A stretch of 64,000 bases of DNA, from NCBI RefSeq assembly GCF_038050405.1, contig NZ_CP150901.1, positions 1,860,001 through 1,924,000 on the forward strand, read 5' to 3'. The notes under the pieces are model-generated. The model was not told the DNA's origin. It did no database searches and saw only the letters and a list, made by a program, of their open reading frames with translations. Below are positions 1 to 64,000 of this stretch, piece by piece (the first letter of the stretch is position 1; each line of letters begins with the position of its first letter). Origin of the DNA: Paraburkholderia sp. IMGN_8 (lineage in GTDB: Bacteria; Pseudomonadota; Gammaproteobacteria; Burkholderiales; Burkholderiaceae). A program made the position numbers and the translations under genes.

Positions 1-235
1 GTGCGCCAAATCTCTCGAGCAGGAGATTGGACGGGACTTCAAAGAAGAAGTACGCAATGAAGAAGATCCCTGCACCGAAGCCGAATGCGCTGGCAGAAAA
101 CCCGAGCGCCTTGTTCATCTGCAGCGCGGCAAAGCCGACGTTGACGCGGTCGAGATAAGCGACGAAATAGCAGACAATCAGGAATGGAATGAGCCGAACC
201 GTGACGCGCGCCATGGTGCGTGTTTCGATCTTCAT
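1..235 (-). CDS. MFS transporter, ACS-like, N-terminal part (runs off the left edge)
   Basis: Only the first 78 or so codons lie in the window. The translation begins MKIETRTMARVTVRLIPFLI and continues through a first membrane helix, the loop motif YFVAYLDRVNVGFAALQMNK and a second helix ending in EVPSNLLLERFG. This start is typical of the anion:cation symporter branch of the major facilitator superfamily (hexuronate, tartrate, phthalate and similar carriers). The start is supported by a strong GGAGGAG ribosome binding site six bases upstream. It lies 182 bp downstream of a sugar-acid-type dehydratase on the same strand, so import of an aldonic or related acid followed by dehydration is a reasonable inference. 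The substrate cannot be named from this fragment. Confidence 0.85.
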   Translation of the reverse strand, partial: MKIETRTMARVTVRLIPFLIVCYFVAYLDRVNVGFAALQMNKALGFSASAFGFGAGIFFIAYFFFEVPSNLLLERFGA

Positions 236-417
236 CGATGTCTCCTCCGGCTCAGCGTCCGGTCAGTTTGATAGGTGCCTAAAGACTACTCGCTGGAAGA
301 CGATTCTGAAAGAGTGTTTTGCTGGATTTCATTGCCGTAAGACGCGCCATGCGGAGCGTGCCAAATAGCGGGATTTGCGGTTTCTTTCCGTATCTTCGTT
401 GCCGTCTGTTCCGATTC

Positions 418-2168
418 CTAATCTAGCTTCTTATCCTGCTGCAAGCTCGCACAGCGCAGGAAATCGAAATCGACGCCCTGATCGGCCTGCGTCACTGTTT
501 GCAGAAAGAGCTTGCGATAGCCGCGCTCGGCAGTCGGCCGTTTCACGGGATTGTCGAGTGCGCGTTTGTGCAACTCTTCGTCGGAAATCAGCAACGCTAT
601 CTCGCGCCGCGCTACGCTCAGCCGAATGCGGTCCCCATTGCGCACATGCGCAAGCGGTCCGCCGATCGCGGACTCAGGCGTTACATGCAGGACGATCGTG
701 CCGAACGCCGTACCGCTCATCCGTCCATCGGAAATCCGCACCATATCCTTGACGCCCGCACGTGCGAGCTTGCGAGGAATCGGGATGTAGCCAGCTTCGG
801 GCATGCCGGGCGCACCAAGCGGCCCGATGTTCTTGAGCACCAGAATGTCCTGCGCGGTGACGTCGAGTGCGTCGTCGTCAATCCGTTTGACCAGGTCTTC
901 GAGGTTTTCGAACACCACTGCACGGCCTTCGTGCTCCATCAGCGCCGGGTCAGCCGCGGACTGCTTGATAATCGCGCCGCCCGGCGCGAGGTTGCCCCGC
1001 AGAACTGCAAGACCACCCTGCGGATAAACTGGATTGCTGAACGGACGCACGACGTCCTGTGCAAAACCTGGACCACTCGCGTCGATCTCTTCGCCGAGCG
1101 TGCGGCCGGTCACGGTGAGCGCATCCAGATGCAGCAGCGGCCTGAGTTCTCGCAGCAAAGTTGCTACGCCACCAGCCTGATGAAAGTCTTCCATGTAGTG
1201 CTGCCCCGTGGGCTTCAAATCGAGCAGCACCGGCGTTTCCTTGCCCATGCGATCCAGCATGTCGAGATCGATCTCATGGCCGAGCCGTCCTGCGATCGCA
1301 CTTAGATGCACGATTGCGTTGGTCGATCCACCAATCGAGAGCAGCACGCGCATTGCGTTCTCGAAAGCCTTTGGCGTGAGAACCCTGTCGATGGTTAAGC
1401 CTTCGAGGGCCATCTTGACGCTAATGTGCCAGTATCTTCCGCGACACGGATCCGGTCGGCGGTGACGGCCGGCGGTGCTGCGCCACCTGGGACGGTCATC
1501 CCGAGCGCTTCGGCGAGGCAAGCCATCGTACTCGCCGTACCCATGACGGAGCACGTGCCGACGCTTGCCACCAGTTGATTGTTGACGTCGGCGACTTCGG
1601 TTTCGTCGATATCGTTGGCGCGAAACCTTGCCCAGTAGCGTCGGCAGTCGGTGCAGGCGCCAACTCGCTCGCCGCGGTGCGAGCCGGTCAGCATCGAGCC
1701 GGTGATGAGCTGAATAGCCGGCATTCCGGCAGATGCCGCGCCCATCAATTGCGCGGGGACGGTCTTGTCGCATCCGCCGATCAGAACAACCGCGTCCATT
1801 GGCTGAGCCCGGATCATCTCCTCTGTGTCCATCGACATGAGATTGCGCAGATACATCGATGTCGGCGCGGCAAAACTCTCGTGAATCGAGATCGTCGGAA
1901 AATCCATTGGCAATCCGCCCGCGAGCATCACGCCGCGCTTCACGGCCTCGATGAGTTGAGGCATGTTGCCGTGACACGGGTTGTAGGCGCTGCCGGTATT
2001 TACGATGCCAATGACGGGCCGCTCGAGTGCCTGATCCGTGTATCCAGTGCCCTTGATAAATGCCTTGCGAAGAAAGAGCGAAAACGCCTGATCTCCGTAA
2101 GACGTCAATCCCCGTTTCATGCCGGTCGCGGCGACAGCGGGTTTTTGAGCATCTGATTTGTCGGCCAT
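418..2168 (-). pseudogene. IlvD/Edd-family sugar-acid dehydratase, one-base frameshift
   Basis: Read across one frameshift, this is a full-length (about 583 residue) dihydroxy-acid/6-phosphogluconate dehydratase family protein that would bind an Fe-S cluster. The first frame (2168 down to about 1420) starts MADKSDAQ and holds the cluster-type cysteines in YNPCHGN, GGCDKT and ACTDC. The second frame (about 1418 to 418) starts at VKMALEGLTIDRVL and carries the SGGSTN-like and GRMSGTAFG segments and the usual TQADQGVDFDFL tail. The family form would read GTLAVKMALEG; here one G is missing near 1419, so frame one ends SRWPSKA. The N-terminal pattern resembles pentonate/hexonate dehydratases more than biosynthetic IlvD, but the substrate is inferred. 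It may be a real pseudogene, a strain variant or a sequencing error. The MFS gene follows downstream. Confidence 0.8.
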
Positions 2169-2783
2169 GGCGATTTCCCGTTCGGTAGTGACTGGTGATT
2201 TGTGAGGTGAAAACGAGCGTAGATGCCCTATATCTTTGAAGCAGTATCGCGCGATTTCGAGCCAGATCGCTCGTTCCGGCAGAGGCAGAAAAGGCGTCGG
2301 ATCGGAAGCTGTTAGACAGGGACCTTAGTATTGCAGGGTGCCAGCCCCGCGAAAAGCGCGTGCTTCTCCGTGCACCACGCAACGATTTGCGCTTCTGTGC
2401 GGCGAACACGACCGACCCTGGAAGCGACCTCGACTATTGCCGGTCTGTTCTCCGCGGACCTCCCAGTGAACCTCTCAGTGGGCCTGTTTGTTGCATGACG
2501 GATAGCCGTAGCGCATGTTGTCATCAATCACGCCCGCGTCGACGGGAAGAGGCGGGCTACCCGGTTTCGCTGCCTGCACATCGCTACGCACTGCGTGGAA
2601 TTTATTACCTGTTCGGATCAATGCAGATCCAGTTCGCAATTTGACCGTTCCGGCGCTGTGGCGAATGTTGTCGCTGACCGGTGAGCGGGGTACATTCTTC
2701 CAGCGGCTTTGCATCGGCCAAATGCAAGTCGTGGGAACACAGTCTGTCGATAAGTCAGACGTAAGAGTTCGGAGAGTGTTGCG
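2169..2783. other. Intergenic region between divergent genes
   Basis: This 615 bp stretch separates the dehydratase (minus) from the DGC pair (plus) and must hold both promoters. An open frame on the minus strand at 2312-2527 (71 codons) has no recognisable family and no clear ribosome binding site; it may be a relic. I see no RNA gene or convincing hairpin terminator. Confidence 0.4.
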
Positions 2784-3512
2784 ATGTTCAACGATACCGA
2801 CTTGCCCAAAGAGGCTGTAGACGGCCCGGATACCGGTTTCAATCCTGACTTTGAGTCGATGCCAGCCGCGCCGCCGGGGCGCTTCGGACGTCTTGCGCTT
2901 TGCGTGGCGACGGCCAGTGCGTTGGCCCTCGGAGTAGTGGGTACGGTTGCGTATGGCGTCTGGTTCAACCACGATCAGCGCGCCTACGTCGAAGCAATGA
3001 CGGGCGCGCGAGAGGCGCTGGGCATTACCGCTTCGACGGCATCGGTGAGGCCGACAACCCCGGTGTTATCGACAGCATCGGCGCGGCCGACGGCACCGGT
3101 AGAATCGATGGCATCGGCAGCATCGGCGAAACCGACAACACCGTCAGAATCGACAGCGTTGGAAACAGAAGACGATCCTCCATCGGGACATGCGGTTTGG
3201 GCCGGTCAGGTGACGCGACCTTCGTCGCCACCTTCGCGGGAAACAGCCGTTGCCGCCGCGGATCCCGTCGCGCCCACGCCGCCCGTCCGGCCCGCTCGCC
3301 GCGCAGCTCCTTCCCCAGATTCCGCTGCGCCGCAGCTGGCCGACGCGCGCTCTGGGCGGGAAAGCCGGATCGCTCCGCAGGACCGGCGCACGCAAGTATC
3401 GGCCCGGAAGGCCAAACCGAGCATCTTCGCGCGCGTGAAGCAGTTTTTTCGCCGTGTGAGTTACCGTCAGCATGGCACCGGAAGCAAACAAGACAACTAC
3501 TCCCATCCCTGA
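2784..3512 (+). CDS. Membrane-anchored Ser/Thr/Pro-Ala-rich hypothetical protein
   Basis: The protein has 242 residues and no recognised family. A polar N-terminus of about 33 residues is followed by one hydrophobic segment (about residues 36-60, LALCVATASALALGVVGTVA), so it is likely a single-pass inner-membrane protein. Residues 80-130 hold imperfect repeats of the type TASARPTAPVES, and the rest is low-complexity, Pro/Ala/Ser rich and ends with basic residues. The last 41 bp overlap the start of the diguanylate cyclase gene in another frame, so the two genes are almost certainly translationally linked. A role as periplasmic or membrane partner of that cyclase is inference from context alone. 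The repeat tract is probably length-variable between strains. Confidence 0.65.
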   Translation: MFNDTDLPKEAVDGPDTGFNPDFESMPAAPPGRFGRLALCVATASALALGVVGTVAYGVWFNHDQRAYVEAMTGAREALGITASTASVRPTTPVLSTASARPTAPVESMASAASAKPTTPSESTALETEDDPPSGHAVWAGQVTRPSSPPSRETAVAAADPVAPTPPVRPARRAAPSPDSAAPQLADARSGRESRIAPQDRRTQVSARKAKPSIFARVKQFFRRVSYRQHGTGSKQDNYSHP

Positions 3513-4617
3513 GCGGTTTCGTTCGAGGCGGGCCGACGGCTGGCGCGTCCTCGCGATGCGTTTCAGGCTGGGCCCGGCTACGATGGCCGGCGCTTCGTTG
3601 CTTTGTCTGCTGATCGGCGTTTTATATCTTGCCCTGCAAATCAGGACGATCTTTTCGGACCAGTTGAGGCAGGAATATATCGGGCTCGTTATCGAAGCGG
3701 TCGAACGCGCGGAAAGCGCCCGCAACGTGGTCGGCGTCTGGCAACACCTGCCCGAAGCTAACGGCGCCCGATCGGAAGGCTATCGACATGCGCGTCAAGA
3801 GCTCGCAGGCCGCCTCGCGTCACTCGCGGCGCTGGTGAATGCGAGCCCATCCGAGGCGCCGCAAGTGCCTCCGTCCACGCTATCGCCTGACGCAAATCTC
3901 GACAGTACGGACGCGTTGCTCGGCTCGGCGTCGGCGTATTGGCATGCACAGCGCGATCTCGACAGCGCCGACGTGCGCGTGCGCATTTCCCATGTCGCCG
4001 ATACGCTGATTGCTTTGGGGGCGATTCTTTTCGGCATGCTGATTATTGCGCTGGCGATGTACACAAGGCGTGCTCGCCAACTCGCAGGCCGGTCGCGCAA
4101 GTTCGAACACGCGGCGCTGCACGATCCTATGACCGGGCTGCCAAACAGACGGAAACTGTTTGCCTCGCTCCAGGAGACCGCAACAAGGCCGTCTGCCGGC
4201 TCGACGCGCCAAAGAATTGCTGTCCTTTATATCGATCTGGACGGGTTCAAGCGAGTCAATGACTCGCTGGGCCATCGAATCGGCGATGAATTTCTGATCG
4301 CTGTTTCCAGACGCTTTCGTGAGTCTGTGCGTCAAGCGGACGTCGTTGCCCGGATCGGCGGCGACGAGTTCGCGGTGCTGGTTCGCGACTTTTCGACGGA
4401 TGCGGAACTAGGCGAAATTGCCCAGCGCCTCATCAGCTGTGTGATCCAGACAGACGCACTGATGGGAACCGGCCTTGTCCGTGCCAGCATTGGTATTGCC
4501 AGCTTTCCCGATTCCGTCAAGGACTACCGTCGTCTCGTCGCCGCGGCCGACGAAACGATGTATCAGGTAAAGCGCAACGGCAAGAACGGTTACGCGTTCG
4601 CGGCGCGGGCGGATTGA
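3472..4617 (+). CDS. Membrane diguanylate cyclase (GGDEF)
   Basis: The 381-residue protein makes cyclic di-GMP from two GTP. Two transmembrane segments (about 36-57 and 178-197) enclose a short, roughly 120-residue periplasmic region of no recognised family. The GGDEF domain follows from about residue 213 (HDPMTGLPNRR) to the end. The active motif is intact, RIGGDEF with GGDEF at 296-300. An allosteric inhibition site RQAD (287-290) lies five residues upstream of it, so product inhibition is expected. There is no EAL domain. The ATG sits inside the 3' end of the preceding membrane protein gene. The 3' end abuts a truncated rimJ on the other strand, suggesting a recombination junction. Confidence 0.9.
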   Translation: MAPEANKTTTPIPERFRSRRADGWRVLAMRFRLGPATMAGASLLCLLIGVLYLALQIRTIFSDQLRQEYIGLVIEAVERAESARNVVGVWQHLPEANGARSEGYRHARQELAGRLASLAALVNASPSEAPQVPPSTLSPDANLDSTDALLGSASAYWHAQRDLDSADVRVRISHVADTLIALGAILFGMLIIALAMYTRRARQLAGRSRKFEHAALHDPMTGLPNRRKLFASLQETATRPSAGSTRQRIAVLYIDLDGFKRVNDSLGHRIGDEFLIAVSRRFRESVRQADVVARIGGDEFAVLVRDFSTDAELGEIAQRLISCVIQTDALMGTGLVRASIGIASFPDSVKDYRRLVAAADETMYQVKRNGKNGYAFAARAD

Positions 4618-4981
4618 TCGGGGCGGGCTCGATACGTGTGCAGTTTCTGATCGAGAAGCCAAGATGGCAAGCTTGAAACGGTCCACGGACGACGTTCGTG
4701 AAATTACAGTCGCCAATGAGCTCTCCGCTTTCGAATCGGTACACCAGCAGATGGAGGGCGCTTCCCGCGGCATTGTGCCGTTCCATCAAGCGAAGTCGAT
4801 GGGCTATCGCGTCTAGTTCGAAGAACCCGTCGGGTCGCAACGGTTCCCACTGTTGAAGATGCGCGCGATTTTCGCTGTAATAGATCTGCAGGTCGCCGGC
4901 ATGGCGCTCGCTCGCAGGCCGCAGCACCAGGCGCGAGGTCCGGATTTCGCCGACCGGGATGTCTGGCATCGGAACTGTCAT
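4517..4981 (-). pseudogene. RimJ-like ribosomal-protein acetyltransferase, truncated
   Basis: The first about 105 residues match the RimJ type of GNAT N-acetyltransferase, including EIRTSRLVLRP, ENRAHLQQWEPLRPDGFF and the family signature FTNVVRGPFQACHLGFSI. RimJ normally continues for a further 70-80 residues, including the acetyl-CoA loop. Here the homology stops at about 4648 and the frame runs on as a meaningless Arg/Pro-rich tail antisense to the end of the diguanylate cyclase gene. The acetyl-CoA pyrophosphate loop is therefore missing and the product should be inactive. ATG at 4981 is preferred; an upstream TTG at 4996 is possible. I read this as a 5' gene fragment left by recombination that brought in the neighbouring locus. 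Confidence 0.75.
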
Positions 4982-5107
4982 GCGTTCAGGTATCAAGAGC
5001 GTTTTCGGGCCGCAGTATAGCTGGAGATAATCACCGCCTCCACCAGCGCGGCTAGAACCCGCTCATTCCAGCAAACAACGGGCAGCTTCAGACTCGTTGA
5101 GGAGGCA

Positions 5108-5754
5108 TCAATCGTCCCCGTTGCGCCAGTCAGTGAGCCGCTCTCGTGCATTCACCTCGACGAACGACGGCAAAGCGCGCAGCCGGTGGATGTAGCGCGC
5201 GAGATGCGGCCAACCGGTCGCCGGGCGAGGCATATTGCGCGTCCAGCGCATCAGTATCACCGCGAGGAAATCAGCCGTACTGAGCTTGCCGCCGACGAGG
5301 TACTCGTGTCCGCCGGCGAGGTGGGCGTCGAGCCGGTCCCAGGCTTCTTCGATGCGGCGCCGCGCGAGTGCACGCACCGCTTCGGCGCCGAGCGGATCGC
5401 CATCGACGTCGGCGTAAAACCAGTCGCGCATGGCGGGCAGAAGCGTGTTGGCGAGATAGATCATCAGTTCCAGCCATGTGGCGCGATCGGCGGAGCCCGG
5501 CTTCGGCGCGAGGGCGGCTTCGGGATGCCGTTCGGCGAGCAGCATGAGCAACGCGGCCGACTCGCCGCGCGGCATACCGTCGACCACTAGCGTGGGAACA
5601 CGGCCTGCGGGATTCAGCCGTAGATATTCAGGGTTTCGCTGGTCGCCGACATCGATGTCGACGAGACGGGCCTCAATGCAATGCCCATTTCAATCAACAT
5701 CCAGTGAACCGCCATGCTTGCCGCGCCCGGCGAATAGTAAAGAAGATAAGTCAT
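5108..5754 (-). pseudogene. Glutathione S-transferase, one-base frameshift
   Basis: The N-terminal thioredoxin-fold part begins at ATG 5754 with MTYLLYYSPGAASMAVHWML. The matching continuation EARLVDIDVGDQRNPEYL, NPAGRVPTLVVDG and ESAALLMLL lies one frame over, joined near 5672, where a base appears to be missing. The C-terminal helical domain is intact to the stop at 5108 and includes the GST motif LVGGKLSTADFLAVILMRW. Rejoined, the protein is about 215 residues, the normal cytosolic GST length. It would conjugate glutathione to electrophiles. As written the gene cannot give full-length enzyme unless translation shifts frame. This is the second single-base lesion within 5 kb, so sequencing error is a real alternative. 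Confidence 0.75.
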
Positions 5755-5944
5755 TCATCCGCTCCGCATACTCGTTCGTTCAAATTCAATCGCTTTCGAT
5801 CTGGGCGTAGTCTATCGTCATTCATGATGACCACGCCCATAGCAGGCTCGGGCCAGTCGTATGGCTAGCGGGCATTTCCCCGCGACAGGCGAGGCCATAA
5901 AAAAGACCGATCATCCCGTCACTTTGTGAAGGTGAGACAACCCC

Positions 5945-7801
5945 ATGTGCGCACTCGACCGGCGGACTTTGCTCAAAGGAGCGCTTGCCGCTCCATTACT
6001 GGACTCAGTGTTGCGAACACCGATGCTCGCGGAAGGGGCATCGACCGCGCTCGCGGAGCCGTCGACGCCGACGCTGCGCCGTTCGCGGCCGGGCGACCCG
6101 TCATGGCCTTCGGCGCAAGCCTGGCAGGACCTGAACCGCGCGGTGGGCGGCCGCATGAGTCCGGTCACGTCGCCGTTGGCAACCTGCGCCGAGTCGCCCG
6201 CGAGTGCCGCCTGCCTCGACGTCTTCAAGCATTTGAAGAACCCGTATTACATCGGCGACACGCCCGCGCTGACGCAGACATCCGGATGGCTCGACGCCTG
6301 GACATCGGCCGCGAGTGCCTACGTCGTCGCTGCGGCCAATGCGCAAGACGTGGCGCGGACCGTCGACTTCGCTCGCGAACATCGCCTGCGCCTGGTGGTG
6401 AAGGGCGGCGGCCACAGCTACCAGGGCACGTCAAACGCGCCGGACTCGCTGATGATCTGGACGAGGCCCATGCGCGAGATCACGGTGCACGAGGCCTTTG
6501 TGCCTGACGGCTGCGCAGGACGGCTGACGCCGCAACCGGCGGTGACGGTAGGCGCCGGCGCGCTGTGGGCGCATGTGTACGATGCCGTCAGCGCGCGGGC
6601 CGACCGCTATGTGCAAGGCGGCGGCTGCCTGACTGTGGGCGTGGCCGGCCTGGTGCAGAGCGGAGGCTTCGGCAACTTTTCAAAAAAGTTCGGCACGGCC
6701 GCTGCGGGATTGCTGCAAGCCGAAGTCGTAACGGCCGATGGCGTGGTGCGAATTGCGAATGCGTGTACCCATCCCGATCTTTTCTGGGGATTGAAAGGCG
6801 GAGGCGGCGGCAGTCTGGGCGTCGTCACACGAGTGACGCTGCGGACTCACGAACTGCCTGACCAGTTCGGCACAATGCATGCGACGGTCAAGGCATCGTC
6901 GAGTGCGGCGTTCAAGGCATTGATCGGCGAATTCATCGCGTTCTACGCCGACAATCTGCTCAACGAGCATTGGGGCGAAACGGTGGCCTTCCATGCTGAC
7001 AACACGCTAAAGATCTCGATGCTGTACCAGGGGCTGAATCGGGACGACGCTATACGAATCTGGCAACCATTCTTCGATTGGATCATGGACACCGTCAACG
7101 GCTGCACGACGTCCGAGCCGCAAGTGCTCGCCGTCCCGGCGCGGCGCTTCTGGGATGCCACATTCGTGATGCAGCACGCGCCCGGCGTGCTTATCGCCGA
7201 CGACCGCCCAGGCGCGTCTGCGGCAGACGTCTTCTGGGCCGACAATGTCGGTGAAGCAGGCCAGTTTCTTTACGGATATAGCTCGACATGGCTGCCTGCT
7301 GCGCTGCTGAAGCGAGCGCAGCGGGGGCGCCTTGTCGATGCGCTATTCGAGAGCAGCCGACAATGGGCGGTGTCGTTGCACTTCAACAAAGGACTGGCGG
7401 GCGCACCCGCCGACGCCTTGAGCGCGACGCGGGACACGGCGACGAATCCAGCGGTACTCGACGCTTTTGCGCTGGCGATCATCGCGGGCGAGGGCCCGCC
7501 TGCGTTTCCCGGTATGACAGGTCACGAACCGGACCAACCGAAGGCGCGGCGTGCCGCATCGAGAATTGCGCAGGCCATGGAGACGCTACGCACGATCGTA
7601 CCCAAGCCGGGCGCATACGTATCGGAGAGCAATTACTTCGAGAGCGACTGGCAACAGGCGTACTGGGGCTCCAACTATGCACGGCTGCTCGCCGTGAAGC
7701 GCAAGTACGATCCAGATGGATTGTTCTTCGTGCACCACGGCGTGGACTCTGAAGAGTGGAGCGCAGACGGCTTCACGAGGATGGGGAAAGGGGCAGGGTG
7801 A
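5945..7801 (+). CDS. Tat-exported berberine-bridge-like FAD oxidoreductase
   Basis: The 618-residue protein carries a twin-arginine export signal (DRRTLLKGALAAPLL, residues 5-19), so it is probably exported folded with its flavin. The PCMH-type FAD-binding domain is clear from KGGGHSYQG (153-161), GGFGNFSKKFG and WGLKGGGGGSLGVVTR. The C-terminal BBE segment is NYARLLAVKRKYDPDGLFF. His157 in the GGGHS motif and Cys228 in GGGCLTVG sit where berberine-bridge and gluco-oligosaccharide oxidases attach FAD at two points, so bicovalent flavinylation is expected. Substrates of the family are sugars, alkaloids or alcohols, and this one is unknown. A GAAGGTGAG ribosome binding site supports the start. 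It is transcribed alone, ending just before a palindromic element. Confidence 0.85.
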   Translation: MCALDRRTLLKGALAAPLLDSVLRTPMLAEGASTALAEPSTPTLRRSRPGDPSWPSAQAWQDLNRAVGGRMSPVTSPLATCAESPASAACLDVFKHLKNPYYIGDTPALTQTSGWLDAWTSAASAYVVAAANAQDVARTVDFAREHRLRLVVKGGGHSYQGTSNAPDSLMIWTRPMREITVHEAFVPDGCAGRLTPQPAVTVGAGALWAHVYDAVSARADRYVQGGGCLTVGVAGLVQSGGFGNFSKKFGTAAAGLLQAEVVTADGVVRIANACTHPDLFWGLKGGGGGSLGVVTRVTLRTHELPDQFGTMHATVKASSSAAFKALIGEFIAFYADNLLNEHWGETVAFHADNTLKISMLYQGLNRDDAIRIWQPFFDWIMDTVNGCTTSEPQVLAVPARRFWDATFVMQHAPGVLIADDRPGASAADVFWADNVGEAGQFLYGYSSTWLPAALLKRAQRGRLVDALFESSRQWAVSLHFNKGLAGAPADALSATRDTATNPAVLDAFALAIIAGEGPPAFPGMTGHEPDQPKARRAASRIAQAMETLRTIVPKPGAYVSESNYFESDWQQAYWGSNYARLLAVKRKYDPDGLFFVHHGVDSEEWSADGFTRMGKGAG

Positions 7802-7813
7802 AGACTCTGCCTG

Positions 7814-7985
7814 CGCGGCGCTTTTTGGTTGTTTGCCTACGGCGTTGCCTTTCCTTGCTTTCTTTTTGGTTTATTAGCGTTCCCCCTGTGCGGGGGGAAC
7901 GCTAATAAACCAATATCAAATCAAGGAAAGGCCACCGCCGCAGGCACACAGAAGAATGCCGCCGCCAAAGGCAAAAGCAAAAGCA
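7814..7985. repeat. Palindromic element R0, collapsed core
   Basis: This is the shortest member of the window's palindromic family. The outermost modules (GGCGCTTTTTGGTTG, CCTACGGCG, GCCTTTCCTTG) are mirrored on the right. They meet at a perfect 21-bp stem, 7866-7886 with 7893-7913, closed by the loop TGTGCG. Arms, centre and inner hairpins of the long members are absent. It lies between two convergent genes and could act as a bidirectional terminator. An open frame at 7829-8305 running through it is not considered a gene. Confidence 0.85.
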
Positions 7986-8016
7986 AAAACAAAAACCCAC
8001 CGCCGCAGGCAACCAG

Positions 8017-9489
8017 CTATTGCACAGCCGCAGGCGTCCGCTCCACCACATTCGACTGCGTCACCGCACTAACAACCGCAAAAACAATCACATTAACGGT
8101 CAACGCAAGGAACCCAACATTCACGTCCTTCAAAGCATCAGGCAAAAACGGCATCAACTGCGCGACGCTAAGGTGCATGGTGGTCGTCACGGCCACCACC
8201 ATCACGCCAGCGAGAATGCCGCAAAACGCCCCCTGTTTAGTCGCCCGATTGCGCGGCGCCAAGCTGCAAATCACAGCAGGAAACAGCTGCGTCACAAAGC
8301 TATAACCCATCAGCAGCAACGCCACGATCGTCTCCCCGCCATGCAGCGTAAAACCCACCGCCACCAGCGCAACGACGGGCACCAGAAAGCGAGCCAGATT
8401 CGCCACCTTCGCGTCCGAAGCGCCGCGGTTCACCATACCGCGGTAAACATCGTTGGCAAGCAGCGTCGATGCGGACGTCAAAATCATCGAGCCCGGCACC
8501 AGCGCGGTCAGCACGCCCGCCGCGCCGATCACGCCGATGAACCACGGGTCGAACGTCTGCAACGACAAACGAAACAACGACAGGTCGATGTCGCCGCCCT
8601 TCAGCCCCGGCACCTTCAGCGTCGCCGCAAAACCGACGAAGAACACGAACAGCAGGATCAACTGGTACAGCGGCAACACCATCGCGTTGCGCCGGAAAAT
8701 GCGCGCGTCTTTTGCCGTGAATACCGAGCCGAACGTGTGCGGCCACATAAAGAATCCCAGCGCAGTGAGCAGCACGGTCGACTGGAACCATGTCACGCTC
8801 GAACCCTTGGCCGGGAATGTCAGGAAGCCGGGGCGGGCGGCATCGATCGCGCGGAACATGTCGCCGAGACCGCCGTAGTAATGAAGCGGCAGATAAATGC
8901 CGAGGAACAGCACGATCGCCAGAATCAGCAGATCCTTTACCACCGAATTCCAGGCCGAGCCGCGCACGCCGGAGGCGATCACGTAAGACGTCACCACCGC
9001 GGCGCCGATCCATACGGCCGCCGTCGACGAAATCGCGCCGTACGACGCGGTCGCCACAATGATGCCAAGCCCCTTCAGTTGCAACACCAGATACGGAATC
9101 AACGCGGCCACGCCGACCAGCGCCACCAGCGTGCCGAGGGCCGGGCTGTCGTATTTGCGCGCAAAGAAGTGCGGCTGCGAGACGAGATGGTGGTTTTTCG
9201 CGTAACGCCAGATCGGCGGCAGCATCCAGTACGAAAGGATGTACGCGAGCGTGCCGTACGCGAGGATGTAGTAGACCGGTGCGCCCTTGCCGTAAGCAAA
9301 GCCGCTGCCGCCAAGGAAGGTGAAGGTCGTGTAGATCTCACCGGCCATCAGCAGGAACACGAACGCGGTGCCGAAGCTGCGGCCGCCTACGGTCCATTGT
9401 TCGAGACTCATGTCGTGGCCGCGCCGCGCGCGCACACCGAGGTACAGCGCAAACAGCGTAATGCCCGCGATGATGACGAGTGCGCTCAT
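8017..9489 (-). CDS. Sodium:solute symporter, monocarboxylate-permease-like
   Basis: The 490-residue inner-membrane protein has about 13 hydrophobic segments and belongs to the sodium:solute symporter (SSS) family. Diagnostic stretches are MSLEQWTVGGRSFGTAFVF, LMAGEIYTTFTFLGGSGF and KDLLILAIVLFL. The ALVPGSMILTSASTLLANDVYR segment corresponds to the conserved SSS core. The closest functional model I know is MctP, which takes up lactate, pyruvate, acetate and similar acids, but the substrate is inferred. Its ATG overlaps the stop of the upstream DUF3311 gene as ATGA, so the two are translationally coupled, a standard arrangement for this transporter type. The gene ends beside palindromic element R0. 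Confidence 0.9.
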   Translation of the reverse strand: MSALVIIAGITLFALYLGVRARRGHDMSLEQWTVGGRSFGTAFVFLLMAGEIYTTFTFLGGSGFAYGKGAPVYYILAYGTLAYILSYWMLPPIWRYAKNHHLVSQPHFFARKYDSPALGTLVALVGVAALIPYLVLQLKGLGIIVATASYGAISSTAAVWIGAAVVTSYVIASGVRGSAWNSVVKDLLILAIVLFLGIYLPLHYYGGLGDMFRAIDAARPGFLTFPAKGSSVTWFQSTVLLTALGFFMWPHTFGSVFTAKDARIFRRNAMVLPLYQLILLFVFFVGFAATLKVPGLKGGDIDLSLFRLSLQTFDPWFIGVIGAAGVLTALVPGSMILTSASTLLANDVYRGMVNRGASDAKVANLARFLVPVVALVAVGFTLHGGETIVALLLMGYSFVTQLFPAVICSLAPRNRATKQGAFCGILAGVMVVAVTTTMHLSVAQLMPFLPDALKDVNVGFLALTVNVIVFAVVSAVTQSNVVERTPAAVQ

Positions 9490-9701
9490 GAGCGGGCCTC
9501 CTCGCCCTCGACGGCGATCTCACGATTGCTGGAATCCAGACGGTAGACGACCGCCATGATGATCGAACTCAACACCACCCACATGACGATCCAGGCCAGC
9601 ACGAACGGCATGCCGAGCACCAGCGGCTCGACACGATTGACAAACGCGATGCCGAGCAGCATGCCGATGAATGGCAACGCGGCGAGTACACGAAGCAACA
9701 T
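9486..9701 (-). CDS. DUF3311 small membrane partner of the symporter
   Basis: The 71-residue protein begins MLLRVLAALPFIGMLLGIAF and has two hydrophobic helices separated by NRVEPLVLGMPFVLAWIVMW, then a charged tail. This is the DUF3311 pattern, a small integral membrane protein usually encoded just upstream of SSS-family permeases. The start is taken at ATG 9701, with GAGGAG about nine bases upstream; a longer frame to 9830 is not supported. The stop overlaps the symporter start (ATGA). It probably assists assembly or activity of the symporter, which is inference from the fixed gene order. Confidence 0.85.
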   Translation of the reverse strand: MLLRVLAALPFIGMLLGIAFVNRVEPLVLGMPFVLAWIVMWVVLSSIIMAVVYRLDSSNREIAVEGEEARS

Positions 9702-10042
9702 GGGGCAACTCCTCGAACCGGTGAGTACGTCTCGTTGAAAGTCTGGCTTCGCTGGCGACTTTATGCCTGATGCTTCAGCTACGTAAAGCAAGTCAAAAAA
9801 GTGTAGGCTTTTCGAAAGTTGTGCAAACATCCTTCGGCGCGAACTTGCTGCGTTGCAAGGTCAGTCGCGCGGGGCGGCGGCACGGTTCGCTGCGGTTTAC
9901 GTGCGGCGCCGCGATATCATCTGGCCAGGCAACCCGAGCAATCGAAGCTGGATGGTAGAAGTGCGTCCAGCCCCCTCAACACAGCGCGGCGTCCCCGGTG
10001 CGGAGTCAGTCCGCCCGAACCGCTGCCCGATACGGATCGCAC
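9702..10042. other. Divergent promoter region
   Basis: The 341 bp between the symporter operon (minus) and marC (plus) should contain both promoters. I see no coding frame with family similarity, no RNA gene and no strong hairpin. Confidence 0.4.
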
Positions 10043-10717
10043 ATGGTCGAAAGTCTGATCTCGGACATTCTGTTTGGCTTTACCGGGCTGATCAGCATCA
10101 TCAACCCAATCGGCATTGCTTTCATCTTCCTTGACCGGACTGCCTCGTTGACCACTGAGGAGCGCACCGCGCTCGCCAGGAAGATCGCCATCAACGTACT
10201 GTGCGTGCTGCTGGTGGCGCTTTTCCTCGGTACGCCGATCCTGCACTTCTTCGGTATTTCGATGCAGGCGCTGCGCATCGGCGGCGGCCTCGCGGTGGCG
10301 GTGGGCGGCTGGCAGATGCTCAATGCGCCCGACACGCAACCCGCCGAACAGCCCGTCAAGCGCGTCGATGCGGATAACGCGATGTCGAAGGCGTTCTTCC
10401 CGTTGACCATTCCGCTGACCACCGGGCCCGGCTCGATCGCCACCGCCATCGCGCTGACCGCGAACCGCACGCATAAGCTGTCTGCCTTCGTGTTGTCGAG
10501 TATCGCGTCCGTAGTGATCTCGATCGTCGTGGCCGCCACCGTCTATCTGATCTATAGCCGCGCGGCGATTTTCGCCAGGTATCTCGGCGTGGAAGGCACC
10601 AAGGTCGCGATGCGTGTATCGTCGTTCCTGCTGTTGTGCATCGGCGTGCAGATCATGCTGACCGGCTTCTCCGAATTCCTGATTCCGATTGCGCAGATGC
10701 AGCCCGTCGTCAAATAG
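10043..10717 (+). CDS. MarC-family inner-membrane protein
   Basis: The 224-residue protein has six predicted membrane segments and the MarC/UPF0056 signatures: INPIGIAFIFL near the start, GTPILHFFGISMQALRIGGGL in the first half, and KAFFPLTIPLTTGPGSIATAI in the middle. Length and topology are normal for the family. The biochemical function is not established; the old link to multiple antibiotic resistance in E. coli was not upheld. ATG 10043 gives the normal family N-terminus, while a longer upstream frame from 9998 adds no family sequence. The amidotransferase gene follows 61 bp later on the same strand. Confidence 0.9.
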   Translation: MVESLISDILFGFTGLISIINPIGIAFIFLDRTASLTTEERTALARKIAINVLCVLLVALFLGTPILHFFGISMQALRIGGGLAVAVGGWQMLNAPDTQPAEQPVKRVDADNAMSKAFFPLTIPLTTGPGSIATAIALTANRTHKLSAFVLSSIASVVISIVVAATVYLIYSRAAIFARYLGVEGTKVAMRVSSFLLLCIGVQIMLTGFSEFLIPIAQMQPVVK

Positions 10718-10778
10718 AGAGCAGTACACGCCAGGCCGCGCGAAGTCCGTCGAGCGTGGCGAGACAGGAGAGAAACTC

Positions 10779-11612
10779 ATGTGCCGCTGGCTCGCTTATA
10801 CCGGCAACCCGATTTACCTCGAAACGGTGCTGTTCCGTGCCAAACACTCGCTGATCGACCAGAGCATGCATTCGCGGCTCGGTCACACGACCACTAACGG
10901 CGACGGCTTCGGCATCGGCTGGTACGGTCATCCGGGCGATATTCCGTTTCGCTACCGCTGCATTCAACCGGCATGGAGCGACCGCAATCTGCGCGAGGCG
11001 GCGCGCGCAATCCGGGCGCCGCTGTTCGTCGCGCATGTGCGCGCGGCGACCGACACACCGTCGCAGGAAACCAACTGTCATCCGTTCCGCCACGGCCGCT
11101 GGCTGTTCGCGCACAACGGCCTGGTGCGCGACTATCCCGCGGTGCGCCGCGATCTGATGCTGGCGGTCGCCCCCGATCTGTTCCCGTCGATCGAAGGTTC
11201 GACCGATTCCGAAGTGATGTTTTACCTGGCGCTGACTTTCGGTCTGGAACTGACGCCTGTCACCGCGATCGAGCGCATGGTGGGTTTCGTCGAGGAAACC
11301 GGGCGCAAACATGGCGTCGAGCAGCCGTTGAACATGACGGTCTGCGCGACCGACGGCGAGCAGATCGTCGCGGTGCGTTATTCGAGCGAAGGGCAGTCGC
11401 GTTCGCTCTTTCACAGCGCGTCGTTTCGCCATCTGCACGATCTGTATCCGGACGATCCGCGCATCATGGCGGCCGGCGAGGATTCGTTTCTCGTGCTGTC
11501 GGAGCCGCTGGTGGACCTGCCGGGCTGGTGGGAAGAGATTCCTGAAAGCACGGCGGTGGTCGCGCGCGGGGGCGTGATCGAGCAATACCCGTTCAAGCCT
11601 CACGTGGCGTAG
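10779..11612 (+). CDS. Class II glutamine amidotransferase (YafJ-like)
   Basis: The 277-residue protein starts MCRWLAYTGNPIYLE; Cys2 becomes the N-terminal nucleophile after methionine removal, as in all class II (Ntn-type) glutamine amidotransferases. Other family segments are NGDGFGIGWYG, FVAHVRAAT, NCHPFRHGRWLFAHNG and GSTDSEVMF. There is no synthetase domain, so it resembles the stand-alone YafJ group, which probably hydrolyses glutamine or a gamma-glutamyl compound for an unknown acceptor. The start is fixed by the catalytic cysteine and by AGGAG nine bases upstream. Its 3' end converges on the VWA/AAA pair. Confidence 0.88.
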   Translation: MCRWLAYTGNPIYLETVLFRAKHSLIDQSMHSRLGHTTTNGDGFGIGWYGHPGDIPFRYRCIQPAWSDRNLREAARAIRAPLFVAHVRAATDTPSQETNCHPFRHGRWLFAHNGLVRDYPAVRRDLMLAVAPDLFPSIEGSTDSEVMFYLALTFGLELTPVTAIERMVGFVEETGRKHGVEQPLNMTVCATDGEQIVAVRYSSEGQSRSLFHSASFRHLHDLYPDDPRIMAAGEDSFLVLSEPLVDLPGWWEEIPESTAVVARGGVIEQYPFKPHVA

Positions 11613-11658
11613 CCCGGTTGGGCGAGTGCTTCTTTCAGCACGGCCAGCGCCTGTCTGG

Positions 11659-13398
11659 TCAGCGCGTCAGCAGCATCGTGCTCAATACCGAGAACACCGT
11701 CGCCGGCAATTCGGCGAGGCGGCTCACCACCACGTTGTGCGGATAGAAATCCTCGACTGCATCGGTCAGCACACCGATCCCCACCAGTTCGATACCGCGC
11801 TTCTGGATCGCCGCGACGCGTTCACGCAGATCGTGGCGCAATACTTGCGGATTACCGTCGCCGGTCGACGGATAGCCATCGGAGAACACGATCAGGATGC
11901 GCCGCCCGGCTTGATGATCGGCGAGCCGTGTCGCCGCCCAGGCCAGTGCCTCGCCATCGGGATTCTCGTGGCCGCAATCGATCTGGGCGATGCCGCTCAG
12001 ATCGGTCGCGCCAAAGCGTTTGTAGACTTTCAGATCGAGCCGCTCGACGAAGCGGTTATAGCGCCGCAAATCGGCACCGCCCGATAACTGCCGCTCATAC
12101 AGTTGCTTCATCGGCGCCGATTCGAGCGAGCAATAGCCGAGCACCTCACAGTCGAACGACAACTGCGTGAGCGCATCGCACAGCGCGGTTGCGCAGAGGC
12201 GCGCGAGTTCGATCTTGCGTCCGGCCATCGAACCGCTGCGGTCGATCAGCAGGGTCACGGCCACATCGCGCCCTTTGGCCGCCCGTTGCGTGCGAAACGG
12301 CGTGCGGTAACCCGGGGAAGTTGCCAGTTTGGCGAGCGACGTGCGGTCGATTTCACCGCGCTCCTGTTCGCGACGCCAACGCGTGCGTTCGTCGGCGCTC
12401 AGCGCGCGTTCGAGTTTCTCCTTGAGCGGCGCGGTTTCCGCCCGGGCTTGTGCGCGCAGTTCGCGCCACGCTGCGCTGTCGCCCTGGCCGGTGACATCGG
12501 TGATTTCGTCGAATTCGGTGGCGAGCGGGATCGACAGCCGTGCGCGGGCGGCGTCTGCCGGCGTGCCTGCTTCGCCGTCGGAATGTGTCGACGGCTGCTG
12601 CGCATCGGCCAACGACTGCCCCATGCCGACCGCGTTTTCCGTCCGCGCGCCACCGCTCTGATCGGATGGCGGCGCGGCGGCCTTGTCCTGATCGGGCAGG
12701 GCGGCGGCGTCGTTGAATGGCTCTGACGATGACGCGGCGGTTTCCGTGTCGATGTCTTCAACCGGATCCGCGGTGAACATCATGCTGTTGAGCTCGCCCG
12801 CGGACAGCGCTCGCACACGCGCCACGAAGTCTTGCGCCGCCGCGATGCTATGCGCAGTTGAACGGCTCGCGCGCGCCTGTTCGATCAGGTCCTGCGCGGC
12901 ATGCAGCGCGGCCATCAGCGAATGGGTCGCCTCGGTCAGGCTCGGCGTTTCGTCCCACAGCGCGCGTTCCACCAGCCAGACCAGCCGGTCGCGCCAATGC
13001 AGTTTTGGCCAACGCTGCCGCGCCTGCTCCGCGGCATGCGCGCGCAACTTGCCGATGAACCAGTGCGCGCCAGGATATTCGTCGAGCAGTTGCGCGCACA
13101 CACGGCGGTCTTCGATCACCTGCGCGAGATTCGCCGCGACGCCGGACGGCAGCGCATCGAGTTGCGCAAGCGCCGAATGCCTGGCGCGCGCCACCAGCAG
13201 ATCCAGATAACCGATCAACACGTCGCGCTCGACACCGCCGCTCAATTCATAGTCGGGAATCACGATGCGGCCGGGTTCGACACGCGGCCCATCCGGACTG
13301 AACGCGACCGTCACGCCGTATTGGCCGGTGAGCACGCGCGCCACTTTGCTGAGCGTCGATTCGAACGCGAAGCCCCGCGTGTCGCACGTTGCGTGCAT
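11659..13398 (-). CDS. CobT-like von Willebrand factor A domain protein
   Basis: The 579-residue protein has an alpha-helical N-terminal half, an acidic low-complexity linker (about 205-300) and a C-terminal VWA domain. The metal-ion-dependent adhesion site is intact as LLIDRSGSM, with D386, S388 and S390. The domain continues through FGATDLSG and ILIVFSDGYPSTGDGNP. This layout matches CobT, the VWA partner of the CobS AAA+ protein in aerobic cobaltochelatase, and similar AAA-VWA pairs used to insert metals or remodel proteins. No CobN catalytic subunit or other cobalamin gene is in the window. The start is ATG 13398; GTG 13407, two bases after the upstream stop, is equally possible. It forms an operon with the AAA+ gene. 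Confidence 0.8.
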   Translation of the reverse strand: MHATCDTRGFAFESTLSKVARVLTGQYGVTVAFSPDGPRVEPGRIVIPDYELSGGVERDVLIGYLDLLVARARHSALAQLDALPSGVAANLAQVIEDRRVCAQLLDEYPGAHWFIGKLRAHAAEQARQRWPKLHWRDRLVWLVERALWDETPSLTEATHSLMAALHAAQDLIEQARASRSTAHSIAAAQDFVARVRALSAGELNSMMFTADPVEDIDTETAASSSEPFNDAAALPDQDKAAAPPSDQSGGARTENAVGMGQSLADAQQPSTHSDGEAGTPADAARARLSIPLATEFDEITDVTGQGDSAAWRELRAQARAETAPLKEKLERALSADERTRWRREQERGEIDRTSLAKLATSPGYRTPFRTQRAAKGRDVAVTLLIDRSGSMAGRKIELARLCATALCDALTQLSFDCEVLGYCSLESAPMKQLYERQLSGGADLRRYNRFVERLDLKVYKRFGATDLSGIAQIDCGHENPDGEALAWAATRLADHQAGRRILIVFSDGYPSTGDGNPQVLRHDLRERVAAIQKRGIELVGIGVLTDAVEDFYPHNVVVSRLAELPATVFSVLSTMLLTR

Positions 13399-13409
13399 TG
13401 CGCTCACGG

Positions 13410-14633
13410 TCAGGCGGCCGGCGCGATGTGATGGCGAACGATGCCGCGAATCAGCGCGGCATCTTCCGGGCTGACCTTCGCATAGATCGCTGGGCCGGCG
13501 GCGCGCTCGGGGTCGCCGGTGCGCAGCATCAACTCGGCCCAGTCGAGCAGGCGGCGCGTCGAGAACGCACTCGACAGATCCTCGCGGGCGAACGCCGCGC
13601 GGCAATCGGCGGCAATCGCCGCAAGCGTGGTGGCGAGCGCGCGTGTCATGTGCGGCGCGAGCGTGCGCATCAGCACATCGGCTTCTTCGGCGGGCGTCAG
13701 GTAGTCGAGCAGATAGACGCGCCAGCGATCGAGAAACGCCTCGTTCATCAGATTCGCGCCCTGGTACAGATGACGGAACTGGCTCATCGCACCGATCGCA
13801 TTCGCCGTGGCGAACAGCCGGAAGGCCGGATGCGGCGCGACGATCTCGTTGCCTTTCTCTTTCAGCACAAGCCGCCCATGCGGTTCGAGCACGGCGGTGA
13901 GCGCCGCCAGAATCGACGGCTCGGCGAAATCGATTTCGTCGACGATCAGCCAGAGCCCTTCGCGCATCGCCGCGGGCAGCACGCCGTCGACCCAGATCGT
14001 TTCGCCGCCCTTGACCGTCCAGAAGCCGACGAAATCGCCGACCGTAGTCTGGCCGTTCATGTTCGAGCGCAACACGCCATGATGCGAGCGCGCCGCGACC
14101 TGCTCAATCAGGCTGGTCTTGCCGGCGCCGGTATGGCCGATCAGCATCACGCGCCGGTTCTCGGCAATATCTTCGACGATGTCGTTAAAGCGCTCGGAGA
14201 ACAGATAGGCGGGATTGATGCGCGGTACGAGCGGGTTGTCGACACCGCACGGCACCTCGACATGGCCGATGCGCACGGTTTCTTCCGGGCCCGCCGCGTG
14301 CCGGTGTTTGGCCGCCGACGCCAGCGCTGCCACCCGCTCCAATTCCGGCATGAAGGCCACACGTTCGAGTGCGGTCTGGTCATTAGCTGTATCGGGTGAA
14401 TCGATCGCAAACCCTTCGCGTCGCCATTTCTTCAGCTTCGCGCGCAGATTCTCCGCGTCGACCACCAGATCGATATCGACCGCCGCGGTGCCGTTACCGG
14501 CATCGACGCCGTGTTCCAGCCGATAGTTTTCCGGCCGGTCCGCGACGCTGACGCGCCACCATTCCGCGCCGTGTTCGGTCGCGCGTTGATAGAGGCCAAG
14601 GTTTTCGTCTTCGGTCAATTCAGGCGCGTTCAT
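13410..14633 (-). CDS. CobS/MoxR-like AAA+ ATPase
   Basis: The 407-residue protein has a roughly 110-residue N-terminal extension, then an AAA+ module. Walker A is GHTGAGKT (166-173) and Walker B is LWLIVDEID (227-235), followed by RLFATANAIG (sensor 1 region) and FLDRWRVYLLDYL. The arrangement resembles CobS, the ring ATPase of cobaltochelatase, and other MoxR-clade ATPases that work with a VWA protein encoded next door. Its stop lies a few bases before the VWA gene start. Without a chelatase subunit nearby, the client is unknown. ATG 14633 is preferred because the conserved region begins just after it; I see no strong ribosome binding site. Confidence 0.85.
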   Translation of the reverse strand: MNAPELTEDENLGLYQRATEHGAEWWRVSVADRPENYRLEHGVDAGNGTAAVDIDLVVDAENLRAKLKKWRREGFAIDSPDTANDQTALERVAFMPELERVAALASAAKHRHAAGPEETVRIGHVEVPCGVDNPLVPRINPAYLFSERFNDIVEDIAENRRVMLIGHTGAGKTSLIEQVAARSHHGVLRSNMNGQTTVGDFVGFWTVKGGETIWVDGVLPAAMREGLWLIVDEIDFAEPSILAALTAVLEPHGRLVLKEKGNEIVAPHPAFRLFATANAIGAMSQFRHLYQGANLMNEAFLDRWRVYLLDYLTPAEEADVLMRTLAPHMTRALATTLAAIAADCRAAFAREDLSSAFSTRRLLDWAELMLRTGDPERAAGPAIYAKVSPEDAALIRGIVRHHIAPAA

Positions 14634-15089
14634 GGCAAATGGCGAATGTTGAAATAACGAATAACGGCAAATTGCGCGTTTTGATTTGGCCGGTGGCCAT
14701 GGAGCGCCTATCTTATCGTGAGTACCTTTCGATCCGCCGAGGTCGCCATGGATTGCCAATGTCGAGCACATAGCGCGCAAAAGTTTATTGCGTCAAACGA
14801 GTAGGCTATGAAGTGCGTATCACCTATAGTGCGAACGCCAGACCTGTAGTTTTACAACACCGCTATTTGCAAACTGGCTAGGATTTGCTCCATTTCGGCG
14901 TAGTCCGGTATGCGCAACAGGTCATTGCCAATACCGTTGAACTGCCTGCAACCAGCCCCCGCCGGCGGGCTTTGCGTCAAGATCCGCAGACCGCGCAGTA
15001 TTGAATCGTGGCACGATGCGTCGAGTAGTTTTGTTTCATCGCGGTCCGCTTTGCCCAACGTCGCGACAGAAAAAATTCACGGCAAAACA
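14634..15089. other. Divergent intergenic region upstream of the porin gene
   Basis: The 456 bp lie between the AAA+ gene (minus) and the porin gene (plus). A 68-codon frame on the minus strand (14852-15058) lacks recognisable homology and a good start, so I do not call it. No RNA gene is seen. Confidence 0.35.
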
Positions 15090-16196
15090 ATGAAACTGCG
15101 TACAAAATTAATGGCCGCCCTGGCGGTGGCAAGTCCGCTGGCTTATGGTCAAACCAGCGTGACGTTATATGGCCGCCTCGACGGTGGCGTTGAATACCTG
15201 AATCACATCAACAATGGCGCGGGCGGCAGTTCGAGCCGTTGGAGCGCTGAAGGCGGAGATTGGGGCACCAGCATGCTCGGCCTCAAAGGCTCGGAAGACC
15301 TCGGTGGCGGATTGAATGCGATCTTCAACCTGGAAACCGGTTTGCAGGTGATGAACGGCACCACCAGCGGCGGACGGCTCTGGTCGCGGCGCGCGTTCGC
15401 GGGTCTCTCCAGCAAGGAGTGGGGCACGTTGCAGGCCGGGCGCAATCTGTTCATCGATAGCGACGGCGTGTGGGAATTCGACCCGTTCGTGCAGCAGGCG
15501 TTTGCATCGGCCTCGCTGGTGCGCGGGCGCAACTGGCAGCAAACCAGCAACAACGTTGAATACCACAGCCCGGTGTTCTGGGGCTTCGACGTGCAGGCGC
15601 AGTACGCGTTGGGCAATCAGCCGGGCGCGTTCAACAGCGGTGCGGCCGGCGAATTCGGCCGCTCGGACGGCATTATGCTCACGTATCATTCGCCGCTTTT
15701 CGACGTGCGCGGCATTTACGACGAACTGCGCGACAGCAACGGCCGGTTCAGCAACATCTTCCAAAGTTCGCGAGAGTATTTTGTCGGGGCTAACGTGCAT
15801 TTCGATTCGGTGAAGATCCAGGGTGCCTATACGCATTACGCGGCGCCGGACTCGCCGGTGGGCGTGGCCGACAGTGCGAATTACTACTGGCTCGGCGCCA
15901 CCTATAACTTCCACCCGCGCTGGGCTGTCACAGGCGGCGGCTACTATGTCAAGGTCGGCGACGGCGCTGGCGATGCCGCGCACGATCCGTCCGGCCACGC
16001 GATGATGTACGTGCTCGGCACCACCTACAACCTGTCGAAGCGTACCTTCCTGTATGGCACGGTGGCTTACGTGCGTAACAGCGGCAACGCGAGTTTCTCG
16101 CTGGAAGCATCGCCGCGCGATGCATCCAACAACACGAGTCCGCTCGCGGGCGAATCGCAAACCGGCGCTTACATCGGCATGCTGCATCAGTTTTAA
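15090..16196 (+). CDS. Gram-negative trimeric porin
   Basis: The 368-residue outer-membrane protein begins with a short signal peptide ending at AYGQ, followed by SVTLYGRLDGGVEYLN, the standard start of Burkholderiales general porins. GTSMLGLKGSEDLGGGLNAIF, FAGLSSKEWGTLQAGR and NNVEYHSPVFWGF are further family motifs. It ends YIGMLHQF with a C-terminal phenylalanine, as needed for beta-barrel assembly. It would form a 16-stranded trimeric pore for small hydrophilic solutes. It lies 90 bp upstream of the FAD-glucose dehydrogenase operon on the same strand, so a role in sugar entry to the periplasm is plausible but inferred. Confidence 0.92.
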   Translation: MKLRTKLMAALAVASPLAYGQTSVTLYGRLDGGVEYLNHINNGAGGSSSRWSAEGGDWGTSMLGLKGSEDLGGGLNAIFNLETGLQVMNGTTSGGRLWSRRAFAGLSSKEWGTLQAGRNLFIDSDGVWEFDPFVQQAFASASLVRGRNWQQTSNNVEYHSPVFWGFDVQAQYALGNQPGAFNSGAAGEFGRSDGIMLTYHSPLFDVRGIYDELRDSNGRFSNIFQSSREYFVGANVHFDSVKIQGAYTHYAAPDSPVGVADSANYYWLGATYNFHPRWAVTGGGYYVKVGDGAGDAAHDPSGHAMMYVLGTTYNLSKRTFLYGTVAYVRNSGNASFSLEASPRDASNNTSPLAGESQTGAYIGMLHQF

Positions 16197-16286
16197 AGCA
16201 CGTTCAGCGAGAGATCCGGCAACACGAAAAGCAGCACAGATCACACTGCAGTACGCATTAAACGCCTCACAAGGGATAAACAACAA

Positions 16287-16808
16287 TTGACTCCACAAGA
16301 CTCTCACGGTGAGTCCTCCAAGGGGACTTCCTTCGGGGCGAGCGGTGAAGCGTCGGGCATGACGCGCCGCCGCTGGCTCCAGGGTGCGCTCGCGTTGGCG
16401 GCGGCCGGCCTCACCGGCTCGCTCGCGCTCAAAGCGCTCGCCGACGACACGACGGCCGTGCCGCTCGATTCCTTCATGACCTTGTCGCAATCGCTGACGG
16501 CAAAGTCCGGTCTCGATCGCGACGTCGGCACGCGCCTTCTGGCCGCGTTGCGGAAGTCCACGCCCGATCTCGCGCAACAACTGCCGAAGCTGGCCGGCGC
16601 GTTGGCCGCCGGTTCCGCCGATGCCGCGCAACAGGCGCTCGCACTGAAGATCATGGAAGCCTGGTATCTCGGCACGGTCGACAACGTCGTCGTGACCTAC
16701 GAACAGGCGCTGATGTTCGGGGTGGTCTCCGACACGCTGATCATCCGCTCGTACTGCCCCAACAAGCCCGGTTTCTGGGCGGCAAAACCCATCGAAAGGC
16801 AAGCTTAA
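16287..16808 (+). CDS. FAD-glucose dehydrogenase gamma (small) subunit
   Basis: The 173-residue protein matches the gamma subunit of the Burkholderia cepacia FAD-dependent glucose dehydrogenase, including FMTLSQSLT, KIMEAWYLGTVDNVVVTYEQ and the end SYCPNKPGFWAAKPIERQA. It carries the complex's only Tat signal (TRRRWLQGALALAAAGLTG, about residues 26-44) and acts as a hitch-hiker chaperone that exports the signal-less catalytic subunit. The family alignment places the start at TTG 16287, with AAGGG about 12 bases upstream; the first in-frame ATG (16359) would leave the twin arginines almost at the terminus. The alpha gene starts three bases after the stop. Confidence 0.9.
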   Translation: MTPQDSHGESSKGTSFGASGEASGMTRRRWLQGALALAAAGLTGSLALKALADDTTAVPLDSFMTLSQSLTAKSGLDRDVGTRLLAALRKSTPDLAQQLPKLAGALAAGSADAAQQALALKIMEAWYLGTVDNVVVTYEQALMFGVVSDTLIIRSYCPNKPGFWAAKPIERQA

Positions 16809-16811
16809 GCA

Positions 16812-18422
16812 ATGGCCGACACACAACAAGCCGATATCGTCGTCGTCGGGTCGGGCGTCGCGGGCGCGATCGTCGCGCATCAAATGGCACTCGCGGGCAA
16901 GTCCGTGATCCTGCTCGAAGCAGGGCCACGCATGCCGCGCTGGGAAATCGTCGAACGCTTCCGCAATCAGACGGACAAGATGGATTTCATGGCGCCGTAT
17001 CCGTCGAGCGCATGGGCGCCGCATCCGGAATACGGCCCGCCGAACAACTATCTGATCCTGAAGGGCGAGCACAAATTCAACTCGCAATACATCCGCGCGG
17101 TGGGTGGCACGACGTGGCACTGGGCGGCGTCCGCGTGGCGTTTCATGCCGAACGACTTCAAGATGAAGACGGTGTACGGCGTGGGCCGCGACTGGCCGAT
17201 GCAATACGAGGAGCTCGAGCCGTACTATCAGCGTGCCGAAGAAGAACTCGGCGTGTGGGGTCCGACTGACGAAGAGCTCGGTTCGCCGCGCAGCCAGCCG
17301 TACCCGATGGCGCCGCTGCCGCTGTCGTATAACGAGCAGACCATCAAGGGCAAGCTGAACGCGTTCGACTCGCGTTATCACGTCGTGACCGAGCCGGTCG
17401 CGCGTAACAGCCGTCCGTACGACGGCCGGCCAACCTGCTGCGGCAACAACAACTGCATGCCGATCTGCCCGATCGGCGCGATGTACAACGGCATCGTGCA
17501 CGTCGAAAAGGCGGAGCAGGCCGGCGCGAAGCTGATCGACAACGCGGTGGTCCACAAGCTCGAAGTCGGTCCGCAAAAGCGCATCACCGCGGCTTTGTAT
17601 AAAGACCCGCAGGGCAACGAGCATCGCGTGGAAGGCAAGTACTTCGTGCTGGCCGCGAACGGTATCGAAACCCCGAAGATCATGCTGATGTCCACCAGCC
17701 ACGATTTTCCGAACGGCGTGGGCAACAGCTCCGACATGGTGGGCCGCAACCTGATGGATCACCCCGGCACGGGCGTCACGTTCTACGCGGACGAAAAACT
17801 GTGGCCGGGCCGCGGCCCGCAGGAAATGACCTCGCTGATCGGCTTTCGCGACGGCGCATTCCGTTCGACCGAAGCGGCCAAGAAGATCCATCTGTCGAAT
17901 CTGTCGCGCGTCGATCAGGAAACCCAGAAGATTTTCGCGCAAGGCAAGCTGATCAAGCCCGCTGAACTGGACGCGCAGATTCGCGACCGCTCCGCGCGCT
18001 TCGTCGAGTTCGACTGCTTCCACGAAATCCTGCCGCAGCCGGAGAACCGCATCGTGCCGAGCAAGACGGAAACCGATGCGATCGGCATTGCGCGCCCCGA
18101 GATCACCTATCGCATCGACGACTATGTGAAGCGCGGCGCCGTGCATACCCGCGAGGTCTATGCGAACGCGGCGAAAGTGCTGGGCGGCACGGACATCCAG
18201 TATCAGGACGAGTTCGCGCCGAACAACCACATCACGGGCGCGACCATCATGGGCAGCGACCCGCGCGATTCGGTGGTCGACAAGCATTGCCGCACCTTCG
18301 ATCACCCGAACCTGTTCATTTCCAGCAGCGCGACGATGCCGACCGTCGGCACCGTCAACGTCACGCTGACCATTGCCGCACTTGCACTTCGCATGGCAGA
18401 CCAGTTGAAGAAGGAAGTTTGA
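16812..18422 (+). CDS. FAD-glucose dehydrogenase alpha (catalytic, GMC) subunit
   Basis: The 536-residue glucose-methanol-choline oxidoreductase binds FAD through VVGSGVAGAIVA (GSGVAG at 13-18). It closely matches the catalytic subunit of B. cepacia FAD-GDH, which oxidises the C1 hydroxyl of glucose to gluconolactone in the periplasm. Four cysteines in TCCGNNNCMPICPIG (209, 210, 215, 219) are those that hold the 3Fe-4S cluster passing electrons to the cytochrome. The C-terminal active-site region contains NNHITGATIMG and TVGTVNVT, with the expected His and Asn. It has no signal peptide of its own and relies on the gamma subunit. Related complexes oxidise gluconate, sorbitol or fructose, so the sugar should be confirmed. 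Confidence 0.93.
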   Translation: MADTQQADIVVVGSGVAGAIVAHQMALAGKSVILLEAGPRMPRWEIVERFRNQTDKMDFMAPYPSSAWAPHPEYGPPNNYLILKGEHKFNSQYIRAVGGTTWHWAASAWRFMPNDFKMKTVYGVGRDWPMQYEELEPYYQRAEEELGVWGPTDEELGSPRSQPYPMAPLPLSYNEQTIKGKLNAFDSRYHVVTEPVARNSRPYDGRPTCCGNNNCMPICPIGAMYNGIVHVEKAEQAGAKLIDNAVVHKLEVGPQKRITAALYKDPQGNEHRVEGKYFVLAANGIETPKIMLMSTSHDFPNGVGNSSDMVGRNLMDHPGTGVTFYADEKLWPGRGPQEMTSLIGFRDGAFRSTEAAKKIHLSNLSRVDQETQKIFAQGKLIKPAELDAQIRDRSARFVEFDCFHEILPQPENRIVPSKTETDAIGIARPEITYRIDDYVKRGAVHTREVYANAAKVLGGTDIQYQDEFAPNNHITGATIMGSDPRDSVVDKHCRTFDHPNLFISSSATMPTVGTVNVTLTIAALALRMADQLKKEV

Positions 18423-18424
18423 AC

Positions 18425-19711
18425 GTGCTGAAAAAGACTTTTTTCTGGCTGCTGGCCACCGCGCTGACGCTGCCCGCACTGGCGCAAGCCGATGCGAGCG
18501 TCAGCAGCAACGACACCGCGTTGATCAAGCGAGGTGAATATCTCGCGACGGCGGGCGATTGCATGGCCTGCCATAGCACCGTCAAGGGCAAGCCGTTCGC
18601 CGGCGGCCTGCCGCTGAAAGTGCCGATGCTCGGTACGATCTATTCGAGCAACATCACACCGGATCCGCAAACGGGCATCGGCAGCTGGACGCTCGCCGAT
18701 TTCGATCGCGCGGTGCGCAAGGGCGTATCGAAGGACGGTCACAACCTGTATCCGGCCATGCCCTATGTGTCGTACGCGAAGGTCAGCGATGACGACGTGA
18801 AGGCGCTCTACGCTTACTTCAGGTATGGCGTCGCGCCGGTGAACCAGGCCACGCGCGAAAGCGACATCCCGTGGCCGCTCAACATGCGTTGGCCGTTGAT
18901 GGTGTGGAACTGGGTGTTCCTGAAAAACGGCCCGTACGAAGCCAGGCCGAACCAGAGCGCCGCATGGAATCGCGGCGCGTACCTCGTGCAAGGCCTCGCG
19001 CATTGCAGCACCTGCCATACGCCACGCGGTTTTGCGTTGCAGGAGAAGGCGCTCGACGAAACCGGCAGCGGCTTCCTCGGCGGTTCGGTGCTGGCGGGTT
19101 GGGAGGGCTACAACATCACGTCGGCGACCCATAGCGGGATCGGCGGCTGGACGCACGCGCAGTTGGTGCAGTACCTGAAAACCGGCAGCGTGCCGGGCCT
19201 CGCACAAGCGGCCGGGCCGATGGGCGAAGCGGTCGAGCATAGCTTCTCGAAGATGACCGACGCTGATATCGACGCGATCGCCACTTACGTCCGCACGGTG
19301 CCCGCGGTGAGCGACGGCATTTCGCAATCCCGCAGCACGTGGGGTCATCCTTCGACGGACGTCGTGCGTTTGCGCGGCGTGGCGATGAATGACGGCACGC
19401 TCGATCCGGCCCGGCTGTATCTCGGCAACTGCGCGACCTGCCACCAGGCGCAAGGCAAGGGCACGCCCGACGGCTACTATCCGTCGCTGCTGCATAACTC
19501 GACGGTAGGTGCGTTTAATCCGGACAACCTGGTGCAGGTGATCCTGCATGGCGTGCAACGCAAGACCGCGGGCAACGACGTCGGTATGCCGGCGTTCGCC
19601 ACGCAGTTGAGCGATGCGCAGATTGCCGCACTCGCTAACTATGTGACGACGCAGTTCGGCAATCCGGCCGCGACACGTGTGAGCGATAAGGACGTCGCGA
19701 AGCTGCGCTAA
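18425..19711 (+). CDS. FAD-glucose dehydrogenase beta subunit, tri-haem cytochrome c
   Basis: The 428-residue protein has a Sec signal (residues 1-20, ending ALA) and three haem-binding motifs: CMACH (46-50), CSTCH (194-198) and CATCH (336-340). It is the membrane-associated electron-transfer subunit that takes electrons from the 3Fe-4S cluster of the alpha subunit and hands them to ubiquinone or oxidases. The start is GTG 18425, two bases after the alpha stop, giving the usual KKTFFWLLATALTLPALA leader. A strong hairpin terminator lies about 60 bp downstream, closing the operon. Confidence 0.93.
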   Translation: MLKKTFFWLLATALTLPALAQADASVSSNDTALIKRGEYLATAGDCMACHSTVKGKPFAGGLPLKVPMLGTIYSSNITPDPQTGIGSWTLADFDRAVRKGVSKDGHNLYPAMPYVSYAKVSDDDVKALYAYFRYGVAPVNQATRESDIPWPLNMRWPLMVWNWVFLKNGPYEARPNQSAAWNRGAYLVQGLAHCSTCHTPRGFALQEKALDETGSGFLGGSVLAGWEGYNITSATHSGIGGWTHAQLVQYLKTGSVPGLAQAAGPMGEAVEHSFSKMTDADIDAIATYVRTVPAVSDGISQSRSTWGHPSTDVVRLRGVAMNDGTLDPARLYLGNCATCHQAQGKGTPDGYYPSLLHNSTVGAFNPDNLVQVILHGVQRKTAGNDVGMPAFATQLSDAQIAALANYVTTQFGNPAATRVSDKDVAKLR

Positions 19712-19771
19712 GCACGCAATAAGCGTGCAATAAGCGGCACGTCGTTCTTTACGACGTATTGGCAGGACCAC

Positions 19772-19801
19772 AAGGCGCGCCGGGGCAACCCGGCGCGCCT
19801 T
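19772..19801 (+). terminator. Hairpin terminator after the glucose dehydrogenase operon
   Basis: AAGGCGCGCCGGG pairs perfectly with CCCGGCGCGCCTT across a four-base GCAA loop, followed by TGTTCGTTCT. The 13-bp GC-rich stem and its place after the last operon gene support a rho-independent terminator, although the T tract is weak. Confidence 0.75.
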
Positions 19802-20082
19802 GTTCGTTCTGGCCAGACCGAATGCGTGTATCGCATGGCGGTCATTCGGCCCGCTTTTGTGCGCTGCCAAAACCGCAAGCCGTCTGAAAGTTCACCTTCC
19901 GATTACCGATACTGCACGGCGCCTGTATGTAACGCGCCGTGCAGATTTGCGCGCATCGGCGCATCATCGACGAGGTTGGCAGCGGTTCCCCATGAGTTCT
20001 TCCCTATGAGCACGGTTCGCCGGGCATGCCGAATGCAGTGCGTCCCGGCGATGTTCTCAACCGCCGAACAAGGAGTGTCCCC

Positions 20083-22170
20083 ATGCAAAACGATCCCGCC
20101 CTCGATCAGCTGTGCATCAATACGATTCGCACGCTATCGATGGACGCTGTGCAAAAGGCGAATTCCGGCCACCCCGGCACGCCGATGGCATTGGCGCCGG
20201 TTGCCTATCATCTGTGGCAACACCATTTGCGCTACGACCCGCACGAACCGCTGTGGCCGAACCGCGACCGCTTCGTGCTGTCGGTGGGGCATGCGTCGAT
20301 GCTGCTGTACTCGCTGCTGCATCTGGCCAACGTGAAGGAGGTGGACCACCACGACGGCCAGCTGACCGGTGCGCTCGCCGTCTCGCTCGACGATATCGAG
20401 CGTTTCCGCCAGATCGGCAGCAAGACGCCGGGCCACCCTGAGTTTCGCTTGACGGGCGGGGTGGAAACCACCACTGGGCCGCTCGGCCAGGGGCTCGGCA
20501 ACAGTGTCGGCATGGCCATGGCGGCGCGTTGGTATGAAACCCATTTCAATCAGCCGGATTTACCATTGTTCGATTACCGTATCTATGCGCTATGCGGCGA
20601 CGGCGACATGATGGAAGGCATTTCGCACGAGGCCGCATCGCTCGCGGGACATTTGCAGCTCTCGAACCTGATCTGGATTTACGACAGCAATCGCGTGACG
20701 ATCGAAGGCCACACCGACCTCGCGTATAGCGACGACGTGGAAAGCCGCTTTCGTGGCTACAACTGGCACACGCTGCACGTGAGGGATGCGAACGACACCG
20801 AGGCGTTCGAAGCCGCCCTTGTCGAAGCTAAAAGCGTCACCGGCAAGCCGACGCTGATCGTGGTCAACAGCATCATCGGCTGGGGCGCGCCGCATAAGCA
20901 GGACACGTCGTCTGCGCACGGCGAGCCGCTCGGCGTGGAGGAGGTGGTGCTCGCCAAGCGCGCGTACGGCTGGCCGGAAGACAAATTCTTCTACGTGCCG
21001 GACGGCGTGCATGAACGTTTCGCGCAAGGCATCGGCGCGCGCGGCAAGGCGGCGCGCGAGGAATGGCAAGCGAAGTTCAACGCCTACACGAGGAAGTACC
21101 CGGAACTGTCGCGCGAATTCGCGCAGATCGAATCGCACGAATTGCCGTCGGATTGGGATAGCGACATTCCGACTTTCGATGCCGACCCGAAAGGCATGGC
21201 GTCGCGCGACTCGTCGGGCAAGGTGCTCAACGCGATTGCCGCGCGCGTGCCATGGATGATCGGCGGCGCGGCCGATCTGGCGCCGTCCACCAAGACCAAC
21301 CTGAAATTCGAAGGCGCCGGCAGCTTCGAGTACGACAACTACGGCGGCCGCAACCTGCACTTCGGGATTCGCGAACATGGAATGGGTGCGGTGGTGAACG
21401 GCCTCGCGTTGTCGAATCTGCGGCCGTTCGGCTCGACCTTCCTGATTTTCAGCGACTACATGAAGCCGCCGATCCGCCTCTCCTCGATCATGGAAGTCCC
21501 GGCCATCTATGTGTTCACGCACGATTCGATCGGCGTCGGCGAGGACGGTCCGACCCATCAGCCGATCGAGCAACTGGCATCGCTGCGCGCCGTGCCGGGC
21601 CTGACCGTGCTGCGTCCGGGCGATGCGAACGAAGTCGCGGAGGCGTGGCGTGTGGCGCTGTCGCATCCACGGCGGCCGTCGTGCATCGTCGTGACACGCC
21701 AGGCGTTGCCGACTTTCGACCGCAACCGCTATGCGTCGGCAGAGGGCGTGCAGCAGGGCGCCTATGTACTGGCCGATGCGCCTGACGGGCAGAGACCTCA
21801 GGTGCTACTGCTGGCGACCGGCAGTGAAGTGTCGCTGTGCGTCGACGTCTATGAGAAGCTCAAGAGCGAAGGGATTGCGGCGCGCGTGGTGTCGATGCCG
21901 TCGTGGGATATCTTCGAACGTCAGGATGACGAGTATCGGGAGTCGGTGCTGCCGCCGGACATCGATGCGCGGGTGGCCGTCGAACAGGCGGCCTCGCTTG
22001 GGTGGGATCGTTACGTCGGGCGCCTGGGCGCGCAGGTGGTGATGCATACGTTCGGCGCGTCCGCGCCGTTGAGCGATCTGAAGAAGAAATTCGGCTTCAC
22101 GCCCGAGCATGTATATGAAGTGGCGAAACAGCAGATCGCGCGGGTTCAGGCGAAGCGGGATCTGGAGTAA
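20083..22170 (+). CDS. tkt: Transketolase
   Basis: The 695-residue thiamine-diphosphate enzyme moves two-carbon units between ketoses and aldoses in the pentose phosphate and Calvin cycles. The N-terminal domain shows MDAVQKANSGHPGTPMALAP, TTTGPLGQGLGNSVGMAMA and the ThDP site GDGDMMEGISHEAASLAGH. The middle domain has FGIREHGMGAVVNGLAL with the catalytic Glu, and THDSIGVGEDGPTHQPIEQ. The C-terminal domain runs from about 560. Length is normal. AAGGAG eight bases upstream fixes ATG 20083. It is monocistronic, with a hairpin downstream. An aldolase, 6-phosphogluconate dehydrogenase and phosphoketolase lie within the next 20 kb. No phosphoribulokinase or RuBisCO gene is present, so a Calvin-cycle role is not supported. 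Confidence 0.95.
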   Translation: MQNDPALDQLCINTIRTLSMDAVQKANSGHPGTPMALAPVAYHLWQHHLRYDPHEPLWPNRDRFVLSVGHASMLLYSLLHLANVKEVDHHDGQLTGALAVSLDDIERFRQIGSKTPGHPEFRLTGGVETTTGPLGQGLGNSVGMAMAARWYETHFNQPDLPLFDYRIYALCGDGDMMEGISHEAASLAGHLQLSNLIWIYDSNRVTIEGHTDLAYSDDVESRFRGYNWHTLHVRDANDTEAFEAALVEAKSVTGKPTLIVVNSIIGWGAPHKQDTSSAHGEPLGVEEVVLAKRAYGWPEDKFFYVPDGVHERFAQGIGARGKAAREEWQAKFNAYTRKYPELSREFAQIESHELPSDWDSDIPTFDADPKGMASRDSSGKVLNAIAARVPWMIGGAADLAPSTKTNLKFEGAGSFEYDNYGGRNLHFGIREHGMGAVVNGLALSNLRPFGSTFLIFSDYMKPPIRLSSIMEVPAIYVFTHDSIGVGEDGPTHQPIEQLASLRAVPGLTVLRPGDANEVAEAWRVALSHPRRPSCIVVTRQALPTFDRNRYASAEGVQQGAYVLADAPDGQRPQVLLLATGSEVSLCVDVYEKLKSEGIAARVVSMPSWDIFERQDDEYRESVLPPDIDARVAVEQAASLGWDRYVGRLGAQVVMHTFGASAPLSDLKKKFGFTPEHVYEVAKQQIARVQAKRDLE

Positions 22171-22212
22171 GGCAGCCAGGAGACTGAACGCGGCGGTTGA
22201 GCTGAGTGCGGT

Positions 22213-22249
22213 GAAGGAGCCGGCGGCATGATGGCGCCGGCTCCTTTAA
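22213..22249. terminator. Bidirectional hairpin terminator between tkt and zapE
   Basis: AAGGAGCCGGCG is mirrored by GCGCCGGCTCCTTT around a short loop, with T-rich sequence on the right and A residues on the left. It lies between the convergent tkt and zapE genes and could stop transcription from both sides. Confidence 0.7.
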
Positions 22250-22259
22250 TTTGCCGATA

Positions 22260-23348
22260 TCACGGCTGTGTCACCGGCTGCGCGAGAACGCCGGCCGCAC
22301 CATCCAGCGTGCTGCGATAGCCGCGCGACTGCATTTCGGCGAGCCGGCTCAGCGTTCTCGACAGGTCATGCGCACCTTCGAGACCGCTGAGCGCTGCTTC
22401 GATCGGGTGATCGGAGGCGATGAACAGCGCGCGCTTGCGATCGTAGAAAATATCGACCAGCCAGATGAGCCGCTGCAACGTATGCGACTTCGCGAGCCAT
22501 TCGGTGTGCAGATTGTCGAGGATCAGACCTTGCCACTGCTCGGCGAGGTCCAGGTAATCGAGATGCGAGCGGCTCGCCACGCACAGGCCGTCGAAGTCCG
22601 CCCACATCAGCGCCGCGCCCGCTGCGCGCGCCGCGAGCGGGCGGCCCGCGGCTGAGAGCGTGACTGGCTCCAGCGTTTCGTCTCCTTCATAGCGCACGAA
22701 GATTTGCAGCAGTGCGTCGCGGGTCGGCGCGTCGAGCGGCGCAAAGAAATGCGGCAGTAGCGCTTCTTCGCCATCGAACCGGTAGTCGCGTGCGCCACCG
22801 AAGCGAATCACCGTGAAGCAGCGTTTGATCTGCTCGATGGTCGGCATGAAGCGCTCGTGAAACTCCGGGTCCGATAGCAGGGCATCCGGCGCGTAGTTCG
22901 AGGTCAGCACGATGCGCGTGCCTAAGGTAATCGCGGTATCGAGAAAACGGCCCATCAGGAAGGCGTCGGCGATATCGTGCACGTGGAATTCGTCGAAGCA
23001 CAGCAGTTCGACGCCGTTCAGCCATTGTTTCGAAACCGACCCCAGCCGATCGCCGCCGCGCGGCTCGCTCACCAGACGCCGGTTCATCTCGCGCAGAAAT
23101 TCGTGGAAATGCAGGCGCCGCTTCTGGCAGCTTGCAAGCTCGAACACCGTGTCGACTACGAGGCTCTTGCCGCGTCCGGGCAGACCATGACAATAGACGC
23201 CTTGGCGAGCAGGCGCCGCGCCGGACAGGCTGCGCCGGCCGTTGGACGCGAGCAGTTTGACGAGCGCGGCGATCGCTTCACGCTGGCTTGCGTCGGGCAC
23301 GATGTTGCGCGTGGCAAGGGCGTGCACCACCTGGGCTTCGTCAAGCAT
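22260..23348 (-). CDS. zapE: Cell division protein ZapE (AFG1-like ATPase)
   Basis: The 362-residue P-loop ATPase has Walker A GLPGRGKS (55-62), Walker B LLCFDEF (115-121) and family stretches FHEFLREMNRRL, VHDIADAFLMGRFL and IVLTSNYAP. The C-terminal DIFYDRKRALFIAS and RTLSRLAEMQSRGY are also typical of the AFG1/ZapE group. In E. coli ZapE associates with the Z-ring and is needed for division under low oxygen or heat; the mitochondrial homologue is involved in protein turnover. It is usually a chromosomal single-copy gene, so a second paralogue on the other replicon is possible. It converges with tkt. Confidence 0.9.
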   Translation of the reverse strand: MLDEAQVVHALATRNIVPDASQREAIAALVKLLASNGRRSLSGAAPARQGVYCHGLPGRGKSLVVDTVFELASCQKRRLHFHEFLREMNRRLVSEPRGGDRLGSVSKQWLNGVELLCFDEFHVHDIADAFLMGRFLDTAITLGTRIVLTSNYAPDALLSDPEFHERFMPTIEQIKRCFTVIRFGGARDYRFDGEEALLPHFFAPLDAPTRDALLQIFVRYEGDETLEPVTLSAAGRPLAARAAGAALMWADFDGLCVASRSHLDYLDLAEQWQGLILDNLHTEWLAKSHTLQRLIWLVDIFYDRKRALFIASDHPIEAALSGLEGAHDLSRTLSRLAEMQSRGYRSTLDGAAGVLAQPVTQP

Positions 23349-23474
23349 GGGCCGGCGATTCCACGCATGCCACGAACGTGTCGCGTGGCGCGGACCCGTC
23401 GTTCAGCAAAGAGATGTTCGACGTGACGGATGAGCAGGTTATTGGCGTGAGTGCAGGCATGGGAAGTTGGAAAT

Positions 23475-25808
23475 CTATACGCGTTGGCTTTGGCTCAACA
23501 CCCGCTGCAATTCGCGTGGATCGACGGGCTTGGTGAAGTGATGGTCGAAGCCGGCCGCCTCGGCGGTTTGCTTGTCCTGCTGCTGGCCCCAGCCGGTGAC
23601 GGCGATCAGCAGAATGCCGGCGTCACGATGATCGCTGCGAACGCGCCGCGCCACTTCATAACCGTTCAAACGCGGCAAGCCGATATCGAGAATCACCACC
23701 TGTGGCACGAATTTGCCGATCAACTCCAGACCGGCAACGCCGTCGCTTGCCGTCGCCACCTGGTGGCCTTCGAGTTCGAGCACCATCGCGAGGCTGTCGG
23801 CGGCGTCCGCATTGTCGTCGACGATCGCTATGCGCAGGCCTGCCACGTGCGGTGTCTCGGGCAGCGCATTGTCCGTCGATGCCGTCGCTCTCATGGAGAG
23901 CGGCAAGCGGATGACGAACTCGCTGCCATTGCCCGGGCCGCCGCTAAAAGCAGCGACCGTGCCGCCATGCAGTTCGGCGAGGCCGCGCACCAGCGCGAGA
24001 CCGATGCCGAGGCCGCCTTGCGAGCGCTCCAGCGCCGGGGCGAGTTGCGAGAACATCTCGAACACGCTCGTCAGATGTTCGCTGGGGATGCCGATGCCGG
24101 AATCGCGCACGGTGATCACCGCTTCGTCGCCGTCGCGCTCTGCGGCGAGCGAGATGTCGCCGCCTGGCGGCGTGTACTTCGCGGCGTTGTTCAGCAGGTT
24201 CAGGATCATCTGCGCGAGGCGCGTGGGATCGGCGTCGAGATAGAGCGGCTCGCGCGGCAGCGTCACACTCAAATGATGCGACGATGCCTGCACGGTGGGC
24301 CGCGCCGCTTCCATCGCCGCTTGCATCGCACGCGCCAGTTCGAGCCGCTGCTTGCGCAGTTCGAGCTTGCCCTGCGTGATGCGCGACACCTCCAGCAGAT
24401 CGTCGACCAGATGCGTCATATGCTGCAATTGCCGGTCGAACACGTCGCGCGACCAGCTCAGCTGCGGATCGGCGAAATCCTTCAAGCGCAGAATCTCGAG
24501 CACGTTGCGCATCGGCGCGAGCGGATTGCGCAGCTCGTGCGCGAGCGTGGCGAGGAATTCGTCCTTGCGGCGATCGGCCTTCGAGAGTTCCAGATTCAGA
24601 TGCTGCAGTTGCTGCTCGGCGCGCCTGCGCTCAGTAATGTCGCGATTCACGCTGACCGCGCCGTAGATATCGCCGCGCGCGTTCGCCAGTGGTTTGACGA
24701 CCGTTTCGCAGACACCGCGCGTGCCGTCGCGCCGCACGAAGGTCAGTTCGCTGCGCCACGTGCCGTCGGTGGCCAGTGCGGCGAGCGCTTCGCGGCGGAT
24801 GCGCAGCGCGTCTTCCGGCGGATGGAACATCGCGACCGGGCGGCCGAGAATTTCGTGCGTGCGATAACCGAGCATGCGCTCGCCGCCGACGTTGAAATCG
24901 GTGATGTTGCCTTTGAGGTCGGTGATGACGATCGCGTCGCTCAGGTGCTCGAAAATCGCCGCCTGCCGCAGCAGGACAGTTTGCGCTTCCTTGCGCTCGG
25001 TGACGTCGATGCCTAGACCGTAGATCATCAGCGGCTCGCCATGGCGGTCGTAGGTGGCGCGACCGCGGCCTTCCATCCAGCACCAGTCGCCGCTCGCGTG
25101 CCGGAAGCGGAATTCCGCCACATAGTCGTCGCCGCTTTCCACCGCACGATCGACTGCTTCATTGAGTGCGATCAGGTCGCCCGGATGAATCAGTTCGAAG
25201 AAACCGCCGGGCGCGTGAGCAAAGCGACCCTCTGCATAGCCTGCGAGTGCTTCCAGTTCACGGCTCCACCACATCTTGCCCGTCTTCGGCTCATGCGACC
25301 ACGCGCCCATACGCGCGCCGCGCATCGCGAGGCTGAGCACGTCACGGCTTTCCTGCAACTCCTTTTGCGCGAACTGATGCGCGGCGACCGACGCTTCCGC
25401 ATTGCGGCGCGCGAGCAGCAGTTCCTGCTCGTACTTGTGGCGATCCGCGACGATCAGTACGGCCACTTCAAGGTAGCTCGCTTCGCCGTGATGGCGGCGC
25501 ACGGCGTTGAGCAGCATCGGCACCGTGCGGCCGTCGCGATGCATCATGTTCAGCTTGACCTCGGCCACCGAGCCCTGCATTTGCACGAGGGGCGCCCAAT
25601 GCGTCTGGTAGAACACTTTGCCGCCAGCGGTCAGCAGATCCTGGATGCGTTTTGCGTCGACGAGGTCCGTTGCGTTATAGCCGAGCCAGCCGCAGAAGGT
25701 GGCGTTCACGCGCAGGATCTGGCCGTCGGCGTCGGTCACGAGCAGGCCGCAGGCTGCGTGCTCGAACAATGTATCGGAAGACGGCAACGGGCGGTCCACG
25801 CTTCGCAT
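23475..25808 (-). CDS. Soluble PAS-sensing hybrid histidine kinase
   Basis: The 777-residue protein has no transmembrane segment. It holds three PAS units (about 10-125, 155-275 with a PAC motif GIDVTERK, and 280-395 ending VNRDITERRRAE), then a HisKA domain with LAHELRNPLAPM (phospho-acceptor His424). The HATPase domain carries NLLNNAAKYTPPGG, DSGIGIP and GGLGIGLALVR. A C-terminal receiver (about 657-770) has phospho-acceptor Asp708 in VVILDIGLPR and the conserved Lys in FTKPVD. It therefore phosphorylates its own receiver, and output is unknown because no separate response regulator is adjacent. The first two PAS domains could bind small ligands or flavin/haem, but no diagnostic residue decides this. 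Confidence 0.92.
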   Translation of the reverse strand: MRSVDRPLPSSDTLFEHAACGLLVTDADGQILRVNATFCGWLGYNATDLVDAKRIQDLLTAGGKVFYQTHWAPLVQMQGSVAEVKLNMMHRDGRTVPMLLNAVRRHHGEASYLEVAVLIVADRHKYEQELLLARRNAEASVAAHQFAQKELQESRDVLSLAMRGARMGAWSHEPKTGKMWWSRELEALAGYAEGRFAHAPGGFFELIHPGDLIALNEAVDRAVESGDDYVAEFRFRHASGDWCWMEGRGRATYDRHGEPLMIYGLGIDVTERKEAQTVLLRQAAIFEHLSDAIVITDLKGNITDFNVGGERMLGYRTHEILGRPVAMFHPPEDALRIRREALAALATDGTWRSELTFVRRDGTRGVCETVVKPLANARGDIYGAVSVNRDITERRRAEQQLQHLNLELSKADRRKDEFLATLAHELRNPLAPMRNVLEILRLKDFADPQLSWSRDVFDRQLQHMTHLVDDLLEVSRITQGKLELRKQRLELARAMQAAMEAARPTVQASSHHLSVTLPREPLYLDADPTRLAQMILNLLNNAAKYTPPGGDISLAAERDGDEAVITVRDSGIGIPSEHLTSVFEMFSQLAPALERSQGGLGIGLALVRGLAELHGGTVAAFSGGPGNGSEFVIRLPLSMRATASTDNALPETPHVAGLRIAIVDDNADAADSLAMVLELEGHQVATASDGVAGLELIGKFVPQVVILDIGLPRLNGYEVARRVRSDHRDAGILLIAVTGWGQQQDKQTAEAAGFDHHFTKPVDPRELQRVLSQSQRV

Positions 25809-25994
25809 TGGTTTTTTACGGGCTCGTCGGCCCGGTTTTGCAGATGGTGGGCGCTGCCGTGATGGCGGAAATTTTTATGTTGTTGCTCATTTTTTGTCCT
25901 GATGCTTGCGGGACTTGACGCGATGTACGCGGTTGGTTCGGCGTCTTGCCGGAATGTTACCGTAGTCTTGGTGGGGGACTGGGATGTTGTTATG

Positions 25995-26965
25995 TTTTTT
26001 TGCCTTCGCGGCGCTTTGGTTGTTCGCTTACGGTGTTGGCCTTTCCTTGATTTCTTAGTGGTTTATTGGCGTCGCCCCTGTGCTGTTTGTCTGCTCGGCG
26101 CTTTGGTTGTTCGCTTACGGCGTTGGCCTTTCCTTGATTTGATATTGGTCTATTAGCGTCGCCCCTGTGCGGGGCAGGCACTTACTTTCTTTGCCGCCGC
26201 AAAGAAAGTAAGCAAAGAAAGCGGCTTCACACCGCTAATTCTTAAGCGGGTCCCCTGGCTTGGAGGAGGTAGTGGAGCATCTGGAATCGGTGTTCTCGCA
26301 CATTTTGCGTGAGCGACAAGGCAGTCATCCTTCCGGCGGCGCTGCGCGCGCCGTCGCGGTACTTCTCAAAACCGATTGGGCGTGCGCGCCTTCGGCGTCA
26401 TCCTTCCCGCCTCGCACTGCGTGCTTGGCGGGACGGTCTGCCAGGGAAACCAGTGACTTCGTTCTGGTTTGGTGGGAGCGATCGGCTGCGCCTCGGCGAG
26501 GTGCCTAAGTTTGGGTGTGCGACCTACCATGCTGGGCGAGACGTCGGCGCTGACACTAGCGGGGGCGGTATTGCGAAGTAACGCCGAACACCGAAACTGG
26601 CGGGCGATATTGTGAAGTAACGCCGAGCGCCGAAACCAACGGGCAGTTTGATGAAGTACCGCCACGGCGCGCGCAGCGCCGCCGGAAGTATGACTGCCTT
26701 GTCACCAGCGCGAAATGTGCGAGAACACAGATTCCAGATGCTCCACTGCCTCCTCCAAGCCAGGGGACCCGCTTAAGCGTTAGCGGTGTGAAGCCGCTTT
26801 CTTTGCTTACTTTCTTTGCGGCGGCGCCCCGAAGGAAGTCCACTTGGTGGGCAAAGAAAGTAAGTGCCTGCCCCGCACAGGGGCGACGCTAATCGACCAC
26901 TAAGAAATCAAGGAAAGGCCAACGCCGCAGGCACACAGACAAAAAGCGCCGCGCAGGCAAAAAAC
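25995..26965. repeat. Palindromic element R1, full length with doubled outer module
   Basis: Two inverted arms flank a centre of about 300 bp. From outside in, the left arm has a T-tract with GCCTTCGCGGCGC, GGCCTTTCCTTG, a hairpin around CCCCTGTGCGGGG, the perfect hairpin ACTTTCTTTGC/GCAAAGAAAGT, AGCGG..CCGCT, GGGTCCCCTGGCTTGGAGGA and TCCGGCGGCGC. The right arm (about 26650-26965) mirrors it and has an extra roughly 28-base insert (26830-26855). The outer module is duplicated on the left (25995-26060 and 26095-26155). The centre holds two 39-bp units (26564-26641). It separates two divergent hybrid kinase genes, and the frames in it are not called as genes. Confidence 0.9.
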
Positions 26966-27154
26966 GAAACCAAAACCCACCACTGCAGGCAACAGCAATT
27001 CACATGCCCGACTTCAAACAACAACCCACAGGTGTTTTCCATATCGTGCCAGGCTAGGGATAACGCCAGAAGTGCGGTAAATTCCAGAAAAAGGGAATAA
27101 GCGCACGAACAACCGCCGAAACACCGTGCAGTGCCAACCTTGCCCCGTTTTTTC

Positions 27155-29323
27155 ATGGAGATCATGACCGTGCAACGTGCGGAACGCGCCGCAGTCGATT
27201 TCCCGATGCCATCGCGTAACTTCTCGATAGCACGGCGCGTGCTGTTGACCGTGCTTGCCGTTTCGATAGCGTTTCCGCTGGCCTGCCTGGCGGGCTACGG
27301 CTATTTCGATTACGAGCGCCGCATCGCCGATTCGAATGACATGATCGACAGGCTCGCGCGCGTGGCCGAAGAACAGGCCGTCAAGGTGCTGGACCTCAAT
27401 CAGCAGATGGCCTCGCGTATCGTCGAGCTAGTGGGCGACGAGGACGACACGCGCATTCGCGCGCACGAAGCCGCGTTGCATGATCGCTTGCGCGAGATCG
27501 GCGGCGATTTTCCACAGGTCGCGTCGATCGCGGTGCTCGGCGCGGCCGGTGATCTGCTTGTGTCGAGCCGCGCCTATCCTGCGCCTGTGCTGTCGGTCGC
27601 TCAGCGCGAAGACTTCACCGCAGCCAAAGCAATGCGCCCGAAGCCGTATTTTTCACTGCCGATGTTCGGGCAGCTGTCGCGAACCGATGTGTTCAACACG
27701 GCAATCGGCCGCTCGGGGGAAAGCGGGCAATTCCTCGGTGTCGTGTCGGTAGCGCTGCGCAACGAATATTTCTCGCGTTTCTACCGTGATCTGACGAATG
27801 GCGATGAGTCGCTGTCGCTAGGCTTATATCGCCAGGACGGTAATCTGCTAGTCCGTTATCCAGTGTGGCCGGCGGGTGCTCAGCCAAAAGCGCAGAGTGC
27901 GTTTGCCACTGCGCTGCGTGACAAACAGCTGTTCGGCCACATCCGCCTGACCTCGACGGTGGACGGCGTCGAGCGCTTGCTGGCATTTCGCCGCGTCGGC
28001 GACTATCCGCTTTACGTAATGAGCGCTTACGCTACCGCGTCGATCGCCGACGCGTGGCGCCGTCATTTCATGCTGATCGCGGCGATCACGGCCATACCGT
28101 GCCTGGCAATCTGGCTGCTGGTGTTTTTCTCGCTGCGTCAGCTAGAAGGGGAACGCCGCGCATGGGAGCGCTGGCAGGGCGAAGTGGCGATGCGTCTTTC
28201 CGCCGAGGCGTCGAGCCGGCAGTTGCTGCGCATGGGGGCACTCGGCAATCTGGTCGCCAATGTCGCGCACGATTTCAACAATCTGTTGATGGTGGTGTCG
28301 GCGAATATCGAGCTTGCGCGACTGAAGCGCTTCAACAACCTCGAAAAAGAAGTACTCGCGGTGGAGCGTGCAACCGCCACCGCTGAGTCGCTGACGCGGC
28401 GTCTATTGAGCGTCGCGAAAAAGCAGCCGCTCAAACAGGAACCCATCGACCTCGCCAGGTGGCTGCCGGCAGCCGTGCCGCTGATCGATGCGGCGCTCGG
28501 CGACAACGTGGAAATAGCGTTGAACATGGTCGACAACGTTTGGCAGGTGCTGGCCGATCCGACCGACCTCGAATTTGCGCTCGTGAATCTGGCCGTCAAC
28601 GCGCGCGATGCGATGCCGCGTGGCGGCCGTTTCGTCATCCGCTGCCAGAACAATCGGCTGGTAGGCAGCGATACGGTGTTGCCGGATGGCGAATACGTGC
28701 TGATCGCCTGTTCGGACGACGGCGAGGGCATGCCCGAGACGGTCGCGCGCCGCGCGTTCGAACCGCTGTTCACCACCAAGCTGCGCGGTTCGGGCTCGGG
28801 ACTCGGCCTCGCCCAGGTTCTCGCGATGTGCGAACAGGCGGGCGGCACGGCTAGGATCGACAGTGTGCCGGGCAGCGGTACCACAGTCAGGCTGTATCTG
28901 CCGCGCTATCGCGAGCGTCATAAGGCGGTGGTGTCCGACGCCGAAACGGTGCGTCAGCCGGCCCCTTCGTCGCTCGGCATGGTCTTGCTGGTCGAGGACA
29001 ACGAGGACGTGGCGGCGGGCGTGGCCGCGGTGCTGGAAACCTTCGGCTGTGAAGTGCGGCATGAACCCACCGCCGACCTTGCACTCGACGTGTTAAGCGG
29101 CGGCGCAAAGTTCGAGCTCGTGCTATCCGACATCCAGATGCCGGGCAGGCTCAACGGCATCGACCTCGCGGAAAAAGTGCGCACTGCGTGGCCAGCGCAG
29201 AAGATCGCGCTAATGACCGGCTACGCCGACGAACTCGAACGGGCTCGCCGTCTCGGCGTGGCGATTCTCGCCAAGCCATTCAATATTGACGAACTGCACG
29301 CATTGGTTGCTTGCGAACCGTAA
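27155..29323 (+). CDS. Membrane hybrid histidine kinase with periplasmic sensor
   Basis: The 722-residue protein has a transmembrane helix at about 28-50, a periplasmic dCache-like sensor region (about 55-300), and a second helix at about 305-328. The dimerisation segment is NLVANVAHDFNNLLMVV with phospho-acceptor His372. This AHDFNN form is common in kinases of the HisKA/two-receiver group. The ATPase domain shows NLAVNARDAMPRGG, DDGEGMP and GSGLGLAQV. A receiver domain (about 608-720) has Asp659 in LVLSDIQMPG and a conserved Lys in LAKPFN. Start codons at 27155 and 27164 are both possible; GGAG just before the second favours it slightly. It is divergent from the other hybrid kinase across element R1. 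Confidence 0.9.
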   Translation: MEIMTVQRAERAAVDFPMPSRNFSIARRVLLTVLAVSIAFPLACLAGYGYFDYERRIADSNDMIDRLARVAEEQAVKVLDLNQQMASRIVELVGDEDDTRIRAHEAALHDRLREIGGDFPQVASIAVLGAAGDLLVSSRAYPAPVLSVAQREDFTAAKAMRPKPYFSLPMFGQLSRTDVFNTAIGRSGESGQFLGVVSVALRNEYFSRFYRDLTNGDESLSLGLYRQDGNLLVRYPVWPAGAQPKAQSAFATALRDKQLFGHIRLTSTVDGVERLLAFRRVGDYPLYVMSAYATASIADAWRRHFMLIAAITAIPCLAIWLLVFFSLRQLEGERRAWERWQGEVAMRLSAEASSRQLLRMGALGNLVANVAHDFNNLLMVVSANIELARLKRFNNLEKEVLAVERATATAESLTRRLLSVAKKQPLKQEPIDLARWLPAAVPLIDAALGDNVEIALNMVDNVWQVLADPTDLEFALVNLAVNARDAMPRGGRFVIRCQNNRLVGSDTVLPDGEYVLIACSDDGEGMPETVARRAFEPLFTTKLRGSGSGLGLAQVLAMCEQAGGTARIDSVPGSGTTVRLYLPRYRERHKAVVSDAETVRQPAPSSLGMVLLVEDNEDVAAGVAAVLETFGCEVRHEPTADLALDVLSGGAKFELVLSDIQMPGRLNGIDLAEKVRTAWPAQKIALMTGYADELERARRLGVAILAKPFNIDELHALVACEP

Positions 29324-29454
29324 GCCCGTCAATGTACCGCGTCCCGGCACCTGAAGACCCGCGGCACACTGTTTGCTGATCTCCGCAACTCGCCGGAGAC
29401 ACGGCCCGCCACGACTTCATGTTTTCCGGCATGGCGGACCGTTTGATGCCCCGG

Positions 29455-30474
29455 CTACTCCTTTTCCTGCGCTGCGTCGTACTGGCCGAGCGCCGCCGCG
29501 CTGTTCAGACGCGCGCGCTTGAGCAAGGCCTTTTGCGCTTCTTCGACGTTGCTTGCCTCGCCCTTCCAGGCTTGCAGCGGCGGTTCCTGCAATGCGCGTC
29601 CATACGAAAAACTCAGATTCCACGGCAGTGGCCCGAAGCGATTCATTGCGTCGAGATTGGCCGTTGCGTCTTCCGGCGTCTGCCCGCCGGACAGGAACAC
29701 GATGCCCGGCACCGCCGACGGCACCGTGCGTTTGAGCACCCGCAAGGTTTGCGCGGCGATCTCCGCGACGGTGGATTGTTGAGCGTGATCCGCGCCGGCC
29801 AGCACCATGCTCGGCTTCAGCAGGATGTGTTCGAGTACGACACGATGCCGATGGAGCGCATGAAAGACCTCATGCAACACCGCCTCGGTCACTTCGGCGC
29901 TGCGCTCGATGGTGTGATCGCCGTCCATCAGCACTTCCGGTTCGACGATCGGCACGATGCCCGCTTCCTGAGAAATTGCCGCGTAACGCGCTAACGAATC
30001 GGCATTTGCTTCGATCGCGAGTCGGCTCGGCAGGCTTGCTGTGATGTTGTAGACCGCGCGCCATTTCGCAAAGCGCGCGCCTTGCCGCTTGTAGTCGACG
30101 TAGCGCCTGGCGAGGCCGTCGAGGCCCTCGGTGATTTCGTCGCCGGGCGCGAGCGCGAGCGGGACCTTGCCGAGGTCTACCTTGATGCCCGGCACGATGC
30201 CGTTTTTGGCGGCGAGTTGGGGAAACGACGTACCGTCGTCTGCTTTCTGACCGAGCGTTTCTTCGTAGAGGATCACGCCGCTGACGAACTCGCCCAGACC
30301 GGGCGTGGTCAGCAGCAGATTGCGGTACGCGCGGCGGTTTTCCTCACTGGATTCGAGGCCGATTGTCTTGAAGCGTTTGGCGATGGTCGGGCCGCTTTCG
30401 TCGGCGGCGAGAAGACCTTTGCCGGATTGAACCATCGCATCGACGGTGGCCTGCAGTTCGCTATGGGTGCCCAT
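29455..30474 (-). CDS. Class I fructose-bisphosphate aldolase
   Basis: The 339-residue Schiff-base aldolase cleaves fructose 1,6-bisphosphate into two triose phosphates. It has the class I (animal/plant-like) pattern: GKGLLAADESGPTIAKRF near the start, FAKWRAVYNI in the middle, IVPIVEPEVLMDGDH, and the Schiff-base lysine in LEHILLKPSMVLAG (Lys220). FLSGGQTPEDAT and LSFSYGRALQ complete the barrel. Most proteobacteria use the metal-dependent class II enzyme for glycolysis, so this is probably an accessory aldolase. A GGGAG site nine bases upstream supports the start. YjbQ and thioredoxin genes lie upstream on the same strand with gaps of 110 and 55 bp. Confidence 0.93.
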   Translation of the reverse strand: MGTHSELQATVDAMVQSGKGLLAADESGPTIAKRFKTIGLESSEENRRAYRNLLLTTPGLGEFVSGVILYEETLGQKADDGTSFPQLAAKNGIVPGIKVDLGKVPLALAPGDEITEGLDGLARRYVDYKRQGARFAKWRAVYNITASLPSRLAIEANADSLARYAAISQEAGIVPIVEPEVLMDGDHTIERSAEVTEAVLHEVFHALHRHRVVLEHILLKPSMVLAGADHAQQSTVAEIAAQTLRVLKRTVPSAVPGIVFLSGGQTPEDATANLDAMNRFGPLPWNLSFSYGRALQEPPLQAWKGEASNVEEAQKALLKRARLNSAAALGQYDAAQEKE

Positions 30475-30584
30475 GAGATGTTGCTCCCTCTAAACCGGTT
30501 GGCGGATAAAGCAGTGCAGCAAACGCGTTTGCCGACACATGCTGCCGGTGCTTGCTGCCGTAGTTCGACAGTGCCGGCAGCACA

Positions 30585-31004
30585 TCATTCGCCGATCAGG
30601 TGCAGCACGATATCGCGCGGCTGCGTGTGACGGCGATGTTCGAACAGATAAAGACCTTGCCACGTGCCGAGCACCATCTGTCCGTGCTCGACGGGTACCG
30701 ACAATTGCACCTGCGTCAAGGCCGTGCGAAGGTGGGCCGGCATATCGTCCGGTCCTTCCGCATCGTGTTCGTAACGCCCGGCGTCTTCGGGCGCGAGGCT
30801 CGCGAAATAGCGTTCCAGATCGCGTTGTACGGAAGGATCGGCGTTTTCCTGGATCAATAACGAGGCCGATGTGTGACGGCAGAACAGCGTTAGCAAGCCG
30901 GTGCCGATTGCCTGTTCGGCGACAAAGCGGCGCGCCTCGTCGGTGAACTCGACGAGTCCGCGGGTGCGGGCCTTGATGCTCAAGTGGTGGATGGCTTGTC
31001 GCAT
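30585..31004 (-). CDS. YjbQ/UPF0047 family protein
   Basis: The 139-residue protein is a full-length member of the UPF0047 (YjbQ) family. It contains LLTLFCRHTSASLLIQENADPSVQRDLE and HGQMVLGTWQGLYLFEHRRHTQPR, with the histidines grouped as in the family's metal- or phosphate-binding site. Database names call the family secondary thiamine-phosphate synthase because overexpression can bypass a thiE defect; the physiological role remains unclear. It lies between the aldolase and a thioredoxin gene on the same strand, and the three may share a transcript. Confidence 0.9.
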   Translation of the reverse strand: MRQAIHHLSIKARTRGLVEFTDEARRFVAEQAIGTGLLTLFCRHTSASLLIQENADPSVQRDLERYFASLAPEDAGRYEHDAEGPDDMPAHLRTALTQVQLSVPVEHGQMVLGTWQGLYLFEHRRHTQPRDIVLHLIGE

Positions 31005-31059
31005 AACATGTGCTCGGGTTTGCTCGCTTGTGCGGTGTGGTGTTTTGCTTGCGTGCGGG

Positions 31060-31380
31060 TTAGAGCGATGCGAAGGCTTCGGCGATCTCGGTCGCGCTGG
31101 TGGGGCGCACTACGCGTGAGATTTCGGCGCCGTCGCGCATGAAGATCAGCGTTGGCCATAGTTTGACCTTGAAGGAGCGGCCTAGCGGCCGGCCGGGGCC
31201 ATCTTCGATTTTTAGATGCCGGATGTTGGTGTGTGGCTCCAAGGCCTTGGTGATGGACGCTTGCGCGCCCTGGCAGTAGCCGCACCAGTCAGTGCCGAAC
31301 TCTAATACCGTGGCGCCAGGGAGGGTGTTTACCTCGGCGCGCGAGGGGGCTTTCTGTGAATATGCTGTTTGTGTGGGCAT
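31060..31380 (-). CDS. Thioredoxin-family protein
   Basis: The 106-residue thioredoxin fold protein has active site WCGYC (Cys33, Cys36) instead of the canonical WCGPC. It keeps the cis-proline segment as KLWPTLIFMRDG. There is no signal peptide, so it is cytoplasmic. The Pro-to-Tyr change in the redox motif should shift its potential relative to general thioredoxins and suggests a special partner. ATG 31380 is the only start giving a normal fold. An open frame extending to 31611 is formed by the adjacent palindromic element and is not part of the gene. Confidence 0.9.
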   Translation of the reverse strand: MPTQTAYSQKAPSRAEVNTLPGATVLEFGTDWCGYCQGAQASITKALEPHTNIRHLKIEDGPGRPLGRSFKVKLWPTLIFMRDGAEISRVVRPTSATEIAEAFASL

Positions 31381-31510
31381 CGTTACTCTCGATGTTTTTT
31401 TGCCTGTACAGGCAGGGGGTTTGTTGCTGATCGCGGTTTTTTTTCGCTGATCGCGGATTTGGTAAGAGTAGCAGTTATGGGTTGGGGCGTCAGTGAGGGT
31501 GGCAATTGGG

Positions 31511-32390
31511 TTTTTTTGCCCTTCCGGCGGGTTTGTCTGTTTGCTTACGGCGTTGGCCTTTCCTTGATTTCTTAGTGGTTTATTAGCGTCGCCCCTGTGC
31601 GGGGCAGGCACTTACTTTCTTTGCCCACCAAGTGGACTTCCTTCGGGGCGCCGCCGCAAAGAAAGTAAGCAAAGAAAGCGGCTTCACACCGCTAACCCTT
31701 AAGCGGGTCCCCTGGCTTGGAGGAGGCAGTGGAGCATCTGGAGTCTGTGTTCTCGCACATTCGGCGCTGGTGACAAGGCAGTCATACTTCCGGCGGCGCT
31801 GCGCGCGCCGACGCGGTACTTCATCAAACAGCCTGGCGGTTTTAGCGCCTGCGCCTGGTTCGGCGCGGTGGCTCGCCCTTGTGTCCCCAATGCCTGGCTA
31901 AGGCAATAGCGTCTCACTCGGAGTGGTGAGCGCACTCACACAGCCAGGCACTTCGCCTCGGCGAGGCGCCGAAGTGATTTGCAGCTTGCGGAAAAGTAAT
32001 GCCCGGCGATTGGTTCGGCGGGACGTAGAATGTTGTTACGGCTTGAAGGGTACCGGGGGCGGTTGCCTTAACGTGGCGCGGAACCGGCCAGATGGTTTTG
32101 TGAAGTACCGCTACGGCGCGCGCAGCGCCGCCGGAAGTATGACTGCCTTGTCACTCACGTCGAATGCGCGAGGGCACCGACTCCAGATGCTCCACTACCT
32201 CCTCCAAGCCAGGGGACCCGCTTAAGAGCTGGCGGTTTGAGCCGCTTTCTTTTGCCTACTTTTCTTTGCGGCAGGCAAAAAAAAGTAGGTGCCCCCCCGC
32301 ACAGGGGGAACGCTAATAAACCAATATCAATTCAAGGAAAGGCCAACGCCGCAGGCAAACAGCCAAGAAGCGCCGAGCAGGCAGCAAACC
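31511..32390. repeat. Palindromic element R2, arms of mixed subtype
   Basis: The left arm (31511-31830) is subtype B, with core CCCCTGTGCGGGG, the hairpin ACTTTCTTTGC/GCAAAGAAAGT and the GTGGACTTCCTTCGGGG insert. The right arm (32095-32390) is subtype A, with a core close to CCCCCCGCACAGGGGG and hairpin letters CTACTTTTCTTTGC. The inner parts are alike in both. The centre of about 265 bp is unrelated in detail to the 39-bp repeat centres. It lies between the divergent thioredoxin and DUF2628 genes. Confidence 0.88.
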
Positions 32391-32420
32391 ATTGACCTGC
32401 CATCGCATTCAGGAAAGAAA

Positions 32421-32720
32421 ATGGGAAAGAGGATCTACCTGCATTACCCCGGCAAGGACGAAACCGTCGCGGTCGCCACCGGCTTCAGCTGGGGCGCATT
32501 CCTGCTAGGTTTCGTGTGGGCTTTGTCGAAAAGAATGTGGTTTGCCGCCTTCATCATGTTGTCGGTCAATATCATGTTTTTCTTTACGGACATCTGGGGC
32601 AGTGTGGGCGATCTGATCGGACTGGTGCTGTCGATCCTGTTCGGCATCGCTTGCGGCGTCTATGGCAATCTATGGCACCTCCGGACGCTCGAAAAACGCG
32701 GTTACGTCGTTGTGCGCTGA
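32421..32720 (+). CDS. DUF2628 small membrane protein
   Basis: The 99-residue protein starts MGKRIYLHYPGKDETVAVATGFSW and has the DUF2628 pattern: a short polar start, GFSWGAFLLGFVWALSKRMW, then two hydrophobic helices and a basic tail (HLRTLEKRG). It is probably an inner-membrane protein of unknown function. AGGAAAG just upstream of ATG 32421 is a good ribosome binding site. It begins only about 30 bp past the right end of element R2, so the element may contribute to its 5' untranslated region. Confidence 0.85.
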   Translation: MGKRIYLHYPGKDETVAVATGFSWGAFLLGFVWALSKRMWFAAFIMLSVNIMFFFTDIWGSVGDLIGLVLSILFGIACGVYGNLWHLRTLEKRGYVVVR

Positions 32721-32829
32721 TGTAAAGGCGAGAGCGGCAAAGCGGGAGCGGATATTGCCAGGTCGTTGCTCATGCCACGCCCGCCGGAGCACGCCCCTTA
32801 GCGTTCCCATGCCGTCACGGAGGCATCCA

Positions 32830-33330
32830 ATGCCGATAGCATTCGCTACACCTGCCGCTGCATTCACCGCGCTCCCCGCACTTATCCGACGCAGTCTGCC
32901 TGGCGCAGCGCTAATCTCGTCGCTATGCGCTGCGCCGCTTGCCTACAGCGCCGACCCCGCCGCGGCGCCACCACCAGCCGGGGCTGCCGCAATACCTGCC
33001 GCGGCGTCAGCAGCGACCGCCGGCGACGACACGTTCCTCCTCACCGTCTTCCTGCGTCACGACGAATCCAGGCCGCTGCCGAAAATCAACGACCAGTTGC
33101 GCGCGCAAGGATTCTTCAAGACCTTTCCGCCGCCGGGTATCGAAGTCGTATCGTGGTACGTGATGATGGGCATCGGCCAGGTGGTCACGTTGCGGGTGCC
33201 GGCGAGCCGTCTGCGCGAGGTCAACCGGGCGATCGAGACGACCGCGTGGGGCGGCTATCGCACCGAGTTTTATCCGACCTACGATTACAAGGCACAAGCG
33301 CAGCAAATGCGTGCAATGGACGGTAAGTAG
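32830..33330 (+). CDS. Exported hypothetical protein
   Basis: The 166-residue protein has a cleavable-type signal sequence (ALIRRSLPGAALISSLCAAPLAYSA), then a 25-residue Ala/Pro linker and a compact domain of about 100 residues. That domain begins DDTFLLTVFLRHDESRPL and includes GFFKTFPPPGIEVVSWYVMMGIG and WGGYRTEFYPTYDYK. I do not recognise a named family. The aromatic-rich, well-ordered C-terminal half suggests a stable periplasmic domain. GGAGG seven bases before ATG 32830 decides this start over the ATG at 32809. No obvious partner is adjacent. Confidence 0.75.
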   Translation: MPIAFATPAAAFTALPALIRRSLPGAALISSLCAAPLAYSADPAAAPPPAGAAAIPAAASAATAGDDTFLLTVFLRHDESRPLPKINDQLRAQGFFKTFPPPGIEVVSWYVMMGIGQVVTLRVPASRLREVNRAIETTAWGGYRTEFYPTYDYKAQAQQMRAMDGK

Positions 33331-33504
33331 TCTTCACCGCGTCGTCAGTTCAACAGCAACGGCGTGCATCGCGAATGTGGGACGCGGGGTGTGCGGGTTT
33401 ACGCACAAGCAAGGTAAGCCGATAATGCCCCGTCGATCCGGCCACGAATTCTTTGGCGCCCATAGCGCCTGGCAGCGGCTCGCTTTCCCTGACCACCGCC
33501 ACCC

Positions 33505-34827
33505 GTGTTGAAGACCTCACGTTTTTTCGACCTGCTGCGAATCCCTGGCTTCAAGCCGCTGGCTGCCGCCACACTCATGCTCGGTGTGGCGATGTCGTTT
33601 ACCGCGCCGTATCTGTCGCTGTTCGGCGTCGAACGCGCCGGCATGACGCCATTCAGGCTCGGCGTATTCATGACGCTGATCGCCGCCAGCGGCGTGCTCG
33701 CGAGTACCTTCGCCGGCCGCTGGAGCGACACGAGCGGCCGACATCGGCCATTGTTGCTGGCGTCGTTGGCAGCCGCCGCGCTCGGCTATCTATGTTTATG
33801 CGTCGTGCGTGACTACCGGTTGTTGCTGGTGGTCGGCATTGCCTTTATCGGCGCGGGCGGCTCGGCCATCTCGCTGGTGTTCTCGTTCAGCCGCGCCGCG
33901 CTGCCGGTGCCGGACCAGGCGCAGCGCGCGTTCGCCAGCGCGACCTTGCGAACCATTTTGTCGGCGGCATGGGTGTTTGGTCCGTCGGTGGGCGCATTGG
34001 TGCTCGCGGCGAGTGGTTTCTATGGGCTCTTTCTGTTCGCCGCGGCAAGTTTCGCGGCCTGCGCGACGATCGTCTGGCGCATGCAGGAGCCGCAAGGTCA
34101 TCTGGGCGATCACACGGTGGAGGACACGGCGTCGGAGCCGTCAGCGTCGATCACGGTGCCGCCGTTGACCGCGCCCGGCGAAGATGCGCACGAAGACTTG
34201 CCGGGCGTCGCGTCGCCGAGCGACATCCGTCGCGCGGTGGCCGCGCTCACGCTGCTCGGCCTCGCTGCCAACGCGACCATGATCGTGCTGCCGCTCTACA
34301 TCGTCCATGGCCTGAACGGCACGCATCTGGACGTGTCGATCATGCTCGGTCTCGGCGCGTTGACGGAAATCCCGATGATGCTCGCGCTCGGCGCGAAATC
34401 GTCGACGCTGCACAAGCCGAACTGGCTGGCCGCCTGCGCGGCGGTGCATGCGGTCTATTTCGTCGCAATGTCGCTGGCGGGGCACGTCGACGTGCTGATC
34501 CCAATGCAGATGCTCAACGCGTTCGTGGTCGCGGTGACGTCTTGCCTTGGCATGACCTATGTACAAGACCTGATGCCGGACTCGCCTGGCCGCGCCACCG
34601 CGCTGTTCTTCAACGCCGCGCGGCTTGGATCGATTCTGTCCGGCATATTGTCGGGGTTGCTGGTGCAGGCGCTCAGCTATCGCGGCACGTTCCTGTTCTG
34701 CGGTCTGCTGGCGCTCTCCGCGCTGATGCTGTTCGCGGTGCCGGGCTACCGCTATCCATTGATGTGGCGGGCGGCGCAGCGCTTTGTGCGGTCGCAATAT
34801 GGGAAGCTTCGGGAGAGGCAGGAGTAG
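33505..34827 (+). CDS. MFS transporter, sugar-efflux (SET)-like
   Basis: The 440-residue protein has 12 predicted membrane segments and MFS loop motifs, notably GRWSDTSGRHRP after helix 2. It resembles the sugar efflux transporter (SetA/B) group, which exports sugars or drugs by proton antiport; the resemblance is moderate. A hydrophilic central loop (about residues 195-240) separates the two six-helix halves. The start is probably GTG 33505 (VLKTSRFFDLL). It is transcribed apart from the upstream exported protein. Confidence 0.82.
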   Translation: MLKTSRFFDLLRIPGFKPLAAATLMLGVAMSFTAPYLSLFGVERAGMTPFRLGVFMTLIAASGVLASTFAGRWSDTSGRHRPLLLASLAAAALGYLCLCVVRDYRLLLVVGIAFIGAGGSAISLVFSFSRAALPVPDQAQRAFASATLRTILSAAWVFGPSVGALVLAASGFYGLFLFAAASFAACATIVWRMQEPQGHLGDHTVEDTASEPSASITVPPLTAPGEDAHEDLPGVASPSDIRRAVAALTLLGLAANATMIVLPLYIVHGLNGTHLDVSIMLGLGALTEIPMMLALGAKSSTLHKPNWLAACAAVHAVYFVAMSLAGHVDVLIPMQMLNAFVVAVTSCLGMTYVQDLMPDSPGRATALFFNAARLGSILSGILSGLLVQALSYRGTFLFCGLLALSALMLFAVPGYRYPLMWRAAQRFVRSQYGKLRERQE

Positions 34828-34862
34828 GGGGAGCTGTTGAACTGTATCCCGCCTTTTCTTAC

Positions 34863-35021
34863 ATGAATTACATGCTGATGAGCCACGTCAACGTCGTCGC
34901 CGCGTACGCGCATCTGATGAGCCGCGATCCGGTGCGCGCCGCCGAACAAGCGACTGTGCCTGCTGAAATTCCGGCCGCCGATCGCGGGATGGAAACTGCT
35001 AAATCTGTCCCTCGCACCTGA
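34863..35021 (+). CDS. Possible 52-residue small protein
   Basis: A short frame starting MNYMLMSHVNVVAAYAHLMS and continuing RDPVRAAEQATVPAEI has codon use like its neighbours (mostly G or C in third positions). It begins 35 bp after the MFS stop. No family is recognised and there is no strong ribosome binding site. It could be a real small protein or a relic. The following 360 bp to the 6-phosphogluconate dehydrogenase gene hold no other convincing gene. Confidence 0.35.
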   Translation: MNYMLMSHVNVVAAYAHLMSRDPVRAAEQATVPAEIPAADRGMETAKSVPRT

Positions 35022-35380
35022 AGAGCCATGCAGCATTGCGTGATCTGCGTGCTGGCGGGTGCGCGTTTGAAAGCGGCGTTGACGGTGTAAGGCGACAGTC
35101 AGCCAATTCGATGCATCCGGCAGAGCGAGGCGCTGGGCATGCGCGCAGCCGGAACGTTGCGCTGCGCAAAGGCTCTTCAACGCGGCGTATCGTCGGTTTG
35201 GCGTCGCGAGCGGTGCCGGTTTCGCTGCGCAGACGATCGGAGGCTGATACCGTTTGGCTGGCACAGGCATATAAAGGCATCTACAGTTACCGGAGTGACG
35301 GGCAGTCGCTCAGACACATCACGGCCGCAGTGCAACGAACGAAATCAATCAGCGCAACGATGCGCTTCCTGGAGCGGGAT

Positions 35381-36412
35381 ATGCAACTAGGCATGATTGG
35401 ATTGGGACGTATGGGCGCCGACATGGTGCGGCGTCTGACGAAGGGCGGTCAGCAATGTATCGCGTACGACGTGCAGCCGGCAACGGTGGAAAAGCTGAAG
35501 CAGGACGGCATCGCGGGTGCTACGTCGCTCGAGGAGCTGGTCGCGCAACTCGCGAGGCCTCGCGCGGTGTGGCTGATGGTGCCCGCGGCGGTGGTCGACG
35601 CGACGCTCTCGAAGCTGGTGCCGCTGCTCGAACCCGGCGACATCGTGATCGACGGCGGCAATTCCTATTACCACGACGACATCCGCCGCGGCGCCGAGCT
35701 GGCCGGACGCCAGCTTCACTATGTGGACGTCGGCACCAGCGGCGGCGTGGCGGGCCGCGAGCGCGGCTACTGTCTGATGATCGGCGGCGAGACCGCGATC
35801 GTGAAACAGCTCGAGCCGATTTTTTCGACGCTCGCGCCGGGCGCGGGCGCCGCGCCTGCCACGCCGGGTCGTACCCCAGGCGACAGCACCGCGGACCAGG
35901 GCTTTCTGCATTGCGGTCCGCAGGGCGCGGGGCATTTCGTGAAGATGGTCCACAACGGAATCGAATACGGAATGATGGCCGCGTACGCCGAGGGACTGAA
36001 CATTCTGCGTCATGCCGACGCCGGCAAGCACGCGCGCGATGTCGACGCCGAAACTTCGCCGCTGCGCCGGCCCGAGTTGTACCAGTACGACCTGAATCTC
36101 GCCGATGTGACCGAAGTGTGGCGGCGCGGCAGCGTGATCGGCTCGTGGTTGCTCGATCTGATTGCCGGATCGCTTGTCAGCGATGCGGATCTGGCGAACT
36201 ACGCAGGACGCGTATCGGATTCGGGCGAGGGCCGCTGGACAGTCGCGGCTGCCATCGACGAAGGCGTGCCTACGCCGGTGCTGAGCGCGGCGCTCTTTGC
36301 CCGCTTCAGCTCGCGCGGCGACGCGGATTTTGCGAACCGGGTGTTGTCGGCGATGCGGCATGACTTTGGCGGCCACGTCGAGAAAGTCGCTGCGCCGGCT
36401 GACGGGCAGTAG
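35381..36412 (+). CDS. gnd: Decarboxylating 6-phosphogluconate dehydrogenase (short form)
   Basis: The 343-residue enzyme oxidatively decarboxylates 6-phosphogluconate to ribulose 5-phosphate. It belongs to the short (about 330-residue) GndA-type group rather than the about 470-residue E. coli type. The nucleotide-binding start is MQLGMIGLGRMGADMVRRL. The substrate motif is DGGNSYYHDDIRR, followed by YVDVGTSGGVAGRERGYCLMIGG, and the catalytic helix is GHFVKMVHNGIEYGMM. Short forms usually prefer NAD+. GGAG six bases upstream decides ATG 35381 over earlier in-frame starts. The HAD hydrolase gene follows after 20 bp and is probably co-transcribed. Confidence 0.93.
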   Translation: MQLGMIGLGRMGADMVRRLTKGGQQCIAYDVQPATVEKLKQDGIAGATSLEELVAQLARPRAVWLMVPAAVVDATLSKLVPLLEPGDIVIDGGNSYYHDDIRRGAELAGRQLHYVDVGTSGGVAGRERGYCLMIGGETAIVKQLEPIFSTLAPGAGAAPATPGRTPGDSTADQGFLHCGPQGAGHFVKMVHNGIEYGMMAAYAEGLNILRHADAGKHARDVDAETSPLRRPELYQYDLNLADVTEVWRRGSVIGSWLLDLIAGSLVSDADLANYAGRVSDSGEGRWTVAAAIDEGVPTPVLSAALFARFSSRGDADFANRVLSAMRHDFGGHVEKVAAPADGQ

Positions 36413-36432
36413 AGCTAATTCAAGGAGCCGGC

Positions 36433-37137
36433 ATGGATGCCACGAAAGCTACGCCGCACGACGTCGTGTTTCTGTTCGATTGCGACAACACTTTGCTGGA
36501 CAACGATCATGTGCTGGCGGATTTGCGCGCGCACATGATGCGGGAATTCGGCGAGGAGAACAGCACGCGATATTGGGAAATTTTTGAGGAATTGAGAAGG
36601 GAGCTTGGCTACGCCGATTATTTGGGGGCATTGCAGCGGTATCGGCGGGAGCATCCGCGGGATACGCGATTGCTGTTGATGTCGTCGTTTCTGATTGAGT
36701 ATCCGTTTGCGAATCGGCTGTATCCGGGGGCGTTGGATGCGATTCGGCATCTGGCGACGCGCGGGCCTACTGTGATTTTGTCCGACGGGGACGTCGTGTT
36801 CCAACCTCGGAAGATTGCCCGTTCGGGGTTATGGGAGGAGGTTGAAGGGCGGGTTCTGATTTATATCCATAAGGAGTTGATGCTCGATCAGGTGATGGAG
36901 TGTTATCCGGCTCGACACTATGTGATGGTCGATGACAAGTTGCGGATTCTTACTGCTATGAAGAAGAGCTGGGGGGAGAGGTTGACCACTGTTTTTCCTC
37001 GCCAGGGGCATTATGCTTTTGATCCTAAAGAGGTGGCGGGGAATCCGCCCGCGGATGTGACTGTTGAGAGGGTTGGCGAGCTCGCCGGTGTTGATGTTGA
37101 TATGTTGATGATCAGTGGGACTGTAGGAGGTGCTTAG
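36433..37137 (+). CDS. HAD-family hydrolase
   Basis: The 234-residue protein has haloacid-dehalogenase motif I FLFDCDNTLLDND (the DxD nucleophile pair), motif II VILSDGD and an acidic motif near VMVDDKLRIL, so it is probably a phosphatase. Family members of this shape often dephosphorylate sugar phosphates. It sits 20 bp downstream of the 6-phosphogluconate dehydrogenase gene, so a sugar-phosphate substrate is a fair guess. Codon use changes along the gene: the second half uses more G/T-ending codons than the neighbours. It stops directly at the left edge of element R3. Confidence 0.85.
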   Translation: MDATKATPHDVVFLFDCDNTLLDNDHVLADLRAHMMREFGEENSTRYWEIFEELRRELGYADYLGALQRYRREHPRDTRLLLMSSFLIEYPFANRLYPGALDAIRHLATRGPTVILSDGDVVFQPRKIARSGLWEEVEGRVLIYIHKELMLDQVMECYPARHYVMVDDKLRILTAMKKSWGERLTTVFPRQGHYAFDPKEVAGNPPADVTVERVGELAGVDVDMLMISGTVGGA

Positions 37138-37138
37138 G

Positions 37139-37980
37139 GTTTTCTTTTTGCCTTTGGCGGCGGCATTGTCTGTTTGCCTACGGCGTTGCCTTTCCTTGTT
37201 TTGTTTTTGGTTTATTAGCGTTCCCCCTGTGCGGGGGCACACCTACTTTTCTTTGCCGGCCGCAAAGAAAAGTAGGCAAAAGAAAGCGGCTCAAACCGCT
37301 AGCTTTGAAGCGGGTCCCCTGGCTTGGAGGAGGCAGTGGAGCATCTGGAATCGGTGTTCTCGCGCACTCCGCGCTGGTGACAAGGCAGTCATACTTCCGG
37401 CGGCGCTGCGCGCGCCGTGGCGGTACTTCATCAAACCGCCAGGCGGTTTGGGCGCCCGCGGCTGGTTCGGTGCGGTGGCTCGCACTCGCGTCCCCAACGC
37501 CTCGCCGCGGCGCTAGCGTCTCACTCGAAATGGTGGCTCAATCTCGCACACTTCGGCGCCTCGCCGAGGCGAAGCCGATGGCTCCCGCCGTGCGGAGAAT
37601 TACCCATTGGTTTCCCAGGCAGACCCGTCCGCGACGCACGCAATGCGGCGCGGGATAAATGATGCCGGAAGCGCGTGCGCCCAATCGGTTTTGAGAAGTA
37701 CCGCCACGGCGCGCGTAGCGCCGCCGGAAGTATGACTGCCTTGTCACAAGCGCGGAATGTGCGACAGCACAGATTCCAGATGCTCCACTGCCTCCTCCAA
37801 GCCAGGGGACCCGCTTAAAAGCTAGCGGTGTGAAGCCGCTTTCTTTGCTTACTTTCTTTGCGGCGGCAAAGAAAGTAAGTGCCTGCCCCGCACAGGGGCG
37901 ACGCTAATAAACCAATATCAAATCAAGGAAAGGCCAACGCCGTAAGCGAACAACCAAAGCGCCGCGCAGGCAAAAAAACC
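37139..37980. repeat. Palindromic element R3, arms of mixed subtype
   Basis: The left arm (37139-37440) is subtype A and the right arm (37690-37980) subtype B, the reverse of R2. Left and right share GGGTCCCCTGGCTTGGAGGA, the GACAAGGCAGTCATACTTCC segment and the outer GCCTTTCC modules. The centre is about 250 bp. The element fills the whole gap between the convergent HAD hydrolase and ankyrin genes, starting one base after one stop and ending at the other. Confidence 0.88.
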
Positions 37981-38517
37981 TTAATAACCGATGTCCTTCA
38001 ACCGCGCTTGCGCATCAGCAGCCCCCATCTTGCGAGCCGCTTCAACCGGCGTAACCCCACCCGCATCGCGGGCTCCCGGATCCGCTCCATGCGCGATCAG
38101 CAGATCAACAATCGCCGTGCGATTAAACATAGCAGCAATCATAAGCGCCGTGCGTCCATCCGGCGACGCACCCTCAACATCCGCGCCGTGCGCAAGCAAA
38201 ACCTCAATCACGGCGTCAAAGCCCTTAAAAGCAGCCCCAGCAATGGGCGTCTGCCCATTATCATTGCGCAGGTTCGGATCGGCGCCGCGCTCCAGCAGCA
38301 CCCGCACCGCATCCACGTGTCCGTGATAACTCGCCAGCATCACAAGACTGTCGCCCTTGTCGTTGCGCAAATTCGGCGGTACGCCTTTCTCGATCACCGA
38401 AGCGAGCATCGCAGCATCACCACGTCGTGCGAGTTCAAAGACTTCATGCGCCAACTCGATCAATTCCTGATCGAGCTGCGGCTTGGAAGGAGGGGAAGAA
38501 TCAGCGTGGTCCGTCAA
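37981..38517 (-). CDS. Ankyrin-repeat protein
   Basis: The 178-residue soluble protein consists mostly of about four ankyrin repeats, visible as NDKGDSLVMLASYHGHVDAV, NDNGQTPIAGAAFKGFDAVI, SPDGRTALMIAAMFNRTAIV and DAGGVTPVEAARKMG. Such repeats bind other proteins. I prefer a TTG start at 38517 because AAGGAG lies six bases before it; ATG 38538, upstream of that site, is the alternative. A 41-residue membrane protein gene lies about 100 bp upstream on the same strand. No catalytic domain is present. Confidence 0.85.
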   Translation of the reverse strand: MTDHADSSPPSKPQLDQELIELAHEVFELARRGDAAMLASVIEKGVPPNLRNDKGDSLVMLASYHGHVDAVRVLLERGADPNLRNDNGQTPIAGAAFKGFDAVIEVLLAHGADVEGASPDGRTALMIAAMFNRTAIVDLLIAHGADPGARDAGGVTPVEAARKMGAADAQARLKDIGY

Positions 38518-38613
38518 TGGAATCTCCTTGCAGTGCATCAGGCCGCCTCGGCGGCACTCGGAACATCAGTCAGAATACACATGTCGCGCTGCCAACGCCC
38601 GCGCAGCGGCACG

Positions 38614-38739
38614 CTACAGCTTGCCGAGCAGCAACACCAGCAACCCGAACACGCCGATCGTAACGGCGACACCCGCGCACAACACAACGAGCGAGAGAAC
38701 CAGAATCAAGGGTGTTTTGAGGCGGCTGGGTGTCGACAT
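38614..38739 (-). CDS. Small single-pass membrane protein (41 residues)
   Basis: This short frame encodes MSTPSRLKTPLILVLSLVVL followed by a continuous hydrophobic stretch and a final GKL. One long helix spans about residues 10-38, and the start is basic, so the N-terminus should face the cytoplasm. It is upstream of and co-directional with the ankyrin gene and could anchor or precede it in one transcript. There is no recognised family and no strong ribosome binding site, so it is tentative. Confidence 0.45.
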   Translation of the reverse strand: MSTPSRLKTPLILVLSLVVLCAGVAVTIGVFGLLVLLLGKL

Positions 38740-39276
38740 GATGGCCGTTCAGGTAGAGGGCGAGCAGTTCAGGGCGCGCCAGATGCGGATCGTCGTCGCG
38801 CACATAGCCCAGACAGCTTAAACGTATTCAGGTTAATGTGCGCTCGAAGTCATGCGCGAAACTAGCCCCCAGGTGCCCACTGTCCAACAACATACAGACA
38901 CGCGGCCCAATTGAGCGCATGATCCTTGCACGGTGCCCGGTGTTATCCGCATTCATACGCGCCGATCGAAGCCTGGTTGCCCGCCAGCAATTGCCCGCAT
39001 CACGTCGTCAGCGATGCACCGCTGCACGCCCGTCACGCGATCCAGCTTTATACGATTGCGTCGAACCATGGCGTTCGCTTCCTGTCACATCCCCTGACGA
39101 TTGGCGGCCAGATCCCGTCAAGCCTTACGCAACGGACCTTTGCCGCTACACCTTCGCGATGTCAAGCGCGTGACAAGCCGGTCGGCTTCTATCGTTTTTC
39201 CCCCGCCGGCCAGGGCGCGAACCATCGCAGCAGCACCCGCTAACCTGCCTGACAGTCCTTTTCGAGGAGTGGCGCC
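38740..39276. other. Promoter region upstream of the phosphoketolase operon
   Basis: The 537 bp between the small membrane protein (minus) and phosphoketolase (plus) show no convincing gene; several short frames here look like noise. A GAGGAG site lies directly before the phosphoketolase ATG. Confidence 0.4.
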
Positions 39277-41670
39277 ATGGCTGAAGCAATCCCCCGTCCG
39301 ACCCCGCCCAAAACATTAGAGCCCGACACCTTGCGCAAAATGGATCGCTACTGGCGCGCCTGCAATTACCTGTCGGCCGGCATGATCTATCTGCGCGACA
39401 ATCCGCTCCTGCGCGAGCCGCTCAAACCCGAACACATCAAGAACCGTCTGCTGGGCCATTGGGGTTCGGATCCGGGGCAGAGCTTCCTGCTGGTGCATCT
39501 GAACCGGTTGATCAAGAAGCTCGAGCTGAACGTGATCTACATTGCCGGCCCCGGGCACGGCGCGCCGGCCACGCTGGCCCATTGCTATCTCGAAGGCCAT
39601 TACTCGGAAATCTATCCGGACCGCAGCGAGGACGAGGCCGGCATGCGGCGCTTCTTCCGCCAGTTCTCGTTTCCCGGCGGTATCGGCTCGCATTGCACGC
39701 CCGAAACGCCCGGCTCGATCCATGAGGGCGGCGAACTCGGCTACAGCCTGTCGCACGGCTACGGCGCGGCGTTCGACAACCCCGATCTGATCGTCGCGGT
39801 CATGATCGGCGACGGCGAGGCGGAAACCGGGCCGCTGGCCACCTCGTGGCATTCGAACAAATTCCTCAATCCGATTCGCGACGGCGCGGTGCTGCCGGTC
39901 CTGCATCTGAACGGCTACAAGATCGCCAATCCGACTATCCTCGCGCGCATTCCCCACGAAGAACTCGAAGCTCTGCTGACCGGCTACGGCCACAAGCCGT
40001 ATTTCGTCGAAGGGGACGATCCCGACACGATGCATCAGCAAATGGCCGCGACGCTCGAACAATGCGTCGGCGAAATCCGCGCGATCCAGCAGCAGGCGCG
40101 CGAATCCGGCGATGCCTCGCGGCCGCGCTGGCCGATGATCGTGCTGCGTTCGCCGAAAGGCTGGACTGGTCCGAGGGAAGTCGACGGTCACAAGGTGGAG
40201 GGCTCGTGGCGCGCGCACCAGGTGCCGGTGCTCGACCCCGTCGCCAATAGCAACAGCCTGAAGCTGGTCGAAGGCTGGCTGCGCAGTTATGAGCCGGAGT
40301 CGTTATTCGACGAAACAGGGCGTCTGGTCGAAGAACTGCGCGAACTTGCACCGCAAGGCACGCGCCGCATCAGCGCGAATCCGCACGCGAACGGCGGCTT
40401 GCTGTGCAAGACGCTCGACATGCCGCCGTTTCGCGACTACGCGGTAACGGTGAAAAAGCCCGGCCGCCCGTACACGTCGCCGACCGAGGTGCTCGGCAAG
40501 TTCTTGCGCGATGTCATGCGCAACAACATGACGAACTTCCGCGTGTTCGGCCCCGACGAGACCGCCAGCAACAAACTGACGGCGATCTATGAGGCGTCGG
40601 AGAAAACCTGGCTGGCCGGCACGGAGGCGAGCGACGCTGACGGCGGCGAACTCGCTGTAGATGGCCGCGTGATGGAAATGCTGAGCGAGCACACCTTGGA
40701 AGGCTGGTTCGAAGGCTATGTGCTGACCGGCCGGCACGGACTGTTCGCGACCTACGAAGCGTTCGTCCACGTGATTGATTCGATGTTCAACCAGCATGCC
40801 AAATGGCTGGAAAAGGCCAAGCGCGATCTCGGCTGGCGGCAACCGGTGCCGTCGATCAACCTGCTGATTACGTCGCTGGTGTGGCGCCAGGATCATAACG
40901 GCTTCACGCATCAGGACCCGGGCTTTCTCGACGTCGTGACCAACAAGAGCCCGGACGTGGTGCGCATTTATATGCCGCCGGACGCGAACTGTCTGCTCAG
41001 CGTCGCCGATCATTGTTTGCGCTCGCGCGATTACGTCAACGTGATCGTCGCCGACAAGCAGCCGCATCTGCAATATCTGGACATGGAGGCGGCCGTCACG
41101 CATTGCACCAAGGGCATCGGCATCTGGGATTGGGCGTCGACGGATCAGGGCGCCGAGCCGGATGTGGTGATCGCTTGTGCCGGCGACATCGCGACAATGG
41201 AAGCACTTGCCGCCGTGCAGATTCTGAAAGAGCGCTTTCCTGAGCTGAAGATGCGCTTCGTCAACGTGGTCGATCTATTCCGCCTGATGCCTGAGCACGG
41301 ACATCCGCACGGCCTGTCGGATCGCGACTTCGATTCGTTGTTCACCACCAGCAAGCCGGTGATTTTCAATTTCCATTCTTATGCGTCGCTCGTGCATAAG
41401 CTGACGTACAACCGTACCAATCACGGCAACCTGCATGTGCACGGCTATCACGAGAAGGGCAATATCAACACGCCGCTCGAACTGGCGATCATCAACCAGG
41501 TCGATCGCTTCTCGCTCGCCATCGACGTGATCGATCGCGTGCCGGCTTTGCGCGGCGTCGGCGATCATGCGAAGGAGTGGCTGCGCGGGCAGGTCATCGA
41601 GCATCTTGCGTATGCGCATGCCGAGGGTATCGATAAAGAAGAAATCCGCAACTGGACGTGGAAAGGCTGA
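39277..41670 (+). CDS. xfp: Xylulose-5-phosphate/fructose-6-phosphate phosphoketolase
   Basis: The 797-residue thiamine-diphosphate enzyme splits xylulose 5-phosphate (and often fructose 6-phosphate) with phosphate into acetyl phosphate and an aldose phosphate. Clear family stretches are [31 protein letters not shown], the [20 protein letters not shown] signature and the ThDP motif [20 protein letters not shown]. The C-terminal part has [19 protein letters not shown]. Length is normal for the family. A GAGGAG site precedes ATG 39277. The acetate kinase gene follows 12 bp downstream and uses its product, so the two form one pathway operon. Confidence 0.96.
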
Positions 41671-41682
41671 GCGAGGCTTCGT

Positions 41683-42834
41683 ATGCAGACCGATGAGCGC
41701 ACTCAGGAACCGACGATTCTGGTGTTGAACAGCGGTTCATCGTCGCTGAAGTTCGGGTTGTTTACGCACTCGAGCGATGACGAATCATTGTTGCTGGAGG
41801 GCAGCGCGGAAGGCATCGGCCGCAACGATGGCCGTTTGCGGATCAAGTCGCCGGATGGTCGCGTGCTGGTGGAGCAGGAGCACATGCTGGAGTCGCAAAC
41901 CGACGCGTTGCAAAAGCTCTCCAGCGTGCTTGCGGAGCACAAGCATGCCCGGCCCGCGGCAGTGGGACATCGTGTGGTGCACGGCGGGCCGCATCTGCGG
42001 GCGCATCAACGTTTGACGCCCGAGGTTCGGCAGCGCCTGCAGGACGCGGTGCATTTCGCGCCATTGCATATTCCGCCGGCGCTGGCCTTGATCGACGAGG
42101 CGTCGGCGATTTTCGGCGACGCGCAGCATTTTGCGTGCTTCGATACCGCGTTTCACGCCACGCTGCCGCCGCGCGCGGCGCAGCTTGCGTTGCCGCGCCA
42201 CTATGTGGACGCCGGGGTGATTCGCTACGGTTTTCATGGGCTATCGTATGAATCGCTGGTGACGCGGCTCGGTGCCGATTTGCCGCCGCGCGCGGTGTTT
42301 GCGCATCTGGGGAATGGTTCGAGTTTGTGCGCGTTACAGGACGGTAAATCCGTGGACACGTCGATGGGTTTGACGCCGACCGGCGGCGTGCCGATGGGCA
42401 CTCGCTGTGGCGATCTCGATCCGGGCGTGCTGCTGTATCTGATGCGCGTGGAGAAGCTCGACGCGGATGCGCTCGAAACGCTGCTGAATCGCCAGAGCGG
42501 CCTGGCCGGCTTCGCGGATGGCGAGAGCGATATGCAGGCGCTCGAGCAGCGCTGTGCGGCGCGCGACGTTAATGCGTTGCTGGCGATCGATGCGTTTGCC
42601 ACCGCTGTGCGGAAAACTATTGGCGCTTATGCGGCTTTGCTGGGAGGGGTTGATTTGCTGGTGTTTACTGGCGGGATCGGCGAACACAGTACAGAGATTC
42701 GCAAGCGAGTGTGCGAGGGGCTTTCGTTTCTCGGGCTATCGGAGGGTGACCCTGCGGGGAAAGTGCGTGCGATTCACACTGAGGAGGAAAAGCAGATTGC
42801 CAGGCATTGCCGGAGGCTGTTGCAGGCGGGTTGA
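41683..42834 (+). CDS. ackA: Acetate kinase
   Basis: The 383-residue member of the acetate and butyrate kinase family converts acetyl phosphate and ADP to acetate and ATP. Motifs include ILVLNSGSSSLKFGLF at the start, VGHRVVHGG, FDTAFHATLP, YGFHGLSYESL, FAHLGNGSSLCA, SMGLTPTGGVPMGTRCGDLDPG and FTGGIGEHSTEIR. It is placed after phosphoketolase, so it recovers ATP from acetyl phosphate. No phosphotransacetylase is adjacent, which favours acetate formation over direct acetyl-CoA formation from this operon. Codons near the 3' end are less GC-biased than upstream. Confidence 0.95.
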   Translation: MQTDERTQEPTILVLNSGSSSLKFGLFTHSSDDESLLLEGSAEGIGRNDGRLRIKSPDGRVLVEQEHMLESQTDALQKLSSVLAEHKHARPAAVGHRVVHGGPHLRAHQRLTPEVRQRLQDAVHFAPLHIPPALALIDEASAIFGDAQHFACFDTAFHATLPPRAAQLALPRHYVDAGVIRYGFHGLSYESLVTRLGADLPPRAVFAHLGNGSSLCALQDGKSVDTSMGLTPTGGVPMGTRCGDLDPGVLLYLMRVEKLDADALETLLNRQSGLAGFADGESDMQALEQRCAARDVNALLAIDAFATAVRKTIGAYAALLGGVDLLVFTGGIGEHSTEIRKRVCEGLSFLGLSEGDPAGKVRAIHTEEEKQIARHCRRLLQAG

Positions 42835-42954
42835 CGCTATTTTGCTTTGATCGTAGTTCGGTCGGAGACGCCAGGGAGAAACTCATCCCTCACTGATCCA
42901 GCTCTTTGGCTTCGCTTCCCCGACTACCTGTCAGATCAAGTCCAGGCTAACACA

Positions 42955-43243
42955 GATGAAGTACCGCCACGGCGCGCGCAGCGCCGCCGGAAGTATGACT
43001 GCCTTGTCACCAGCGCCGAATGTGCGAGAACACTGATTCCAGATGCTCCACTGCCTCCTCCAAGCCAGGGGACCCGCTTAAGAATTAGCGGTGTGAAGCC
43101 GCTTTCTTTGCTTACTTTCTTTGCGGCGGCAAAGAAAGTAAGTGCCTGCCCCGCACAGGGGCGACGCTAATAAACCACTAAGAAATCAAGGAAAGGCCAC
43201 CGCCGTAGGCAACCAACCAATGCCGCCGCAAAAGGCAAAAAGA
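42955..43243. repeat. Palindromic element R4, solo right arm
   Basis: Only one subtype-B arm is present. It begins at the inner end (TGAAGTACCGCCACGGCGCG), runs through TCCTCCAAGCCAGGGGACCC, the ACTTTCTTTGC hairpin and GCACAGGGGCGACGCTAATA, and ends at the outer GGCAAAAAG three bases before the dadA-like stop. No left arm or centre is seen in the preceding 120 bp, which look unique. The neighbouring genes converge on it. Confidence 0.88.
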
Positions 43244-43246
43244 CCT

Positions 43247-44458
43247 CTAGTCAACAACACTAGCAACCGATTGCGCCGTAACCGCGGACAACGTCCACCC
43301 AAGATGCCCATGCCCGGTATTATAAAAAACCCCACGCCGCTTCCCGCGGCCCACCTTGGGCAACATGCCAGGCAGCATAGGCCGCAACCCAGCCCATGGA
43401 ATGACCCGTGAGGTCGAAACCTCAGGAAAATACCGTCGAGTCCACTCGACCAGCGGCGCAATCCGATCCGCCCGAATATCCCGATTGAACCCGTTAATCT
43501 CCGCCGTCCCGGCAACTCGAAACCTCTCCGCCCCAAGCCGGCTGGTAACGATCTTCGCGCTATCGTCGAGCAAACTAACCCACGGCGCCCGCTGCTGACT
43601 CACTGCATCATCGAGACAAACAGTGATCGAATACCCCTTCACCGGGTACACATTAACGTGATCCCCCAGCATCGCGGCAAAATCCCGGCTCTTCACGCCG
43701 GCACACACCACAATCCGCTCAAAAGCAAACCGCTGCTGCTCACCAGCAAGATTGACCAGGAGCGTAAACCGCCCATCGGCCGGCTGCTCGATCGCGGTAA
43801 TCTCCGCATCGTAATGAAATTCAACCCCATGCCGTACGCAAGCCTGAGCAAGCCCACGAGTGAACTTGTGAATATCGCCGGTGGAATCAGACGGCGTAAA
43901 AAACCCGCCGTAAAATTCGCCCTGCAGCGTCGGCTCAATCGCATGCAACTCGCTCGCCGTCACAGGGTTGCGGTCAAGCCCGCCCTCGCGCAGCAGTTCG
44001 TTCACCTTGCCGGCGGCATCGAACTCCTTGCGGGTCTTGTAGATGTGCAAAATGCCACGCCGCTCCAGATCGAAGTCGATCCCTTCGCTCTCGGCAATGG
44101 CAAACAGATGCTCCCGCGCCGCGATCGCAAGCCGCACGGTTTCGACGGTGTTGGCGCGGTAGTGCGGAATCTGCCGCAGGAATTCGCCCATCCACGAATA
44201 CTTGTGCCAGGTGGGCATCGGATTGAGCAGCAACGGGGCGTCGCGGGTGAGCATCCAGCGCAAGCCCTTGAGCACAGTGGCCGCGCTGTTCCAGACTTCG
44301 GCATTGCTGGCGGACAACTGCCCGCCGTTGGCGAACGACGTTTCCATCGCCGCATAGCGATGGCGTTCGAACACAGTGACGTGATGGCCGCGCTGCGCCA
44401 GAGCGTGAGCAGTCGTGACGCCGGTAATCCCGGCGCCGATGATGGCGATTCGTGACAT
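43247..44458 (-). CDS. DadA-like FAD amino acid dehydrogenase/oxidase
   Basis: The 403-residue flavoprotein begins MSRIAIIGAGITGVTTAHALA, with the FAD dinucleotide motif GAGITG. It has the DadA-family region SFANGGQLSASNAEVWN and the C-terminal AGLRPMLPGMLPKVG and NTGHGHLGWTLSAV. DadA-type enzymes oxidatively deaminate D-amino acids to keto acids. A tandem glycine riboswitch lies in its leader, so this member may act on glycine, or on a D-amino acid whose metabolism is tied to glycine. It is transcribed alone and ends beside solo arm R4. The fit to DadA is good, but substrate is inference. Confidence 0.9.
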   Translation of the reverse strand: MSRIAIIGAGITGVTTAHALAQRGHHVTVFERHRYAAMETSFANGGQLSASNAEVWNSAATVLKGLRWMLTRDAPLLLNPMPTWHKYSWMGEFLRQIPHYRANTVETVRLAIAAREHLFAIAESEGIDFDLERRGILHIYKTRKEFDAAGKVNELLREGGLDRNPVTASELHAIEPTLQGEFYGGFFTPSDSTGDIHKFTRGLAQACVRHGVEFHYDAEITAIEQPADGRFTLLVNLAGEQQRFAFERIVVCAGVKSRDFAAMLGDHVNVYPVKGYSITVCLDDAVSQQRAPWVSLLDDSAKIVTSRLGAERFRVAGTAEINGFNRDIRADRIAPLVEWTRRYFPEVSTSRVIPWAGLRPMLPGMLPKVGRGKRRGVFYNTGHGHLGWTLSAVTAQSVASVVD

Positions 44459-44523
44459 GACATGGTCCAGAGTAAATTGAGCATCACCGGTGTCGATTTC
44501 CTGTCGAAACCGGCGTTGATGCC

Positions 44524-44722
44524 CCATCTGTCCATGTACCTGAGAGTTTCATCCCGTCAGCACGCATGCAGGTTGCAAGCGGTGTGCAGGATTCCCCTTC
44601 GGTGGGCGCGCACGGCGCCGCTCTCCAGATGTTCCAGCTGCGCGGTCCTTTTTGCCTGAGAGTTTCCGGGGCGGTTGCTCCGTCGGCGTCGTCACAAACG
44701 TCTGACGATCTCTCCCGCGCTG
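44524..44722 (-). promoter_or_regulatory. Tandem glycine riboswitch upstream of the dadA-like gene
   Basis: On the minus strand, aptamer I runs from GCGGGAGAG (44722) to AACTCTCAGGCAAAAAGGAC (about 44645). Aptamer II runs from CTGGAGAGCGGCG through CACCGAAGGGG to AACTCTCAGGTACATGGACA and GATGGGG (44524). The repeated GGAGAG..ACTCTCAGG..GGAC pattern is the known signature of cooperative glycine riboswitches. About 65 bases separate it from the start codon. They include a possible hairpin pairing GCATCA with TGATGC (44480-44525) that could be the expression platform. In most organisms glycine turns such genes on. Confidence 0.9.
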
Positions 44723-45019
44723 CATTGCAGAACGACACGACAATACCGCCCAAAAATTATCGCCGCAAGTGTTTCCTGCGATGCACCGCGCAATCGGTGT
44801 TCTGAAGATTCGTGCTTAAGGCCGTTCTTTGGCGGCCAGCGCTCGTCGCTCGTCGCTCGTCTATCGCGACACGACGCAAACGGAGACCCACGCGTTCGGC
44901 GATATGAATGGCATTCAACTGCCGATGCGGATTATTCAAGCCCGGGTCCAAGCGTGGGTCCGTGGCATAAGTTATATTTGGCCGCATTGCCTTCGTACAT
45001 TTTCCCTGAGGAGTTTGCC

Positions 45020-45652
45020 GTGCCCGCTGCCACAACGCTGCTTGCCTTCGCCCTGGTTTCGCTCGGCATGGTGCTCACGCCTGGGCCGAACATGATCTAT
45101 CTGATCTCGCGTTCGCTCTGCCAGGGGCGGCGTGCGGGGCTTGTATCGCTTGGTGGTGTCGCGCTCGGCTTCGTGTTCTACATGTTCTGCGCCGCCTTCG
45201 GCATTACCGCGCTGCTGCTGACGGTGCCTTATGCGTATGACGCGTTGCGTTTCTGCGGTGCGCTCTACCTGCTGTATCTGGCGTGGCAGGCGGTCAAACC
45301 CGGCGGACGCTCGCCGTTCCAGGTGCGCGATCTGCCGCACGACAGCCGCCGCAAACTGTTCACGATGGGACTCGTGACGAACCTCGCGAATCCGAAGATC
45401 GCGGTGATGTATCTGTCGCTGCTGCCGCAATTCATTTCGCCGGGGCACGGCAGCGTGCTGGCGCAGTCGATCGCGCTCGGCTGCGTGCAGATCGTGGTGA
45501 GCGTCACCGTCAATGCGTTGATTGCCAGCATGGCCGGTTCGATTGCCGGGTTTCTCGCCGGACGGCCGGTCTGGCTGCTGGTGCAACGCTGGTTGATGGG
45601 CACCGTGCTCGCCGGATTGGCGGTACGGATCGCGCTCGATTCGCGCCGTTGA
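45020..45652 (+). CDS. LysE-family amino acid exporter
   Basis: The 210-residue membrane protein has about six hydrophobic segments and the LysE/RhtB signatures: MVLTPGPNMIYLISRSL after the first helix, GLVSLGGVALGF, and FTMGLVTNLANPKIAVMYLSLLPQF. Members export amino acids or related small molecules by exchange with protons. GTG 45020 is preceded by GAGGAG seven bases upstream and gives the normal N-terminus. It is divergent from the glycine-riboswitch-controlled oxidase, so export of glycine or another amino acid is possible, but nothing in the sequence shows it. Confidence 0.88.
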   Translation: MPAATTLLAFALVSLGMVLTPGPNMIYLISRSLCQGRRAGLVSLGGVALGFVFYMFCAAFGITALLLTVPYAYDALRFCGALYLLYLAWQAVKPGGRSPFQVRDLPHDSRRKLFTMGLVTNLANPKIAVMYLSLLPQFISPGHGSVLAQSIALGCVQIVVSVTVNALIASMAGSIAGFLAGRPVWLLVQRWLMGTVLAGLAVRIALDSRR

Positions 45653-45826
45653 ATGCCTAACGGCGATCAGCTGGGAAGGTAAGCCGCGCCCGGCATTCGT
45701 CGCATTGAAAAGCAGGGCTTGAACATGTCCGGCTTTCCTATCGACAACCCTTTTCTCGAGATCGCCAGTGCGGAAGGCACTTTCAAATATTCGAAAACGG
45801 CCTGAAAGCAAACCGCTGGTGCTTTC

Positions 45827-46354
45827 TCAAAGCGCTTTGTACATGATCGTGGCCGAATCGAGCCGCTCTTTGATTGTGTCGCGGCAAAAGCCCGGAATCA
45901 CGCCGACCGTCTGATAACCCAGCGATGCATATAAAGGCTCGGCCTTGTCGCCGGTGCGCGTATCGAGCGTGAGCAGACTGCGCTTCAACTGGCTTGCGCG
46001 GGTTTCGAGTTCCGTCAGCAGCGCCTTCGCGATCCCCTGGCGGCGGAACTCGGGATGGACCAGCAGCTTGCGCACTTCGGCACGATGGCGCTGATTCGGC
46101 ATCGTGTCGTAGTCGAGTTGCACTGTGCCGGCGATGCGGTCTTTGCAGCGTGCCACCAGCAGCACGAGCGAACCGGCTCGCAGCGATGGCAGCACCTTGC
46201 CGGTCCAGAACGCCTCGCTTTCCTCGACCGTGCACGGCAGCACGAAACCGATGCTGGCCCCGTCATGAACACAGGCATGCAGTAGTGCGCCGAGTTCGTG
46301 GTGATGGCGAACCAGATCGTCGGCGGAGAAGGTCGTTAGGGTGGTTGCAGTCAT
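45827..46354 (-). CDS. GNAT-family N-acetyltransferase
   Basis: The 175-residue protein is a typical GNAT fold. The core is IAGTVQLDYDT, EVRKLLVHPEFRRQGIAKALL (the acetyl-CoA pyrophosphate loop RRQGIA) and LLTLDTRTGDKAEPLYASLGYQTVG. The substrate is unknown. It lies six bases downstream of the XRE-cupin regulator gene on the same strand, so the two are co-transcribed and the acetyltransferase probably modifies or responds to the ligand sensed by the regulator. Such pairs can act in amino acid, polyamine or toxin acetylation. Confidence 0.9.
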   Translation of the reverse strand: MTATTLTTFSADDLVRHHHELGALLHACVHDGASIGFVLPCTVEESEAFWTGKVLPSLRAGSLVLLVARCKDRIAGTVQLDYDTMPNQRHRAEVRKLLVHPEFRRQGIAKALLTELETRASQLKRSLLTLDTRTGDKAEPLYASLGYQTVGVIPGFCRDTIKERLDSATIMYKAL

Positions 46355-46360
46355 GCTGGC

Positions 46361-46933
46361 TCACACGATGAAAAGGATGTAGCGGGCGGCGCTGTGCGCG
46401 GGAGTCACGAAAGCGCTGGGGCCGAACAGCTGGTAACGCAGGCAGTCGCCGGCTTGCAGGTCGTGGCTTTGCCCATCGACGGTGATCTGCAATTGCCCTT
46501 CGAGCAGGATCAGGTGATGTTCGAGGCCCGGTCTCGGCGACGCGTCGTAGGTGATGCGCGCACCCGCGTCGAGTTCGCACTCGAGCGCTTCGCCGCTTAG
46601 CGCTTGCGCCGGCGGCGACACCGAGCGCCGCCGGAAGCCGACGCTGGCGTCGGTCCAAACCGGCTGCGCGTTGCGCGGCACCAACGGCGCGAAATCCTCT
46701 TCGACCATGTGCATCAGGCGCGACATGGGCAATCCGTACGCGACGCAGAGCTTGCCCAGCACGCTTGCGGTGGGGCTCACGGCGGCGTTTTCGAGGCGCG
46801 ATAAGGTTGCGCGGCTGACGTTGCTGAGTTTCGCCAGATCGTCGAGCGACCAGTTGCGCTCGGCACGCAGCGCTCGCAGACGCTGGGCGATGCGACGGTC
46901 GATAGCGTTGTCATCGGGGATCGGATTTTCCAT
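46361..46933 (-). CDS. XRE-family regulator with cupin domain
   Basis: The 190-residue protein has an N-terminal helix-turn-helix (about 12-65, RAERNWSLDDLAKLSNVSRA, then LSRLENAAVSPTASVLGKLC) and a C-terminal cupin barrel (about 105-185, HHLILLEGQLQITVDGQSHD, then LQAGDCLRYQLFGP). This architecture is that of PuuR/SutR-like repressors, where the cupin binds a small ligand. It shares an operon with the acetyltransferase. A perfect inverted repeat overlaps its start codon, so it is probably autoregulated. ATG 46933 is the only start that places the HTH normally. Confidence 0.9.
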   Translation of the reverse strand: MENPIPDDNAIDRRIAQRLRALRAERNWSLDDLAKLSNVSRATLSRLENAAVSPTASVLGKLCVAYGLPMSRLMHMVEEDFAPLVPRNAQPVWTDASVGFRRRSVSPPAQALSGEALECELDAGARITYDASPRPGLEHHLILLEGQLQITVDGQSHDLQAGDCLRYQLFGPSAFVTPAHSAARYILFIV

Positions 46934-46960
46934 ATTCGGGAAATTATCTCGAATATGGAA
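46928..46960. promoter_or_regulatory. Likely autoregulatory operator, 11-bp inverted repeat
   Basis: TTCCATATTCG (46928-46938) and CGAATATGGAA (46950-46960) form a perfect inverted repeat with an 11-base spacer, a centre-to-centre distance of about two helical turns. The left half covers the start codon of the XRE-cupin gene. The AT-rich palindrome stands out from the local GC-rich sequence and fits a site for a dimeric HTH repressor. Confidence 0.65.
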
Positions 46961-46980
46961 ATTCGTCAATGAGACAAAAT

Positions 46981-47220
46981 TCACGGACTCGCGGTCGGAG
47001 GGTTGCTCAGGCCGACGGGTTTCTCGGGCCCGGGCACACAGGCATGCCGCTTGTGCCGACAGGCCTCAGCGTACGCGTTGAGCAGATAAGCGCCTCGTCC
47101 ACAAGGGAGATGGCGCTCGAGCGCGGGGACTGACTGACGGCGGAAACGCCATGGAGAGCGGGTCGCTGTGGTGGTCCGCGTCGTGTCATTCGCAGCGGGC
47201 TGCTGCGGAGATTCGTACAC
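46981..47220 (-). CDS. Possible small protein of unknown function (79 residues)
   Basis: An open frame starting MYESPQQPAANDTTRTTT, with GC-rich third positions, lies upstream of the XRE-cupin gene on the same strand. It has a cysteine/histidine-containing C-terminal part (RHLPCGRGAYLL, ACRHKRHACVPGPEKP). No family is recognised and no ribosome binding site is clear, so it may be chance. Confidence 0.25.
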   Translation of the reverse strand: MYESPQQPAANDTTRTTTATRSPWRFRRQSVPALERHLPCGRGAYLLNAYAEACRHKRHACVPGPEKPVGLSNPPTASP

Positions 47221-47334
47221 AGCGGGCGGCTGGGCCGTTTATCATAGAGCTCACAAACTAAAAACGCCGCCCGGCCATGCGACGGTATGCAAGTCGACCC
47301 ACGCGAGCCGGCGGCACCTGCCGCGACATCATCT

Positions 47335-48039
47335 ATGAACTCCACGCCTGACGCTTTTTCCCGCCCGTCCATCCGCGCTCTAACGCAACTCGAAGGGCGC
47401 GTGCTTGGCGTGCTGGTCGAGAAACAGCACACCGTGCCGGACAGTTATCCGCTTTCGCTCAACGCGCTGACCTTGGGCTGCAACCAGAAAACCGGCCGCG
47501 CGCCGGTGATGAGTGCTACTGAAGCTGAAGTGTTGACGGCCATCGACGGCTTGAAACGTCTGAGCCTGGTGCTGGAGGGCAGCAGTAGCCGCGTGCCGCG
47601 GTTCGAGCACAACATGAATCGTGTGTTTGGGTTGCCGGGCCAGTCGGCTGCTTTGCTTACCACTTTGCTGTTGCGCGGCCCTCAGACTGCGGCCGAGTTG
47701 CGGTTGAATAGCGCGCGCTTGCATGGTTTTGCGGACATCTCATCGGTTGAGGCGTTTCTCGACGAACTCGCTGTCGGTGAACCACCGCGAGTGGTGAAGC
47801 TTGCCCGTACGCCGGGCGAGCGGGAGAACCGCTGGATGCATTTGTTGTGCGGCGAGGTCAGCGCTGGTGATCTTGCCCAACCGGGCGGGGATGACGATCT
47901 TGTGCCGTTGTCGGCGTTCGAAGCTGTTAGAGCCGAGCAGAAGAGGCTCGCAGAGGAGGTGAGTCGACTTCAGGTAGTGGTTCGGCGGATGGCCGCCGAA
48001 TTGGGGATTCGGATTGATGATATCGAGGGGTTGGTGTAA
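47335..48039 (+). CDS. YceH/UPF0502 (DUF480) family protein
   Basis: The 234-residue protein is a DUF480 member with two tandem winged-helix domains. Family segments are LEGRVLGVLVEKQHTVPDSY, LGCNQKTGRAPVM, AALLTTLLLRGPQTAAELR and ENRWMHLLCGE. A C-terminal helix (about 200-230) looks like a short coiled coil. The function is unknown; the winged helices suggest nucleic acid or protein binding. The start is taken at MNSTPD (47335), which agrees with Burkholderia homologues as I recall them; ATG 47287 would add 16 residues. It ends just before element R5. Confidence 0.88.
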   Translation: MNSTPDAFSRPSIRALTQLEGRVLGVLVEKQHTVPDSYPLSLNALTLGCNQKTGRAPVMSATEAEVLTAIDGLKRLSLVLEGSSSRVPRFEHNMNRVFGLPGQSAALLTTLLLRGPQTAAELRLNSARLHGFADISSVEAFLDELAVGEPPRVVKLARTPGERENRWMHLLCGEVSAGDLAQPGGDDDLVPLSAFEAVRAEQKRLAEEVSRLQVVVRRMAAELGIRIDDIEGLV

Positions 48040-48065
48040 ATCGCTTGCGGCGGTGGGCTTTGTTT

Positions 48066-49085
48066 GATTTTTTTTGCCTACGCGGCGCTTATGTCTGTTT
48101 GCCCGCGGCGTTGGCCTTTCCTTGATTTGATATTGGTTTATTAGCGTCGCCCCTGTGCGGGGCAGGCACTTACTTTCTTTGCCGCCGCAAAGAAAGTAAG
48201 CAAAGAAAGCGGCTTCACACCGCTAATTCTTAAGCGGGTCCCCTGGCTTGGAGGAGATAGTGGAGCATCTGGAATCGGTGTTCTCGCACACTCCGCGCTA
48301 GTGACAAGGCAGTCATACTTCCGGCGGCGCAGCGCGCGCCGTAGCGGTACTTCTCAACACCAACTGGGGGGGAGCGCCTCTGGCATCATCCTTCCCGCCC
48401 CGCACTGCGTGTTCGCCGGGACGGTCTGCCAGGGAGACCAGGCGCTTCGTTTTCGTTTGTTGGGAGCCATCGGCTGCGCCTCGGCGAGGTGACTAAGTTT
48501 GGGTGTGCGGCCTACCATGCTGGGCGAAACGTCGGCGCTGACACTAGGGGGGCGGTGTTTCGACGTAACACCGAACACTGAAACTGGCAGGCGGTATTGT
48601 GAAGTAACGCCGAACACCGAAACTGGCGGGCGATATTGTGAAGTAACGCCGAACACCGAAACTGGTGGGCGATATTGTGAAGTAACGCCGGGTGCCGAAA
48701 CCAACGGGCAGTTTGATGAAGCACCGCCACGGCGCGCGCAGCGCCGCCGGAAGTATGACTGCCTTGTCACTCACGCGGAGTGCGCGAGAACACCGATTCC
48801 AGATGCTCCACTACCTCCTCCAAGCCAGGGGACCCGCTTAAGAGTTAGCGGTGTGAAGCCGCTTTCTTTGCTTACTTTCTTTGCGGCGGCAAAGAAAGTA
48901 AGTGCCTGCCCCGCACAGGGGCGACGCTAATAGACCACTAACAAATCAAGGAAAGGCCAACGCCGTAAGCGAACAACCAAAGCGCCGAGCAGGCAAACAG
49001 CACGGGGGGAAACGCTAATAAACCAATAAGAAAAGGCCACTGCCGTAAGGCAAACAACCATAGCGCCGCGCAGGCAAAAAAATCA
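48066..49085. repeat. Palindromic element R5, full length with 39-bp tandem repeats
   Basis: This is the clearest full member. The left arm (48066-48360) and right arm (48715-49005) are both subtype B and mirror one another from the outer T-tract and GCCTTTCCTTG to the inner TCCGGCGGCGC. The outer module is repeated at the right (49005-49085), with a GGGGGGAAACGCTAATAAACC core fragment. The centre contains four 39-bp direct repeats. It fills the gap between convergent yceH and mipA-like genes. Long frames on both strands through it are by-products of the symmetry. Confidence 0.9.
48551..48706. repeat. Four 39-bp tandem repeats in the centre of R5
   Basis: Units begin at 48551, 48590, 48629 and 48668, each of the form GGCGATATTGTGAAGTAACG followed by CCGAACACCGAAACTGGCG. 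Units two and three differ at few positions; the outer ones are more diverged. A fifth partial unit runs into the right arm. Two units of the same repeat occur in R1 (26564-26641). The 39-bp period keeps a reading frame open, but no start signal supports translation. Confidence 0.85.
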
Positions 49086-49132
49086 AATAAAAACCCAACA
49101 CCGCAGGTATAAAACCGACCCCGCCGGGAGGC

Positions 49133-49963
49133 CTAAAACCGATAATTAACTGAAGCGAGCGTATTGAGCTCAAACTTCCGTTCAGTAATAGGACTATTAG
49201 CGGCGTTATGCTCCAAACGCCCAAACGTCGCCGACACCGACCCAACCCAATGTTTGGAAATATCGTAAGTAACGGCCGCATTCATGTGAATATCCCGCAC
49301 GCCGGCACTGGTGTTATACACCGGCAGCCCCGAAGCGGCGCTTTGCTGACTCGACACGCCAAAGAACGTCCGCGTATAGGTCCCATTCGCCCACGTAAAC
49401 CCAGGCCCAACCGAGAACAACCACCCACCGACCGGCGCGGAAGCGACCACATCGGTGCTCACTGTCGTGCCCTGATGATGCCCGGCAATATCCTGATACA
49501 ACGCGACCGAACCAGTAAACGCCCACACGGTGTAGTCGGCGAATAGCTTGAGCTTGGGGCCGCCGTGCACATCGCCGAGACCGTGCAAACGAGGATCGTC
49601 CGATTCCTTGCGACTCTGGAAGTCGAAACTGAGCGCAGCGCCCAGGTGATAAGCCGGACCGCGCAACACGTTGACGCCAAGCACGTCAGGACCTTGCGAG
49701 AAGATCCGGTCGTCGTAGGAGATATCGAGTGCGGGGAAAGGGAACACGGTCAACTGCCGCGAGCCCGGATACTTGGGCGTCACCACCACGCCGGGTCCGA
49801 GGGCGATCTTCCATTTGCTGTCGGTGCTCGCGTTGGCGTTGGTGTTCGCGCCAGTCGTCGCATCCGCGTTCTGCTCGTCCGCATGCGCAGCGTGTGTCGC
49901 AAGGAGACCGAGAGCAGCAAGCAGCAACGACACCCGAGCCGGTTTGCCAAGCGCGCGCGTCAT
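49133..49963 (-). CDS. MipA/OmpV-family outer-membrane protein
   Basis: The 276-residue protein has a Sec signal peptide (MTRALGKPARVSLLLAALGL, ending AHA before DEQ). A beta-barrel-like domain follows, with the family motifs KWKIALGPGVVVTPKYPGS, FPALDISYDDRIF, LGAALSFDFQSRKESDD and the end LNTLASVNYRF with terminal phenylalanine. MipA/OmpV proteins sit in the outer membrane; MipA in E. coli links murein enzymes. Its start overlaps the stop of the esterase gene by four bases (ATGA), so it is the last gene of a three-gene operon with DUF4118 and esterase genes. Confidence 0.87.
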   Translation of the reverse strand: MTRALGKPARVSLLLAALGLLATHAAHADEQNADATTGANTNANASTDSKWKIALGPGVVVTPKYPGSRQLTVFPFPALDISYDDRIFSQGPDVLGVNVLRGPAYHLGAALSFDFQSRKESDDPRLHGLGDVHGGPKLKLFADYTVWAFTGSVALYQDIAGHHQGTTVSTDVVASAPVGGWLFSVGPGFTWANGTYTRTFFGVSSQQSAASGLPVYNTSAGVRDIHMNAAVTYDISKHWVGSVSATFGRLEHNAANSPITERKFELNTLASVNYRF

Positions 49964-50847
49964 GCCCGCTCCTTGCCGAGCGCCGCGAGCTGCCTCAAAC
50001 GCCGCGCCAATGCCTTCGACACGACCTGCGTCTTCGCGCCGTCGCTATCGCTGTGGGCCACCTCGCTTTCGCGCAAAAACAGCGCGGTTTCGCGCGCGAC
50101 GATCTCTCGCTCGTTGTCCGATGTGATCATGTGATACGAGTCATCCAGCCAGATAGTGCGTAAAAAGGCGGCGCCGATATTCCCGGCGACAAAGCGGGCG
50201 TTGCGTGGGCTCGAGGTTTCATCGTCGATGGCGTGGACGATCAGGCAATCAGTCTTGATATCGCGCACCAACGTGCGCACGTTCGCGGCCAGGCGGCTCG
50301 CTTCGTGCAATGCCGGCAACGAGATCGTCGACGGCCCGACTTCGCTGAAATCGCTGCGCTGCATCGCGCGCGCGATTTTCGCCCTGAGTGCTTCGTTGCG
50401 CAAACCGAACGGCGCTTCCTCGCGATAGCGCCAGCGTTTGCGCATCGGCGTGAAGTACGCCCAGTTCAGCAGAAAGCGATACCAGGGGATCGCCCAGCCG
50501 TCGTAAGAGAGCGTCAGCGACAGCAGCACCACTGCCTGGGCTTGCGGGCGGCGGTGTGCCAGCGCGAGCGCGAGCGCCGCGCCTATCGAAAGGCCGCAGA
50601 TCGAGACACGGGCAAAGCGCGCGGCCAGTGCGTCGTACTCGCGCACGGCGGCGTCGAGCCAGACTTCCATCGCCGCTTCTTCGGAACCGGCGCTGTAGCC
50701 GCTCAGGAGCGGCGCGCTGGTCGTGAAGCCTTCGGCGTTCAGATAGCGCGCAAGGAAACGCAATTCGAGCGGCGAACTGGACAGGCCGTGCAGCATCAGC
50801 ACCGCATGGTCGTCGCCGGGATAAAACAGGCTGCTCGGTTGACTCAC
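49960..50847 (-). CDS. Alpha/beta-hydrolase (carboxylesterase-like)
   Basis: The 295-residue enzyme has the alpha/beta hydrolase fold. It shows HAVLMLHGLSSSPLELRFLA (oxyanion region), the nucleophile elbow ICGLSIGAALAL with Ser in GLSIG, an acidic position in VHAIDDETSSP and the catalytic His in LDDSYHMITSDNER. The arrangement resembles carboxylesterase Est30 and monoacylglycerol lipases, which also keep the late DSYHMIT motif. It is cytoplasmic with no signal sequence. The start is GTG 50847, three bases after the DUF4118 stop. It overlaps mipA-like by four bases. Confidence 0.88.
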   Translation of the reverse strand: MSQPSSLFYPGDDHAVLMLHGLSSSPLELRFLARYLNAEGFTTSAPLLSGYSAGSEEAAMEVWLDAAVREYDALAARFARVSICGLSIGAALALALAHRRPQAQAVVLLSLTLSYDGWAIPWYRFLLNWAYFTPMRKRWRYREEAPFGLRNEALRAKIARAMQRSDFSEVGPSTISLPALHEASRLAANVRTLVRDIKTDCLIVHAIDDETSSPRNARFVAGNIGAAFLRTIWLDDSYHMITSDNEREIVARETALFLRESEVAHSDSDGAKTQVVSKALARRLRQLAALGKERA

Positions 50848-50850
50848 GGC

Positions 50851-51621
50851 TCAGGCTCCGATCCGCAACACGAGGAAGTCGCCGGCATGCGTGGTGAACC
50901 GTTCGCACACGCACTCGGTCAGTTTCGCCAGGCTGTCGCCGCTCTTCAGCCGCACACGATGGCTGCCCGGCCACAGTGCCTTGCTGAGCCGCTGGATATC
51001 TTCGGGGTGGACGTCGGCAAAGCGCGGGCCGGGCGCGATCTCGTTGGGCAGACGCGGCAGCACGCCTTGTGGTTTGACGTCGTCCGCCTGTTGCAGCGCG
51101 TTGCGCTCGAGCGCCTGGATGAGGATGAAGGTCCTGTGATGATGCGAGAGGTGCCGCAGCAGCCGGTGCGTTTCGTCGACGCCGCGGCGCGCGAGCATGC
51201 GCTCGTTGTCGTGACGCAGCAGCATTTCATAGCGCGATTGCGCGACCGATGCGATCAGCTCCGCGCGAAATTGCGCGCGCCGCAAGCGTTCGATCAGCGC
51301 GATGACTAGCAGCGTGACCAGCGGATAGGAGGCGAGCAGGATCAAGTCGGCTCGATCGAAGACGGCAATGGTGGCGTACGGCGGCACAAACAGATAGTCG
51401 GCGATACCCAGGCCGAGCAGCATGACTGTCAATGCCGGCGCGAGGCCGAAATAATATTCGACGAGTGACGCGGCGATGCAGAACGCGGTGCCCGGCATGA
51501 CCGGGCCGACGAGCGGGTGAAGCAGCAGGCGCACGCCGCTGGCGATCGCCAATGCGGCGGCTGCGGCAAGCCAGGCTTGCGGTCCCCGTGGTGCCCAGCG
51601 GCGGGCGTTTTGGACTTCCAT
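50851..51621 (-). CDS. DUF4118 membrane sensor-like protein lacking a kinase
   Basis: The 256-residue protein has an N-terminal membrane region of three or four helices, with LLLHPLVGPVMPGTAFCIAA and YYFGLAPALTVMLLGLGIAD YLFVPPYATIAVF. This is the DUF4118 domain found in KdpD and other sensor kinases. The cytoplasmic C-terminal part (about 120-256) has no histidine kinase H-box or ATPase motifs; it ends FTTHAGDFLVLRIGA. It may be a sensing or scaffolding protein that lost, or never had, a kinase. It begins the three-gene operon with an esterase and a MipA-like protein. ATG 51621 is preferred. Confidence 0.75.
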   Translation of the reverse strand: MEVQNARRWAPRGPQAWLAAAAALAIASGVRLLLHPLVGPVMPGTAFCIAASLVEYYFGLAPALTVMLLGLGIADYLFVPPYATIAVFDRADLILLASYPLVTLLVIALIERLRRAQFRAELIASVAQSRYEMLLRHDNERMLARRGVDETHRLLRHLSHHHRTFILIQALERNALQQADDVKPQGVLPRLPNEIAPGPRFADVHPEDIQRLSKALWPGSHRVRLKSGDSLAKLTECVCERFTTHAGDFLVLRIGA

Positions 51622-51938
51622 AATATTTCTTAAGGGAGCGATCGCGCTTCCCAATTAGGCGTGGCGGTGCACTTTAAAGCGTAGGGCGGACAATACCATA
51701 ATCGGGCCGAGGACAATGGCTGTGAAAAATGTAAATGCCGGACGGCGAACGGTCATTTCGTGCTTGAGAATGTGGCGCGGAAAATCATGCCGATTGGGGG
51801 GCGTATCAGATGCGGGGCCGATTGTGCTGGCGCCGAGCTTAAGTGATGCTTAAGCACCGTGGCCGGAACCTCGGGCACGCGCTCGCGCCAAAGCGGGAAT
51901 ATTTTCAAACCCAAGCTCAAGCGCACTGCGTTGTGCGC
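51622..51938. other. Intergenic region upstream of the DUF4118 operon
   Basis: The 317 bp between the SLATT gene stop and the DUF4118 operon start (both minus strand) should hold the promoter of the latter. It has lower GC content in places. No gene or clear terminator is seen. Confidence 0.35.
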
Positions 51939-52457
51939 TCAATCATCGCGGTTCTTTTCCGTGTCGCCGGACAGGGTGCGTTGCGTACGATAAAAAACCG
52001 CCGGCGGTACGTTCGGTGAATCTTCCGCCAGCCGGTCCAGTTCGTCGCGAATCGCCGTGAGGTAGTGACCGTCGCGCGCATCGGCGTCGCCGGCAAAGAT
52101 CGCTTCCAGCCTACGCCGCACGGCGCCGTACCTGGCGCCGGCGGCGCGATGCTTTTCCGCGCGCTCGGCAAAGCGGAAGAAGGTTTGCAGCGCGGCAGAG
52201 ACCGCGGCCGTCACGCTCACCAGACCCACGATGATCCTGAGCGCTGGTGACACGGCCGCCGCATTCAAGGACGCAAACACCGCGGTGCCGACAAAGGCCG
52301 TCAGCGCGGTCACCAGCCAGCCGACGCGGCGGTCCCGCGCGGACAACAGGTCGGCCATGTCGTAATGGCTCATCTGGGATTCACGCGCGCGCCGGATCCA
52401 CTTCAGCAGAAGCGCGTCTTCGTCGACCGGGGGTTCGTACGCAGTCAGGTTCTTCAT
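51939..52457 (-). CDS. SLATT-domain two-helix membrane protein
   Basis: The 172-residue protein has an amphipathic N-terminal helix region (LLLKWIRRARESQMSHYDMA), two transmembrane helices (about 46-64 and 73-93) and the cytoplasmic motif LQTFFRFAERAEKHRAAGARY followed by GAVRRRLEAI. This is the SLATT (SMODS and SLOG-associating two-TM) pattern, DUF4231-like. SLATT proteins are predicted membrane-disrupting effectors in nucleotide-signal immune systems, usually next to a nucleotidyltransferase or SLOG sensor. No such partner is adjacent here: neighbours are a broken monooxygenase gene and a DUF4118 operon. It may be a stand-alone member or a relic. Function is inferred from family. Confidence 0.7.
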   Translation of the reverse strand: MKNLTAYEPPVDEDALLLKWIRRARESQMSHYDMADLLSARDRRVGWLVTALTAFVGTAVFASLNAAAVSPALRIIVGLVSVTAAVSAALQTFFRFAERAEKHRAAGARYGAVRRRLEAIFAGDADARDGHYLTAIRDELDRLAEDSPNVPPAVFYRTQRTLSGDTEKNRDD

Positions 52458-52558
52458 GTGGCTGTGATAGTTGTCCAGTTCCGCAAGCGTAGCGCATGCG
52501 CTTGACGATACTGTGCCACATGCCGTTGATGAGATGTACCCCGCTCCGGTGGTTGAAA

Positions 52559-52745
52559 TCAGGCGAGCAGTCTTCGCACGCGCGGAATCACCTGTTCGGC
52601 AAAGCCGCGCATATCGGTCTCGAACGGCCGGAATTGCAGCCTGAACAACTCGATCCCCGCGCGATGAAACTCGGCGATACGCTGGGCGACGGTGTCATAG
52701 CTGCCGACCAGTCCAGCCGCGGTGCCGCTGCCACGCGTTCCAATT
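52559..52745 (-). pseudogene. 3' remnant of a luciferase-like FMN monooxygenase
   Basis: About 60 codons at the 3' end of an FMNH2-dependent (SsuD-like) monooxygenase survive: RGSGTAAGLVGSYDTVAQRI, then AEFHRAGIELFRLQFRPFET and FAEQVIPRVRRLLA. The rest of the gene (about 300 residues) is gone and is replaced upstream by the promoter region of the ssuA-like gene on the other strand. The breakpoint is near 52745. It fits the sulfonate or sulfone utilisation theme of the genes that follow, so it was probably part of this locus before a deletion. Confidence 0.7.
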
Positions 52746-52837
52746 TCTGCCCATATCGATCGATGAAATCGGTCTTTGGCGATGCGTCGATTCTTTATAT
52801 ATTGAGCGATTCCGCATACCCTCATGGACCTCGATCG

Positions 52838-53812
52838 ATGCACCTCGCTTTCTCCGGCTCCCGAAGCCGGCGGTACCTTTGCGTGTGCCTGATGTTGATT
52901 GGCGGCGTGCTTTCCGCCGGCTTTGCGCAGGCCAACGAAACGGTGTCGATCAGCTATCAGCGTTCGTCGACCCTGTTCATTCTGCTGAAACGAACCGGCG
53001 CGCTGGAGAAGAAGCTCAACGCGCTCGGCTACGACGTGAGCTGGCACGAGTTTTCGACAGGCCTGCTGCAGTCGCTGAACGCCGGCAGCGTCGATCTCCA
53101 CGCGGATGTGGCCGATGCCTTCGCGCTTTTTACGCAAGCCGCCAATGCGCCGTTGACGTACTACGCCGAAGAAACATCTGCGCCTAACGCCCAGGCGATC
53201 ATCGTGCCGCCGGATTCGCCGATTCATACGATGGCCGATCTGAAGGGCAAACGGGTCGCGGTTTCCAAAGGTTCGGGCTGCAATTTCCTGCTGCTGTCCG
53301 CGTTGGCCAAAGCGGGTCTGACAATCAACGACATCCAGGTGCGCTATCTGGAAGCACCTGACGCGCTTGCTGCATTCCGCGGCGGCAACGTCGATGCGTG
53401 GGCCATCTGGGATCCGTTCCTCGCAGCGCAGCAGCGCGAAGCGCATGTCCGCGTGGTCGCGGACGGCGGTGGCGGCGTCGCGCAATACAACCGTTTCTAT
53501 ACGGCAACGACCGCGTTCGCCGACAAACATCCGGACGTGCTGCGAGTCGTATTCGACGAACTGCAAACGACCGGCAAGTGGGTCAAGACGCATCCGCGCG
53601 ACGCCGCGCAGATTCTCGGCCCGGTGTGGGGCAACATTCCCGCGCCCACCGTCGAGCTGGCCAACGGCCGCCGCAGCTACGACATCGTGCCGGTCAGGCG
53701 CGATCAGTTGGCGGAGCAGCAGCGCATCGCCGACACGTATCGCGCGGCCGGACTGATTCCCGCCGCGTTGAAAGCGGCGGACATCCGTATCTGGACGCCG
53801 CCGGCGAAGTAA
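52838..53812 (+). CDS. ssuA: SsuA-like sulfonate-binding periplasmic protein
   Basis: The 324-residue protein has a Sec signal (MHLAFSGSRSRRYLCVCLML, cleaved after AQA) and a type II periplasmic binding fold. NSDxD-like family stretches are VSISYQRSSTLFILLKRTGA, WHEFSTGLLQSLNAGSVDLH and KRVAVSKGSGCNFLLLSALA, and YLEAPDALAAFRGGNVDAWA, WAIWDPFLA. It matches the aliphatic sulfonate (SsuA) group of ABC transporter binding proteins. No permease or ATPase gene lies next to it, so it must use components encoded elsewhere. ATG 52838 is chosen because the signal peptide starts there. A monooxygenase gene follows 61 bp downstream. Confidence 0.88.
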   Translation: MHLAFSGSRSRRYLCVCLMLIGGVLSAGFAQANETVSISYQRSSTLFILLKRTGALEKKLNALGYDVSWHEFSTGLLQSLNAGSVDLHADVADAFALFTQAANAPLTYYAEETSAPNAQAIIVPPDSPIHTMADLKGKRVAVSKGSGCNFLLLSALAKAGLTINDIQVRYLEAPDALAAFRGGNVDAWAIWDPFLAAQQREAHVRVVADGGGGVAQYNRFYTATTAFADKHPDVLRVVFDELQTTGKWVKTHPRDAAQILGPVWGNIPAPTVELANGRRSYDIVPVRRDQLAEQQRIADTYRAAGLIPAALKAADIRIWTPPAK

Positions 53813-53873
53813 TCGCCGCCCTAGTGCAGCAGACGCTCGCGCTGTTTCACCTGTTCAATCACCGGGACTGCCC

Positions 53874-55223
53874 ATGACTTCTGCCGAGACCCGTTCGCCG
53901 CTTCGGCAACTGCATCTGAACGTCAACATTCTGCACTCGGGCTTCCTGCCGTCGGCGTGGCGTGTTGCCGAAGCGGACCCCAACGCCTTCGTCGATGTCG
54001 CGCACTACGTGCGAGTTGCGCAGATTGCCGAAGCCGCGAAGTTCGACGCGGTGTTTCTCGCCGACAATGCGTCAATCGCCGATCAGATCGGCTTTCGCCC
54101 GATCACCGCGCTCGAGCCCACCGTGCTGCTCGCGTGCGTCGCGGCGGCCACCACGCATATTGGCGTGATCGGCACCGCGTCGACGAGTTATAACGAGCCG
54201 TACAACATTGCCCGGCGTTTCTCGACACTCGACCACGTCAGTGCGGGCCGCGCCGGCTGGAACGTCGTGACGACCGCCGACCTCGGGTCGGCGCGCAATT
54301 TCGGCTATACGGCTGTGCCCGATCATGCTGAACGCTATGCGCGGGCCGCCGAATTCACCGAGTTGGTCAAGGCGCTGTGGGATAGCTGGGAAGACGGTGC
54401 GCTGCTTGGCAACAAACTCGATGGCCGCTTTGTCGATACCGAGCGTGTTCATCCCGTCGCGCATCGCGGCAAATACTTCAACGTGGAAGGACCGCTGAAC
54501 CTGCCGCGCTCGCCGCAGGGACATCCGGTGCTGGTGCAGGCCGGCGGCTCGGCTGACGGTCGCGAACTTGCCGCACGGCATGCCGAGGCGGTGTTTTCCG
54601 CATCGCAGTCGTTCGACGAATCGCTGGCGTACGCACGCGATTTGAAGGCGCGCGCCGCGGCGTATGGACGTGCACCGGTCAAGATCTTGCCTGGACTGAC
54701 GACGATCGTCGGTGCAACCGAAGCCGATGCGCTGCGACGTCGCGACGAACTCGTCGATCTGATTCCGTGGACGTATAGCCTGAACCGGCTCGCGGGCACG
54801 CTCGGCATCGGCGTGGAGCGGCTGCACCTGGACGAGCCGCTGCCGCAGGATCTTGCGTTGCCGGGTGGCGGCAGCGGCAACCACACCTTCTTTCACGCGA
54901 TGCTCGCGCAGGCGCGGCGCCACGGTTACACGGTGCGCGAACTGATCCGCTCGATGGCGGGCGGCACGGGGCATCGCGTGATTGTCGGCACGCCCGAGCA
55001 GATCGCGGACGATATCGAACATTGGTTCAGGGAGGGCGCCGCCGATGGCTTCAATCTGATGCCCGATGTTCTGCCGGGCGGCTTGCAGGATTTCGTCGAC
55101 GGTGTTGTGCCGATCTTGCGTCAGCGCGGCATTTTCCGCAGCGAGTATGAAGGCCGTACCCTGCGCGAGCATCTTGGGCTGACGCGGCCGGATAATGGAA
55201 GGTTGTGGCTGAAGACGGCGTAG
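53874..55223 (+). CDS. FMN-dependent monooxygenase, NtaA/SnaA type
   Basis: The 449-residue flavin monooxygenase of the luciferase-like superfamily belongs to the nitrilotriacetate monooxygenase component A / DszA branch. Typical stretches are LHLNVNILHSGFLPSAWR, AKFDAVFLADNASI, ALEPTVLLACVAAAT, ISTLDHVSAGRAGWNVVTT-like LDHVSAGRAGWNVVTTADLG, and GTPEQIADDIEHWFREGAAD near the end. It needs reduced FMN from a separate reductase. Next to ssuA-like and sfnB-like genes it probably desulfonates or desulfurises an organosulfur compound; the substrate is inferred. It ends just before a strong shared terminator. Confidence 0.9.
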   Translation: MTSAETRSPLRQLHLNVNILHSGFLPSAWRVAEADPNAFVDVAHYVRVAQIAEAAKFDAVFLADNASIADQIGFRPITALEPTVLLACVAAATTHIGVIGTASTSYNEPYNIARRFSTLDHVSAGRAGWNVVTTADLGSARNFGYTAVPDHAERYARAAEFTELVKALWDSWEDGALLGNKLDGRFVDTERVHPVAHRGKYFNVEGPLNLPRSPQGHPVLVQAGGSADGRELAARHAEAVFSASQSFDESLAYARDLKARAAAYGRAPVKILPGLTTIVGATEADALRRRDELVDLIPWTYSLNRLAGTLGIGVERLHLDEPLPQDLALPGGGSGNHTFFHAMLAQARRHGYTVRELIRSMAGGTGHRVIVGTPEQIADDIEHWFREGAADGFNLMPDVLPGGLQDFVDGVVPILRQRGIFRSEYEGRTLREHLGLTRPDNGRLWLKTA

Positions 55224-55323
55224 GGCAGCAATTGCAACGTGACCGACGGGCCGTTGATACATGAATCTTCGCGCAGAAATCTGATTGATACCGTCGAACC
55301 AGCTGCTTCCGGGGCGACAAGTC

Positions 55324-55347
55324 CTAAGGCCGCGAAAGCGGCCTTAG
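55324..55347. terminator. Bidirectional hairpin terminator
   Basis: CTAAGGCCGC and GCGGCCTTAG pair perfectly around a GAAA tetraloop, with TGATTTTAG to the right. It lies between the convergent monooxygenase and sfnB-like genes and is well formed for rho-independent termination in the plus direction; the minus side is weaker in T residues. Confidence 0.85.
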
Positions 55348-55370
55348 TGATTTTAGCTTGCGTGATCGGT

Positions 55371-56672
55371 CTATTGACTTGACGCCGTCTGTCGCGCTAC
55401 GCCGAAGCGCTCGTTATGCGCGGTCCCATTCAGATAGAAGTTGCCGATCGCGGCCTCGCGAATGATGGCCGGATTGTGCGACGCCAGCACGCGTGCATTA
55501 CGCCAGTAGCGATCGAAGCGACGCGTCTCGCTGGTCGCCGATGCGCCGCCCACTTCGAACAGCAATGTAGCGGCTTCCAGCGTTTGCTCGATGACGATCT
55601 GCTGTGCCTGGAAGGTCTGGATATCCAGGCGGATATAGGTTTGCTCATCGGCGCGGCCTGCCTGTCGCGCGACCGAGACATCATCGATTGCGCGCGCGAG
55701 CGACGTGCTGATGCTCTGCGTCGAATAGGCGAGGCTGGCGAGGCGGCCGACTACACGATGCACCAGAGGATTGTCGCGCGGGCTGGATTCACCTGGGATG
55801 CCGAAGGTTCTGGTTTTCCCTTGTGTGAATGCGACAGCATCGCGCAGCGCGGCACGGCTGATACCGGCGAGGTTTGCGACATGCAGCGCCTGATAGTAAG
55901 CGGTGAGCAGGCTATTGCGGCGCGGCTCGGACGCGTTATAACGCCGGTACAGGTTCTCGGGCGAGACCGGCACATGTTCGAAACGCGCCGTGCCGCTACC
56001 GGTGAGACGTTGCCCGAAACCGTCCCAATCGTCGATGCGGGCGAGGCCGGGCGTATCGGTTTTGACCAGCACGCGAACGTCGCTCTGACCGTCGTGGGCG
56101 GTGACGTCGACCCAGTCCGCGTAGAGTGTGCCGGTTGTGTAGTACTTCTCGCCGTCGAGATGCCATGCGCCATCGGTTTGGCTCAGACGTACGCTGTTGT
56201 TGGTGACGCCGGTACGTTCGGAAACGGCGCCGCCGACGATTTGACCTTGCGCGATGCGTGTCAGCCACCGGTCGCGAAGCGGTTCATCGTCATTTTCCAG
56301 AAGCGATTCGATGAAGCCACCATGTACTCGCAGGATCTGCGGGAGATTCGAGTCCGCTTCGCCGAGCCGCGTGACTAACGCAAAGAATTCTGTGAGTGTG
56401 ATGCCGTCGCCGCCATATTGTTTCGGCACACGCAGCTTTGTGTAGCCCGCTTCGCGCAGCCATTCCACTGGTGCGTAGGCTAGTTCGCGATTTTGCTCAC
56501 GATGGATTGCGCCTTCGGCGATTTTGTTGAAGATTGGCGCGAAGCGGCGGGTTAGGGGGTCTTCGCCGAAGAGGCGGGTTGTATCAGCGATGGGGGTGGT
56601 CTGGCCTTCCGCACCAGATGGGGAGGCGCCCGGCGCGGCTTGAGCGAAGGCGCGGGATTCGATTGCTGTCAT
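55371..56672 (-). CDS. SfnB-family acyl-CoA dehydrogenase-like oxidoreductase
   Basis: The 433-residue flavoprotein has the acyl-CoA dehydrogenase fold. The N-terminal domain has YTKLRVPKQYGGDGITLTEF, the middle VGGAVSERTGVTNNSVRLSQ (flavin contact region) and DGEKYYTTGTLYADWVDVTA, and the C-terminal helices end ASHNPAIIREAAIGNFYLNG. This is the SfnB sulfur-acquisition group, related to DszC and dibenzothiophene-type monooxygenases, which oxidise sulfur compounds using reduced flavin. ATG 56672 has GGAG just upstream. It converges with the SnaA-like gene, the two making an organosulfur module. Element R6 lies upstream, so its promoter must sit near or inside the element edge. Confidence 0.88.
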   Translation of the reverse strand: MTAIESRAFAQAAPGASPSGAEGQTTPIADTTRLFGEDPLTRRFAPIFNKIAEGAIHREQNRELAYAPVEWLREAGYTKLRVPKQYGGDGITLTEFFALVTRLGEADSNLPQILRVHGGFIESLLENDDEPLRDRWLTRIAQGQIVGGAVSERTGVTNNSVRLSQTDGAWHLDGEKYYTTGTLYADWVDVTAHDGQSDVRVLVKTDTPGLARIDDWDGFGQRLTGSGTARFEHVPVSPENLYRRYNASEPRRNSLLTAYYQALHVANLAGISRAALRDAVAFTQGKTRTFGIPGESSPRDNPLVHRVVGRLASLAYSTQSISTSLARAIDDVSVARQAGRADEQTYIRLDIQTFQAQQIVIEQTLEAATLLFEVGGASATSETRRFDRYWRNARVLASHNPAIIREAAIGNFYLNGTAHNERFGVARQTASSQ

Positions 56673-56790
56673 GGAGTCTCCGAAACGGAATATGAGCAAT
56701 GCGGGATGCTCAACCCGCTAACGGTAAGGGAGGCATGGGGTGGGGGGCAAATAAGGGTTTGCCGGATTCTTAGCAGGGTTTGAGAAATGG

Positions 56791-57660
56791 GGGTTTTGCC
56801 TGCTCGGCGCTTTTTGGCTGTGTGCCTACGGTGTTGGCCTTTCCTTGATTTGATATTGGTCTATTAGCGTCGCCCCTGTGCGGGGCAGGCACTTACTTTC
56901 TTTGCCCACCAAGTGGACTTCCTTCGGGGCGCCGCCGCAAAGAAAGTAAGCAAAGAAAGCTTCACACCGCTAATTCTTAAGCGGGTCCTCTGGCTTGGAG
57001 GAGGTAGTGGAGCATCTGGAATCTGTGCTCTCGCACATTCCGCGCTTGTGACAAGGCAGTCATACTTCCCGCCTCGCACTGCGTGCTCGCCGGAAGGGTC
57101 TGCCAGGCAAACCAGTGGCTTCGCTTTGGTTCGGTGGGAGCCATCGGCCGCACCTCGGCGAGGGGCTGAAATGTGAATGTGCGGGCCACTTCTCTGAACG
57201 AAACGCAGCTGCGAGTTACGCCGACGGAGCAAAGGCAAGCCGTTACGCTTGAACAACCGCAGGCGCCGGAAGCACCCGAAGGGCTCTACAGTTTTATGAA
57301 GTGCTGCTTCGGTGCGCGTAGCGCCGCCGGTCGCGTCAAGCGAAACGTTGACGCGAAAACGGAGGGCGGTTTTGTGAAGTACCGCATCGGCGCGCGCAGC
57401 GCCGCCGGAAGTATGACTGCCTTGTCACCAGCGCCGAATGTGCGAGAACACTGATTCCAGATGCTCCACTACCTCCTCCAAGCCAGGGGACCCTCTTAAG
57501 AGCTAGCGGTGTGAAGCCGCTTTCTTTGCTTACTTTCTTTGCGGCGGCAAAGAAAGTAAGTGCCTGCCCCGCACAGGGGCGACGCTAATAAACCAATATC
57601 AATTCAAGGAAAGGCCACCGCCGCAGGCACACAGCTAAAAAGCGCCGCGAAGGCAAAAAA
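56791..57660. repeat. Palindromic element R6, full length
   Basis: Left arm 56791-57070 (subtype B with the GTGGACTTCCTTCGGGG insert) and right arm 57370-57660 (subtype B) are inverted. The left arm lacks the middle of AGCGGCTTCACACCGCT (it reads AAGCTTCACACCGC), a small deletion. The inner motif GTGCGCGTAGCGCCGCCGG near 57312 repeats that at 57390. The element lies between two co-directional genes (sfnB-like start and ABC permease stop) and ends three bases from the permease stop. Confidence 0.88.
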
Positions 57661-57662
57661 AC

Positions 57663-58568
57663 CTACCTTATTCCACTAACCACCCGCCTCCGAGCCAACC
57701 CCCGCACTGCGAGTAAACAAACAACCATCACGGTAAGTGACAAAACCGTAGTCACAGTCCCAAGAGCATAAATCACAGGCGTAGTCACCGAAGTGGTGAG
57801 CCCCTGCAACTCAAGTGGCAAAGTATTCTGATCACCAATAGCCTGCGAGGTACGAGCAATCTCATCCCATGAAAGAGTGAACCCGAACATGGCGACGCCA
57901 ACCACCGAAGGTCCGATGATAGGCAGAACAACATGCCGAAAGCTCTGCCACGGCGTGGCGCCCAGGTCCCTTGAAGCTTCCTCATAAGCCGGATTAAACC
58001 GGTTAAAAACAGCGAACATCACCAACAAACCGAAAGGCAACGTCCAGGTGAGATGCGCGCCAAGCGCGGAGGTAAACAGGCCCATCGAAGTGGTATAGCC
58101 ATCGGCGAAAGACTGATACCCCCACGCGGCAGCGAGATACTTGACACCGTTATCGAGCAACCGGAACGTCAACCCAATCCCAAGCGAAACAATGATCGAG
58201 GGCATGATGAGGCTGGCGACAGACACATAAAACACCGCCGTATCGCCCCGAAAGCGCCTGCGAAAAGCCAACCCCGCAGCAACAGAAAACAGAACAGTGA
58301 GAACAGTGACAGCCAAAGCGAGCCGCACGGATCGCCCAAACGCGGCCCAGATATCGACGTCGCCGACACCGTCGCGCAACACGGCAAACCAGTGCAGAGA
58401 AACACCACGCATCGGAAACGTAAGCCCGCCCTCAGGTCCCTGAAAGGACAGAATAAAAATCGTGATGACCGGTCCATACAAAAACAGCACGAACAACCCG
58501 AACAGCAATGCAAGCCAGTAAAAACTCGCCGGGCGATGCTCGCGATGTTTGAGGCGAGTAGCCTGCAT
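57663..58568 (-). CDS. ABC transporter permease, PotC-like
   Basis: The 301-residue inner-membrane permease has six predicted helices. The binding-protein-dependent transport signature is YEEASRDLGATPWQSFRHVVLP, the EAA loop that contacts the ATPase. It matches the PotC/spermidine-putrescine type of importer. Its ATG lies one base after the stop of the partner permease gene, so translation is coupled. The gene ends three bases from element R6. The solute is not determined by the permease. Confidence 0.92.
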   Translation of the reverse strand: MQATRLKHREHRPASFYWLALLFGLFVLFLYGPVITIFILSFQGPEGGLTFPMRGVSLHWFAVLRDGVGDVDIWAAFGRSVRLALAVTVLTVLFSVAAGLAFRRRFRGDTAVFYVSVASLIMPSIIVSLGIGLTFRLLDNGVKYLAAAWGYQSFADGYTTSMGLFTSALGAHLTWTLPFGLLVMFAVFNRFNPAYEEASRDLGATPWQSFRHVVLPIIGPSVVGVAMFGFTLSWDEIARTSQAIGDQNTLPLELQGLTTSVTTPVIYALGTVTTVLSLTVMVVCLLAVRGLARRRVVSGIR

Positions 58569-58569
58569 A

Positions 58570-59484
58570 TCAAAGCTCCTTCCGGATGTCGACCACCCGC
58601 GTCAAGCCCCACACAATCATCAACACGACTGCAAGAAGAATGATCGCGTTAGCCGCCGCAGCGGGAAATTGCAGGTAACCGGTCTGAACCTGAATGATCT
58701 TGCCGACCGAAGCAATCTGCTGACCGCCCATCACGCCAACGGTCAAAAAGTCGCCCATCACGATCGTGATCACGAAGATCGAGCCGATCACAATGCCGGT
58801 CTTCGATAACGGCAACACCACGTTACGAATCACCTGCCAGCCACTCGCGCCGGCATCGCGCGCGGCTTCGAGCAATGAGCGGTCGATGCGCATCATCGCG
58901 TTGAAAATCGGCACAATCATGAAAAAGGTGTAGAGGTGGACGAATGCCAGCACCACCGAAAAATTCGAATACAGCAGCCATTCAAGCGGCTGGTCGATCA
59001 GATGCGTGCCCAGCAACGCCTGATTGACGAGCCCGTTGCGGCCGAGCAGCGGCATCCACGAGATCATCCGGATCACGTTCGAGGTCCAGAACGGAATTGT
59101 GCAGATGAGGAACAGTACCGTCTGCATACTCGTCGTGCGCACGTGGAACGACAGGAAGTACGCGATCGAAAAACCCAGCAGCAACGTGACGGCCCACACG
59201 ATCGCGCAGAACTTGAGCGTGGACCAATACGTCTTGAACGTCACGCAGACATCCGTCATCGACGAGCAGCCGTTGAAAATCGCCGCGTAATTCTTGAGCG
59301 TGAAGGCCGGAATGATCTGGTATTCGTTGAAGTCCCAGAAACTGACGATCAGCGTGATGACGAGCGGTACGATGAAGAACAGCACAAACGTCAAAGTGAG
59401 AGGGGTGGCCTGCAGCCATGCCGGCGCGCGTCGGTGCTTGACGGGTTCGTCCTGCGCATGGGAGGGAAGGTCGATCGTTGCCAT
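58570..59484 (-). CDS. ABC transporter permease, PotB-like
   Basis: The 304-residue permease has six helices and the EAA loop as LLEAARDAGASGWQVIRNVVLP. The first periplasmic loop after helix 1 is long (about residues 45-75) and contains two cysteines (NGCSSMTDVC) that could form a disulfide bond. It pairs with the PotC-like permease encoded immediately downstream. It lies 117 bp downstream of the binding-protein gene in the same operon. Confidence 0.92.
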   Translation of the reverse strand: MATIDLPSHAQDEPVKHRRAPAWLQATPLTLTFVLFFIVPLVITLIVSFWDFNEYQIIPAFTLKNYAAIFNGCSSMTDVCVTFKTYWSTLKFCAIVWAVTLLLGFSIAYFLSFHVRTTSMQTVLFLICTIPFWTSNVIRMISWMPLLGRNGLVNQALLGTHLIDQPLEWLLYSNFSVVLAFVHLYTFFMIVPIFNAMMRIDRSLLEAARDAGASGWQVIRNVVLPLSKTGIVIGSIFVITIVMGDFLTVGVMGGQQIASVGKIIQVQTGYLQFPAAAANAIILLAVVLMIVWGLTRVVDIRKEL

Positions 59485-59601
59485 GGGCGGTATTTAAGGA
59501 TTGACTGCGACGGATTGACTGCGGTGGAATTAATGGGCCGTCGGAAATGCTGCGGGTGCCGGCGCGCGAGGCGCCGGCAGCGTGTCAACCCGCTCCGGCT
59601 A

Positions 59602-60897
59602 TCAAGCCGCGATGAATTCGTTCCACTTCTGCACCATATAAATGTTCTCGTCCATCACCGCATTCCAGCAGGCAATCGCGCCCATCCGCTGGTTGTACGA
59701 GCCGCCGTCGCGCACGGTGCCGGTCTTTTCGAGCAACTGGCCGTCCGGCGCCTTGATGTCCTGCGTGGCCGGCTTGCCCTCGATCCAGTAATCCCACTCG
59801 TAAGGTTGCATGTGGGCTTTCGCGGTTTCGAGCACGCCCGAGTAGTAGCCCTGGCGCATCAGGTAAGCGCCGGCCCAGCCGTTCTGGAACCAGTTGACGA
59901 ACTCGTACGCGGCATCGAGTTTCTTGCCTTGCAGCGAGCGCGGAAAGCCGAAGCCCGATGCCCACGAGCGGTAGCCTTCCTTGAGCGGCTGGAACGCGCA
60001 GGCGACGCCCATGGTACGCACCTTCGTCACCGCGGGCGACCACATCGACTGGATCACCACTTCACCGGAGGCCATCAGGTTCACGCTTTCGTTAAAGTCC
60101 TTCCAGAACGCGCGGAACTGGCCGGCGCGCTTGGCTTCGATCAGAATCCTGATGGTCTGGTCGATCTCGGCCTTCGTCATATTGCCCTTGTCGCCGTACT
60201 TGACGTGACCCATCGCCTCGATCGCCATCGCCGAATCCATGATGCCGATCGCGGGAATGTTGAGCAACGCCGCCTTGCCCTTGAACTGCGGATTGAGCAG
60301 TTCGGCCCAGCTGTTGATCGGGCGCTTGATCAGGTCGGGGCGAATGCCAAGCGTATCGGCGTTATACGTGGTGGGAATCAGCGTCATCCATTCGGTCGGC
60401 GTCGCGGAGAATTCGGTGGAGCGCGGACCGGTCAGGAACATGACCTTCTTCGGCGCGGTACCTTGATCGCCGATCTTCTTGCCGTTCACTTCGCCACGCG
60501 TGAGTACCGGCGTGATCTTGTCGGCGAGCTTGATTCGCTTCGCGTCGAGGCCAGCGAGCGTGCCGGCCGGAATCAGCTTCTTGAGCGCGAAATATTCGGT
60601 GTCGACAATGTCGAACGAGTTCGGTTGCGTGATGATGCGCTTGGCGACGTCGTCGGTGGTCACCGGCACGTATTGAATCTCAATGCCGGTGTCTTCCTTG
60701 AATTTCTTCGCGATGTCGGCGCTCTGGTTGACCGCCGTGCCGAGATAGCGCAACGTGATCTTCTCTTGCGCATGCACGTACGGAAAGCCGGCAATACCGG
60801 CCGCCGCCACCGCGCCCTTGATGAACGTGCGGCGCGACAGGCCTTTTTCCGTCAGGTCGGATGAGGCCGCTGCCGGGCTCTCGTTCGCTTCACTCAT
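59602..60897 (-). CDS. Periplasmic solute-binding protein, PotD-like, Tat-exported
   Basis: The 431-residue protein has a twin-arginine signal (SRRTFIKGAVAAAGIAGF, about residues 21-38, cut near HAQ). A type II binding fold follows: ITLRYLGTAVNQSADIAKKF, DTGIEIQYVPVTTDDVAKRI, SFDIVDTEYFALKKLIPAG and YEFVNWFQNGWAGAYLMRQG. This is the extracellular solute-binding family 1 / PotD type. The Tat route is unusual for PotD, which normally uses Sec, but is known for some ABC binding proteins. GAGGAG seven bases upstream supports ATG 60897. Ligand unknown; context suggests a nitrogen compound. Confidence 0.9.
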   Translation of the reverse strand: MSEANESPAAASSDLTEKGLSRRTFIKGAVAAAGIAGFPYVHAQEKITLRYLGTAVNQSADIAKKFKEDTGIEIQYVPVTTDDVAKRIITQPNSFDIVDTEYFALKKLIPAGTLAGLDAKRIKLADKITPVLTRGEVNGKKIGDQGTAPKKVMFLTGPRSTEFSATPTEWMTLIPTTYNADTLGIRPDLIKRPINSWAELLNPQFKGKAALLNIPAIGIMDSAMAIEAMGHVKYGDKGNMTKAEIDQTIRILIEAKRAGQFRAFWKDFNESVNLMASGEVVIQSMWSPAVTKVRTMGVACAFQPLKEGYRSWASGFGFPRSLQGKKLDAAYEFVNWFQNGWAGAYLMRQGYYSGVLETAKAHMQPYEWDYWIEGKPATQDIKAPDGQLLEKTGTVRDGGSYNQRMGAIACWNAVMDENIYMVQKWNEFIAA

Positions 60898-60984
60898 TGC
60901 TTTCTCCTCAATTGATGCTCAGTTGACGTTCCGGTTCATCAGACGTTCTCTTCACAGCCATATAGCGCAATACCGTGCAAACGC

Positions 60985-62043
60985 TCAGGCTGCCAGCGGG
61001 TGTGCGTCCTGTTCGTTCCACCAGACCACCACGCGTGCTTCGGGACCAAGCCGCGCCGGATCGTAATCGCCATCGCTCACGAGCGAGATCAGTTCAGGTG
61101 AGCCGTCGAGCGGGTCGAGTGTCATGCGCAAATGGGTGCCCTGGTACTCGGCTTCGCGCACCGTGCACGGCACGCCGCCAATCCGCGTGAGACCGCTTTC
61201 GCCGCCCGCCGTCTGGACCGGCGTCACGCCGTGCGGCACCACGCGCAAATGGTCGGCGCGCACGGTAAACAAGCGGCCGTTCGTGTTGAATACGTTGTGG
61301 CCGCCAAGAAAGCGTGCGACGAACTCAGTGCGCGGACGATTGAAGACTTCGTGCGGCGGGCCGCTTTGTTCGACGCGGCCATGGCTCATCACGACCACCA
61401 GATCGGCAAGCGCCATCGCTTCTTCCTGCGAGTGCGTGACGTGCACGAAGGTGATGCCGAGTTCTTTCTGCCAGCGCTTGAGTTCGGCGCGCATCTGAAC
61501 GCGCAGGAATGGATCGAGCGCGGACAGCGGTTCGTCGAGCAACAGGCAGCCGGGCTGATTCAGCAACGCACGCGCGAGTGCTACGCGCTGCTGCTGGCCG
61601 CCAGATAGCTGCGCCGGTTTGCGTTCGGCATACGCCGACATCGCGACGAGCTCCAGCAGTTCGCCGGCACGTTTGCGGCGCACGTCCTTCGCGACGCCGC
61701 GCATCTTCAGGCTGAATGCGACGTTATCGAGCGCGCTCAGATGCGGGAACAGCGCATAGTTCTGGAACACCATGGCGGTGCCGCGGGCGGCGGGCTCTTC
61801 GCGTGTGACGTTGCGGCCCGCGATCAGGATGTCGCCTTCGGTGACCGATTCATGCCCGGCGATCATGCGCAAGGTCGACGTCTTGCCGCATCCGGATGGC
61901 CCGAGCAGACAGCAGTACTGGCCGCCCGCAATGCGCAGATCGATCGCGTCGACGGCGAGCGCGTCGCCGTATTGCTTCGACACGTGCACCAGTTCGATAT
62001 CGGCGGCTTTGGTTTCGAGCACCGTTGAAGCAGGCTGAATCAT
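60985..62043 (-). CDS. ABC transporter ATP-binding protein, PotA-like
   Basis: The 352-residue ATPase has Walker A GPSGCGKT (48-55), the Q-loop in [12 protein letters not shown], the signature LSGGQQQR (146-153), Walker [12 protein letters not shown] and the switch His in [11 protein letters not shown]-terminal TOBE regulatory domain follows from about residue 275 ([12 protein letters not shown]). It powers the PotB/C-like permease pair. It is first in the operon. ATG 62043 gives the usual N-terminus; upstream in-frame sequence is not conserved. Confidence 0.92.
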
Positions 62044-62360
62044 GAAGTAGGTGTCCTCGTGAACGGCGAAGGCTGGCCGCAAGCGCGACGGCAAGCCGCA
62101 GCGTGTGCGAAACCATGCAAATGCAAGACATGTGCCATCCGCTGCATCGGCATGCTTGTTAATTGCAAACGCGCTGCGGTGCTTAACGTCTACAAGTTGG
62201 CTCACATATTGCAAACGATCCGAAGCATCGATCGTCGGCGATCAAACGGGCTTATTTGCGCGATCGCGGTGCGTCTTCGATCCGTCACGGGGCATGATCC
62301 GGCCAACGCGGTTCATCCGGCGCGCTACCCGTCGCTTATCGTCACCGATGGCTTCTTTAA
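62044..62360. other. Divergent promoter region of the ABC importer and deacetylase operons
   Basis: The 317 bp between potA-like (minus) and the deacetylase gene (plus) must hold both promoters and is the natural target of the GntR regulator encoded two genes on. I could not pick out one convincing palindromic operator by eye. Confidence 0.45.
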
Positions 62361-63326
62361 ATGAACGACTCACGGAACATGCCCACAGTGCAGAACCGCG
62401 CTCGCCAGTTGCTCGCCACGCATGGCCGCTTCGCCTATCGCCCGATCACCGACAGCGACGCGTTCCGCTGGCCCGGCGATACCGGACTCGCGGTCTATCT
62501 AGGCTTTAACATCGAACACTTTGCCTTCGGCGAAGGACTCGGCGCCGCACTCGGGCCGATCTCGCCGCAACCGGATGTGCTGAATTACAGTTGGCGCGAG
62601 TATGGCAACCGGGTAGGGGCCTGGCGTTGCATCGAACTGTTCGATCAGATCGACTTGCCGGTCGGCACGCTCATCAATACCGCGCTCTACGACCATTGCC
62701 CGGAACTGATTGTGGCGTGCGTGGCGCGTGGCGACGAATTGATCGGCCACGGTCACACGAATGCGCATCGGCAGAGCGATCTCGACGAAAACGGCGAACA
62801 TGCGCTGCTTCTGCATTGCCGCGAGCGCATCGCCGAAGAATCCGGCACGCCGCCGGACGGCTGGCTCTCGCCGTGGATCTCGGAGTCGCATCTGACGCCC
62901 GATCTGCTGGCCGAAACCGGCTATCGCTACACGCTGAACTGGTGCCACGACGACCGCCCCGTGCGAATGAACACGCGTGGCGCGCCGGTGTGGTCGATTC
63001 CGTATCCGCAGGAACTCAACGATTTGCCGATGATGGTGGGCCGTCATATGGATGGCCGCGCTTTCGCCGACATGATCGTCGATCAGTTCGACGAGATGCT
63101 CGAACAGGCCAACCGCGGAACGAGGCCGCAGGCGCTCGTGATGGGCATCGCGCTACATCCCTATCTGGTGGGGCAACCGTATCGGCTGAGGCATCTGCGC
63201 CGCGCGCTTGAACACATTGCCGCTGCGCGAGCGAAGGGCGATGTGTGGATCACGACGCCAGGCGCGATCGCGCGTCATATGGATGAACTGGAGCGGGAAG
63301 GCATGCTGCGCCCGACACTCGCATGA
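62361..63326 (+). CDS. PuuE-like polysaccharide deacetylase-family hydrolase
   Basis: The 321-residue protein belongs to the polysaccharide deacetylase family, in the subgroup of PuuE allantoinase. It begins FAYRPITDSDAFRWPGDTGL and contains PDVLNYSWREYGNRVGAWR, GHGHTNAHRQSDLDENGE (His-rich catalytic strip), PDGWLSPWISESHLTPDLLA and GIALHPYLVGQPYRLRHL. PuuE opens the allantoin ring without the metal centre of classical allantoinase. Here the neighbouring ABC importer and FCD regulator suggest ureide, hydantoin or pyrimidine-type nitrogen compounds. Its stop overlaps the regulator's start (ATGA). Confidence 0.87.
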   Translation: MNDSRNMPTVQNRARQLLATHGRFAYRPITDSDAFRWPGDTGLAVYLGFNIEHFAFGEGLGAALGPISPQPDVLNYSWREYGNRVGAWRCIELFDQIDLPVGTLINTALYDHCPELIVACVARGDELIGHGHTNAHRQSDLDENGEHALLLHCRERIAEESGTPPDGWLSPWISESHLTPDLLAETGYRYTLNWCHDDRPVRMNTRGAPVWSIPYPQELNDLPMMVGRHMDGRAFADMIVDQFDEMLEQANRGTRPQALVMGIALHPYLVGQPYRLRHLRRALEHIAAARAKGDVWITTPGAIARHMDELEREGMLRPTLA

Positions 63327-64000
63327 ACGCTGAAGCCGGCGCGGCCACCGCAAAAAAAATGCGAAAGGACGACGCGGACGTCGACGCGCGCATCTATCAG
63401 TCGATCTTCGACGGCGTGCTGAACCACCGTCTGACTCCCGGCACGAAGCTCCCGGAACCCGAGTTGTGCCAGCTGTTCGGCGTGGGACGCGCCGTCGTGC
63501 GACGGGTGCTGGAAAAGCTCGCCTACGACGGCATCGTCGTGCTGCGTCCGAACAAGGGCGCGGTGATCGCTGAACCGACGCCGGAAGAGACGCGCGAGAT
63601 ATTCGAAGCGCGGCGCTCCGTCGAACGCATGCTGGTCGAGTTGGCGGTTCAGCGCGCGAGCAGCAAGGACATCGAGGTGTTGCGTCAACAACTGGCCGAC
63701 GAGCACGAAGCGATGCATCGCTTCGACCAGCCGTCGTGGGCCACGCTCGCCAGCGGTTTTCATATGCGCATCGCCGCGCTGGCGGGTAATTCGATCCTGC
63801 AAAACTATCTGAAGGAACTGGTGTCACGCTGCTCGCTGATCGTCGGCGTGTACGAACCGCCGGGCCACGCGCCATGTGAGCATGCGGAACACGCGGCAAT
63901 CGTCGATTGCATCGAGGCGCGCGATGCAACCGGCGCGATGGCCCATATGGAAGCCCATCTTCGCGACCTCGAAGAGCGCATTGAAACGTCGCGGATGCGG
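63323..64000 (+). CDS. GntR-family regulator, FCD type (runs off the right edge)
   Basis: The visible 226 codons start MNAEAGAATAKKMRKDDADV. A winged helix-turn-helix follows (about 20-85): ARIYQSIFDGVLNHRLTPGT, LPEPELCQLFGVGRAVVRRV, and LAYDGIVVLRPNKGAVI. From about residue 90 there is an FCD ligand-binding helical bundle, with EIFEARRSVERMLVELAV, HMRIAALAGNSILQNYL and EHAAIVDCIEARDATGAMAH. The histidines sit at the usual metal-binding positions. The gene overlaps the deacetylase stop by four bases (ATGA). It probably senses a catabolic intermediate and represses this operon and the divergent importer. The stop codon lies beyond the window. Confidence 0.92.
   Translation, partial: MNAEAGAATAKKMRKDDADVDARIYQSIFDGVLNHRLTPGTKLPEPELCQLFGVGRAVVRRVLEKLAYDGIVVLRPNKGAVIAEPTPEETREIFEARRSVERMLVELAVQRASSKDIEVLRQQLADEHEAMHRFDQPSWATLASGFHMRIAALAGNSILQNYLKELVSRCSLIVGVYEPPGHAPCEHAEHAAIVDCIEARDATGAMAHMEAHLRDLEERIETSRMR

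Follow-up and report, generated by a model that had tools for sequence, protein, structure and literature searches.

The 64-kb window analysed here (the whole stretch under study, positions 1860001-1924000 on contig C2 of a 9.11-Mb, two-contig genome) carries seven related intergenic places that we regard as probable members of an unusually long, REP/BIME-like palindrome family, undescribed as far as we searched, which acts as a landing pad for insertion sequences (IS). Most copies of IS481, of IS110 and of the genome's own IS4-type element sit in the arm of this palindrome, each IS type at its own fixed position, and half of the IS30 copies examined in other genomes do likewise. The element itself is a composite intergenic palindrome in which hairpins follow one another in fixed order along each of two inverted arms, with a variable centre between them.

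The seven places had been listed by an earlier sequence-only reading, and repeat search and arm profile bore out all of them (Table 1). Five are complete, with two inverted arms of ~300 bp, while 42954-43244 proved to be a lone arm and 7806-7987 a short palindrome. A whole element spans ~0.75-1.0 kb and has no evident coding content. The order of parts proposed for the arm was likewise recovered (outer module, C4-TGTGC-G4 hairpin, CTTACTTTCTTTGC hairpin, AGCGG/CCGCT hairpin, GGCTTGGAGGAG block, inner GC-rich block), with 258-base stretches of opposite arms 94% complementary in the focal copy by repeat search. By arm profile, copies 25995 and 48067 each bear one more outer module on one side, and in three window arms the main hairpin loop contains a 27-nt insert. 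This insert, which forms a small hairpin of its own, lies at ~31624-31650, in the left arm of 56790-57664 and in the right arm of 25995-26966.

Table 1. Elements of the palindrome family in the window, with landmarks of the focal copy.
Feature	Position	Strand	Basis or remark
Short palindrome made of two outer modules	7806-7987	.	arm profile, fold
Two-armed element with extra outer module at left	25995-26966	.	arm profile
Two-armed element, genes divergent around it	31508-32392	.	arm profile, gene calls
Two-armed element, differing hairpin alleles in its arms	37143-37982	.	arm profile
Single arm	42954-43244	-	arm profile; arm at same site in 4/8 relatives with both flanks aligned
Focal two-armed element	48067-49083	.	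repeat search, sequence, arm profile
Focal left arm, outer to inner	48067-48365	+	arm profile 6-304, 355 bits
Main hairpin CTTACTTTCTTTGC/GCAAAGAAAGTAAG	48169-48200	+	sequence, fold, co-variation
IS481 insertion-site counterpart, loop CCGCCG	48182-48187	+	occupied in other copies, empty here
IS110 insertion-point counterpart	48196-48197	+	six own IS110 copies occupy allele with one extra A
IS30 insertion-point counterpart (2-bp GC)	48212-48213	+	
IS4/Tn5-type 9-bp target counterpart, GGCTTGGAG	48245-48253	+	
Focal variable centre	48366-48705	.	39-nt unit repeated in tandem about four times, starting near 48551 (repeat search, sequence)
Focal right arm	48706-49002	-	arm profile 7-304, 350 bits
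Focal extra outer module	49001-49083	-	arm profile 7-96
Two-armed element	56790-57664	.	arm profile; relative G018 also holds two arms at site

The elements had been called strictly intergenic, which holds in general, except that two mechanical open reading frames with GTG starts, 31060-31611 (-) and 32289-32720 (+), enter element 31508-32392. Since the element does not reach the Pfam domains of these frames (residues 92-179 and 62-134), both genes likely start later. The contact with stop codons was upheld for the genes ending at 37137, 37981, 43247 and 57663, ranging from a 5-base gap to a 2-base overlap. Two neighbours of the elements were also recorded, namely a glycine riboswitch at 44633-44727 (-, 64.8 bits) upstream of a DAO-family oxidoreductase gene (43247-44527), and an ankyrin-repeat gene (37981-38538) that adjoins an element and aligns at the DNA level in one relative (G118) alone among nine.

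The hairpins fold strongly, as in 7814-7956 (-79.9 kcal/mol, z -10.2), and their stems co-vary. Among 154 distinct unsplit hairpins, drawn from our own stretches and from other fetched loci and counted without regard to descent, the 5' and 3' variants of the main stem were concordant in 153 (114 plain, 31 T/A and 8 C/G, with 1 mismatch), a second pair was concordant in all 154 (120 T-A, 34 C-G), and in every one the 3' stem was followed by the motif a third time. Co-variation was counted by letter pattern, since MAFFT had put a stem gap wrongly in the alignment; the pattern accepts listed stem letters only, and hairpins with other changes fall outside the count. Gene conversion among copies could partly account for the concordance.

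Scanning the genome, the genus and the family showed copies genome-wide and genus-wide, and thus a family not confined to the window. An arm 15-mer, with one mismatch allowed, gave 164 + 163 = 327 matches in the genome of the window against 0 + 2 for a reversed control, which suggests ~160 two-armed elements, other alleles lying outside this count. Within the genus, the same motif was present in 106 of the 144 genomes scanned (ours among them) and missing from 38, with counts from 0 to 557 (largest in G108 with 557, our genome with 327, G011 with 239 and G110 with 186); these are undercounts, as three genomes (G010, G139, G143) score zero yet carry arms at 82-86% identity. Across sampled Burkholderiaceae, the arm query matched in 130 of 299 genomes (own included) and 9 of 25 genera, frequently by the hairpin core alone, the best two candidates per genome being scored for presence, not copy number. 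An exact arm 35-mer has P. elongata, P. polaris and P. solitsugae among its named holders and occurs at 69 loci. Plasmid records from Paraburkholderia (9), Burkholderia (7) and Caballeronia (5) matched in part, none spanning 80% of the element, and phage records yielded no element match. A strong recent burst of copies was ruled out, with 52 own arms averaging 88% identity among themselves and 85% to 55 P. elongata arms, most of the latter from loci picked by the exact 35-mer.

The earlier reading had recognised no named family, and this has stood so far, both by Rfam and in the literature searched. At gathering score Rfam matched none of the elements, its sole match in the window being the glycine riboswitch, and the literature searched, with subscription papers mostly outside the search, gave no account of this repeat family. 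Judging by title, none of the 14 papers listed for the motif deals with bacterial repeats, and in their main text two surveys (PMC12306157, PMC2267715) do not mention Burkholderia.

That no transposase is present is true inside the window and untrue of the family, as elsewhere several IS families target the arms, each at a fixed position. Nine inserts (one partial) were found in split arms, and they belong to four families that scored above the NCBIfam cut-off: IS481, IS110, IS4 and IS30. Searching the genome for each (best 40 of 42-73 candidates scored per search), we found that all 8 of the full IS481 copies listed occupy the main hairpin loop, in either orientation and with a 6-bp duplication; one of the genome's IS481 copies (L186) lies between two outer halves, and a 107-nt IS481 remnant is outside the count. 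All six full IS110 copies listed share a single insertion point and orientation, in each case in the longer hairpin allele, and a 280-nt piece of IS110 adjoins a truncated arm. Eight full copies of the IS4/Tn5-type element were listed, of which seven sit at GGCTTGGAG with a 9-bp duplication and the eighth occupies a different small hairpin; an arm also contains a partial copy, itself split, and two short matches are outside the count. IS30 is represented by one full own copy in an arm, known from the split-arm inserts and not from a genome-wide tally. The arms make up 2.2% of the 800 kb scanned, so that 21 of 22 copies would fall in arms by chance with a probability of ~5e-34 if copies were independent. 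Separately, six IS481 copies (L244, L251, L253, L186, L266, L267) have outer arm halves on both sides, as if the interior of the element had been lost.

The same docking recurs in other genomes, as seen with a 520-nt query of four IS left ends against 25 genomes (in G005, G037, G078 and G122 scoring covered the best 25 of 30-56 candidates and may have missed copies). IS481 left ends of at least 90 nt adjoin the hairpin loop in 50 of 51 examined, over ten genomes and at 72-98% identity (52 were listed, G074:C108 being left out), and the one exception (L240 in G005) is located elsewhere. Within this set, the stem is recognisable at L255 and the outer arm is not, and some right ends run off contigs. 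All four IS110 copies examined (6 listed) are in arms. Relatives of the IS4-type element are in arms in 2/2 cases at 88% identity or above and in 0/6 below, the IS end being extrapolated in three of these six. IS30 was in arms in 5 of 10 copies examined (G123 2/2, G005 3/7, G074 0/1) from 18 long matches listed, with six G037 copies and the ~26-32 nt matches to the IS30 tip alone left out. One IS4-type copy (L278, in G011) lies in a hairpin that looks terminator-like by eye, suggesting a wider taste for hairpins. No split arms appeared in P. elongata, P. polaris and the other fetched loci, a hardly informative result given drafts and loci mostly chosen by an intact 35-mer.

IS110 probably docks through a guide RNA, to judge from a predicted structure in its own non-coding region. 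Upstream of tnp, one predicted stem-loop holds TGCCTA and AGAAAAG, which match one target half each, on opposite strands, beside the insertion point. This joint two-sided match was equalled at 6 of 5000 random window sites, in a test made after the fact and with short segments, and a guide search by 6-mer matches alone gave nothing unusual. The candidate guide segments are unchanged in three G123 relatives, which adds little, because the whole region is conserved there too. Guide RNAs of IS110 elements are already known as bridge RNA (IS621/IS110) and seekRNA, as described in the accessible text of PMC11208160 and PMC11187229, and the present case is like these in its single exact target and in candidate guide segments upstream of tnp, and differs in that guide function is predicted only.

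The elements are placed mainly behind genes. Gene neighbourhoods were evaluated with a home-made caller over 800 kb chosen partly for element richness (coding fraction ~0.80, some genes missed), which replaced a stricter first caller (0.71-0.72). Of 38 element clusters, 18 were convergent, 16 codirectional and 4 divergent, against 67, 223 and 106 among the 396 remaining gene pairs whose gaps measure 60 bp or more, a convergent excess (18/38 vs 67/396, Fisher p 4.3e-5) with a divergent deficit (p 0.03); codirectional clusters were closer to the 3' end of the upstream gene in 14 of 16. Seven called genes fell fully within element spans, six transposase genes and one 49-codon frame. Along the chromosome, C2 has an element-free stretch of ~140 kb (~1.960-2.100 Mb) beside an element-rich one, an equally large gap arising in 36 of 20000 random placements, and the longest free stretch of the C1 sample was unremarkable (1474/20000).

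Element sites are partly common to relatives and partly private, as seen in a comparison of six window sites (7806 left out) with nine relatives at ~80-88% DNA identity in aligned genes. The focal site (site 48) is armless in all nine, with a flank spacing of 78-187 bp versus 1123-1135 in the window, and by eye at least 7 of the 9 have there a short hairpin that is missing from the window copy. Site 32 is also armless in 9/9, four relatives having 103-365 bp and five ~1 kb of other sequence, and site 37 is armless in all 8 relatives with close flanks. Site 26 is armless in the 2 relatives that align both neighbours, and is not simply empty there, as the neighbours are 1.4 and 3.2 kb apart. At site 57 one relative (G018) has two arms and another (G074) none, with 190 bp and a possible scar, the remaining seven relatives being without a flank. 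Orthologous sites are thus not always occupied, and of the suggestion that these are non-autonomous mobile elements, lineage-specific gain or loss is supported and a target duplication was not seen.

We weighed this landing-pad reading against other accounts of the same observations; the earlier reading had named a boundary, a terminator, an RNase III substrate, a protein-binding site and a non-autonomous mobile element, with no choice among them. A possible but rather doubtful account holds that the palindrome is a bidirectional 3'-end element, selected for terminating transcription or processing RNA at convergent genes, with IS docking as a side effect. Convergent and 3' placement, the strong folds and the position of the focal copy where relatives have their short hairpin would fit this, as would 36 terminator-like sites in 36000-50000 against 15.4 (sd 4.7) in shuffles, among which an AGCGG/CCGCT hairpin with a T-rich tail appears in all five arms of that stretch. 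The same placement, however, is predicted by a selfish repeat tolerated at 3' ends, and the palindrome has its outer T-run before it and its A-run after it, the reverse of an intrinsic terminator, while the inner tails are TTCTTTGC-like with no clean T-run, and the numbers of one arm motif swing from none to hundreds within one genus. Still less probable, in our view very much so, is a protein-binding site that organises the chromosome: placement is uneven, with the long free stretch in the C2 sample, but the C1 sample has no unusual gap, and the genus includes the 38 genomes without the arm motif, though the motif undercounts.

A fold-back or MITE-like non-autonomous transposon, moved by a transposase in trans, seems unlikely to us. 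It would fit the inverted ends (GGTTTTTTTGCC/GGCAAAAAAACC or near, in many copies), the dispersal of copies and the element-free sites of relatives, but no target duplication was found over 27 elements, the longest shared flank averaging 4.19 nt versus 4.30 in mismatched pairs (few-base or old decayed duplications would escape this test, and element ends are not base-exact); moreover, the ends of the four docked IS types differ from the element ends, and arms are scarcely more alike within an element (identity 0.897, 18 pairs) than between elements (0.883 over all own arm pairs). Eukaryotic fold-back transposons consist of a variable middle between long inverted arms built of sub-repeats, and the present arms are likewise inverted around a variable centre, though here with no target duplication seen. 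The small repeats Correia/NEMIS, ERIC and RUP measure roughly 100-200 bp and are, like the present element, non-coding, dispersed, palindromic and intergenic; ours is longer, and again a target duplication was not seen. We find it extremely improbable, more so than any other account, that these are REP elements served by a RAYT (TnpA-REP), given that the genome has one weak PF01797 match (28.5 bits), armless in the 3.3 kb around it, and that the elements far exceed 20-40 bp, even though they are palindromic, intergenic and 3'-biased, with hundreds of arms in the genome.

The closest known systems are the REP/BIME repeats. According to the available parts of PMC3733652, GTAG- and CGTC-tagged REPs are units of 20-40 bp found mostly between convergent and unidirectional genes; REPs resemble our elements as high-copy intergenic palindromes at gene 3' ends and as IS targets, whereas our arms are ~300 bp with several hairpins, the whole is ~0.75-1.0 kb, and no RAYT link was found. 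REPs are known as targets of IS3, IS110, IS4, IS256 and IS5 (Tobes and Pareja 2006, PMC1525189, in its accessible portions). Common to that portion of their work and ours are IS110 and IS4, and the finding of all or most copies of an IS in one repeat family; here the repeat is another, IS481 and IS30 are not among their five named families, and one arm is the target of several families, each at a different base.

The elements lie mainly behind stop codons, where insertion should harm little, and within the landing-pad reading transposases may recognise the hairpins as DNA palindromes or cruciforms; if so, the family would offer IS safe landing sites scattered over the genome. Short forms like 7806-7987 could have arisen by deletion, when one hairpin recombined with its counterpart in the opposite arm. 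IS docking may be exploitation of the element rather than its function. We further put forward, tentatively and at somewhat less than even chances, a shared platform on which IS481, IS110, IS4/Tn5 and IS30 each target a different base, with the hairpin kept by compensatory change, and which serves as a safe harbour channelling IS away from genes. Different transposition chemistries, one from a family known to be RNA-guided, thus meet in nature on one dispersed DNA target, and such convergence makes both hairpin recognition and the idea of a harmless IS harbour directly testable. The elements also give a large soil and plant-associated genus a repeat family that is undescribed as far as searched, of a kind that can influence assembly, annotation and rearrangement.
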